Assembly (NCBI RefSeq): GCF_037975245.1
Contig: NC_092575.1
Coordinates: 28,109,341 to 28,173,340 of the forward strand
From: Apostichopus japonicus
Lineage: Eukaryota > Echinodermata > Holothuroidea > Aspidochirotida > Stichopodidae
Length of the DNA: 64,000 nt
Direction of reading: 5' to 3'
The notes under the pieces are model-generated. The model saw only the letters and a list, made by a program, of their open reading frames with translations. It did not search any database and was not told the DNA's origin. Every line of letters starts with the position of its first letter. The first letter of the stretch is position 1. The translations under genes were made by a program, and so were the position numbers. This document shows positions 1-64,000 of this stretch, piece after piece.

Positions 1-280
1 CACAGTTGATAAGCAAGGCTATATTATACACACTTTGAACCAACAATACAAAGCTGAATTCAGTTAAAGGAGCTGATCTGTTTCTTTGTTTTCTTGGTTG
101 TTGTCAATAAGATTACAAAACAACATAACCTTTTATGAATTTTATTTTACGGCTCTATCTCACCCTCCCCTCACCCCAAAAATATATATCATGTGAAAGA
201 CCTGGACTGAATCCCCAAGTCTATAATTCTATATACTGTATGAGAGACAAGGAAAGAGAAAGGAATGTTAGACAAGTCAC

Positions 281-2464
281 CTCCTTTCATAGCATCCCAG
301 TATGCTGCATCTGTGTAGAAGACCAGTCCACTACTACCTTTATCCCAGACTATCTCCATCTCCTCTTCAAATAGCCTCTCATCCGTCCGATCCTGTTTGG
401 TGACGTCATCATGAAGACTTTCATGCCTCTCCCACTCCTCGCAAGTGTCGTCGTCATCATCCTTATAACATGAGAATACAAATTATTGTTTAACTATTAA
501 ATTAGGCAGTCAGGAATAATTTAATGCTCCAAGTTTGCATAGCACACTTGAAGGCTCTAAATGTTCCCTTACAAATGACTATGGTACCCATGTACAAATG
601 CTGCTATACATCTTTGCACTTGAAGAATACAACAATTTGCACATTTTGTATAACAATTTGCAATGCGATACCAGGTAAATTATTCCCTGATGTAGACTGT
701 AGTAGGTACTGTACCATACTGTACAGTACAGTAGCATTGGTGGACAAAAAATCCCACAAAAGTGTCCCTTTCCCTCTGATACAAACACACCAGGATGCTT
801 CATTGAACTTATTTTCTTCACAGATTGACAACATCCAAATGTGATAGTACTACATAGCGCACATTAACATTAAAAAGACCACTGATAAATGTTGGCGACT
901 ATTTAAAACAATGGTCCGCGGACTACTGTATGAGGTGTGGCATTTTGTTCATTGGGTAAAAGCTAGTTTTCATGCATTCCGAGTGTCGATTCTAAGGGAT
1001 GGGGGTCTGGTGTGTTGCAGCTAAGTCCTCAAAGGAGACCCTGGGTGTTGGTCTAAACATTTCTGGACTGCTGTTATATGACATCTACATGTAATTATGA
1101 TCTTTCCAAAGAGACATGATCCCCATTAATACACTAAATAAGTTATCTTATTCAGGCTGTTGCATTTCCTCAGTGCAGTTGCCTTACCTCTCCAGAATCA
1201 GAGTTTTCTCCTCCAATTCTTCCATCTTCCTTACTCTCACTGTATTCTCCTTCTGATCCCTTCCCACTACTCTTCCTTGCAGTAATATCATGAATATCTC
1301 TAAGATCGTCTGTGATTTCTTGTCCTGCACCTGTAACTGCAACTTCTTCTATACATTGACCTGGATTTACACTGGTCCCATATTGGAAAGGCACATTCCC
1401 ATATTTACGATTAGATCTCCTCTTTGGGAAACTCAAGTCAAGCTTCTTGATGACACTTGGTGGAATTTTGCAGTCTCTAATGAGTTTCAGGAATGTTTGA
1501 GTAGGTGTTCCAACATTTCCATTTGGCATTATCTCTGGAGGATTGAGCTCTGGTAACTTGTTGAGGTCATCTCTCGTGAATGAGACCAAATCTGAGTTGG
1601 AATTATCTATGGAACACAGAATGAAGTACTTACAGTTACATTCTATTGTGTACCATAAACGAGTGTTAACACTTTAACTTGTTGTTAATTACTAGCACAG
1701 AGTACTGTTCTGTATAAACTGGTAAAAAGAAGATGACAGTTTGAAAATGTGCAGAATAAAAACTGAAGTTAAACAAATTTTTTTAAAGAAAAATGTTGTC
1801 CACTTGATAAAAAACCTACTGTATTGGTTAGCTTTTAACATAAGGTTCAACCTGATCTCCTTTGTTATGTGTACATGTGTGCCCTATGTGAATCATTTAC
1901 ATTCCACCCTGCACAAATCAGCTTACCTGCTCCTGTCGATGAGCTCCATGTTTTAATACCTACAATAAAGCACCTGATACCCATAGCATTCCCACTACGG
2001 TCAACCCATGGTTTTTTATGGTATAATTTTAGAGCTGTCTTCAAATTTATATTGGCTATTTTTATGACACAACATTTTCTGTTCGACTTGAAGTCAGATG
2101 TAGATGCAGAGTTGGGTCTTCCATTAACTTCGTTCAGTCTACTGCTATTGCCAGAACTGCTGATACTCGCGTGTGGAATATCAGTGCTGTGCCTTGGCGA
2201 CTCCTCATCGGGCCTACAATTTGCGGTAACATGATCTTCTCGTGACTTAGCGTTAGGCCTAGCGTTATCAACTTCTCCACATTCTGTCGATTTGACAACT
2301 GGTTTGCTTAACCTTTGCTCTGGTCTATTTCGAAAGTGAAAGCACTTGAATCTCCTCTCTTCTACAAACTGTGAGAAGTAGTTTCGCAAGTCTTGCGAAT
2401 GAAATGAATTTGGGATATTGGAAATCAAAGCAAATACATCGACATTTAAACGGTTGGTAGTCAT
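281..2464 (-). CDS. GPATCH3: GPATCH3 ortholog, 5' three coding exons (gene runs off the left edge)
   Basis: Coding exons on the minus strand are 1927-2464, 1188-1606 and 281-461. All junctions are GT-AG and keep frame, giving about 379 residues; the human protein is about 525, so the C-terminal G-patch domain lies outside the window. The N-terminus has an RRM-like stretch with NYFSQF and FHFRNRPEQR. Exon 2 carries LNKLPELNPP, NVGTPTQTFLKLIRDCKIPP and KYGNVPFQY. Exon 3 has an acidic run followed by EEWERHESLHDDVT and GLVFYTDAAYW. All of these match the order in vertebrate GPATCH3. The family is nuclear, G-patch proteins typically activate DEAH-box helicases, and human GPATCH3 has been reported to dampen RIG-I-like receptor signalling. 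I chose the ATG at 2464 because the RRM-like fold begins just after it; an in-frame ATG at 2548 would add 28 residues. The last exon ends in phase 1 at a GT donor at 279-280, so more exons follow. Confidence 0.93.
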
Positions 2465-2854
2465 GTTATGATTGATGCCGAGTAAAATCCTTTCAACACA
2501 TATTTGAGTTAATTCTGATGTGTAAAAATCGTACAAAACATTACACACTAGTATGTTGATGCCAGTATTATTTTTTCCAGTATTTTTTTATGTTCAACTA
2601 AACCTAAGGAAATTTAATTCTTTATCTAACTTGTGTTAGTGAGTGAGTTTTCATCTGTGGTTTTCATATGTTTGTTGACGTTTGATTGCGCAATCTACAG
2701 CACACCGTAGTGTAAGTTCGAGCCTACACAGTACACGTGAAACAGTGTGCTCCCACGTACGTATGCCGTAAAAGCTGTAGATTTCTGTCATTCATCAACA
2801 CACGTTACACTTACAGTTACACAGTACAGGAGTAAAGAGCGAAACATACGTATC
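2465..2854. promoter_or_regulatory. Presumed bidirectional promoter between GPATCH3 and the C19orf53 homolog
   Basis: About 390 bp separate the two divergent start codons, so both 5' UTRs and core promoters must lie here unless there are distal non-coding exons. I see no convincing TATA box in a useful position. The middle of the interval has several CpGs and ACGT or CACGT motifs, which would suit a housekeeping promoter. The assignment rests on geometry only. Confidence 0.55.
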
Positions 2855-5248
2855 ATGGCACAGGGAAAATTAAAAACAAAGACGTCTATACCAGACCGAG
2901 CCAAAAATAAGAAGAAGCAGAAGCTTCAACAACAGAAGAGGTCACAGCTCAGGAAAGGATGTAAGATCCAGAATCGGCATAACGTTAGACCTTTACTAAG
3001 TTAGCCTAGCCTAGCTAGTCCTAACTAGTAATAACTAAGGACTAACGTTACTACGTTAGGCATGATTAGTATTAAGTCATGCCTAACGTAGTAACGAGGC
3101 GCCGTCATATCAATTCATTGATCATCTACGTAAATTCTAGGAAAAGCCACCGCCCACAAAAGGCTATCAAACACTTCATGTTTAAATCGTTGAAGAAATA
3201 ATGTTACTCAGGAAGCATTCACCATGTATTTTCGTCATAATCTTGTGCATGTACTTATTATAGACCTGTATACATTGTCAATATTTTGTGTCTATGTATA
3301 CAATCTTAACAGTCAAATGGTAAGAGATTATTATTCATACCAACAAGATGTACTTTTATGCACATAAAAAAAAACATGGAATGGGCAGGTTCTGTAGCTT
3401 AGACAAACTATCGCCATATATCAAAAAGGTATCTGAAGATAATTCCACTGGATATGGTATGAAGGAGGAACAAAAACACTAGCAAGTAACAAGGTGGGTA
3501 AGCTGTCTTTTCCACCAGACTCCTATTGCAATTATTTTGTCATAATACTGTGTTTCGCTATGATTCTTATTTAACCAACAATCAGGTAAAAATCCACCAG
3601 TGCAATGAAATTTGAATTGATGATTGGATAAGTAAGCAATAGTGCCATCTTTATTGAATCAAGGATTGGGTGAATAGGCCCCTCCAGTTTGTCAATGACT
3701 CTGATTTCTTGTAATAGCTGCCACTTTTGTCAGCTAAGACTGTAACACCTACCGTACCTTCAATTTTTCTGTGTCAGGACCTGAGACAGAAATTTAGTTA
3801 CTTGATCCCAACCTTCGCAAGACTTTCCGAAGGTGTAAAAATGCCTAAACTATCCTTATTTCTTTTATTTTGTTAAGAGAAGCAAAACCCAACCATAAGC
3901 CCATCAGTAGTGAATGCAATCTATTGTGTGGAATGAAGTTTAAATAAGTAATGAAGCTTAATTGTGCAACTAACTAGCCTCTAAGGATCTTGATGCTTTG
4001 CAGTGGAATGTACACACAGGCCAAATCGAATATGAAATCGTGAAGATAAAGGGCGGATCAAGGCCAGGCGGCGCGGAAAATTACCTAGACAGTGTTTCTA
4101 TTATATTTGGACCAGATTGCTTAGGCATACATGGTCGGGTTGGACGTGTGACCCATTAGCATAGGTCAGGAGAATGCGCTATGCTACTTGATGGCTTTAT
4201 AGTAACAGTAAGTTTGTTGTCAAAAATGGGTTTTGTTATCCTATTAAACAATTTAAATGATCATCAAAAGTAAAATTTATCTCTCATGCATACTTTGGAT
4301 GGATGTTCATGAAGAAGCAAAGGAAATAAGAACTGATAACCTCTGAGATACAGTGTCAAACTAATTCAAATGTTAGCATCAGAAATCTGGTAATGAAATT
4401 AAATTTTGGGCAAACTTATGATCTCTCATGCAACAAAAGTTTGAAACCTAATTTCTTTTATCAATTCCAGCTCGCTTTATTGCCCCAAAGAAAGCTCATA
4501 AACTGCAATCAGCCAAGTTAAAGAAGGTGAGTTTGTTTACCAATCTCAGATCTCTGTCTTAAGAGTATATATACAGTATATATGTAGACTGACAGTTTCT
4601 TACATAGTTTATTGATAAAATTAAATTTATTACAGGAAGATTTAGGTTGACAGCATTGTATCTATCACCAAGACTGAGGTCATGTCATAAAATGCCATGT
4701 ATGTTAATGAATGAAAAGTTAGGTAATGAAGCATAGCGTGATCTGATATCATTTATTTGTTTTCGCAGTTCAGTAGGAATCAAATTTCAGCATTCTTAGT
4801 ATGAATTTTATATACATACATATGTCATGCTTCCAAAATTCCATCACCCCCCAGCTATTACATTGCTCGGATGCAGATTTTGGTGGACACCTCTCGGTAA
4901 TCCTGAAATTCTTCACAGCCTGGGCATATCCTTTGAAAGTTCTCAAGGCTAATAATAAACATATTGACTGTATAAACAGAAATTCAATTTTAGAAAACAG
5001 AAGTGCTAAAGACACCACTGACCATATTCCAATCGTCCTCCCTTATCTTAAACTTAATGAAATAATAAATGCTTGTTTCAACTGTAGTGATAAATTCACA
5101 GATATGTTATGTTTGCCCACAGAATCTACAGAAGACGATCAATAAATGCATTGAAAGTGAAATAGCCGCCAGGGTGACCTCTCAGGAGGGTCAGCAGCTT
5201 AAAGTGGTCAATGTTCCTAAAGGTAGTGGTGACAAAAAGAAGAAGTGA
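2855..5248 (+). CDS. C19orf53: C19orf53 / UPF0390 (L10K) homolog, 95 aa, 3 exons
   Basis: Exons are 2855-2960, 4471-4526 and 5123-5248 (288 nt, 95 aa plus TGA). The protein opens MAQGKLKTK, has a lysine-rich stretch, then GSRFIAPKKAHKLQSAKLKK and NLQKTINKCIESEI, and ends in KKKK. This is the architecture of human C19orf53 (Leydig cell tumour 10 kDa protein homolog, UPF0390): very basic, about 100 aa, with the RxIAPKKA core. Its molecular role is poorly known; the basic composition suggests nuclear or nucleolar RNA or ribosome-related binding. The first intron splits the serine codon before RFIAP. The ATG at 2855 fits the family N-terminus; an upstream in-frame ATG at 2747 is not needed. It is divergent from GPATCH3. 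Confidence 0.92.
3046..3096. repeat. Perfect 20-bp inverted repeat, 11-nt loop
   Basis: 3046-3065 (CGTTACTACGTTAGGCATGA) is the exact reverse complement of 3077-3096. It lies in intron 1 of the C19orf53 homolog just after a CTAG-rich patch. It could be a small palindromic element or a cruciform-forming sequence; no function is evident. Confidence 0.85.
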
Positions 5249-5853
5249 ATAGAATGAAGATGAATGCGAGAATGAAGATGACTGTGTCCGACAAGAAATC
5301 AAACAATTCTGAGTGTTCATGAACACAGTATCATTCGGATGTGTACATTCTCAATTGATATCTTGTGTAGCAGCGAACTTGCAGACATTTGAAAGTAGAT
5401 AACAACCAAGCTGGTCTGGTAATTTGCATTCTAATGCAGTGGCACTTGTTCTCCTCTTAATGGAATTTTGCTACGTGCCTTTGGAATGGTGGTGACATTC
5501 GATATGGATGTGAACGCACCAATCAAAATTTTATGGACAAATTGGTTAGTTTACAGCCATGTTCATGTACTGGGAGAAGATAGTGTTGCCTCCATGCTCA
5601 AGAAGGAAGCTTCACTCACCTACAACAAACTAAACAACATTTCTATAATCAGAAAAGATATGTTTGTAATTGGGGTGTAATGGGAGTGAGGTGAGAGAAG
5701 GGGAGGGGAGGGTGGCCTAAACTGTACATAATAACTGATATTGCTGGGCTAGGCTACATAATAACTTACATATAATTAACTTTGGGCCTAGGCTAAGTTT
5801 AAGTCATCTTGCATGTATTGATTGCTCTAATCCCCATTGTAGATCCAAAAAAG
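5249..5853. other. 3' flank / 3' UTR of the C19orf53 homolog
   Basis: I see no further gene in this stretch. It presumably holds the 3' UTR and the polyadenylation site. A 70-codon frame at 5468-5680 shows no family features and is treated as chance. Confidence 0.5.
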
Positions 5854-6096
5854 TTGCAATGGGATGGGAAAGGGACATCTTCATTGCATGGGGATGGGAA
5901 GGGGACATATTCATTGCTTTGGTATCTGAAGGGGACATCTTAATTGTATGAACATGGGAAGGGTATATCTTAATTGCATTGGGATGGTAAGGGTATATCT
6001 TAAATTCTTAATTGTATAGGGATGGGAATGGGGCACACTAATTGCATGTAGATGGGAAGGGGCATTTTAATTGCATAGGGATGTGCAGGGGGCATC
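5854..6096. repeat. Degenerate minisatellite, about 30-bp unit, roughly 8 copies
   Basis: The unit reads approximately TTGCATGGGGATGGGAAGGG followed by a short CATCTTAA-type tail. It recurs about every 29-31 bp with substitutions and small indels; one copy carries an extra TTAAATTC insertion near 6000. It is non-coding in all frames. Confidence 0.8.
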
Positions 6097-7011
6097 ATAT
6101 AAGAAATAATAAGACAGGTTTGATGAAAATTACATGTATGTGCTGGCAAAACAAATCATGCACTGTTTGTCTGATAAATTCCTAAATCATTTCAACCATA
6201 AATACAAGGTTTTTGTTTCTTTCTACATGAGTACTGTATCTACATCTTTATATTCTTTATTTTGTTGTCATATTTGCACAGAGGAAAACCCTTATGTCTT
6301 TGGAATAACCAAACCTCCTGTAACCTGCAAAATAGTTATTATGTTATAATCACAGAAACTTAAAGAAAATAGCAGCGTGTCCATTTCACATGAGAAATGT
6401 GTTTAAGAAAACTTAACAAAAGAAGCAAACCCCACAACATCCTTAAGAAGCTAACCCCACAACATCTTTATATTGTAGATATCATGCTGTGAAGAACGAA
6501 TATATGAGGAAACATTCCAGAAATGACATCTTTCAAACTAACTCATACTATTCTGTACTGTTGTAAGGGGGCTCTTCATTATAACCACCCCTGTCACATT
6601 GGGTATTGGTAAGTGATGAGCTTGCCTCTTCTTTAGAGATCACAAGAATATTACGGTGAAATCTTTGGCATCAATTCCTACTTTGTCAAGCTTCTAATAG
6701 ATTTGAGCTCCTCTACACCTTCCATTACATTTAATATACATCTATGTAGACACATATATTATATGACGCACAGGAATATGACTGAACAACCTTCAGAAGA
6801 GTTTCATGTTTGGTCGAAAAGAAAGGATCACAGACTGTGGGACATGAAGTCCCCATCAAGGAATGGATGAAACAAATTACCACAGAAACTTGCTAATACT
6901 ACAATACGCTGGACAGACAATCTAATTTACCCTTACGATTATCCATGCAAAAGGCGATATGATACTATTTATTTTCATATCTACACAAAAACATTGATAA
7001 GATTAACTAAA
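6097..7011. other. Intergenic DNA, nothing recognised
   Basis: AT-rich sequence between the C19orf53 3' flank and the composite transposon. Short open frames at 6134-6349 show no family signal, and I see no RNA gene. Confidence 0.4.
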
Positions 7012-7060
7012 CAGGCGCGTATCCAGGGGAGGAGGCGTTGGGGGCGCGCCCCCCGGGTAA

Positions 7061-7200
7061 GGAAAAGAGGATAGAAAAAAAAAGAAGAAAAAAGGGGAAA
7101 GAGGGGGAAAAAAGAAAGGAGGAGAGGAAGGAAGGGAAAAGAAGAAAGAGAAAAAGGAGAAAAAGAGGGAGTAGAAGATAAACGCCAAGACCTCGGGAAG
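7061..7200. repeat. Polypurine (GA-rich) tract
   Basis: About 140 bp is nearly all purine on the plus strand. A related tract recurs at 36234-36400 in the second copy of the same element. It can form triplex or H-DNA in principle. It generates artificial proline-, serine- and phenylalanine-rich frames on the other strand. Confidence 0.8.
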
Positions 7201-7837
7201 AGAAAGAGGAACAGTCATAATTACAGCGCTGATCCCTATTATATACACAGGGTAGCCAGTGACAGATCAAGGATTACGGAGGGGACGTGCGCCTCACCCT
7301 ACCCCTTACATCGACAACTCCCATTTTTGACGTTCCATTTTCCTCTCTCACTAATGTATCTATATATATACTATATATGGTCTACCATAACGTGTGTGTG
7401 TGTATGGACGCCTTAAACAATTGTACAATTGTGCTATGGAACCAACTGTGGCTGGTCTTGAACTCGACCGAGTCGTCGGGGAACATGACGCATTTCGGGA
7501 AGGGGGCGACCGCCCCCCCCCCCGAGCAAATTTACTTTATGATATCGCTAGTAATTTCAAAATAGACAATGATTAGATGCAACTTACAAGGCATGGGAAG
7601 TGTCATTTCCAGTGATCTGGAAGGCATTTTCGGCCAAAATTTCTTGTACGCTTCACGCCAACTCATGGTGGCGTTACGCTTAGATAGTTTGCCTACAGGC
7701 TTCGCCCTCCCTTGGCAAATTACTCGCTACACGCCTGTTCGAATTTGTCAAGCAAAGAGCAGATATCACATCATATCAGTGAGCATGAAAATGCATGTCC
7801 CAGGATGAACAGCCTCAAAACTGTCCATGTGTGTAGT

Positions 7838-8314
7838 CAAAGGCGTAGGAGCCCAATTGGATTTGGGGGCTGTAACGACTTGCCCGAAAAATATAACCAA
7901 AATTTTCGCGCGCCTTGCGCGCGTTCAACATGTTAATGTCAATATCATATAAGCAAGCATCGGTCATTACATCACATGGCATCGTGTGCCGTACGGTCCG
8001 TGAAAGTTGCGCAGTATACCGCCGGATGCTAATGTAAACAACGAAATGTCTTATGTAGATGGAGAAAAAGCATGGAGGTCCAATTATGTCAAAACTCTCT
8101 TTTATATTAGTAATGGCGAATTCGTCGGCCAAGCTTAGAACTTTAATTACCAAGGAGATCATTTTTAAACTATTCATTTCCTTAAGCTACATCATTGCTA
8201 TTTATTTTTCTTTCAGTAGGTGCCTGAAAAATTCCCAGCATATTGCCCGAATTTTCAGGGGGGAATATTGGTTGGGGGGGGGGGGGGCTGCAGCCCCCGC
8301 CTCCTACGCCTATG
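7838..8314. mobile_element. Nested hAT-like MITE with 8-bp target duplication TGTGTAGT
   Basis: The element starts CAAAGGCGTAGGAGCC and ends GCCTCCTACGCCTATG. It is flanked by TGTGTAGT at 7830-7837 and at 8315-8322, the 8-bp duplication length typical of hAT insertions. A poly-G tract lies next to the right end. A related left end (CATAGGCGTAGGAGCCC) occurs at 44713, and an internally rearranged copy lies inside 36184-38382. Confidence 0.8.
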
Positions 8315-9382
8315 TGTGTAGTGTTCGGTTTCGAAATATCTGATATCGGAAATATCTGGTATTTTTCATTTCCTTCAACCAAGTTTTATAAAAGCCGTTA
8401 TAAGAGGTTTTAATATTTGTACACCAATAAATCAACTGAAAATTTCATGACCAACATTCTTCATCATACTTCCCTCTACTAGTGCAATTTTGACCTGTCT
8501 GTTAGGGCTTGAAGGAGGTTTTTCTATATTGGTTTTCCATAGATGAATTTTTTGCAACATTATGAATTGTTTTGAAGTGATTTTATTCACGAGAAATGTG
8601 AATTTTCAAATTCTGAACAAATAATGGGCTTAAAACCTTGAAAAGTGGGGTTTTCGGATATTGTGGGCCGTGACGTAGAATCACTTACAAAAGCAATGAA
8701 TGATCCACAGGACATACAATGAGGTTGAACATGATGTGTGACTGGTGACAATCTTCAAAAAGGTTATGGATGGAAACAAAAACTATTGGGAAATACTTGG
8801 TTCTCAGGCAAAAGTGTACATCTGGTTGGTCATTTTCAAGCCCGAGAAGTGCCATTTCCGGTGATCTGGGGGGTATCAAAACCAGAAATTTTCTTGTACG
8901 CTCCGCGCCAACTGATGGTGGCGCTCCGCTTAGATAGTAATTCGCGCCCCCGGGTTTGAAAATCCTGGATATGCCCCTGCTTAACATGTAAATTTTATTA
9001 CCGAATTTAGCTAGTTAAATTTAAAGATTCAAAAATCCATGTAAGAATATTTCTAATGGCTGTGGTACGTACTAAATGAATAAATTTCTTAGCAGAAAAC
9101 AAACAGCCATATGTTGATTCTTGGGAACGTGAAGATATTACTATGTGAGGTAGATGTAATTTCATAGTCTTTGGTTGCACCCTATACTCTAACTGCCAGT
9201 CATGCTTCGGCTCAGCCAACGATACGGTACTATATATGCGACCCGTATGAGATCAATGTGCATCATCACTTGCCATGAGCAAGCCAGTCCCTAAGTCGAC
9301 ACATTTTCTTTGGATGTACTTTCCCAGTGAGTAAGTTGTTCCCCTATAACTTAACTCTGTAGATCTGCTCTCCTTGGTGATT

Positions 9383-12300
9383 TTAAAGGCTACGTCTGTT
9401 TGAGTTTCTGTGAGATGTGGTCTGTAAGTAACCGAAAAAATATGGTTCTATAAACGATCATCTTAACGGATAATGAGTTAGAAGACTGACAATTATCGAA
9501 GGTAAACCTCATACAAGCACTTGTCACTGCTGGTTACTAGGAACCGATGAGAGGGGCTTCAGGTGGGAAATGCATTCTCGTGCCGGGTAGGAGATTTGGG
9601 GGAAATAAAGAATAAAATACTGACTCTGGACGCCATTGATGGTTACTGTCACGGCCATCTATAATTTATCATTGGCAGTTTTATGTAACGGTAGAATTTA
9701 AAGTTAGCTTCCTTACCTGAATTTGTTGTCCTTTAGTTTCTATCGGTAGTAGACATGAAGCTACTGTACCAAGTACCCCAATCACTACAAAAGCGATGAC
9801 TGCTCCTTTAACTGTATATGACGCCAATATCTGTTGTTAAAAATGTGATAAATAGTTATTAGCTTATTTCATCGTTTTTGAAATTCAAGTACAACATTAA
9901 AACTGATACAAATGGAGGCCTACACATATGCACTAGAACTTGCCTGTGAATGTTTATCATCCCAAATATGAACATTTTTTTTATTGTGCGACAATGCCAC
10001 AAACCAACTGATGATTGGTTTATGCCTAAATATGTACTTTAGCCTGCGTCTCAGAAACGTGCATTGTGTAAACCAGATGTTTAAAGGGGCATTCCGGAGA
10101 ACAAAATCGTCTGTCAAAATAGCTGTAACTAGTTTATACATTATTAAGATGAAAAAGTGTATTGGTTAGCATATTTCGCTGGAAATATATCACTTTTTTA
10201 TTCAGTTTATATCTGGCAACAGTACAGTATGGACGCGGTAAGTAGCCTATGCAAAAAAATGTACTTCTGACAAACCAACTTTGGTGATCGATATATCTTT
10301 ATGAACATATTAGTCGTTCTGAAAATTTTCTTGTGTTTCTGCAGCATTGATTCACTGACAAAGGCAGCATTTATCCACTGATATTTAGCCAAGGACAATT
10401 TATCCACTGACAGAGGAAGTTCTTTTTATCAAGAATAGATATTTAAATGAAACCTTCAGTTCAAACTTCATAGTACGTTGGTAACACGAGGGGGGGGGGG
10501 GCAGGCGCGGCGGAACGGAAAAATTATTGGGGGGGCTAATGTGTGGAAGCTATCTAAGCGGAGCGCCACCATCGGTTGGCGCGGAGCGTACAAGAAAATT
10601 TTGGGTTTTTTCAAACCCCCAGATGGCCGGAAACGACACTTCCCGAGTGTTTTATGCTGCGAATACCTAGCCCTAAAATATGGGTCTCAAGCCTGCAATT
10701 TCTCAGATTGCACGTAAAAGTCTGTAAAAACATTTTAATTTGTATGGTGTTTTAAGAGAGTAGCTATTACTCGTAGTGTACTCGCAAAGACGTTTTTGAG
10801 TGTAGTAAGGGCAGTGGCGGAGCTAGGGGTATTGGTCAGGGGGGGGCAAGGATGGTCTGTAGGGGCGCTTTCGACACTATCTAAGCGGAGCGCCACCACA
10901 GGTTGGCGCGGAGCGTACAGAAAATTTTTGAGTAAAGTTACTCCCTAGATTGCAGGAAATGACCCTTTCCGGGCCTTGCTAATTTGCAGATAAACGGAGA
11001 ATAAATAGGTGTCGTCGCCATTTTGTCGGAAAATTACACCAACAGAATATGACAAATGTCAATAGGTATATGAGAGCGCAATAAAATAGTCAATAATCGC
11101 GGTTGGGGTGACAATGTGGTCTATAGCCAGGGGACGGGCCGAGGGACCAGGGTCCCCCAGCAATTACTAAAATTATTACACCTATATAGTATACGTGTGC
11201 ATCGGACAGATCGACAAGTATGCATTGAAAAATGGGCAGATGCACGTTTCGGAGCCTTGGTAAATATTGGGGGGGCTTATCATGCATTTGCCCCCTCAAC
11301 TTTTTCATTGGGGGGGCTGAGCCCCCCCCCCCCAAGCCCCCCCGGTTCCGCCGCCACTGGGGGGGGGGCGGGTGGCACTCGTCAGTTGTGTATCATAGTC
11401 AAAGTAATAGACCATCTACTGCGATTCATTTCCTGGACATGTGCAGGATTTATCTGACAACAATGAACCACCTTAAAACGCTCATAGCCTATCTGGACTT
11501 AACAGAACCTGTTAGTGACGTGCGGAAAATGTCTAATTTTCTGTGGTAAGAGTATGGCCATTTGAACAACTGAAAGAAACGTGTGTTTTGTATACGTCAT
11601 AGTCTCTTACCTGAGCAAACACTGGGGCCACAATAGTTCCTAGTTTAGAAAAGGCGGTACCCATACCCACGGCGAGTCCTCTCACTGGTGTTGCGTAGAT
11701 CTACCAAGTGGGAGAAAATATAGAACAAATTCATGACTTAATTTTTTTAAGTTTCCATTAAATGTCGGTGCATAATGTGTAGAAATGCGTATACGGTGAA
11801 GAAAGTGAGAATCGCATACAGCTATCTGCAGCTGTAGAGAACTCGTTTATTCTGATGTTACTGGAGAGCATGGGCGGCGATCCTGGGGGGGGGGGGAAGG
11901 GGGGATATATCCCCCCATGAAAATGGGTGGAGGGGATGTAATACACCATATCCCCCCCCCCCACCAAATGCCAGGGATAAGAATATTTTCATGCCTACAT
12001 TTATGCATCATCGTGAATGTACGGCTCTTTTTTAGCTTCATTTCTCGCCTACCATAAACGCAGTGCGATCTTTTCAAATAAACCGTCTTTATAAAGCAAG
12101 AATAGTTGACTGTAGGCTTCATTGGCCCTATAACAACAAAATGTATTATTGCGCCCACGGTATTGATATAGTACATATATGCACCCTCATAGTATTCATA
12201 TAGGCCCTACAGAAGGCCTTCACACGTACATGTTCCCTCGAACAGCTGAGAATCTCATGTTGGTAATGCTTAATACACGTTTCACCTGGATGCCCTAGCA

Positions 12301-15300
12301 ATCGGTACCTAGGAATGTAACTATGTGTAATTGTATATTGCATGTGTATAGGCCTATAATAGCCTGCATGAGGCCATTTTCTTCATCGAATAATATAAAA
12401 GAGCTCTCGAACATTCTAACGTAGCGCCTGAAACAAGGTTGACAGTGGCAATTTTCCCAAAATAACACCCGAAATTAAAAAAAAAGTATTTTGGATCCTG
12501 ATTATGAGATATTTCGGACATGATATCCCTACTTTAAAGTTGGGTATATGCCGCTTGGAAACCTCGGGAAGTGCCGTTTCCGGCCATCTAGAGGGTTTGT
12601 AAATCCCAAAATTTTCTTGTACGCTTCGCGCCAACCAATGGTGGCGCTACGCTTAGATAGTCAACAAGGTCATATCCCCCCACTCGGAAATACGGATCGC
12701 CGCCCATGCTGGAGAGAGATCGCTGAGATAAATAACTTATATGAAATGACATTTAATAGCAGTTTTAGATACGTTTGTAGCTATAAACTTATTCGGGCAC
12801 TGAAATGCGCATGTTCAATTCGAACGATGAGCATAACACATATCTTGACCTACTTCTCCTTGTAAAAAGACATGAGAGATACGAAATAAACAAAATAACG
12901 TACGGTATTTCTCTAACTATAAAGTCTGACGTCATTGAAAGAGATAAAACCGTATGCATTATGGGAAGATCACAGTAATATATGTTACAACGTCCCGCTG
13001 TGGAGATGTATGATGACCTTTGACATTGTATATCATTACTAGTGCGTAGCTCTTACTTCCGGTGTGTAGGTGAATAGAGCCAGGAAACTGACTTGTGAGA
13101 AACACTTGCTGACGAAGAGAATTGACGTCGTGATTGATCTGAACAAGAAAAGACCACATGAATAAATTAAATTGGTAATTTCAACAATAAAGGTATATGG
13201 TATACTCACTAATTCGCTACAGCGCTTTCAACACAATAGAGTGTGGAAATGATTGTACATGGCAATTTATGTATCAACAACAAATACAAATATAGGGCCT
13301 ATACCACAATGTTTGTGACAAAACGAACATGCAAACAAACTAACTCTTCGGCATACCGGCAAATATGACAGTAATTCAAGTAACACGCAGTTTTTATTTC
13401 GGTCCATTGGTTACATTGATTTGCTATTTCGATACCTTGGTCTGTTAGACTTGATTTCAACTAAATGAATAACAAAGTCACATGCTCAACTTGGTGGCAT
13501 CGCTTGATGTTGCCAAACATGTTCAACGTATATATCAGTATAACATTGAAAAGTTACAAGACCGCTGATATGATGCAAATAATATCTGTCAACACACACA
13601 CACCTAAAAGTGTCATATGCTGCGACTGTTAAGACAGTGTGGACACATCATGTAGGCCTACTTCAAACTATATAATTGGAATCATGCTGTTGTCCCATTC
13701 AGATAGTATATAGAAGATAAAACAATATATAAAAATATCTTTATAATCATATAATCACTGGGTCATTGCTTGTTTCCATGGTCTTGAATCTGTCAGTGAA
13801 TTAGGGTGATGAAGATAAATTTCAGTTTGATATATTTTCGATTTGATTTGATTTGCTGTATAGACTCCCCAACTATAGCCCGCTATCATGGAAAAGTTTC
13901 TTCAGATTACGTAAACGAAATGCCTTGGTCGTAACATGACGTATTTTTACCAATTGTAGTTTGCAACGCCTGCCACATATTTTTTTCTTGTATGAGGGTC
14001 TTTGTCATGTGAACGCTGTAGACATGAACATATTTACACACAGTGTTTACACAAAGAGCCTAAGGTGTAAAGACGCTACACTGTTAAAAAAATTTCTGTA
14101 AATTAACAGAAAACGATTGGAAAAAAAGTTTCCAATCGTTTCCTGTTATTTTTACAGACATTCTGTAAAAAGTAATTAACTGGAAAATAATGTTTTCTTT
14201 TTACATAGTTTTCCAGTTAAAATTTTTACAAGAATAATCTGTTAAATAGAATAACATAAAAATTCTGTTTTATTTAGCATTTTTCTCATGTATATTTAAC
14301 TGAATTCTTCTGATAAAATTACAATTTATTCCTGTTTGTTTACAGACAGTTTTATTGTGTTTTACTACCAAATTTTGTCTTTTTACAAGTTTTCGATGTT
14401 AATTTACCAAATCGTCTGATAAAATTACAATTTTTGTCTGTTTTTTTACAGACGGTTTTACTTCTAAATTCTGTCTTTTTACAAGTTTTCGATGTTAATT
14501 TACCAAATTGTCTGATAAAATTACAATTTTTGTCTGTTTTTTACAGACGGTTTTACTTCTAAATTCTGTCTTTTTACAAGTTTTTGATGTTAATTTACCA
14601 AATCGTCTGATAAAATTACAATTTTTGTCTGTTTTTTTACAGACGGTTTTACTTCTAAATTCTGTCTTCTTACAAGTTTTCGATGTTAATTTACCAAATC
14701 GTCTGATAAAATTACAATTTTTGTCTGTTTTTTTACAGACGGTTTTACTCCTAAATTCTGTCTTTTTTACAGGATTTTGATGTTAATCGTTCAGTCAATT
14801 TGCTTAAATCTTCTGATAAAATTCAAATTTATGTTTTTTTTTACAGACGCTTTTAACGTGTTTGTCTACTAAATCTGTCCTTTAACAATTTTTTTATGTG
14901 AATTATTAATGGTTTATCAATTCCATAAAAAAGAAACATAAGTGTGAAAATTTGATATTGACAATTAAAATAAATTGATGGGTTTTATCCGTCTTAGTTT
15001 ACGGCAAGGTTTCTACAAAAAGTAAGTACATACTTAAGGAATACGCCAAAAATATACGGTAGAAGTACGTTGAAATGCTCATGTTTATTTTCACCCTTTA
15101 TTTACACAACTTCTTCATTCATCTTGGAGTGAGGTCTTCCCCAAAAACATGCACATACAAAGGTGCTTTTAACCTATCACTTTTCACCACTTTACTAAAA
15201 CTAAAAGCTTCTTAAGTAGATCCTAGAAACACAAAAACTCAATTTTAAAACAACAAGTAGAGAACTTAAACTTCAACACTGAAACAATAATTCTACTTTT

Positions 15301-18300
15301 CAAGATTTGAGAAAAGACTGGTGACTGATATCACAAACTTCAGGCCAAGGCAATTACAAACCAGTTACAAAAGTCTGTATAGGAACAATAAGAGATACAG
15401 GTTTTGCAACTGTTCTCAAGAGGTGGTAAGATCACCTTACACCAAAAGCAACACATTGAAAGCTACTTCATTTGTTGCTATCTTTGGTTAGGGCCAATTA
15501 AGTTGCCCAAAAAAACCACAAACTATGTGACCCTTAATTTTACAAACTGACTGCAATTATAAACTTTCTAAATGGCATATACTGCAAAAAGCTCTTCACC
15601 GAATATTAAGCTAAAGTAAGATTTTTCATACAATAATATCATTGTAATGTATTTATAATCATATACTATATTATGTCAGCCTCCTCACAGTATTAAAAAT
15701 TCTCCATAGAGTCGGTCAAGGCATGTGGCTTATGACCAACTATTCAACAACAACTATATGATCATCTTCTGTATATCACTTTCAAACATTATTTTTCAAC
15801 CCATGAAGTGGAAGACCCCAGTTTGGGACGACAAACACCCTGAAACTATCCCAAAGTGGTCATTTCAAATGGAATACAATCATTAGCCAAAACCTTATTA
15901 CATGGTAGGCTTAAGGGTTAATTGACGTTATAAGCTTCAAACTTTCTAATTATTATTACACAACTTTCAAACATTTTCATATAAAGCTGAGCCATGATAT
16001 CATGAACATGCAATCATTTATGCAATGCAAATGTCAAAATGGAAACTAAAAACACAGAACTTAGTAAATCAACAAGGAAGTAACTTAAAGTCCAAAACTG
16101 AAACAGTAAACCTCTTTTTCAATGTTGAAAAAATTGGTGCATGCCAATATAAACTTCAGGCCCTGTCAATTCCAAACCAGATGTCTATGAATACCAAGAC
16201 TAAAATATAAATTCCAGCCAGAAATGGATATTCTCACAAGTACATTAATAATTATTTGATGGAGTATTTCACTGGGGTAGGGGATGTAGAAAGGGAAAAC
16301 TTGGTCTTAATGCATAGGCAGTGCAATTCCTATAGACCCTACACTACACACAGTAATAGACAAGCATACGTTAGTATAGTTTTGTGGCACTACACACTGT
16401 AATCACACTTTTTTTTAAATGAAGTAGTTTAAATAATATCACATAGTATAAACTCACCACTGAAAACGAAAAAACGTTAGTATAGTTTTGTGGCACTACA
16501 CACTGTAATCACACTTTTTTTTAAATGAAGTAGTTTAAATAATATCACATAGTATAAACTCACCACTGAAAACGAAAAATGGCAAACATTTCACCATTTA
16601 AGGAATGGTTCAATGTGCATGAGCACTGGTATTAAAATGAACCCATTGTCCTTGTAAACATTTATACTTATTAGAAAGTTTCCTTTTGTGGCTACTGCCT
16701 TAATGCATGCTATGATCAGGAAATCCACTGGATGAAATTTTTCTTCAATTGAATAGCACTCTAGGAAGAGGATAGAAGGGGGCACAAATTTGCAGTCAAT
16801 TCTTTGGGCAATTTGAAATGTAAGGTCATAGAAGGTGTCACATTTACTATCAAAAGTGAACTTTTAGCAGGCAGGTGTAACAATATAGTGTTAGTAATAG
16901 AACTTCATATTAATCAATACTTTATATGTCTGAATAACATGCCAACATGAATGAATAGAATTCCATAAACAAACTCTACAGTCTCATCTCCTGCTTGCTT
17001 CAAGTCCACCTTAGGTAGAAAATGTGATGCAAAGCCCATGAAAATGCATAGATTTCAGTTCTCTTTAATTATCTAAAACAAAATTTCATCTGAAACCATT
17101 CTGCTTTAGAGGCACAGAATATGGAGATTGGGGTGCAGATTATTTCATGTCTGTGTACTCAGTACTGATCGTAGTACATAAAAACATCATCCACCTGAAC
17201 GTTCCTTACATATAAGCTGAATGTCTATATACATGAAGGAAACACTAAGAGTGGCTAAAGGCGACATTGAGGTTCCAGCCAGAAGTAACCATCTTAACTT
17301 GATTTTAAATGAGTTGAATAAAAACAAAAAAACAAACGTTTCTAAATGGTTCCTGTAGTAACTAAACTCGAAATAAGTCCACTGATCACCATACTACACT
17401 GTTTGATTTTTTTATTACTTTGTTGACTCATCCTTGATATGTCCCAAAAGAGACAACACTTTGGGATTTATGGCTGAGGATTTCCTACTTTTTCCTGATG
17501 TGGGTGGGTTGATTCCAACAAAGCACCTGCCAAAAAAAAAAAAGAGTTGATTTTTGTTACTTTTGGTGGGAATTAATATTTTCATCATTGACCTTGACAC
17601 TTGACCAGTAGAAAACCATGTCTTTAAAACATGATACTTCTGAAAATTTGTTGCACATTAATTATTCACTTCACTGTTTCAGGTATAAATTAAATGGCTT
17701 CTCACACTGCTTTCATATTAGTTTGTATTTATAATTATGAAAGTCATAATGATTGTGGTCAAAACATTTTCAAGCATATTTCCTAATTCACAATTCTTTT
17801 ATAACTTTTTTTTAGAGAACAGTTGTTGTTTATAACAGTCAATTCCACAAGAAGACTGTCCATGAAATCAATTTGGAATGTACAGTTTGAAGGATTAAAG
17901 CCTGGGTCCCATCTATACAATTCTACAAGCAGTAAATTTTAAACAAAGTCTGACGATGAAACACAAGAATCAACTTCAAAATCGACAAAATGCAGGTGGA
18001 TTGTAGTTGAAAGGAAATAGGACACTGATCTTCTTGGAGCAACGATCAGGATCGACTTTTTCAACTGTGCATTTTGTTGCAAGTTTAATCCCAATGTTGA
18101 TGGGACTAAGGCTCTACAAATAATGTCACTGCATAAATATTCTACGATCTTCAAATTAATGATGCTGTTACTATTTAACACTAAACACCTACTGCAGCAG
18201 TTCATCTAAACTGAGGTAAATAATTGTTAAGTTAGACTATGACCAAATTTCAAGTAACAGTACCTTCAATGGTATTCTAAGTTGGGATCATGATCTTCTC

Positions 18301-20088
18301 TCTAGACTGACAAATTATGACTTACTTGTGTAACTACTCAACTGAATTTTACACTGGTTCAAGTCTTTCCCAAGTGTTGGTAGAAAACACACTATACAAG
18401 GAAAACACTACCATGAGTTACAACTCCAATCCCAGCTATAACCACTACTGTACAAATATTCATTCATATTCCATTAACACTTACCTCTGGATGAACTCCA
18501 ATGTCACACAGCTGTCTGCAGGATACTGAATGTTTAAAACATAGTATGTGGCAAAGAGGTAGGCAAGGGCACTCTGAAAATCAGCCATAAGATGATTGAC
18601 AACGACCTTGTCAACTGCGATCATATACTTCCGCCCGGCCAACAGTGTGGTTCCTGTGATATCAATATTCAAACAAAGATAAAAATGTCAATCCGAGTTT
18701 CACTTTGTCATTATTTTCCGAAATTGAATTTTTTTTAGTGCTGTTACGGACTAAGAATATGTTTCCATTCTTTTACTGAAGGATTATCATGTAACATTCT
18801 CAAGAGTAGTAACTTTTTTAGGGACCTTAAAAAAGGTATGTCCATTAAACACTTAACCTAGAAACTGCAATGACAAGATCAAAAGTGAATTGCAAGCAGA
18901 ACCCACTGATTTTTCACTGAATGATGCAAAGCCTAAATCAGTGGACAACCCCTCCCCCACATTGGAAGAAAAAAATTCTCTGCCCTGCCTCTGTAAGAAT
19001 AGGTATCACACCAAACAAGATCATTGGTCATCTATCTATTGCCTTGCATCTTGGATTCTATGCAAACCTTATGCATAACTTGAAAGGCCAAATGCAATTA
19101 CCCCATTCTGACTACAAACCCTCTATACTAATTCATAAATATGTACACGTCATTCTTTTAATCTCAAAACAATGTTTCTGTTACATTTTTACCTTTACTA
19201 CTGGACATTAACATTCTGAACCAACCTGAATGAGAGATTTGAAGGATTTAGCTGATGCTTCCAAGTAAGAGTTGGATGATTGCTTATGCCATTACACCAA
19301 ACTGAGTCTAAATTACTGCCGCCAGACTAATCCCTAAATTTTGACAATGGTTTGTGGCATATTTAGAGCCACTTCCCATCATAGCCAGAAGATGTAACTT
19401 CAATAAATGAATCTTCTCTTTCATCTAAATATCACATTATACTAAATCTTGGCAAACTGCTTCTCAGTATCTAACAAGTATCTACCACACTGAAAGCTAG
19501 TACATTTATTCCCATGTCACATTTAGAACACTTTTGATAAGTATATACCTCTATTGCACAATTTGGAAAGGAAGACTTTGCATTTGAATTAAGAAACAGG
19601 AATTCCTACTTTAGTCTGAGCCTAGCAAGGGATCAATGGTAGGAAAAGACAGGCTTGGTAAAACAATCAGTAGTATTCAAAAAAAAATGTTGAGCAGGAT
19701 CCAAGGGATACTTTAAATCTGATGTGCTTAAATATTGTTGATGAAAATAACAAAGCTCTGTAAACAGAAACACCCGAAATGTACATTCAAGAAGCTTACC
19801 CGAAACAACAATACAGGGTGATGGAGAGTTCAAGCCAGAAACAGCCTCCTGATCACTGCTTGTCTCCTGGGAAAGTAAAATATGTGCAACTTGTATTTTA
19901 AAACCTGAAACTTATACAAAGTTGTCTGGTGGCAGAAATTGGATAACAATTTGATCTGGGCCCCATTCTACAAAGAGTAACCCACAATCTTAGATTTGAT
20001 TCATAGTCTGTGTTTAACTTTAAATCACACTCAAGACAAAGAAAAACTCTGTATGGAACAGGGCCCTAGTTAGGATATTATATAGCAG

Positions 20089-20152
<64 letters not shown>

Positions 20153-23100
20153 CAGTTAATTGTCACCTTAGTGTAGGTCAAAGTTCACTTCAGTAGCCAT
20201 CATGATGGCAGTCTACATGACTACTCATTACTAAATAATGTTTAATTATTGGCCATATACAGCACACATTTTGACCAAGTCAGCTGTATAAACACACTTA
20301 AAAGAACACATGTGGCATTACACCTCGAGTACACACATTGCTTTTGGCATGATCTAAGAACATATTCTGCACCTGTGGCATAGTCAGGTTGTTGTCATGG
20401 GGCTGATTTGCAACTCTATGTAAGGTGTCCTGAAAGGCTGATCAACATAACACTACAGAGACTATAACAATGTGACACTGAAATTTTACTTAAAATCCCC
20501 ACTTTGCCATCCCTTGCTTAAAATGAGGCTTTCAACTAATCTATGGTTAGTTCAACTTTACCAGGGTGAAATTGCACTTTTTACTGTAGTCTTCAACCTT
20601 ATCTTGCTATAATATTTGCCAAGTAATTTACCAGCATGACAACCTTTGCAAATAAATGAAATAGAAAAAAAATATCAGTTCACTTTATAGAAATACTCAC
20701 CTTTGATAGGTACAACAGGGTATCTACTTTCTCCCCAAAGTAGCAAGTAAGTAGCCAGATTAATCCAGGCATCTCAGGAGTAAGATCGTTTGTTTCTGCT
20801 CTGGCAACTTCTATGGCATCAAAAACATCTTTTAAAGCTGGCTTTTTGGTAGCAACTTTCCTCAAATAGTGCATAACAGACTGACCTTTGGTATCTAAAG
20901 ATTTAGAAAGAGTAGGCATCAGTTCAATACCAACCAATTCATGAAAGTGGCTCATCATACCAATGCTTTCCAGGAGAAATGGGTATTCTTCTATTATCCC
21001 TATGAGGGTTATGCTGTTTGTATTGATCATTGTGCGGATAGTGAAATACAACAGTTTCATGTTCATCTGAATGATGTCTTCATCCCACTTATCTTCATTT
21101 TCATACATTTCCTTTAGTTCAATGGTTCTCCTTTTTTGAGATGTTTCGTCTTCCCTCTCTGGCAACCCTTTTGGTTGCCAGTTCTGACAACCATAAGAGT
21201 CTCGTTTTTTTGCTCGCTTAGGCTTCTGTTCTGAAGACTCATCATCTGATGTGCTGGTCAATGAAGACGTTCCTGGCAGATATGTTTCAGTCCGCCTCAG
21301 GTTGTTGATTCTGTTTTCCATTTGCTTAAGTACAGATTCAAAGCCATCTCCAATAACTTCACCGCCTATGTCATCTCTAAAGCTTGCTGGGTAAGAATCA
21401 ACAATTGTTTTTGAAATAATGGCAAGATTCTTACGGCCCGGATTGCGATTTTTCTTCATGATGTCATCACATATTATTCGTATCATTTCCCTTCTGTCTC
21501 TTGGTGATGGCCTTGTACATTTCTTTAATGAATCACTTAAGTTCTTAGGCATTTTGTTCCACTGGACTGTAAAAGTTTCCACCCAGTGCTTCTTTAGTGA
21601 GGTAGGAGTTCCTGGACTTGAGCTGGATGACTCTGAAGAAGCAACTGATCCGACTAGTTGAAAATCTTCCATTCCCAACTCCAGTTGGTGATTTAGTTCA
21701 CTTGGGGTAGTATCTGGCGAAAAAAGGAAAAACTGAACATCAGGGCCTTGTTTCACAAAGAGTTATGCTCAGTCAAGTTTGATATGTAGAACATAAGTTA
21801 GCAATAAATCAAACTAAGACTGAGGGTAACTCTTCATGAAATGGGGCGAGGACTACCTCTAAAACTAACAGAAATGTTTTCAATGAATAAAAACATTAAA
21901 TTTCCAAGAAATATGTAAGAACTAGTGTAGTCTCTTGTTGCCACATGTGTACATAACCAGTCTTACAATGATATGAAAGCATTAGCTACAAGCCAACAAA
22001 CTTGCATTTCCTCATTTCTCTAAACAACTGCAATTGAAATTGATACAGAATACAAGTAGTGTACAGTATGCCATTGGCACAACGAAAACACTGTCTATCT
22101 GAAAACAAGGATGAGAATGTGTGGACATAAAAGCACTGAAATGTTTATTAATTACAAATTTAGAGTCTTGTACATATTTACACTGCAAAGTTTCTGTTAA
22201 GCAACTGTCCATGAATGATTACCTCAACTATAAAGCAGATAAACTTGCAAGATTACATGTAGGCTGTTCAAGCATGATCTAGTCACAAACTCTTCATTTC
22301 AGAACTGTAATGACTTTTGGTAGTGATTTTTTTGTCCTTTTGGTAAACATGATAGTTTCCAGGTCACATATTGCCTCCTCACTCTGCAAGTACTGTGCTG
22401 TGCACACTAAATTGGCCTACTAAAAGAAATGTACAAAATACTGGGGTCTGGACGATACAGTACCTTCAACCCTTGTAGACCAAGCTTTCAAAAGCTTTCT
22501 CCGCTGAATTGGTTTCAAATTTTGGAGATCCTCTTCTGTAACACACTTTAAATCTGCAACACTTTCAACTCCTGCTCTTATGAGCAGTTCTAGCACCTTC
22601 TTAATCTTGTAGGTGGGCAGTAGTGGAAAGACATCACTCACAGCACTCTCAATTGGACCAAGAAGAACAGTATCATCTGAAGATGTATCTGACAGTTCCA
22701 TTTTGAATCAACACAAACCACTCTGCCAACAGCAAGAAACATATAGCTGACTGATTTTGTTAATGTGAACGTCTGTCACTATTGAGTTGACACCTCAAAC
22801 TGACAAATACTAACTATACTATTTTTACACAATGGCTCAAGCAATAAATAATGACCACTGCATTGACCATTCCTTTACTATAGCTCAGATTACTTTGTTT
22901 TCCTGCACTATCAAGAATGTAGATCTTTGTTCAAGGAAAGATAACTACTCAGTACATTATAAAGCCTGAATAAGTATGTATTAAATAGCAAATGCAGTCC
23001 CAAAATTTGAATTTGGTGGACTATGATAGGCCAAGTGAGGAGTGAGTGTTCACTCACATGAAAACAGAACTAAATGAATAAATTGTTGAATTGAGGCTAG

Positions 23101-26100
23101 GTGCAACATTTCATCCAAATGCTCTAAAATTTCTCAGAGAAGCACCAGCATTGATATTTGATAGGTTTATATGATGTTTGAAGCATTGTTGGGGAAACTG
23201 CATATATGCCTTACATGCAATAAACATACACAACTTAGAACGATATATGCTGAATGTACGGTATTGGACCCTGTGTAAACATGTGACATATTGAACACAT
23301 GAGGCAAGGTAAATGCATGCACATACATCCATACCATGGCCAAGTACCATCATCATTGTTGAGAAAGTCATGAGTGGAAACAATTATGCTTCAGTGGAAG
23401 CAGGAGTCTTCCTTGAACTGGATAAGCTGACAATGGATAATAGTCACAAAGTTCTGAAACCTTCAGACAGTCTATATCATTTGATGGTTGCAGCAAGTAC
23501 ACACCTAGTTCCTCAAGAAGGGTAGCATTATGCAGTTTAACAACAAGAAATGCATCATTGTTACATAAAAGAGTCAACAGAATACAGCCAAATTGCAAGA
23601 CTGAATCTGTACATTTGCATGCCACAAACAAACCTGCACTGTACTGAGTACCATAGACCTTTAATTTGTTACTCACTGTGGCTGAATCAACCTGTAACTC
23701 TTTTGACTGCAGGGAAGCCCTAATTTCAGGACTAAAAATCTCAGGATTTAGTTGCTCACCTTTTTCAATGAAATTTTTTTCAGGAAACATACTCCCTGCA
23801 CTATTATATGCCTGCAGCTGCTGATGTCTTTCTGACAGCGTATGTGTTACATTAACAAAGTTATGGCAATTCCTAGCACACCGTTTGAAGTAAGAGTGTT
23901 TGCTTTCAAACCTCAGTGTCCACACTCTGATTAAAGGGCCAAACTTAACTGTCAACTCTGGATAATGACAAAGAAAGTGATGTTTTGGTCTAAGCTTCAC
24001 ATCAGGAAAGATTTGTTTTCTTTCCTCATGGTACTCTTCTATTAACACCTTCAGATAAACAATTTCATCCCATGATATTTGAGGAGCACAAACAAGCTGA
24101 ACAATCTCTCTTAAACGCAGAAATTGTTTCCAAACATTGTCAGATTTATCCAAAATTTGCTGGCCCACCAAAATTGGGAGAAGTTTAAGCAAACACCAGT
24201 TCTCAACTGCATTTCCACCAAGTCTGCTTTTATTTGAATTTATCTGAGCAGGCTTGTTATTGATGTCACTACCAGTGAACTTAAACAGTTCTAACTTTCT
24301 GTTTAAGTCTTGGTACGTAAACCAATGTCTCTGATTAACCCAGTAATCGATATAGAGTTTCAAATCATAATCCACTACCTCTTCAAAAAGGTCATGGCCC
24401 AAGCAAGGTGGCAGGCCAGGATTACAGACATGGAAGTAATTTAAATTATTGAAGAGGGAGTTAAATTTAATACCCTCAAAGCTATCTTCACCAGACTGTT
24501 GGAGATGTTCTACACATCTGTCATATTCGGTGGGACTTCTGCACTTTCCCAGAGCATATGGCTCACCTGACTGAAATTCAGCTGAACTCAGTAAGCAATA
24601 CCTACAATAATGTTTAGATGAAAAGCTTTCAACAAATCCGCCAATAGTGTGTGAGCCTAAATTATCTCCTAGTATGCATGCCAATGAACCTTTCCGAATT
24701 TGCCCACCTTTGACCTGTACACCAGTTTCTTCTAGTAATTTCAAGTCTCTTAATAGCCTTTTAAATACTTTTTCTTGTCCATACTTCTTGAAATCAACCT
24801 CTCTACAAAGAAGTGCAAGTTGCAATGACTCTACCTGGGACCTATACTGAGGAGTAATGTTTCCCAGAGTGAAATACACAGCCAATATTTTATGTTTCTT
24901 TTTGGCAGATCCAAGTGGATTCACTACTTCAAAGGCATCTTGGAATAAAATAACCGACAATGCATTTTCCTCACTTCCAAAAAGTGTATTTTCTTTGAAA
25001 ATTTTCCCATCTGTTATATCTGTAAACACTGGTAGCTGCATGTTGTGGGCTCTCCTGTCTGATTTTATTGGAATCAAGTCATTATCAATGAGAACTTTAA
25101 TTGTCTGCAAGATGGGAACATAATGACAGTAATGCATTTTTCCTGAAATATCCCTCCCAAGGGGAACAGCTTCTGGGGAAACAAAATTCAGTGACTTAAA
25201 GTACTCTTTTCTACTATGTTTTGAGCGCAGTTCTCCCTTCTTACTGTCCAAAGCAACATCCCACTCATTTCCCAAGTTAAGGTCATCTAATAATGAATGA
25301 ATACGGTCATTACAAATGTTTTCGGCCCTTAATTTTGCTGTAAGCCTAACTTTAAGAGATTCTAGGCAAATGTCATGTATGTTTCTTAGTTCCTCTACAA
25401 TAATTTGTACGGTTGATTCTGGGACTAATTGTTTCCCTTGCAGCTTAAGTAGAAATAATGCAAAACTTTTCAAAAATTCCCCTTTTGACTGATCAGAATT
25501 ACTCTCAACTTCTATGACATTGTCATGTTCAGTTTCCCCAAATTCTATATCCAAACTTTCTTCTGCAGTAGTGGGCTTATTAGCATTGCCAGTTTCTACA
25601 TCATAATTATTTGCTGTTTCTGAAATTACAGCATCAAATCTGAAACTTTTGTGAGCATTTTTCACACGTTTTGCACACCAATTTCTGTGGCAACGAGACA
25701 AATGAACACAAAATGTTGCCTTTTTGTGGTACCTTCTCTTGCATGAAACATACGGGCATTCAACTGTCTGACCATTATTCATGTGACTTTTGAGATGACT
25801 TAAAAATGCATGCAAATCAGAGCATTCTTTCTTACAGTATGCAATAGCACACTTCAGTGGTACATTAACAGAATGAAATCTGTTTGACTGCTCTACATGT
25901 CTCTGGTTACGATGCTTCCTTGTTATATGAACTTTCAGTGCTGTAAAAGTTGAAAATATGTATCTGCATCCTTGAAAACAGCACCGAAATTGAGAATTGG
26001 CTTGATTTCTATGGCGCCGTCCATGAGCCACATACTCACTCACTGAACGTGTTGTTACCTTGCAAATGTTGCAAAGTCCAACAAACATTTTTAGTCTCAC

Positions 26101-29100
26101 GACGTACAGAACTATGAGAATACGAGTAGGAAAACCCTGCCAATTTGGAAAAGTTTGAATAACCTACTTATAAACCCACACCAATTTCATTTGCACTAAC
26201 TTCGGTTGTTAAAGCTACAGTGAATTTACACAATTTTTATATGTTTGAAGTTGAACATGTACTGAGTACAGCTACAGTACAAGATATAGGAAAGCTCTTG
26301 CCTACTTGCTTCTTTTTGTACACATGATTTTGTCTAGATTCATAATCAATGCAAATGGTTGTGTCAAAATGATTGACAGACTGTGGTACTGGTAGTGTGG
26401 ACAGGCTCAGTCCAACTCATACTGGTTCTCACACAGTAAAACTACTGTATCATTACTGTTAGGCCCTAGCTTTGTTGGGTATCATAGGTTTTCAAAGCTA
26501 ATAAGTAATGTTGGCTTAAACTTAATCAACAATTCGGTTAAAAGTAGCCTATTAATATTAATAGCCTAGGCTACAGCCGCACAGGCAATAGCAAAAACCT
26601 AAGTTTTTAAATTGTATATGGGCCAAGCCTATTATTTTATTTCATCAATATCGCTCCGGACTAAGACCACCGTTAGCCACTGATGCCTAACGTTATGCTA
26701 GGCCCTTCGCTATTAGGCCTAGCCTATAACTATAAAGCTCAGTTATCGCATCCGTTATACAAAAACATTTAACAGATTTTCCGAAACGGCAAGAAAAAAC
26801 CTTCTAAGAATTTGTTATTGATGAATAGTCAATGTTTCTACCAACTTATTTGCTAACAAAACTTGAATGAACTTCCACTACACCCACCTCAGTCGAATAT
26901 TGCAGAATTCTCCTGCGTCATCAGTGAAAAGGCAGCTGGTGTTGTGTACTGCATGCTGGACGCAAGTAGTAGTAGTGTGTACGTACGTACGTGGTCGGAG
27001 TTCGGTGCGCTGTTGTATTGTACGTATAACTGAAAAAGTTTCTTGTGCACTGATACGTCAGGCCGTGGACTGTTATTTTGGCGGGAAACGTTAATATGCA
27101 TATGTTACACTCGTGAACCCAGGTGGAAACCGTGACCTTAGGTCACCGAGCCATTGCGAAACCACTGGACTGCATTAGGTGTGCCATACGCGCTGTACGT
27201 TGTGTTTCACGCCAATGCAACCTTTAAACAACATCAATCTGTCTCACCCACATGCTCGCTGTATCACGAAATCGATCGGCATTTACTCAAATTTAAATTA
27301 TTTGAAATAAAAATGCCCAAATTAAATAGAATGTTTTCGTCTTTTTAGTGCGCATTCAATGCCAATTGAAGACAGTTAATAATGATCACAATTTTTTTAA
27401 ACCCCAGAGCTTCCGTGCATGGGCATCGCCCAAAGGTCCCGAAAACACATTGACTAACCTAGGGCCCGAAGCGGGTCCCTGGACCACACACCCGAGATGA
27501 GCGCATCCCATATATTGTTCAGTCAGATTGTGCTTGAAGAAACATACGATGAATTGGTCTATAAAAGGACCCTATAGTGTTGCTAATTGAAATACTAAAT
27601 ATTTGTTTTTCCGCAAAAATGAAAAGTTTCTGTTTAAAAACATTTTTTTGTCGTAGTAAATACAAATTGATGGTAAAAAAAACAGTGCGATCATGTTATT
27701 GCAATAAAACAGATATAAGTTGTAAAATAACAGGATTTTTCAACTGTTACTTTAATTTACAGTTACTTCTGTAAAAATATTAATGATTGCAGTCAAATTT
27801 TGTTAAAAAAATAGAAAATAATTGTTTTCTAAATAAACAGAAAATATAGGTTATATTACATTTTGTTTTTGTAGCAATACAAACTGTTTGTAAAAATACA
27901 GTAATTTTTGGTTAATGGGAAAAAACCGGAAATTTATGTTAAAAAAGTCTGTAAACTGACAGATATTTTTAACAGTGTATATACAGGCTAATTGTGGAGC
28001 CTGAGGTCGATTTATGACCGTGGCAGGTCGATTACGTAATCACAAAACTTTTCTAGCTATAGCGTGCTATAATTGGAGCCAATAAAGCAGATAACATATC
28101 AGTCGTGGTTATATTTCTAGACATTTGTATAGTTTTGTACAAATAATTTTAATATTTCAGGCTCATCAATTCCTGTGCGTGAATATTGACGAACTACTTT
28201 AGCACCATGACGGCCCTCACCGGCAACAAATTGCCCTAACATATCACACCGTCACATCTCAAAGAACATGCTAAATATGCCTATCAAATGTCCAACGATT
28301 ACTAATTTATTAAATATCATTTTCAATGCTTGTTTCTCTTATGATATTAATTACTACAAGACTCCATGATTCGGATCACAAACAAGGAAGAAAAAATGAC
28401 TGAAACGGGTTTATAAAAATCCAATAACTTAAACGAATTGCTGCATGGGCAATAAAAACTTACTGTGAACTGAAGCAAAACAGCAACAATGAAAAGCATA
28501 AAGAAAACGTCATCCCAGCTAAGAATAGGATCGCTCTCCTCCCTATTACATCGATAAGTACCATGTTAATTAAAACAGCTGTAATAGGAAAGAAAAAATG
28601 TCAGATATTTTGATGCAGTTATTTGTCTGATAGATTTTGGTATTTTCAGTTCTGGAGCGGTGAATATAACAATCATTAAAACTTTTATATGTTTAATGAC
28701 AGAAAAGAGAACATATTTACAGTAGTTATAAAGAAAATAGCAAGTTACTCCATTTTAGGCGGTCATGGAATCATCAGTGACAAACTTAAAACATATTGGT
28801 AATTGTTATTGGGCAGCAGACCGTTATAAATGTTTTGTTTAAAGCACTACGGTATAATGCTATGGTGAATTAAGTACGGTATATGACAGATATCCCACAT
28901 GATTTGCACATTTGTCAATCAATATTGATAGATATACACTCATCGAGGTTTTGGGCCACAACCAGTATTGATAGAGATACACACGACATATACACACGGC
29001 ATACATTAATCTTGGAGTGACTCGAACTCATTAGGTCCCGAGTTCGAGTCACTTCAAGATTAATGTATGTCATCCAGTTACAGAGTTGTTGACAATTGAC

Positions 29101-31672
29101 AATTCATAATCATGGACGTTAAATATGAATCTAAGAGACTGACTTCAGTCAGCTTGCAGCTTTGACAAGCCAATGATGGCCTTTTCGCGAGTTCCTGCTT
29201 GCAGGAGGAACTAATATACATACGGTACACACATACATTCACTCATCAGGGTTTGGGGCCACAACAAGTATTGATAGAGATACACTCATTGGGGTTCTTG
29301 ACCATGCACAACCCAACCCTCGACAGGAACAAATCGGTAACGATCCCCTATTACAAACCATATCAACCCTCCCGGTCATAAAATACCCCAAATTTAGATT
29401 TGCGGTATAACGAGGTAGTTTTTATAATTCATAACGTAACAGTTCACCCACCAACCCACCTACCCCACCCCACCCAACGCCACCAAAACCCACCCAAACC
29501 CATTCCGCCCTCTCCTTCCCTTCCTCTTCACCTATCGAGTAGAAACTCGGTAAGTATACCTGCAAGTAATGCTTTGCTATAAGTTACAATAAGAAATTTA
29601 CGTTACCATATAACCTCAACGATATGCCTTTAATTATTACAAATGCAAATCTCGAAGATATTCTGATAAATGTATAAGCGTTTTTTTACCTTTTGCGTAA
29701 TAATATTTTGACTTACCTGGTAGTTCGGCCACTGCTACGATTATCATATTTAAGTAAGCCTCCTTACTGAAAGACTGGCAGGTTTCCGCACAAGGTAAAG
29801 AATTATCACTTTCGAATTCTGTTAAGGTTTGAAAACGTAATGCAAAATGCAATAGTGCACGTAATAACTAATGCACTCATGATTATTCAGACAACATAAA
29901 TATTTTAAATTATAAATGTAGCAACAAATCGTCTGTAGTTACTTTATATATAGTTACAACAGGGAGTTGTTATGGAAACAACTCCCTGGTTTCAGGTATA
30001 TTTAAATAGGTCTGTGTATGAAGAATGCATAAATCATTATTTTTTTCCTTGGTGACCCCAATTTTTACCTTGACCATCTTGGTGATCCTTAAGTGGCGGA
30101 AGTTGTAGCCTGGGGGGTGTACAGTGAGGCCCCCCCCCCTCCCCGAGAAATGTGATTAGTTGCAAAATGGTGTTATAGTCGGCAACTTTTGAAGTAATTT
30201 ATGTTCACGATTTTCCACTTTCTTTTCCACAAATACGCCATTTTTTCTTCTGGATATTTTTGCGACCCTAAAAAGGGTATATGAACCCAACCCTGAATCT
30301 CCTCCGCTTACAAATGTATAATTGACAGGAGGAATGAAGCAATTCTCACCTGAGCACGCATTACCGTCAGCAAGACTTTCCGCAGTCAATAAAACAACAC
30401 CGTAGTATGCTGCAGAGGCCGAAAACCTGCAATATGTTATATCATAATATATATGTCTGCTGAATATACACGGAGTGGCTTGCATAAGGTATAACTGTCG
30501 ACTTTCTTCATTGTGTTATATCATTATGTATATCTGTTGATTTGCTTCAGTGTGTTACAGGCGCGTAGCCAAGGGGGGGGGGCGAACCTTGGGCATATTT
30601 TTTATATATTTTTTTTAATGTTTTTATGATATCGCTAGTATTTTCAAAAGAGAAATGCTAAGATGCAACTTGCAAGGCCTGGGAAGTGCACTTTCCAGCG
30701 ATCTGGGCGGAGGCATTTTCAGCCAAAATTTTCTTCTACGCTTCGCGCCAATCATGGTAGCGCTTAGATAGTTTGCAATGCCGAATCTACAGTTTCGCCC
30801 CTCCCTTGGCAAATTCCTGGCTACGCGCCTGGTGTGTTATATCATTAATATATGTCTAGTGAGTCTCCCTGCAGTGTTTTAAATCATAATGTAAGTAACC
30901 TACTACTTACAGCGATATATTCATCACCCGAGATAACGTATATACGTGGTTGAATTCCAAGCTTAATCTCTCACAATCAGCCTCCAACGTAAGCATATCC
31001 GACACAACGTTTGGATATTATTTGGGTATTAATATCAAAAAAATGTATTAAACCTCGACGTCCTTTTCTTTTCAAAACAAACTCGGACACAGAACTGATC
31101 GACCAGCGAGTCAGATTTTCAAACGATATAGGAACCAAAACCAACCTTCTCTGCATAAAAGAGTCTACTATATACCTTCAGTATTACCTGTCTCCGTGCA
31201 TATTTCTGTGCCCGGGTGTCTTTTTTTTACGAGGAGAGGGAATGGGAGAGAGATACTTAGAGACAGTGCGTCAGGGAGGAGTCAGAATTGCTTTGTTATA
31301 CCAGAAGTTGGGTGAAGTTGAGATCGAAATTAATCTTGCATATAGCCCTCCTATTCATATATGGAATATCTTTGTATAGACTCATGAATCCTTCTGAACT
31401 TACCAAATTATGACAAGGAGTATACTGCTTCTCGTGAGGTCAGTGGTCGCAAATAAATCCTTCAAGTTACCATGATTCTGTATAAGAAAGAGATATGATG
31501 ATAGTGATGTTGACTATTTCTGCCTCTTATGACACATCACTTAACATATACGGTAAACAAATGAACAAGTTGATACCCTTACAGAGTGAAAGCCTGACGT
31601 TTGTTGACAAATACGAACACGGTTTTAACACAGCTTTGTGAGATGATTTTGGTTGTTTTTTCAATACCATTC

Positions 31673-31726
<54 letters not shown>

Positions 31727-32034
31727 TATAGCCACGCCGGCCGGCGGCAGCCGGTGGTAACCGCCACTCACGCCTGCCGGCCGGCATTGGAAGTGAATAA
31801 ACAGTCCACTGGCCGGCACAAAAAATAGTAAAATGCTTGTGAAATACAACAAAAGTAACAAATTTATCTTTCCCTTGCCGTAAAACATGATAATAACGTC
31901 ACCTTTTTCTGTTATTTACCAATTGTAAATCTGAAAAGTAGCAAAAATCATCATGAAAAGTAAGCTAAAAACCTTAAGCGGGCCCCCGGCCGCAAATTTA
32001 TTTAACCAGCACTCACAATCTCCTAGCTATAACC

Positions 32035-32131
<97 letters not shown>

Positions 32132-35100
32132 GTAGCCTGAGACCGATCTGTTCGCCGGCAGAGTTGACATTTTTTCGCGATCTGAAGGTGGATTCTGTTG
32201 AAAATCCCAAGTCTCGAACATCATACAAATATCCTTACCTCTTGGTGATCCTCTCTTAGCCTCTTTGTGATTGGTTTCTTTCCGTTCATCTTTGCTACTC
32301 TCTGAATTATTTCCTCTGCTTTATTCGTCTCTCCGATAGAGAGGTGGTAGTAAGGACTCTCAGGTATCGTCTGGAGTTTTCAGTAATGCAATAAAACAAT
32401 GAACATTATGACCAACATGCATCGATTCTCATTACATTTAATCGACTAGCTATTGTTTTTATCATGAATTCCGATAAATTATTTATTCAGTCTGTCCGTC
32501 TCATTCTAAACTGTTACACTGATCTTATCGTCTCGTTCATTTTAGTTTTATGCTCTACTACATGAACACTGCTCAATGTCTGTGAATAATTAGAAAAGTC
32601 AGATCAATCCAGATAGAAGGATTGAAAACTTTTAGAAAGCAAATATTTGGCGCCAATACTGATGACCTTCAACCTTCCTTACAATTGTTAGATATAAATA
32701 TGTCAATTACATGTAAAGGGAAGTATACAAACCCGCTGAGTTGCAGCACAGTAGAACTAAGAACTCTGCATACTTAAGATCATGAATATACATTGTTTTC
32801 TTTCTTCATACAAAAAATACGGTATTTTGGCAAATGATATACTTACAGATAACAAAAGGATCGTGATGGTGTTTGGTAATGCGCTGATGACTAGATACCA
32901 CCTCCACCCCATTGTTGGGATAACAGCCAATGCGAGAACCACAGATGAGATAACACCAAAAGAGAATGAAAACTTTAGAGACAGAAAGAGAAACAAAGGA
33001 GAAGACAAAATACAAAAATATAATTGACTTCTGCACATTAAAGTATATTTGTATCTGTGAAAGAAAACAGCGGAAGCCGACTCAATCAGGCCTATACGTT
33101 GCGTAGATTTCACCGTGTCGTAACTATTTCAAGGTAATTCATTAGCGTACTCTGGTTATAGTTATACATAGGAAGGGGGGTCATGTACAATGGAGGAATT
33201 GTACAATGGGGCACCAATATTATGGAGTGGAGGGTGTGGGGGTATAGGTGGGCGTGGGGAGGAGGGGCTGATGTATGATTGACACCATGGATGCCATATC
33301 GATCCTACCTATAAATTGAAGGTGATAGAGGAATCAAATTACAAAGCTTACGTGTTGATTGGTGGAGGTGAGAAATGTATAAGGGACATGGGGATAAGTG
33401 AGAGTATGCGAAGAGGGAGGTTGGAGGGAGGGATAACCTGCATTATGCTAAAAGAAGAAGGAGCATTAGAGGTCATCGCGTTACTAATGTACTGTGTCAC
33501 AAAACTCACCTGAAAGGTACCCAGGAAAACTCCCCTGTGTTTATTCGGTAGAAACTCAGAGAGTAAAGTTATTCTGTAACAAAATGAACAAAACGAAAAC
33601 ATCTGAAAAAGAAAACATGATGAAAAAATGATTGTTTCATGCCTCACTATCTGTTGTACAGGATATTTTCACATATCCATATATTGAACTTCGGAATTAT
33701 CTTACAGGTAAATAATAATAAGGAGAGAGTAATGACGCTATTGTGAATTTTATTATGTCTACAGCATTGTACAATTTCTTCTTGTCGCAATGAGTTGTTA
33801 GGGTGGATGGCTGGTATGTGAGCGGGCTGGATCAAGTGGATGGGGGGGGGGAGGGGGTATGGGTGACATATTTACTTACGCTTGAGATGAGGAGCCGACC
33901 ATAAAGGTACCTATAATACGGTGAATGAGGAGCCACGTGATGTTAGGAGAGAACGCACTGAGAATACTGAACCAGAAGATGTAAAAACTTGTCCAAGATA
34001 AAATCTGAAAATAAAATTTGAGTTGGTTTTTAGCATTGTTACTATCTGTCGGAGTTGACGAGAGAGACATTATACCTTACAGTTACCGTTATATTACGTT
34101 TTCTTTCGAAGGTTAAGAGAGGGGGAACAAGTCCTTCCAATAAGGACAAGTGACCTCATTATGTTAATTGGGAGTGGGGACGTGGCAGACGAAGTAGAAT
34201 AGGACACGAAGGGGAGGGGGCGGGGTTGGGTGGGATCAAGTGATACATAAAAAGGAAACCCGTTGTCAATTAGGGGCACATGAAATATATCATATTTTGT
34301 TCAATTTCATAACCGCGATATATTTAAGGAAACACGAAGTCTTCAAAAAGTGTTTCCGGTTGACACTGCGCTGGGCCTAACATTATACTCGATTCCTCCG
34401 CTGGATATTATTTAATCAAGACGGAAGCGCCAAACTTACCACTCGTCGCCCGTACTTGTCAGAACACTTTCCCCAAAAGTATGAACCAATCGTCTGACCG
34501 ATAAACGGAAGTGACGTAATCAACGAACCCTCAACCACTGTCAGTCGCCACTCACATTTTAAAACAACACTAATTATGCTGAGTAACAATATGTTTATAG
34601 CTTCGCTCGTCTGTAACAGAAAAATATTTAAGAAAAGTTAAAAATGATCTAGTGTAAATCTTGAGATGGACATGGGAGGGCACGAACGCGCGTTAATTTA
34701 TTTCCAAAAATCAGATGGATAATGCAAAACAAAAATAATTTATTAGCCAACTCATTTACCTCAAGTGCATGGTTATAATAAAAGGTTAGGATTATAGCTG
34801 AAAATACTCACTCAAATATAGTAAATGTGATATTGGTTTGTTTAACTATAAATAAATTAATTCAACGTGAACAGTTATTATTTGTAGTTACAAATGATCT
34901 TTCAAATATAGCGGAAGGTATCATAATTCTGGCATACCCAAACAGCACCACAGACAATTGCAATCCAGACCTGACATCGTCCATAACCCAATGCGTCAAG
35001 TGCTTCTTGTATGGTACATTCTTCGGAATCTGGAAACAGATCAACCTGAATACTTAGAGGTGTAAACTTGAAACAAACTTCTCATTACAAGTGAAACAGA

Positions 35101-38100
35101 AGGATAACAGGATAAGGTATATAACATCATAATACATTATTTGTATATTATGAGTCTCTCACCATGTGAGTTGATACAAATCTAAATTTTTACTGGATCT
35201 TTTCAACTGATTTTGCGATACGCTCAATATTTCTGTCTTGTCCGAGTAATGGTAATTACGAAGCCTGCTAGTTCAGCGCCCCCCCCCCATGCTCCCCGTT
35301 GCCACCACCCACCCCACCCCTTCCTGTTTTTCAAAGATCTACATTTCTTGGGTATATGATCTTTCGTAACAGTAACTGTATCAAATGTCACACAACAAGT
35401 TGATATGGTAATCAAATACAGCACCATTTTGCATCTCAGAGCACCATAAATTTATATACATTGACTCCGTCCCTAGGTTGGTGTTCAGTAGAAAGGCCTA
35501 TTATCTTCAGTAACTCAACCCTCAGAAAACCTTACGCGCGGTCTCATGTACTATTATATATGGCTGCAATCTACAATATTCTGACCAGGACTGTATGCCT
35601 ATACATACTAACACGATGCTGCATGCCGATAGTCTCATTATTGTTGTCTAATTCGCAATATCTCAATAACATATTTTGAAAACGTGATTAGGGCTGCAAA
35701 ACTTGAAGTTGATAAAGTAATGCATTTGAAACTTTCAATATATTAAAGCTTACTATACAATATCGAGACATGTTGTTCAAGATAAATGTGCATAAGCAAA
35801 CGACGTAAATGGACACAATATTCATAGTGCAATGTTCATCTTATTCAGTCATATCATGTGACAGGTAATTTAAACTATTATCAGACTCGAAGTATCATAT
35901 ACCTCACTGTAGCGGAGTAATGTACATAGGACATTATCAATGACGAGAGAAATGACGTATAGTGCTTTCATGATATATTGTATACGCCATTTCAGTGATT
36001 CAAGCTGTGCAAACAATGAATTTATATATGTAACCAGTTTTTTATAACAAGTTCTATCCTGCACTGTGCGATTCTCGCGTATACTAGACATATAAAACAA
36101 CCCGATTATTTGGAATAAATATATGACATTCAGTTTCATTGAACTGAATTTTTCATATTTTTCATTCATCGTTTAGCCTATATCAGGTGCGTATCCAGGG
36201 GGGGTGGCGTTGGGGGCGCGCGCCCCCCGGGTAAGAAAAAGAGAAGAGAAAAAGAGAAGAGAAAAAAGGAAAAAGGAGGGGGAAAAAGAGGAGAAGGAGA
36301 GGAAGGAAGGGAAAAGAAAAAGAAGAAAGAGAGAAAAAGGAGAAAAAGAGGGAGTAAAAGCAAAACGCGAAGACACCGGGAAGAGAAAGAGGAACTTTGA
36401 CATCATTACAGCGCTGAAGGGTAGCCAGTGACGAATCAATGATTTCGTAAAAGTGTGACTCACCTTACCCCTTACACCTACAACTCCTTTTTTTTACGTT
36501 TCCATTTTCCTCTCTCACTAATGATCTTTATATAAACTATATATGGTCTATCATAACGCGTGTGTAGAATTGTGCTATGAAACCAACTGTGGCTGGTCTC
36601 GAACTCGACCGTGTCGTCGGGGAACATGACGCATTTTGGGATGGGGGCGACCGCCCGCCCCCCCCCCCCCCATTCAGCATTTTTTAAATGATATCGCTAA
36701 GTAATTTCAAAATAGAAAGAGCTTAGAGGCAACTTACAAGGCCTGGGAAGTGTCATTTCCAGCGATCTGGGAGACATTTTCGGCCAAAATTTGCTTGTAC
36801 GCTTCGCGCTAACAAATGGTCCTGGTTAGTGCCATTTCCAGCGATCTGGGGGGCATTTTCGGCCACAATTTTCTTGTACGCTTCGCGCCAACCTATGGTG
36901 GCGCTACGCTTAGATAATTTGCCTACAGGCTTCGCCTCTCCCTTGGCAAATTCCTCGCTAGGCGCCTGTTCGAATTTTTAACGCAAACAGCAGATATCAC
37001 ATCATATCAGTGAGCATGAAAATGGCGCTCCAGGATGAAAAGCCTCAAAACTGTCCGACTTGCCTGAAACAATAACCAAAAATTTTCGCGAGCGAAGCGC
37101 GCGTTCAACGTGTTCATGTCAATATCATATAAGCAAGCATCGGTTATTACATCGCATGCCATCATGTACCGTTCGGTCCGTTCAAATTGCGCAGTATACC
37201 GCGGGATGCTAATGTAAACAACGACATGTCTCATGTAGATGTATAAAAAGCATGGAGGTCCAATTATGTCAAAACTCTCTTTTACATTAGTAATGGCGAA
37301 TTAGGGCCTGCACCCCGCCGCGCAGTGGCGGAGCGTCCATATGGTCAGGGGGCGGATGCCCCCCCTGACGGACTCAGATGGACTGCTGGCGCCTTTTTCA
37401 GTTCTTTATCACTTTTTAATTATTATAGATTATTGACTTTTTTATTGCGCTCTCATCTACTTATTGACAATTGTCACATTTTGTTGGTGTAATTTGGCAA
37501 TGACACCTTATTCTTCGTTTATCTGCAAATTAGCCAGGCCAGGAAAGGGTCATTTCCTGCGATCTACGGAGTATCTTTACTCAAAAATTTTCTGTACGCT
37601 ACGCGCCAACCAGTGGTGGCGCTCCGCTTAGATAGTGTCGAAAGCGCCCCTTCAGACCATTCTCGCCACTCCTGACCAATACCCCTAGCTCCGCCACTGC
37701 CGCCGCGCCTCCTACGCCTATGTGTGTAGTGTTCGGTTTCGGAAATATCTGCTATTTTTTCATTTCCTTCAACCAAGTTTTATAATAGCCGTTATAACAG
37801 GTTTTAATATTTGTACACTAATAAATTAACTGTGTCTGAATTTTCGAAAATTTCTGACCAACATTCTACATCACACTTCCCTCTACTCGTGCAATTTTGA
37901 CCGGTCTGTTAGGGGTTGAAGGAAGTTTTTTCTATATTGGTTGTCCATAGATGAAATTTTGTACAAGATTATGGTTATGTTTTGAAGTGAGTTTATTCAC
38001 GAGAAATGTGAATTTTCAAATTCTGAACAAATATGGGGCTTAAAACCTTGAAAAGTGGGGATGACGGCTATTGTGGGCCGCGACGTAGAATCACCTACAA

Positions 38101-40334
38101 AAGCAAAGACCTACAGGAGACGCGATCAAGTCGAACATGATGTGTGCCGGGTTGACAATCTTCAAAAAGGTTATGGATGGAAAAAAAAAACTATTAGGAA
38201 ATACTTGGTTCTCAGGCAAAAAGTGTACATCTGGTTGGTCATTTCAAGCCCGAGAAGTGCCGTTTCCGGTGATCTGGGGGGTTTCAAAACAAGAAATTTT
38301 CTTGTACGCTGCGCGCCAACCGATGGTGGCGCTCCGCTTAGATAGTAATTCGCGCCCACGGGTTTGAAAATCCTGGATACGCGCCTATATACAGACCTCG
38401 ATATATTGTATTTGCTAATTTACTACTTTAGTACATGAAGTACACATGATGTGTATTATGTAAGAAAGGAGAATGTAGATCAAAGTATATCAAACCACAA
38501 TAAAGGAGAAAAGTCAGGCGGGAAGAATCAGACGAAACGCATAAAATACAAACATACGCGAAAAACAAACTCAGGGAAAATGTGTATAGTTTGCCATTAA
38601 CAGTTCGCGTGGGATTGATTTTAAAACAGAGCGCGATGGATTGAGGAGGGGGGGGGGGTGGGTACTGGCAGTATTTGGGGATCTTACCCAGAATATTTTG
38701 TGTTTTTCAGATCGGCTTTAGTGGAAATGACCAGATAATTGAAATATAGTAGGCTGATGACTTTTGATCGCAAAATTTCGACTACTTTCTAAAAATGTCG
38801 ACAATACTGTGGATCCAGCAATATTATTCTTCAACGATGTGGAAATGAGGGGGTATAACCTTGCTCGCTCACACTTGTCAAATGAGGGTGTTATGTTGCT
38901 TCTCCCTATGACACCCCAACCCCATCAGTTCCCTTTACACCGGTGAATAGTCATATTTACGTCACTAGATACAACTCATGTAATGAACGGCCATATTGTT
39001 TGTTTTTATCCATTCAGTACTTCTATTTATTTTGGTATACGAACACTGAGCCTTTACTTAAAGTCATCGAAGACTCGCCCCAAACCGCGTGCCGCGCTCT
39101 GAACAAGTTAATTCTTTCCGTTGCTTGCAAGTGAAGCTTTTCTCTTGTCGCTACAAAATGCAGACAGAAATGAAACATGATACCTTGTTATCTTTGGCTG
39201 GACATGAGATGTCCATCGCTGTATCGTTTGTACACTGTGCTGTGGGTATTGACCGCAGCTATATGTACTGACTGTACACTAGTGTCTAATTACCGACGGT
39301 AGCAAGCTGTGTGTGTATTTTCTGGGATCGATGGTGGCGTCTTACACTAGGTCAGATTACCGTCATTATACGTTTCTTTTTGCGGGAGTCTTCACACCCT
39401 TTAAAAGGTCAACGTCTCTATGGACAACATTGTATCCTAATCGCTATATACATACAGGCATTATTATAATAGGCATTGGAAATCATGAAAAGAGCTGCAA
39501 CTCACATCAAAATCCAGCAAAGATTTGACCATTATACAAGTGTTTCCACAATCATGTATCACAATCAACAAAATGTACTGAATATGGGGCAAATTGGCTA
39601 GGTGTCCGTAGACCTTTAATATAACCAACAAGGAGATATGTGAAATGGCTCAGTTCATAGCAGCCACTTGCCTTGATTTTGTTAAACTAATGTATATATA
39701 TATTTGATGGCAAACTTACATTACGACGCAGTACATGTGTAAAACAAAACTCATATAATAACAATATATAGTAAAACAAGTAAAACTTCCTTATAATTGC
39801 TAATGTGAAAAGGTGCGGTCTGCAGGGAAAAAGAAAACTAAACCGAACACTTCAAAACTGCATGGGCCCAGTAAACACTTACGAACTAAAGCTCATCTGG
39901 TTTATGAAATCTAGTTATTTTAGTTTCAATTAATACTTTCTAAAAACTTTAAAACTCTAAAAACTTTCTAAAATACTTTCTAAAATACTTTCTAAAAACT
40001 ACATATACAGACATGTTCCATACGTTTGGTAGAATTTGCTGTCAATTTTGCAATTACGCGCATATAGCTGTATCATTTAATGTGTAGCTGACACATGTAC
40101 TTTGGAATTGCTTTCTTCGGAAATTGCCAAATTGCCCCGGCGTGATTTTAATTCTAGTATACAAAATGTTGACTTGAAATGAAAATAAGACAGGAAACAC
40201 GTTCGACATTTGGAATTGCTAACCAGAGTTATTTTAAATTCAATGTACTTACCATTTTCTTGTAGTCGATTGTCTGTTTCACGAGAGCCGTAATCTTCTT
40301 TAGCAATTCTCGAATTGAATTGTTCAGATGCCAT
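9383..40334 (-). CDS. SVOP-like MFS transporter, 494 aa, 15 exons
   Basis: Minus-strand exons in order: 40253-40334, 34938-35029, 34440-34610, 33880-34004, 33510-33573, 32847-32972, 32239-32370, 31404-31477, 30350-30426, 29717-29818, 28464-28578, 13057-13138, 11611-11700, 9717-9830, 9383-9421. Together they make 1,485 nt in one frame with consistent phases. MFS landmarks: GKCSDKYGRR around residues 105-114 (loop 2-3), GWRWY before TM6, PESPYY at 223-228, DVIGRR at 358-363 (loop 8-9), TYTPEIYATPVRG near TM11, and LPIETKG at 472-478 after TM12. The order and spacing fit synaptic vesicle 2-related protein (SVOP/SVOPL; human SVOP 548 aa), an orphan 12-TM transporter of vesicle membranes. The ATG at 40334 is preceded by CAAAG. 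The last 13-codon exon is the least certain; reading through the donor at 9716 would instead add about 11 residues before a stop. Intron 11 (15.3 kb) holds a whole CACTA-like transposon and intron 1 a composite hAT element. Confidence 0.88.
10478..10811. mobile_element. Fragment of a G-rich hAT-like element
   Basis: A poly-G run and GCAGGCGCGGCGGAACGG are followed by a minus-oriented copy of the shared hairpin module (10551-10598) and its conserved GGAAACGAC-type flank. No matching right terminus was found before the next element begins at 10812. It lies in intron 14 of the SVOP-like gene. Confidence 0.5.
10812..11359. mobile_element. hAT-like MITE with CAGTGGCGGAGC / CCGCCGCCACTG ends
   Basis: The left terminus CAGTGGCGGAGC and right terminus GGTTCCGCCGCCACTG are inverted. 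The body at 10820-11100 is the reverse complement of the 377-bp element at 37323-37699, and it includes the hairpin module at 10877-10925 (minus). G- and C-runs fill 11310-11345. No target duplication is visible, so the right end may belong to a second element that fused with the first. Confidence 0.55.
11869..12708. mobile_element. hAT-like MITE, 840 bp, with target duplication CTGGAGAG
   Basis: Termini are CATGGGCGGCGATCC and GGATCGCCGCCCATG, perfect inverted repeats over 15 bp. CTGGAGAG occurs at 11861-11868 and 12709-12716. A G-run sits just inside the left end, and the hairpin module (12613-12661) lies 47 bp inside the right end. It is inserted in intron 12 of the SVOP-like gene. Confidence 0.9.
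12613..12661 (+). repeat. Reference copy of the shared hairpin module (13 copies in the window)
   Basis: The core is close to GCGCCAACCGATGGTGGCGC, in which GCGCCA and TGGCGC pair. It is preceded by TTTTCTTGTACGCT and followed by TCCGCTTAGATAGT. Plus copies: 7641-7688, 8889-8938, 12613-12661, 30729-30772 (shortened), 36791-36825 (truncated), 36869-36918, 37588-37636, 38298-38346, 46708-46756, 47416-47464. Minus copies: 10551-10598, 10877-10925, 42251-42300. Many copies also share an upstream GGGAAGTGCCGTTTCC-like stretch about 40-60 bp before the core. Confidence 0.9.
13865..13945 (+). repeat. Left arm of an inverted repeat flanking the CACTA-like element
   Basis: Roughly 75 bp containing CTATAGCCCGCTAT, GAAAAGTTT and GATTACGTAA align, with small indels, to the reverse complement of 28002-28078. 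The CACTA-like element lies between the two arms, so it probably inserted into an older palindromic MITE of about 300 bp. Confidence 0.6.
14095..14157. repeat. Subterminal hairpin of the CACTA-like element
   Basis: AACAGAAAACGATTGGAAA pairs with TTTCCAATCGTTTCCTGTT, with one mismatch and a short A-rich loop. The pairing is extended outward by CTGTAAAtt / ttTTTACAG. It begins about 16 bp inside the left terminus. Confidence 0.8.
14307..14910. repeat. Subterminal tandem repeat array of the CACTA-like element, about 6 units of 95-108 bp
   Basis: Each unit contains CTGATAAAATTACAAT, then TGTCTGTTTTTTTACAGACG, then TTCTGTCTTTTTACAAG and TTTCGATGTTAATTTACC. The middle units are nearly identical; the first and last are degenerate. 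The units carry small inverted CTGTnnnnACAG motifs that echo the terminal repeat. In plant CACTA elements such subterminal repeats are binding sites for the TnpA-type protein. Confidence 0.85.
14911..17414. other. Non-coding interior of the CACTA-like element
   Basis: AT-rich sequence without a convincing exon apart from the direct duplication at 16368-16579. It lies downstream of the SAMD3-like stop codon and probably contains its 3' UTR. Confidence 0.45.
16368..16579. repeat. Near-identical 106-bp tandem duplication
   Basis: The segment starting ACGTTAGTATAGTTTTGTGG at 16368 recurs at 16474 with no difference I could see over about 104 bp. It lies inside the CACTA-like element, and the identity indicates a very recent event. 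Confidence 0.85.
17415..22701 (-). CDS. SAMD3-like protein carried by the CACTA-like element, 532 aa, 5 exons
   Basis: Exons are 22464-22701, 20701-21713, 19800-19866, 18485-18653 and 17415-17526, in one frame with GT-AG junctions (1,599 nt). Residues 1-79 hold a small helical SAM- or HhH-like domain (KIKKVLELLIRAGVESVADL, then LKPIQRRKLLKAW). Next come a Ser-rich linker, a conserved block with TRPSPRDRREMIRII and FESVLKQMENRINNL, a basic NLS-like KPKRAKKR near residue 245, and a C-terminal domain with YMIAVDKVVVNHLMADF, NIQYPADS and TLEFIQRCF. The layout is that of fish and invertebrate proteins annotated as sterile alpha motif domain-containing protein 3-like, whose biochemical function is unknown. 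Its position between CACTG termini, downstream of the transposase and on the same strand, suggests an accessory element protein, perhaps the DNA-binding partner of the transposase. That role is inference. Confidence 0.82.
20092..20152. repeat. (TA)n microsatellite
   Basis: About 60 bp of nearly pure TA/AT dinucleotides in intron 2 of the SAMD3-like gene. Confidence 0.95.
22702..23367. other. Spacer between the transposase ORF and the SAMD3-like gene
   Basis: About 670 bp on the shared minus strand. It should hold the transposase 3' end and the promoter or 5' UTR of the SAMD3-like gene, unless both come from one transcript. No motif is recognised. Confidence 0.4.
23368..26100 (-). CDS. Zinc-finger CACTA/EnSpm-type transposase, 910 aa, single exon
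   Basis: An uninterrupted 910-codon frame on the minus strand. Four C2H2-type fingers occupy the first 140 residues: C10/C13-H26/H30, C40/C45-H58/H63, C84/C89-H102/H106 and C115/C120-H133/H138. An acidic linker around 160-200 follows. The catalytic-like region has FQDAFEVVNPLG (D387), ILGDNLGSH (D479) followed by the CRYC knuckle at 499-502, GHDLFEE (D570), PKHHFLCHYPEL around 705 and WTLRFESKH (E732). DxFxxxNPxG and GDN resemble the DGFNPFG and GDxP signatures of plant CACTA transposases, from memory of those families. The CACTG termini 9 kb and 2 kb away agree with this. Family assignment is by motif order, and the exact catalytic triad is inferred. The start at 26100 has a second in-frame Met four codons later. 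The intact frame argues against a dead copy. Confidence 0.8.
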   Translation of the reverse strand: MRLKMFVGLCNICKVTTRSVSEYVAHGRRHRNQANSQFRCCFQGCRYIFSTFTALKVHITRKHRNQRHVEQSNRFHSVNVPLKCAIAYCKKECSDLHAFLSHLKSHMNNGQTVECPYVSCKRRYHKKATFCVHLSRCHRNWCAKRVKNAHKSFRFDAVISETANNYDVETGNANKPTTAEESLDIEFGETEHDNVIEVESNSDQSKGEFLKSFALFLLKLQGKQLVPESTVQIIVEELRNIHDICLESLKVRLTAKLRAENICNDRIHSLLDDLNLGNEWDVALDSKKGELRSKHSRKEYFKSLNFVSPEAVPLGRDISGKMHYCHYVPILQTIKVLIDNDLIPIKSDRRAHNMQLPVFTDITDGKIFKENTLFGSEENALSVILFQDAFEVVNPLGSAKKKHKILAVYFTLGNITPQYRSQVESLQLALLCREVDFKKYGQEKVFKRLLRDLKLLEETGVQVKGGQIRKGSLACILGDNLGSHTIGGFVESFSSKHYCRYCLLSSAEFQSGEPYALGKCRSPTEYDRCVEHLQQSGEDSFEGIKFNSLFNNLNYFHVCNPGLPPCLGHDLFEEVVDYDLKLYIDYWVNQRHWFTYQDLNRKLELFKFTGSDINNKPAQINSNKSRLGGNAVENWCLLKLLPILVGQQILDKSDNVWKQFLRLREIVQLVCAPQISWDEIVYLKVLIEEYHEERKQIFPDVKLRPKHHFLCHYPELTVKFGPLIRVWTLRFESKHSYFKRCARNCHNFVNVTHTLSERHQQLQAYNSAGSMFPEKNFIEKGEQLNPEIFSPEIRASLQSKELQVDSATVSNKLKVYGTQYSAGLFVACKCTDSVLQFGCILLTLLCNNDAFLVVKLHNATLLEELGVYLLQPSNDIDCLKVSELCDYYPLSAYPVQGRLLLPLKHNCFHS
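26101..27976. other. Right arm of the CACTA-like element
   Basis: This is the presumed promoter region of the transposase. Up to about 27450 it is of mixed composition with CTAGGCCTA-type words. From about 27570 it becomes AT-rich with dispersed CTGTTT, AACAG and TTTACAG motifs like the left subterminal repeats, but without a regular tandem period. Short frames at 26867-27094 and 27154-27348 have no family signal. Confidence 0.5.
28002..28078 (-). repeat. Right arm of the inverted repeat flanking the CACTA-like element
   Basis: Partner of 13865-13945. It contains GATTACGTAATC, AAAACTTTTC and CTATAGCGTGCTATAATTGG in inverse order. It suggests a pre-existing palindromic MITE split by the CACTA-like insertion. 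Confidence 0.6.
28921..29300. repeat. Diverged direct repeats
   Basis: A phrase close to GTTTTGGGCCACAACCAGTA followed by TTGATAGAGATACAC occurs at about 28949-28982 and again at 29250-29285. The long inverted repeat 29000-29069 lies between the copies. Probably remnants of one repeat family. Confidence 0.6.
29000..29069. repeat. 29-bp inverted repeat, 12-nt loop
   Basis: 29000-29028 (CATACATTAATCTTGGAGTG and on to CTCGAACT) pairs with 29041-29069 with a single mismatch that would be a G-U pair in RNA. It would form a stable stem in RNA or a cruciform in DNA. It lies in intron 10 of the SVOP-like gene. Confidence 0.85.
30558..30831. mobile_element. 274-bp hAT-like MITE with target duplication GTGTGTTA
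   Basis: Perfect 13-bp terminal repeats CAGGCGCGTAGCC / GGCTACGCGCCTG are flanked by GTGTGTTA at 30550-30557 and 30832-30839. A G-run is next to the left end, and a shortened hairpin module (30729-30772) about 60 bp inside the right end. Its interior (ATGATATCGCTAGTA and on) recurs at 7540-7690 and 36690-36900. It lies in intron 8 of the SVOP-like gene. Confidence 0.93.
31673..31722. repeat. (TA)n microsatellite left of a MITE
   Basis: About 50 bp of TA dinucleotides directly abutting the GGGTTATAGC terminus at 31723. Confidence 0.95.
31723..32035. mobile_element. 313-bp MITE flanked by TA microsatellites
   Basis: GGGTTATAGC at 31723-31732 is the exact reverse complement of GCTATAACCC at 32026-32035. 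Both ends run straight into (TA)n tracts, so the target duplication cannot be read. The interior has GGCCGGC-rich patches at each side (CCGGCCGGC near 31740 and 31783, CCCCGGCC near 31985). Superfamily unknown. Confidence 0.65.
32036..32128. repeat. (TA)n microsatellite right of the MITE
   Basis: About 90 bp of pure TA repeat in intron 7 of the SVOP-like gene. It produces spurious Ile-Tyr frames. Confidence 0.95.
36184..38382. mobile_element. Composite hAT-like element, copy 2
   Basis: Starts CAGGTGCGTATCCAGG and ends near CCTGGATACGC. It is collinear with 7012-8979, including the polypurine tract, the interior with the hairpin module (36869-36918, 38298-38346) and the GTTCGGTTTCG region. 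GCCTATAT stands at 36176-36183 and again at 38383-38390, an 8-bp duplication that overlaps the expected last bases of the right terminus, so about 5 terminal bases appear lost. The 37323-37699 MITE is inserted inside. Located in intron 1 of the SVOP-like gene. Confidence 0.75.
37323..37699. mobile_element. 377-bp hAT-like MITE nested in copy 2, target duplication CCGCCGCG
   Basis: Ends are CAGTGGCGGAGC and GCTCCGCCACTG, perfect over 12 bp. CCGCCGCG occurs at 37315-37322 and 37700-37707. The hairpin module is at 37588-37636, 63 bp inside the right end. The body is the reverse complement of 10820-11100. Confidence 0.92.
38391..40252. other. Intron 1 of the SVOP-like gene, nothing recognised
   Basis: Unique-looking AT-rich sequence with a short tandem of CTTTCTAAAA(TA) words near 39940-40000. 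No exon or RNA gene seen. Confidence 0.4.
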
Positions 40335-42165
40335 CTTTGTCGTGTAATGCAGCTATACATTCATGTGTGAACAATTCCTGGCTTCAGTTAATCACTTCAG
40401 CAAGAGGCGTATATCAGTTGGTTTACCAGCAGATGTAAATCCATGAATTACGGTCTACACTGAAGCCGTGTACTATTACAGTGACCTCCAACGATGGGCA
40501 TATTTACCAACAAGAGTATAAAACACGCAGTATGGTGATTATATACCAGCATAATTTCCACTGCGAGACCTTTCCTTTTCTTTCGAAGGCCACATAAAAA
40601 CAAACGATTATTTTCCCTTTTTATTAAAACGTGTGAAATTAATTTCCATCTATTACTCGCTGAAAATTTGACAGGTGAGGCATCAGACTGTTTATCTTTT
40701 CAGTGAAACTCCAAGAAGTATATGAGTGGTCACACATACAGTACAAACTGCACCCATGGGAACTTGACAGTTTAATACCTCAAGCGTAACGGTGACGTAG
40801 AGCTGCACGTTGTGGTTTAAGAACTGGCTATACGTACATTGAGCTACAAAATTATGTAACGCAAAAAGGGCAAAATCAAACAACAACAACGTTTATTACA
40901 TTGATGACTATATAAATTCAAATGACGACGACGTGATCAATAACAACATAAATGTATACAGCAGCTACGTAAAATAGTATAACAACGACGCAAAAATATA
41001 CATTATCATCGAATTTCAGAATGACAACGTCATTTTGTTCTGTATATGTCATCGTTAATTATTTTATTGACGGGTAAAACGCATATGATAGCAACTTAAA
41101 CACACGTGCAGCCTACGTAAACTGCACTTATAACAAGCTGAGAAAAGATGATGACGGAGCTATTTCACTTAACGTAATAAAGATATACATCGACGTAGTA
41201 GATCGCTACGACGACAGCTTTTCAAACAACAACTTTTAATACAACGGCATAAATTCATGTGACAACGTAATATCAGGCAACGAACGTGATGGCACTTGTA
41301 CTTTTTGAACTGGATTCTATAATTTGAACCAGATCCGAATTATGGTCCCCATTCCCCCCTCCCCAACTCCCCTAAAAATAAAATAAAAACATTGTTCTGG
41401 AGGACAGTTTTATTTTTTATTGTTTAATACGTTACAGTAGACCTAGCTGCTTATAGTTATAATTGTGCGACATGCTTTACTTTGTTCAACACTTACTTTT
41501 GGTGGAAAAGGTTGAAATTTCATACTGCAAAGAAACATGACTTTCCAATGCGCAATTACGTATAGCACCATGTATCTGCCTAACTGCCAATCTTTGCTCA
41601 TAGAAAGTATTGATGTTGCAGATCTGTTCTTTGGAGACTTGAACAACAATCATAGGCCTACTGGCGAGTTAAATTTGGCGAGTAGACTTTTAGTCACGGT
41701 CGCCAAATAGCGAGAAATTTTAAAAATATTTGGCGAGGCCTGAAAACCTTCAAAACATGATTTCTCATGGTAGAAATCATGGATACTTTTCATACATGGT
41801 ATATGGATTTGCCATATTGAGTACAATAATCCAATTGCTTGTGAGGCCAAATCTCCTATAGGTCACCAGAGGTCAAACTCTGGAAAACCTTTTACATGAT
41901 ATCTAACGATGGAAATCGTGGATACCTTTAATACTTGGTGTGTGAATTCACAACATTGAGTACAATACCCTATTGTTATTACTAGTTTAACAAGCAGGAG
42001 TCTAGTGCATTGAAGTCATCGAAACCTCAATGCATTTTGCATTCTGGTTCATAACGCAATGCAGACCGTCCTGCCACTGGAAACCACCCTCTGATTCCTT
42101 TCGCATATACTCCGTCCAATTCTGAATCCACTTACCTCCAGTTATTTTATGTCGCTGATGGTGTA
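40335..42165. other. Upstream region of the SVOP-like gene
   Basis: Presumed promoter and 5' UTR of the SVOP-like gene close to 40335. Further right is sequence with many ACGACG or CAACGAC words, and then a diverged duplication at 41750-41980. No gene recognised. Confidence 0.4.
41750..41980. repeat. Diverged tandem duplication, about 135-bp period
   Basis: ATGGTAGAAATCATGGATAC...CATATTGAGTACAATAATCC at about 41767-41833 matches ATGGAAATCGTGGATACC...AACATTGAGTACAATACCCT at about 41909-41972. No coding potential. Confidence 0.6.
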
Positions 42166-42481
42166 CCTACAGTCAGCGACGTAGCCAGGAATTTGAAAGG
42201 GGTGGAGCACTTTTTGCGATTAATATGGATTTTCAAAGTTGTAGGCACGACTATCTGAGCGGAGCGCCACCATTGGTTGGCGCGGAGCGTACAAGAAAAT
42301 TTTTGGTTTTACAAACCTCCAGATGGCCGGAAACGGCCCTTTCCGAATGTTCATTCTGGTTCCCTGGCCTCTTGCTAACTTGAGACACCTCATTCAATAT
42401 CACTTTTAAACCCAAAAAACAAACGAGTTAAAATAGTACGTAATTCAATAATACATAATGTATTAAAATTAGCAAGGTACA

Positions 42482-43052
42482 CAAGGGCGGCGGAAGCACT
42501 TTTAATCTGGGGGGGGGGGGGCACCGACGTCAAAGGGCACTTTGCAGAAATTCGATTGGACTGATATTTAGTACCCTTTATAAATCTTATTGTAATATCT
42601 TATTTGCGTATACACATCACTCCATCAACGCCCCCCCCCCCCCCCCCGTCTTAGTAGTCTTACTTTTCAACTTCTGATACTTGTAGATACAAAGATAGGC
42701 CAGAAATGTCTTTGATACAACCATTGCCAGTAATTGTCTTTGATACAACTGTAGCTAGTAAATGTTTATCGAAAAGGCTGTTTTGGAACTTGGAACGCCG
42801 ATCGTGAAAACAACAGGCAACAAAGTGCTGCAGCTCTTTACATATAAAGTCTGTTAATCAACGATAGGCTTATTTGACTGTGGAATGTTCTCAACTGAAA
42901 TTTTATCTGCGTAAACGGGTTCTTAAGTAGATGTTAAAAAACTGACAAGATCGTATCCTAGTCTTTTTCGTCGAAAAAGGGCACATTTTTAACCTGAGGA
43001 AAAGTGGGGGGGGGAACATTCCCCCCTGTGCCCCCCGGTTCCGCCGCCCTTG
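42482..43052. mobile_element. 571-bp nested hAT-like MITE, target duplication AAGGTACA
   Basis: Ends are CAAGGGCGGCGGAA and TTCCGCCGCCCTTG, perfect over 14 bp. AAGGTACA occurs at 42474-42481 and 43053-43060. G- and C-runs are found at both sides. The same family is present in opposite orientation at 46527-47177: the GCACCGACGTCAAAGGGCAC region matches its complement near 47125. Confidence 0.92.
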
Positions 43053-44086
43053 AAGGTACATGTACAGAGTAGTCTTACTTTTCAACTTCTGATACTTGTA
43101 GATACAAAGATAGTCCAGAAATGTCTTTGATACAACTGTATAGCTAGTAAATGTTTAAGTTAGCCTAATAAGAGAAGGCGAGAGCTATCCGACGATTGCC
43201 ATCTGATGCAAATTTCTCAAGTGTTTTCTCAACTGAAATAGTATCTGCGTAAACGGGTTCTTAACTACATGTTAAAAAACTGACAAGATCGGATCCTATA
43301 GTCTTTTTCGGCGGGTAGAGTGTTGAATGAAACTATCGTGCTACATACTGGTTACGCCCTGATCATATGATATCATTATCAGCAGATTTTGTTTCCTGTT
43401 TAAATTCTTTTACATGTTCTTTTACATAATATATCAGAAAGACAAACATAGTGCTCTTTTACAAGTTTTCCAGTAGGATGATTCTTGTTTATTGTCCAAT
43501 GTCTGGACTTTAATACCTTTGACGAACTTAACTGATGGACAATATAAACTTTCATGTTTTGTAATACAGCCAGATATGCAGTGGCCTAAAAACAAATATC
43601 GTTATCGCAGTGTATTAGCAGTGTAATAATTATTTATAGGAAGTGCGTATCACGTACGATTGCTAGCTTAGCTTCATAACATGCTGTTCGTGCAACAACT
43701 TAGGACGACTCATTGAACGAACGTTGTCGACGTTGTGGTGCATTCAGTTCGTGACATTCCATAGAGTGCGGTTAGGTAGGCAATATGTATTTTATTACGC
43801 AGTGGCCAACTGTAGGCTTGTAATTGGCTATAAGCTAAATTTAGCTAATTGCATCTGCCAAACTAAGTAAGTAGTTGAATCAGTAGGCGTGAATGTTACT
43901 ACGATCATGGGCGTCAATCCAGGGGGGGGGGGGACGGGGGGACACGTCCCCCCCCACATTTCGATGGATGGGGGAAACAATATCAAATGTCCCCCCCCCC
44001 CACACATTTGGAAAAAGAGTAGTGTCGTGGCTCTATTTGGTTACGGCTTACACATCTTAGGATTCATATCCTCGAATATCACTCAA

Positions 44087-44466
44087 TGTTGCTGAATGGA
44101 GAATTCCACCCAGATATCGTGAGTTGGTACCCTGAGCTCTCCGACAATCTTAAGCTTAGTCTGCCTTTATTTCGAGGCCAGTTCCATTCGTCGTCGGTTG
44201 AAGGGTATAGACAAATATTCAAGTTGATGAATCCAGTGGTACGGGCTATGTTTGGTGAAGTCGAAGCTCTCTTGCGGTTGCTCCTCGTCTCCTCCGCCAG
44301 TTCGACGGAAGCCGAGAGATCTTTTAGTGCTTTGAGGCGTTTGAAGACAAGGCTACGGAGCACCATGACTCAACAGAGGCTGAACCATGTGATCGTGTTC
44401 CATATTCACCGCGCAGGGACGTCGTTAGAGGGGGTGTGGGTGTGTCTCACCCCCAAGCCATGGTAA
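44087..44466 (+). pseudogene. hAT transposase C-terminal (dimerisation) fragment
   Basis: The frame contains WYPELSDNLKLSLPLF, SSASSTEAERSFSALRRLKT and LRSTMTQQRLNHVIVFHIH. These are the conserved SSAxxERSFSALRRLKTxLR and RLNxLxxxHIH blocks of the hAT C-terminal region, as in ZMYM1- and THAP12-like hAT proteins. Everything N-terminal (BED or zinc finger, catalytic core) is missing, and the frame ends inside a nested element that starts at about 44414. It is therefore a dead remnant of an autonomous copy. It identifies the superfamily of the surrounding element independently of the 8-bp duplication. Confidence 0.88.
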
Positions 44467-45247
44467 AACTGACGCTAGTTGGAAAATTGGAGTGCGACAG
44501 TCGGAATTTCCGGCTGTCGCACTCTAGTTTATCTAGGCCTTTTCATATAATTTTTGTTTAAATTTCGGTCAAAATTGACCTTTAACCTGTCATATTTACC
44601 ACGTTTTCCTTGCCACTTTGGGAAATTGTTTCTCGCGATTCTTATACTCCACCGTACAAAACTTCTTATGATTTTGAATACTACAAAAAAATGCCTAATA
44701 GAACTACCGTCATAGGCGTAGGAGCCCAATTTGTTTTGTGGGGGGGGGGGGGGGGTTGTAACGGCTTGCCCGAAAAATATAACCAAAATTTTTCGCGCGC
44801 TACGCGCGCATCACACATGGTCATGTGCATATCATACAGGCATGCATCAGTTTTTACATCGCATGCAAATAGCATACAATCGTTTTCCGTCTTATTACCC
44901 TTCCGTATTGCTGATAATTGTTGGGTAATAATAATATCAGTATAACCACTGAAAAACACATTGCAAATCATCAAAAAAGCTATCAGCATATTGCCCGAAT
45001 TTCACAAAAATATTTGGTTGGGGTGGGTGGGTGGGGGCCAATAAGTTTTTGAAATGAGTGCCAGTGGGTACAAATGTATCGCAACAAGTTCGTAACAGAA
45101 GTGCAGTCGCGAAAGATTGGGTTTTCTGACTGACACTGACCGTATCGCTGACGAGTAGCGGGAGGGTGGGGGGTACAAAGCAGCAGATGGAATTTTCTGG
45201 CTTCAAAACCGATTTTCAGCCATCATCAGGCCTTAGCTACGTCCCTG
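44414..45247. mobile_element. Probable nested element with CAGGGACGT ends
   Basis: CAGGGACGT at 44414 and ACGTCCCTG at 45239-45247 are inverted. The element interrupts the hAT dimerisation frame. A left-end copy of the CATAGGCGTAGGAGCCC family (from 44713) is inside. No target duplication is visible (TCACCGCG versus GGTACATG), so the boundaries are uncertain. Confidence 0.45.
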
Positions 45248-45755
45248 GGTACATGGTGGTTACATAGTACGCTCCGACCAGAATTCACCCGATAACCAGA
45301 TGCAAATCCACCTAGCAACCGAGGTAACTTGCTTGAGGACTCCAACGAACAACCACTGATTTATTTTCATGCCTTCATCACTTTAGCCACCACTCACATG
45401 GGACCTATTCTAAGTCTGACGACACATGCGCATGTGTGAGGTCCTGAAAACATAATAAAAGTTGTTTGTCTTGCTATCCTTGTTTTCAAATTTCATGTAA
45501 ATGTATTCTCGTAGACCTAGCAACCTGGTTTAACATGCTGGCGCTAAATTTGCGCTAAGCTCGCTATACGAACTCGGATATGGGCTGTGCCTTATTAGTT
45601 AGTTATTTAAATTATTAGTAATGGCGTATGGGGAAATGCACCATTTTGTGGTATGACTCCCAGGACAGAAAGTCGAGAAACTCACATGCAGTCGCGGCGG
45701 ATAGCTTCCTTCGCCTATATGTCCGGGGAAATTTTCGGACATCGTTCCTATAGAC

Positions 45756-46118
45756 CAGGGGTGGGCAACCTGCGGGCCACATGCGGCCCGCCAGTGATTT
45801 TTTTTGGCGGCCCGTGAGATGTCTCAAGAAAAAGAAAAAAATCAATCTATTTTGCATCATCACCAAAAACGAGCTAGCTGCTTAGAATTTATCTGCACTT
45901 ATGATGCTGTCAGGTTGGTCTATTATCACCATTAATTATCAACAGGACTGTATTGACATTATGGTTTTGTGAATACAGATTAAGTACACACACCTATTGC
46001 TTGAACGTCCTCGGAATCAAAGGTTTGAAATCAGCAGCAGGCCGTTGGTTAGGTGCGGCCCTGTCAATCTTTCACTCCTAAAATCTGGCCCATTCATTCA
46101 AAAGGTTGCCCACCCCTG
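45756..46118. mobile_element. 363-bp hAT-like element with CAGGGGTGGGCAACC ends
   Basis: CAGGGGTGGGCAACC at the left and GGTTGCCCACCCCTG at the right are perfect 15-bp inverted repeats. The CAGGGGTGGGCAACCTGCGG type of end is familiar from widespread animal hAT families. No clean target duplication is seen. Confidence 0.75.
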
Positions 46119-46526
46119 CAATGGGCCTATATCTGAGGCCCTGGGGTCAGTGGCGTCGTGCCCATTGGGGCCCGGGGGCACAGCCCCCCCACCAAAAAAA
46201 ATCAAAGGTGTCATAAAATTTTGTCATAATTTAAAAAAAAGTGTTTTCGAAATCGAAAAGTAGACTAAATATTCAATTGCTCTTTGATGGTCGTTGCGGA
46301 TTTTCCACACACATCAAAGACCACATATCGGGAGTAGTAATGCCATTACCTTTGAATATGTTTGTCCTAAGCTCGCGTTTGATACAGTCTCAATTAACCT
46401 GGAAAATAATCACTTCGTTATGGCGCGTTTTACCTTAGGTTTCGCTACTTTCACTTTTTCTGCCCATGTTTTCAAACGGCATGGCTTTTTCTTCACCCAG
46501 TCACCACTTCTCACGGGCATGGGCGG

Positions 46527-47177
46527 CAAGGGCGGCGGAACCGGGGGGCACAGGGGGCACGTGCCCCACTTTTCCCCAGGTTAAAAATGTGCCCATTTTC
46601 TACATAAAAATTGAGGTGTCTCAAGTTAGCAAGAGGCCAGGGAACCAGAATGAACACTCGGGAAGGGCTTTTTTCCGGCCATCTGAGGGGTTTGTAAAAC
46701 CAAAAATTTTCTACTACGCTCTGCGCCAACCGATGGTGGCGCTCCGCTCAGATAGTCGTGCATACAACTTTGCAACTCCTCGCTACGCCTCTGACTCTTA
46801 GTGAATTTCTGTGGTCAAACTCAAAGCTATTTCGAATGAAACAAATTTGTTAAGATATTAACAAGAAATAAACTCTAATTCGGAAGATTCCTACATTAGC
46901 AATTAGCATGATTTCGCCTCATTTTGTCTCAAAAGAAAACTTGTTCCTTGTTTCCCAATTTTCACCTTGGATATTGCAGTGCTAGTATGCATATTTTCCT
47001 TTAGAGGGGGGGGGGGGGGGAAGGTTGATGGAGTGATGTGTGTACACAAATAAGATAATGCAATAAGAGTAGTAAAGGGTACTAAATATAAGGCTGCATC
47101 AGTCCAATAGAATTGCTGCAAAGTGCCCTTTGATGTCGGTGCCCCCCCCCAGATTAAAAGTGCTTCCGCCGCCCTTG
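46527..47177. mobile_element. 651-bp nested hAT-like MITE, target duplication ATGGGCGG
   Basis: Ends are CAAGGGCGGCGGAA and TTCCGCCGCCCTTG. ATGGGCGG occurs at 46519-46526 and 47178-47185. The target CATGGGCGG is itself the terminus motif of another family (compare 11869), so one MITE landed in the end of another. A hairpin module is at 46708-46756. Confidence 0.92.
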
Positions 47178-47708
47178 ATGGGCGGTGATCATGGATCAGC
47201 CAACACGAAAATGTTTCGATATCTTAAATGTTGGGCGCTTCTGGGAGACGAGGAATTGGTAAACTTAGGAGTAAATGGCGATCACTTCCTTCGAGAATAT
47301 TTCCGAAAATAAAAAATTGCGGGAAATTTTTATCAATTTTAGGGGTGTTGCTTTCTGCCATAATGCACGGGAAGTGCCGTTTCCTGCAATCTGAGGGGTC
47401 TGCCAGAAGAAAAATTTTCTTGTACGCTGCGCGCCAACCGATGGTGGCGCTCCGCTTAGATAGTACTTACGGCCGGAATACTCGAATCGATTCCGTCCCC
47501 CCCACGTTTCAAATCGGATTGACGCCCCTGACTACGATTACAATCGAGTTAACGGAGCTGACGAGTATTCAAGATCAAAAGAGCACTGACAAAATACCAT
47601 GCTAAAAAAACGACAGTTTAAAAAAAAAAAATCGACACTGAAAGGGCGGGGGGAGCGGTCGCTCCCCCTGCTCCCCCTGCTCCCCCTGGCTACGTCCCTG
47701 CCTACAGT

Positions 47709-47961
47709 ATCCTTAGGATCATAAACAACACCCGGAAAATGGGAGAAATATTACTGCGCCTTAGCGGTCTATCATGTTGAGTAAAAATTAAATGTAGTGA
47801 AGGACTGTGTCTGTTTTTACCTCCATGGTTCTATCTACGTTTTTCGTTTTTTCTGCGAACATTTCAAAGGCTCTATCAAAGCACATTTTAGAGCAACCCA
47901 AACACATGCATGGTAATGTCAGGGTAAACACTGAATAGTGAAGAACGATTGCGCAATTATC
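47709..47961 (+). promoter_or_regulatory. Presumed EMG1 promoter and 5' UTR
   Basis: About 250 bp lie between the right target duplication of the hAT stack and the EMG1 ATG. No TATA box is seen in a convincing position. The stack therefore ends very close to the EMG1 transcription start. Confidence 0.45.
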
Positions 47962-50900
47962 ATGGCATCTCGCACGAGTGAAGACGCTGAGCTGGATGAA
48001 TCCGGATCAAAACCCAAAATAATTAAGACCATACATGAAAAAGACGACAATAAAAGGCTAATAGTCATTTTAGAAAATGCTTCTTTGGAAACACTGAAGG
48101 TATGACTTACAAAAGTTCGACTTGGTAATGTATGACTTCATCATGTTGGAGAGACAAATGAATATAGCCTAACCCTAACTACATAACGTTAGGCCTATTA
48201 GCAGTCTAGTACTAACTAAGTACTGTAGCAGGATAAGTAACACAATTGCACACCAGCACAATAACACGCACTGGCAATTTATTTTTTGGTCAAAATTTCT
48301 GTTTGTCAGGAAGAAACATTGTGTGCTTACCAACAGAGAAAATAAATCATCAACTTTAACATTTCCATAAATTTCGATCAAATGCCGAACAAAGGAAAAC
48401 AAAATGCACTTCATTTGTTCGATTCAATTAAACTAGGCTAGGCCTAAGTCAGATCTTTAGAAATACCAACTGCAATTGCAAAAGATGCTGACTGGTGGTC
48501 AAAACGCGCAAAACAATGCCACAAACAATGTCAAATGTAAACCAGGGAACTATTCAACTCTTCCTTATGATTAAAGTGATGTATGATACATTAAAGCCAA
48601 GCATCGATGACTAATTTGCCCCAAAATAAATAGAATATATGTTGACATTAAGTTTGCATGATAAAAGAAGGTCTCTTCATGGCCTATGTTGAAGCAAACC
48701 ACTAAGTTACATTGGTTCTAGGCTAGGATTTTGAGAATGTTGGTAATGGGCCAAAGATGAATGTCATGTACCATTATACACTAGGGGTTGTAAAGTGTAT
48801 ATTCCTAGAAAGAAATGATACTGCAATGCAGGCATTCACAGGTCTCTTTATTGAATAATAAAGATAAATATAGTCCTAGTTTGCGGTAAAGTTTTTGTGA
48901 TGTCAAAGTAGGTTTCCAATACACATCCTGCTATTGTAGGCCTATGTTACTTCAGATGGGCATGTGTTGCTAATTTATAGGGTGTATTGTTTAGCGTTAG
49001 GGCCTACTTATTATTGCTGTAACCTATCTTTACCTAAAGTAATGCAAAGTATGTTCAGTGTATTTTTCGCTCAAAGTGAAGTCGTAAGAATGATGTCAAT
49101 TTCCAAACTTTGGGTGTATCTACACAGTAAGCTTAAAGACTAAAGTTAAATTGCTTCTCAGTCTATTCTATCGGTCAGCCATCCTAGTTTTACCGAGGTT
49201 AAATTGCAAATTGATGGAGTGCGAACAGGTGGTACTTGTTAACACATTTTTAACACTAAGCTGCGTAATTGTGCATTAATATTGCAAATCAGTAAGATTT
49301 TCTGACAAAACATATTTCTACCCAGTCAGAATGCATAAAGAACTGAGCAAATGCTCTGTACAAGACTGTTAGCCCAAAAAATGATAAAGAACAATAATGT
49401 TTATGGCTATAAATCTCTTTGTTCTTGAATCAATTAATGACATTAGGGTTGATCAACATTGTGAACTAATGAAAGCCCATAGGCCAACATTTTATCAATG
49501 GAATAAAGGTGTGACAGGCATATTGAAACTTGTGTGTGGCATGCATGGTTAGAATAGTGTAGGATAGAATAGGCTTGCTATTGAAACTTGTTACCCAATC
49601 GTATGGGTTGGATGTAATTTGTTCCCTATCAAAATGGGGCAACAAAAGTGAGTTACAAAACAACATACATTTGTGAGCAAAATAGTTTATTTGGTAATGA
49701 ATAAACAAATTTCTTCTTCAAAGTCTTTAAGCACATCATAGTCTGTCATGCTACTATAAGATACTGTAAGTAATTTAAGTCTTTTACTGTAGTTAAGTTG
49801 GTAACAGGGTGTTAGACAAGTAGAGTTTATATTTAGGCTGATTACATATTTTCTGCTCATTTAGACAAAGATTGGCTTCGAGCTGGCTAATTGTGATCGC
49901 CATAAGCAAATACTGAGGAAGCACAAAATGGATCCTGCTGCTTGTAGACCAGACATAGCACATCAGGTAAGAGGAACTCTGGTTACCAACAACAATAATA
50001 ACATATTATGTGGCATACATGTATATGATATAAGGAGACACATACCCAATCATCATTAATGTGATAGAGATAACTGTCATGAACAACTCCCTCAAACAGC
50101 TTAGAAAAATATATTTTCATTTAGGAGATATCACAGATGTAATGTTACTGCACACAATAGGCTGAAGAGTTTATCAAGTCTAAATATGAAATCATCAAGC
50201 CACTTTTGATTCAACTTTTTATGTTTTTCTTTATTAATTACAACGTTTGTTTTTTCTGCATTGAAGGCCATTCCTACAATACGTGATATTAATATTTCAC
50301 TAAAACTAATTGAAATACTGTTCAGGCGTTCACGTTATCGTAGTCCTACTTTCATGGAAGTGGATATCTCAGGGGGCAGCTACAACATGCTACGGCCTAC
50401 AGTATAATGAGTAACATGGTTATAACAACAACATGACTAGCAGCTTAGCAATCAGCTTTGTTACCATTTATGTATTTGTCTTCAAACTCCTGCAAAATAT
50501 ATAATTATCTCAAAAGCACTCAAAAACTATCATGAGTGGCATTGATAATCAAACTGGATGCACAATGTAAATAAAATAGAGTGTTATATGCTTGTATGTG
50601 AAATATAAAATAATATAAAACTAAATATACCAGAAAAATTAACCAGATGAGAATACAACGTAAATTACTTCTAATCTCATATAATAGCACAATGTTTGGG
50701 GCTACTTTGGGCTCCCTTTATGAGATAGATGAGTCTTTTGAGGCTGATAGGCCAAGCGGTTACATAAGTCAGTCACTAAACCGAGGGGGCGGGGGGGGGG
50801 AGGGAACATTTGGTATGGTGTTACCTACCCTTCAGAAAGTGGGGGAGACATGCCCCTGTCTGCCTGCATGATTGACGCCCTGCCTTATGATAGTATTGAT

Positions 50901-53287
50901 TTCAGTGTTTTAACACTGATATTATTCAGTCCAAAAACTACACGAATAGAAAAACAGAGAGATGGTAAAGAGCCTTGGATCCTAGTCACTATGAAATCAC
51001 ATATTTACAAAATGGCAGCTTTGTGACACATATTTTAAAATAGGATACCATGCTCCGCTCCCAAAGCAGGGCAAGATTTTACTCAACAGTTTAGGGGAGT
51101 TGTTGTTTACAAAAATTTCAGAAAAAAATTAACTAAAGATGATGGGTGGGTTTGTGTCCTCTTAAAGTTATAAACAAAATACTACTGATGATTAGTTATA
51201 TAAGCATTTGGGTATGATAACCAAGCAAATTTCACCAAGTGTGTAAAAGAATGGCACTGCATATTTATTTCAGGTTGATTGTCTGATTCCACTGAAGTGA
51301 AGCAATGAAAGGCTTGATGAGTTAATGGTACCGAATTCTGCGACTATTGCCTCATTCAGGCGTTGTCTCAACATAAGTTTATGATTCATGCAAAGATTGT
51401 AACAAACTTGTTAATACCATGCTCAGAATTATTCCAAGTGTTCTTTTAGGTGCTTAATCTGCTTATGGTTAAATCGGGTTGTAGGATAAATCCATCTGCT
51501 TATATTGAACAAGAAGTATATTTTACCCAAAGAAGAAGCAAAGTTTACATTCTTTTATCAATTATTCTTTTCAGTGTTTACTGATGCTGTTTGACAGTCC
51601 ACTGAACAGAGCCGGTCTTCTCCAGGTATTTGTACACACTACAAGGAATGCACTCATACAAATCAGTCCACAGACCAGAATACCAAGAACTCTGGACAGG
51701 TTCTCGGGACTTATGGGTAAATCTGCTCTTGCTTGGTAGTTCAGTGCAATCTTTATTAGCTGGTGAAGTCTGATTTGTCATTAGGTGATTATGTAGGTAT
51801 TGTTAGCAGTCTTTTCTCACTTCTAATATTGTTTTCTGTCTGTAGTTCCTTCTGTTCGTTCAGTGTTTGCTGATGCTTTTTGACATTCTACCAAACTTAT
51901 AGGTTCTGATGTTTCTTTGGTTCTGAGAATGAATGCTGTAAACTAGTACTGTTAAAACATGTGGATACTAAGTATGTTATATGGGCTCTAAGAATTGATT
52001 GTTGTATGAGTTGCAAAGAGAGTTTAAGACTATTGAAAAACTGTTTATCTACTGCGAAAAGGCTAGTATGTAGGTTAACTGTGCACATATGAAAGTTAAA
52101 GGGCCTGAGGTTTCAATCCTAGGAGGATCTTGTTGAAAGGTGTTCTTGAAAGGTGATCTTGTTGAAAGGATCTTGTTGAAAGGTGTTCTTGAAAGGTGAT
52201 CTTGTTGAAAGGTGATAAAGTTTAATAGGTTCTCGGAACCATTGGGAAATCTCTTTGGTAGGACAGTTGTGTTTTATACTCTCATGGAATAATTAGGACT
52301 CTCAAGTTGGCTCTTGCGACCATCAGTAGTTTGAATGTCTGTTGTAAATTTTAAAGGATTGTGATATATGTTTGTTATGTTAGGTTCTAAGGATTCCTAA
52401 GCAAATCTGATAATACTGAAGCCATTTTTTATTGCTTGTTTTGCATCTTAAAGGAGATTTTGGAAGTGGTGGGCTCTGCATTATAATTGTCATAAACCCT
52501 TTTTTTGGTCTGAGAATAAAAGTTTGTTTCTTGTTGACAGTACAACTATTGCACAAACTAAGCATCCATGCATCAGATGGACCTCAGAAATTGATGAAAA
52601 TTATCAAGAATCCTGTATCCAGCCACCTTCCTTTAGGCTGTAAGAAGTACTGTACCTCCTTTGCAGCAAAGCGATGTGTCAACCCACGAGAACTGGCTGC
52701 AACAAATAAAACTGTCGTCGTGGTGGTTGGAGCAATGGCTCATGGGAAGGTCAGTTCCTTTCCTTGTAATTGCTTTGTGTTTTTGAAGTTTAACCAGTTA
52801 GCAAAAGCATTGTATCAGTGGTAGAAACAGTGAAGAGAAGCAAAATTAAGGCAGTTTTACATAGATGACAAATTTATGTTTTGTGGGGGAAGTACTATGA
52901 ATTCTTTTTGGTTAAAGGTAAATTTTTCGGATCTTCCTTTATTGCTGGGTGGCACATATTTTATGTGTCTAAATACTAACTTAAATATATAAAATAAATC
53001 CTTTCTTGGACGTAACTTTTTTTTTCTTCGTTTTTTGGCATCTTTTTTTTCCTTTTTCATTGCCATTTTTCATAGGGTAAATATAATAGTTGTGTTTGAT
53101 AGTAGAACATTCCATCCCGTGGGTATTTAACTGGAAACAATATGTCCATCATTTATTTTATTTTCCTCCCCAGCTTGATCTGGATTATACAGAAGAGGAA
53201 GTGGCCATAAGTCAATATCCATTATCTGCCGCTCTCACTTGTGCCAAGGTCTGTTCAGGGTTTGAAGAATCTTGGGGAGTTAACTGA
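47962..53287 (+). CDS. EMG1: EMG1 / Nep1 18S rRNA pseudouridine N1-methyltransferase, 234 aa, 5 exons
   Basis: Exons are 47962-48099, 49865-49966, 51575-51716, 52541-52749 and 53174-53287 (705 nt). The frame gives [111 protein letters not shown] and [13 protein letters not shown], ending WGVN. This matches EMG1 along its full length (human 244 aa). EMG1 is a nucleolar SPOUT-fold dimer that methylates N1 of the hypermodified pseudouridine of 18S rRNA and is needed for 40S assembly. The glycine-rich GAMAHG and the C-terminal [10 protein letters not shown] form the cofactor-binding knot in this family. Phases at all junctions agree. It is convergent with SMARCB1. Confidence 0.95.
51859..51896 (+). 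repeat. Partial duplicate of EMG1 exon 3 start (pseudo-exon)
   Basis: TTCAGTGTTTGCTGATGCTT and the following TTTGACATTCTACC closely copy the acceptor and first codons of exon 3 (51570-51605). Translated in the same frame it reads [11 protein letters not shown] and then TAG, so it cannot replace exon 3. Weaker echoes of the exon 3 end (GGTTCTCGGAACC at about 52228; GGTTCTAAGGATTCC at 52383) follow in the same intron. Confidence 0.65.
52118..52215. repeat. Short tandem repeat in EMG1 intron 3
   Basis: About six repeats of GATCTTGTTGAAAG(G) and GTGTTCTTGAAAGGT words. Low complexity; no coding role. Confidence 0.8.
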
Positions 53288-53396
53288 AGGTTCAGAGTTG
53301 TGAATCTATCTGGAGTAGGCCGATGAAGATTTCACTGAAGAATTTAACTAACATCATCATCAGAATATGCCAAGATATCATCAGGTCTTCAGTCAT

Positions 53397-53706
53397 GTGT
53401 CACCCCTGCTTACTTTACTTGGTACCACCCTACTAGAACTACAGAATAAATAATAAATACCAAGAAGCCTAGCTGCTGAGAAGACCAATCTTTGAGATGT
53501 GGGGTTGGTCTGCCATATGTCTTCCTCAATGATATTGAAGTGATTTCATTCTAATGTCACGCCTGCTTACTTGGTACCACCCTACTAGAACTACAGAATA
53601 AATAATAAATACCAAGAAGCCTGGTGCTGAGAAGACCAATCTTTGAGATGTGGGGTTCGTCTGCCATATGTCTTCATCAATGATATTGAAGTGATTTCAT
53701 TCTAAT
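53397..53706. repeat. Tandem duplication of about 165 bp downstream of EMG1
   Basis: The block TTACTTGGTACCACCCTACT...GATATTGAAGTGATTTCATT occurs twice, about 53408-53555 and 53568-53705, with few differences. It lies in the EMG1 3' UTR or flank. Confidence 0.85.
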
Positions 53707-55436
53707 GCAACATTGCAGGATGTCGTTAGTTTGAAGCAGTAATGAGATTATTCTATACGTTGTGAGTTTATTGCATAGGTGGCATTCTGCCTGATATCTG
53801 CAGAATATGTTCTTTATTCAAAACTATTGGATGGTTGCAGTACATTACATTATTTATCTACTGTTTAAACTGTATATAAGAGTCGGGGAAATGGTGCAGC
53901 GTGATTAAAATAGTAAGGCCAGTTGGTAGACTAGAACTCTTTGCATGGAATTTTGCATCATTTAAGACCAGAGGTAATTCACTTGCATGGAACATTGCTT
54001 TGTTGGGAGTAACAGAATATAGTTGTGTTATGTTAGCAATGTCTGGCAACCAGTAGCAATACCATTGAGTGATAGTCACAGGGTTCCAGGCATCTTTATG
54101 AAACAAGAAATGGCTCTGCTGAGCAAGGACAATTTCAAGTATAAAATCATGCACCAGATCGGAGGGCAATTTTATTAACATGTGAATATTCTGAATAAAA
54201 TGTCCTGAACTGAAGAATCAATATTTGAGTTATTTGGTATCTCTGGCATTGTTATTACTCTATCGATTCCGTACCCCTAAAATGTTCGACTGATAAACTT
54301 ATCCAGTTTTCACAAGCAATCTCTAACAGGATCTGACACAACAAATTATTCTTTTAATATTCCAAAGGTTATTCAAGAAGTTAGGAAATTGAATCTGTGA
54401 TGGAAAGACAATAACTTGAAGATGTTGGAACAGGATTGACCTTCATCTCAACTTCATTCCATATTTTGGGATAATTAGAGAAAAGTTAATCCTTTTTAAC
54501 TCATATATAATATATCAAACAGGGAACACAGACCAAGGTTCTGTGGTGTAGAAAGTCCACATGAGAGTCAATGTAACAGAAGTTATTGAGAGCCATGGCC
54601 ATCCTTCCAGGGGCTCTGAAGATATAACCTGACTATTTTACAACCACACATTACATTTTGAGTAGTAGCTCTTCAGTGTTAGTTTGATAACTATATTGAT
54701 GTACAAGACAATGCTTTCCCTATAGTTGTCAATGGGGGTAGATGTGAATCAAAAGAAACAGAGAGATACTATAGGTTGATGAAATAGTGCTTGTTTTATT
54801 CAGATCTCACATAAGATTATTTCAATAGCAAAATCACCATGTAGAAAAACTGTACAAAGAATATTTACAACATTGATTGGAAACATTATGACTTGAAACT
54901 AACGAGTTGAATATCCCAATTGGTAAACCAAAAACAAAGGCAAGACAGCTGTTTCTTTTGATATTTGTCTCTGACACAGAGGTTGGTTAAGGATAAAAGA
55001 CAAATTAATTCTGCCACATATCTTTCATTACTGTGATAAATTGGGAATAACAAAGCTGATATTCAAGTTTTCTATAGTTTACTTTTCAAGACACTACGTT
55101 GAATTGTCTTCTTAAATCGTGTGTGTATGTAACTGAAGTCGTTTTTCAGCAAACTACTCTGTTTCCACTTAAAGTGATTATGTTTGCATCAGTGAATAGA
55201 AGAACAATAGGATTTGCATTATTGACACCCAAAACAGTGTGGATGATTATCAGAGGCTTGCATTGACTATCCAAATGAGTTGTTCCTCTCTGGCTGTGCG
55301 TATCGTCAGAAACCATGGAGGAGGAAGATGAAACCATGGAGGGGAAGATGATGGGCTTATGGTGTTTGGCATGAATCTACAAATCCACCGAAAGGCGAGG
55401 CTCCGGTACAATTTGATTTTCGTTCCATCAGAGAGA
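53707..55436. other. Intergenic region between the convergent 3' ends of EMG1 and SMARCB1
   Basis: No gene recognised. A 107-codon minus-strand frame at 53858-54181 has no family signal and is probably chance. An AATAAA at 54194 could serve the plus strand. The end of SMARCB1 (TAG at 55437-55439) is followed leftward by its 3' UTR. Confidence 0.45.
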
Positions 55437-62007
<6,571 letters not shown>

Positions 62008-64000
62008 CTTTACATGTGAACTCCACTGCCGTCAAGATTAACCCGAAAACGAAGTTATGTAGCGCCGTCATTTTTTTGCTAGCCAGTTGTAGGCAATGTG
62101 TAACTTAGATATAATCTGTGTTGGTTAGCTAAAGGTGCGCAAAAGAGTCGCGGATATTTTATTCTTCAAAATTTCAAGTATTTATAAAAACAACCTTGAT
62201 TGAATTGTTATTCTTGACCTAATTCCAGTCCAAATATTGGGGAGCTCCCCAGACACCTTACATGTCAGTCGCATTATTCGATCCCACAGCCACACCCCTT
62301 ACTAGTAAAATTTTTGGACTGCCTGCAGTCCGTCCGTAAAAGATTAAATTCAGTCGGGGAAAAAAACTGGAATTTAGCTCCCACCTTTGAAATCCTGTGC
62401 ACATCACAGACAAAAACGGAATTATTTCATACATAGGTGGGAACTAAGAGACCAAAAAAAATTTTATGTTTCGCTTCCGGTCATTCATAAGTGGTTTATT
62501 AAATCAAAACATTGCTTCGATTCTTGTTGTCCATTAGCTGGTTTTGAAAATCCCCTTACAGTCCGCAGGAATTTTGCACTTTGTCATTTATGGTGTAGGT
62601 TACGGAGTAAAGCTATTTAGCAAGTAAAATCATTACCGTACTGTCCATGATACCAAAATGAAAATATAGTTTATTAATTTAAGGCTATTTGATTTTATAT
62701 ATGAAATTCATACAATATACAACAAAAGTATAATAGAATAGAATAGAAACTTGAATTATTTTGTAATTTATTAATGTTTTTAAATCGTAATAAACCTTAA
62801 ACAGTAACTGTGGATGTCTTTATTTGATCAATTGTACATTTCTTTCAAGCAACATTCCACAGAAGATACATTTGATAAATGACTTTATCAGTGAAAATCT
62901 GCTTTAATTATCATCAGATAAAGAATTAAAGGCACTGTTTGTGATACACCACTATATGTTAATTATAACATATATAGGCTAAACCAACGTTATGAAACAT
63001 GGTCTTTTTATGTATGAACAAGCACGTCAGAGCTGAACAAATAAAGCTAACCATACAACTTTAGGTATTACGTGAACAAATAAACCATACACAGTTATGA
63101 ATTAAGAACTTGTGCTGCACCGGACCATCATGCTAGAGTTACGTAAAATCGAGATGAATACCGACCAGGCTGATGCGGCTGGGACAGTTCAGAGCAGTCA
63201 TATATAGTAAGTTAGTAACTACTAGCAACCAAATTAAAACATAATTACAAATGTGTCATCCAGTCTTACTGTCTCCATTTTGATGACATTTATGATATCG
63301 ATGGCATAACTTTCACTATCCAAAGTTTCGATGAAAGTAAATTCCAACTTAAAGACATATGCCTATATAATATGGATATAGTTTACATATACCGACACGG
63401 GTTTCTATTTCATTTTTGGCTTCTTTTTGTTGTGTCGATATATTCACTGGGAGTTCCCCATGGCGTGCTTTCTCACAGAAAGAGTGGTTGTCCTATACCT
63501 TTAGTGTTGGATTCATACAATTCCCTATTCATGCATGGCCTCTATACAAAGAATTGTGTAACCCTATTTCATTTCATTGCGGCATTCTAGGAAGGTATAC
63601 TTTTGGCAATAACACTATAGACTACCGACCCCCCCCCCCCCCCCCCCGCAAAGTGTAGGCGAATAATTGATATATTGCAGAACAGCAGTTTAGTGTAATA
63701 TTGTGACGAGCCCGGCTCCTCCGATAGTAAAACTATATCGGGACTCGCGATAGAAAGGTACTGGGATATCTTGATGCCGTATTTATGCTTCTTCAGGAGA
63801 TGTCTCGAACGGGAGAAAACAATGACTTCACACAAAAAACAATTTGACAAGATAGGATTTGATTAATGATTCGGTATAATTTCTTCTCTGTCGATTCTCT
63901 TTACAAATAAAACTAAATTACAATGATTTGACTTGACTTGACTCCGTCAATTAAACAATTAGGAGGAGTGATGAACTTTCGGCGGAGTGATAAATTTGCT
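62008..64000. other. Upstream region of SMARCB1 and intergenic DNA
   Basis: The first few hundred bases should contain the SMARCB1 promoter; no TATA box is evident. Around 62226-62320 the words CAGTCCAAA and TTTGGACTG are inverted about 85 bp apart, a possible small MITE. A poly-C run lies at 63630-63648. I see no exon with family similarity and no RNA gene. Confidence 0.4.

Follow-up and report, generated by a model that had tools for sequence, protein, structure and literature searches.

A complete transposon with two open genes in an animal intron, probably of the EnSpm/CACTA group

What fills nearly the whole of an intron in this 64-kb window (the entire stretch of DNA analysed here), and is it, as a sequence-only reading proposed, a complete CACTA/EnSpm-type transposon? 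The element occupies window positions 14079-27977 (13,899 bp) inside an intron of an animal gene and is given on the minus strand, its genes running right to left; its delimitation rests on 12-bp inverted ends, flanking TA dinucleotides and two-ended copies elsewhere. It makes up 13,899 of the 15,325 bp of the intron (90.7%, with exon edges placed by eye), in line with the proposed share of over 90% of intron 11 of a putatively SVOP-like gene. A domain search with eight exon-like pieces gave one weak major-facilitator match (E 0.021) and none for the other seven at E ≤ 1. With a probability that we put at roughly 87%, this DNA transposon is complete and structurally autonomous, was inserted recently and belongs to the EnSpm/CACTA group (CMC/CMCT clade), its protein being related to the tnp2-type transposases.

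The left terminus (14079..14090, plus strand) reads CACTGTTAAAAA and is matched in inverted orientation by the right terminus (27966..27977, minus strand), which reads TTTTTAACAGTG on the plus strand; neither sequence has a second occurrence in the 64-kb window. The perfect inverted repeat is limited to 12 bp, and farther in the arms have motifs in common and no long alignment. TA dinucleotides flank the element on the left (14077..14078) and right (27978..27979), so that the matching termini and TA duplication described earlier are both present. While the ends have the CAC..GTG form of EnSpm/CACTA elements, with CACTGTTAAAAA at both ends in 13 of 13 paired copies, they read CACTG rather than the strict CACTA.

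Both ends were found at 13 places in the 671.6-Mb source genome, the window copy's own, with exact matches at both ends in ten and one mismatch at one end in three. A whole-genome pattern search allowing ≤3 mismatches located at least 16 left-end and at least 14 right-end places, and reversed-pattern controls gave 0. The further copies with these ends, whose absence would have told against the sequence-only reading, therefore exist. All 12 independent insertions carry a 2-bp duplication (TA in ten, CA in one and TG in one), within the 2-3 bp of EnSpm/CACTA elements, and a 3-bp flank match was seen at 0/12. C17b was left out of this count, since its flanks are identical to those of C17a, of which it is a copy; also unscored were C16:1079373, an old deleted copy, and C16:15887817, a right end with no partner. 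The left ends C15:15354397 and C15:15383696 were assigned to another family. Target duplications are 5 bp in Transib/RAG and 4 bp in Chapaev, against 2 bp here. The 12-mer CACTGTTAAAAA also follows TA in two copies each of the families with 62% and 52% transposase identity, in a comparison of transposase-side ends only.

A repeat of ~340 bp found elsewhere in the genome supplies the empty site. The joined flanks of the element matched across the junction at 39 of 40 scored places, the 40th being the window's own left flank. Unoccupied repeats read GC-TATGCAG and the window reads GC-TA...TA-TATACAG, two bases beyond the prediction of a bare TA duplication, for which a difference in the TA run is the simplest reading.

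Repeats also lie just inside both ends, as in EnSpm/CACTA elements. For the motif CTGTWA/TWACAG, picked after inspection of the sequence, the left subterminal region (14079..14900) holds 14 occurrences against 1.0 in Markov simulations (0/500 reaching the observed number), or 7 against 0.34 outside the tandem array, and the right region (27560..27977) holds 6 against 0.65 (0/500). The terminal 280 bp on the left and 378 bp on the right have 50 8-mers in common, compared with ≤20 for the left end against 14 other AT-rich stretches and ≤23 for the right end against 20. Tandem-repeat analysis placed 4.5 copies of a 96-bp unit at 14359..14787, and a perfect 106-bp tandem duplication lies at 16368..16579; its unit is single in the C10, C14, C21 and C3 copies, and the alignment of the second C8 copy runs across the duplication unbroken.

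The transposase frame reported earlier as an uninterrupted 910 codons was recovered on the minus strand (23368..26100). It opens with GTG; starting at the ATG in codon 5 (26088), the product has 906 aa, and an in-frame methionine stands at the matching place in the 62% and 52% families. C2H2-type fingers, seen as weak Pfam matches, lie at the N-terminus, upstream of a D-D-E core with residues D388, D479 and E732 (910-aa numbering). In alignment A1, which comprises 13 of 30 transposase loci (L015-L044) picked for diversity, from about seven families, with some rows partial or near-identical to each other, the residues D, D, C, C, H, H, H, H and E are invariant in 13/13 rows. All 13 thus carry the C(2)C and H(3-4)H motifs between the second D and E that characterize EnSpm/CACTA transposases, and the arrangement is kept in L068. 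The second D and E are 251-255 residues apart, and the H-E distance is 20 (19 in one row). These values resemble those of RAG1 (D2-E 254, H-E 20; PMC4914335). RAG1 was not among the Pfam families matched. A PDB sequence search with the window transposase alone gave five weak matches (best E 0.37), and with the 13-row profile most matches were zinc-finger proteins aligning to the N-terminus (best E 2e-6), with neither a transposase nor RAG1 in the 60 of 63 that were listed. A protein search of viral and genome contig collections found no relatives. A degenerate-pattern search of the contig collections, built on a motif that we take to be conserved, yielded six loci, where tblastn with either protein found no match better than E 0.25.

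The link to tnp2 (Transposase_21) is indirect. When the 910-aa protein was checked against profiles, Transposase_21 gave no match to it at E ≤ 10, and none to its core alone, and the window's family is absent from 46 genome matches to Transposase_21 at E ≤ 0.1. What did hold was the relationship through another protein of the same genome: the place of L074 scores 53.6 bits against Transposase_21 (cut-off 28.6), and the A1 family profile matches the L074 core at E 4.7e-10 (24.1 bits, one-sequence search), with D, D, C, C, H and E in register and a best shuffled control of 3.4 bits in 200. Two of the 13 aligned members also match Transposase_21 below the cut-off (L042, E 5.3e-4; L023, E 0.0057). 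Together with the ends, 2-bp duplications and catalytic motifs, the L074 match supports the family proposed earlier.

A separate lineage of the CMCT clade, such as an ESTA-like one standing beside EnSpm/CACTA proper with the same working mode, is an unlikely alternative. The window protein's lack of a direct Transposase_21 match, its RAG1-like residue spacing and its TA duplication, which is also that of ESTA in rust fungi (PMC12730594), would fit such a lineage. The same text, however, defines EnSpm ends as 5'-CAC..GTG-3', as found here, and while it gives a target duplication of 3 bp for fungal EnSpm, 2-bp duplications are already described for animal CACTA-related elements (PMC1636069). The family profile, moreover, matches a protein above the Transposase_21 cut-off. 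We retain assignment to the EnSpm/CACTA group as the probable one.

The second gene spans 17415-22701 on the minus strand and encodes 532 aa in five exons (22464..22701, 20701..21713, 19800..19866, 18485..18653 and 17415..17526, the last with the stop) separated by four GT..AG introns that keep the frame, bearing out the five-exon gene with intact splice phases described earlier. Exon 1 gives a weak SAM-like match below the cut-off, the best of only weak matches in a Pfam search that found no known DNA-binding or catalytic domain; the conserved exon 2 contains, by eye, an NLS-like KPKRAKKR. Exon 2 from two families had no Pfam matches, and the PDB sequence search with the whole protein had none. 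In a limited literature collection, none of the listed titles or abstract openings dealt with a SAM-like gene carried by elements of the EnSpm/CACTA group.

The gene 2 start codon lies 666 bp downstream of the transposase stop on the same strand. This arrangement would also suit a single transcription unit whose alternative splicing yields both proteins, as in maize Spm, instead of two genes, and so would the use of alternative splicing by Spm and SmTRC1 (PMC1636069); we regard this as a tentative possibility, given that gene 2 has its own ATG and a closed reading frame.

At 43 of 49 transposase places, gene 2 follows the transposase in the same orientation, with 0.0013 expected for each; the 49 derive from 60 rows, 11 being further pieces of the same places, with 50 of 398 candidates scored. 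Order and strand are the same down to families 39% identical in transposase, and in the 62% family five pieces matching gene 2 keep their order. Given its presence at 43/49 transposase places, gene 2 is a core part of this lineage. It is very improbable that it is a captured or host gene riding by chance outside the transposition machinery. Its lack of a recognized DNA-binding or catalytic domain would suit a passenger, as would the 27 of 70 gene 2 places (from 113 rows, the remainder further pieces of the same places) without an upstream transposase among those listed from the 50 scored candidates. The C3, C10 and C21 derivatives, which lack gene 2 exons 1-2, also moved, though supply in trans explains this. 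Conserved order and strand argue against a passenger, and so does the divergence between families (62% family), which is much lower at nonsynonymous than at synonymous sites (pN 0.29, pS 0.75). As a core component, gene 2 possibly encodes a TNPA-like partner.

With both ends present and the 906-aa and 532-aa frames open, the element is the complete 13.9-kb, two-gene unit first described. That such intactness is exceptional was not borne out, since stop-free copies are common in this genome: seven of eight near-identical transposase loci lack stops, and another transposase family has five open copies at least 99.84% identical. Coding DNA differs from the window's by 0.2-0.5% in 6/6 other stop-free near-identical loci, among which C17a and C17b are a single duplicated insertion. 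In two of the loci a stretch is missing in frame, 42 nt in C16 and 45 nt in C2. The C13 copy at first resembled old decay (91%, 12 stops), but its small indels shift the frame, for which reason its codon counts were not used, and its nucleotide identity is 98.9%. Own-family transposase changes comprise 5 synonymous against 37 not (summed over five comparisons) and show no sign of purifying selection inside the family. The non-coding flanks have diverged more than the coding sequence (1.98% versus 0.29% at C5, for example); purifying selection was rejected as the reason because synonymous changes are few too. The C16 non-coding figure of 12.7% was set aside, as part of that flank has no match to the element. 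One deleted form, with a common junction and different target duplications, occurs at three sites and presumably moved in trans.

Comparison with maize En/Spm reveals shared short inverted ends beginning CACT and two proteins, with CACTA ends in maize and CACTG here. Spm likewise has subterminal repeats and a tnp2-type core, and its target duplication is 3 bp against 2 bp here. Spm requires both TNPA and TNPD (PMC1636069). In the same source, SmTRC1 and other animal TRC elements resemble the window element in their Transposase_21-type transposase (matched indirectly here), terminal inverted repeats, 2-bp flanking repeats (7/14 SmTRC1 copies), internal tandem repeats, deleted genomic copies and insertion into other repeats. 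SmTRC1 differs in size (~4.5 kb versus 13.9 kb), in its 54-bp CCC ends (12-bp CACTG ends here) and in its splice-derived second proteins, in place of which the window element has a separate five-exon SAM-like gene and a transposase with a C2H2 N-terminus. ESTA, an EnSpm-like element described from rust fungi, shares the TA duplication and the C(2)C and H(3-4)H motifs between the second D and E, a likeness drawn from its description (PMC12730594). Transib/RAG1 shares the D-D-E core with a C2-H2 zinc site and a near-identical D2-to-E spacing.

The termini, the target duplications, the further copies, the empty site, the open frames, the conserved motifs and the pairing of the two genes are observed; from them we infer a working model that covers catalysis and fold, how DNA is recognized, what gene 2 does and present-day activity. 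The 906-aa protein would recognize both the CACTG ends and the CTGTAA-type motifs of the subterminal regions, DNA binding being the likely task of its C2H2 fingers. To cut, it would use a D-D-E RNase H core of the RAG/Transib type that a C2-H2 zinc site holds together, and insertion at YR dinucleotides, mostly TA, would give the 2-bp duplication. The gene 2 protein would most likely work alongside it on the subterminal repeats, taking the part that TNPA plays in maize. A more specific prediction, speculative and rather doubtful as a whole, is that the gene 2 protein forms an obligate second subunit with a SAM-like N-terminus: by SAM self-assembly it would bind the subterminal repeats or link them to one another, and it would guide the D-D-E transposase, as an animal counterpart of TNPA or an independently arisen RAG2-like cofactor.

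In this animal genome, open frames and near-identical copies are found in several families, and the two genes occur together in families with 39-62% transposase identity to the window element; Repbase may already contain families of this kind. With its RAG1-like D-to-E spacing, the protein also lends itself to comparison within the RAG/Transib/CACTA clade. A two-protein animal CACTA system becomes testable, in its end-binding protein, in its need for both proteins and in the idea of animal gene families as transposon parts. SAM-like gene families are present in animal genomes, such as the 'SAMD3-like' genes of fish, and if the SAM-like subunit reading is true, these families would be transposon subunits.

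The element spans 14079-27977 of the window (13,899 bp) and ends in a perfect 12-bp inverted repeat, CACTGTTAAAAA, either end being single-copy within the 64 kb. TA adjoins it on both sides, as the sequence-only reading had described. Beyond the 12 bp the arms align poorly and short motifs are common to both ends. Over the left 822 bp the motif CTGTWA/TWACAG was counted 14 times against an expectation of 1.0, and over the right 418 bp six times against 0.65, with 0/500 simulations as high in either case; it was not enriched mid-element (1 versus 1.5 expected) or in the left host flank (0 versus 0.43 expected). Because this motif was chosen after inspection of the ends, an unbiased 8-mer-sharing test was run. 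The terminal 280 bp (left) and 378 bp (right) have 50 8-mers in common, compared with at most 20 for the left end against 14 other AT-rich stretches and at most 23 for the right end against 20. The left subterminal region also holds a 96-bp tandem array (14359-14787).

Both proposed genes were found intact. The transposase-like open reading frame (26100-23368, minus strand) is uninterrupted over 910 codons when counted from its GTG; starting at the ATG of codon 5, the protein has 906 aa (the numbering used here), and an in-frame methionine lies at the same place in two related families of this genome, whose transposases are 62% and 52% identical to the window's. Downstream on the same strand, the five exons of gene 2 (22464-22701, 20701-21713, 19800-19866, 18485-18653 and 17415-17526) are separated by four GT..AG introns and maintain an unbroken 532-aa frame. 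Both genes share the orientation of the surrounding host gene's exon-like pieces. With exon edges set by eye, the host intron is 28463-13139 (15,325 bp), 90.7% of which is element, in agreement with the claimed 90% or more. The host gene was proposed to be SVOP-like, with this as its intron 11, and remains a candidate for that name: a Pfam scan of eight of its exon-like pieces gave one weak major-facilitator match (E 0.021) and none for the other seven.

Other copies with these ends were sought in the 671.6-Mb assembly (35 contigs). Allowing up to three mismatches, searches with the left-end 31-mer located at least 16 places (11 exact) and with the right-end 40-mer at least 14 (12 exact); reversed-pattern controls for both searches found no place in the genome. 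Of the 13 places with both ends, ten match exactly at both and three have a single mismatch in one of the two. A pair of copies 350 kb apart on contig C17 (11084979-11098666 and 11433570-11447240) was counted as one insertion, since no difference separates their flanks in the 40 bp examined to the left and right; it reflects either a segmental duplication or a duplication within the assembly. Every one of the 12 independent insertions is bordered by matching 2-bp flanks, TA in ten cases and CA and TG in one each, and no 3-bp match occurs. The CA and TG cases show that insertion generates a 2-bp duplication instead of simply targeting TA.

The insertion site lies in a ~340-bp repeat with inverted ends (13854-14078 and 27980-28092). 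Of 928 candidate places for the joined flanks, 40 were scored: one is the left flank of the element in the window, and the remaining 39 run across the junction at 83-88% identity. Three unoccupied copies that were read have the junction GC-TATGCAG. The window carries one TA beyond the prediction of a bare 2-bp duplication; a short run of TA at the insertion point is the best explanation. Elsewhere the window holds a 16-bp minisatellite (~39 copies, 58312-58950), an open reading frame (44086-44466) that may resemble the dimerisation region at the C-terminus of hAT transposases, and three frames (12548-12865, 46466-46801 and 47228-47605) with a common peptide like KIF(L/Y)YA(A/S/L)RQPMVALR(L/S)DS, probably another dispersed repeat.

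An intact copy had been considered unusual for an animal. The window copy is indeed open, but in this genome a lack of stops is nothing unusual: seven of eight near-identical transposase places are stop-free, as are five copies of the 62% family. Among the seven, C16 and C2 lack 42 and 45 nt in frame; in the eighth (C13) indels shift the frame. Over ~2,700 coding bases the differences from the window number six in C17a, C17b and C16, eight in C5 and C2, and 14 in C8. Across 21871-27600, divergence of C5, C8 and C2 from the window is several-fold lower in coding than in flanking non-coding DNA, and the few coding differences mostly change amino acids; neither selection nor neutrality fits simply, and gene conversion is possible. 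The copies on C3, C10 and C21 have lost the transposase together with exons 1-2 of gene 2 through one common internal deletion (element positions 6521 to 12355). Their three insertion sites nevertheless carry different duplications (TA, CA and TG), most simply read as mobilisation of a deleted copy in trans. The 62% family (L023-L027, on C9, C15, C17 twice and C12) also has two genes, its transposase being 61-62% identical to the window's, and over 5.7 kb four of its open copies share 99.84-99.90% identity with the fifth, which points to recent movement more strongly than do the copies of the window's own family. The window's family appears to have moved recently and may still be active.

Alignment of the window's transposase with 12 others from this genome (identities to it of 38-61%; about seven families in all) showed D384, D475, C495, C498, H565, H703, H704, H708 and E728 to be invariant. 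Mouse RAG1 has D600, D708 and E962 with zinc residues C727, C730, H937 and H942 (excerpt of PMC4914335), and an active-site H795 (excerpt of PMC7204232). The spacing between the two aspartates is 91-92 in the 13 transposases against 108 in RAG1, that from the second aspartate to the glutamate 251-255 against 254, and that from the last histidine to the glutamate 20 (19 in one row) against 20. A further relative, 32% identical, keeps the same residues with a second-aspartate-to-glutamate spacing of 258. RAG1 spacing favours H703 as the partner of H708, while alignment with the CACTA-type locus L074 favours H704.

Neither the window protein nor its core alone matched Transposase_21 at E <= 10. 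Two relatives, L042 and L023, match it over the first-aspartate region below the curated cut-off (E 5.3e-4 and 0.0057), and two more, L044 and L068, weakly match DUF4218 (E 0.07 and 0.032), which follows Transposase_21 in plant tnp2 proteins. Scanning the genome gave 46 Transposase_21 matches at E <= 0.1, compared with none in 14 control genomes. The 15 above and 31 below the cut-off indicate several further CACTA-type families here; the window's family is absent from the 46, and the L042 place is among the weaker ones (E 0.027). Many of these places have long open frames. The 417-aa core of the best match, L074, was set against a profile of the 13 proteins, which matched it from before the first aspartate through the glutamate (24.1 bits, E 4.7e-10 in a one-sequence search; best of 200 shuffles, 3.4 bits). 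Both aspartates, the two cysteines, the H565 position, H704, H708 and the glutamate are in register. This match is the strongest evidence supporting a relationship of the family to CACTA proper.

A protein search of the genome with gene 2 exon 2 returned 113 matching rows. At 43 of the 49 listed transposase places a gene 2 match follows 1.6-8.4 kb downstream in the same orientation, where chance predicts 0.0013 within 25 kb per place. Of the six lacking one, four are diverged (32-33%) and two are partial matches. Viewed from gene 2, 27 of its 70 places have no upstream transposase among those listed, a list for which 50 out of 398 candidates were scored. The 62% family has pieces corresponding to all five exons in unchanged order, and its exon 2 differs from the window's at pN 0.29 and pS 0.75. 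For the transposase, four comparisons between families allowed dN/dS to be computed, giving ~0.13-0.19 with dS saturated. The co-occurrence of gene 2 with the transposase and the between-family constraint make it most likely that this gene is kept as part of the element.

The gene 2 N-terminus has a SAM-like Pfam match below cut-off (E 0.016), and fish proteins annotated 'SAMD3-like' may be similar. Given the AT-rich subterminal motifs and the SAM-like N-terminus, its likeliest role would be that of an end-binding or end-bridging partner; Spm requires TNPA besides TNPD (excerpt of PMC1636069). Among the papers listed in the literature searches, none was seen to describe an element that pairs its transposase with a conserved SAM-like gene. 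Related CACTA-type elements of animals that make 2-bp duplications have been published since 2006 (SmTRC1; excerpt of PMC1636069).
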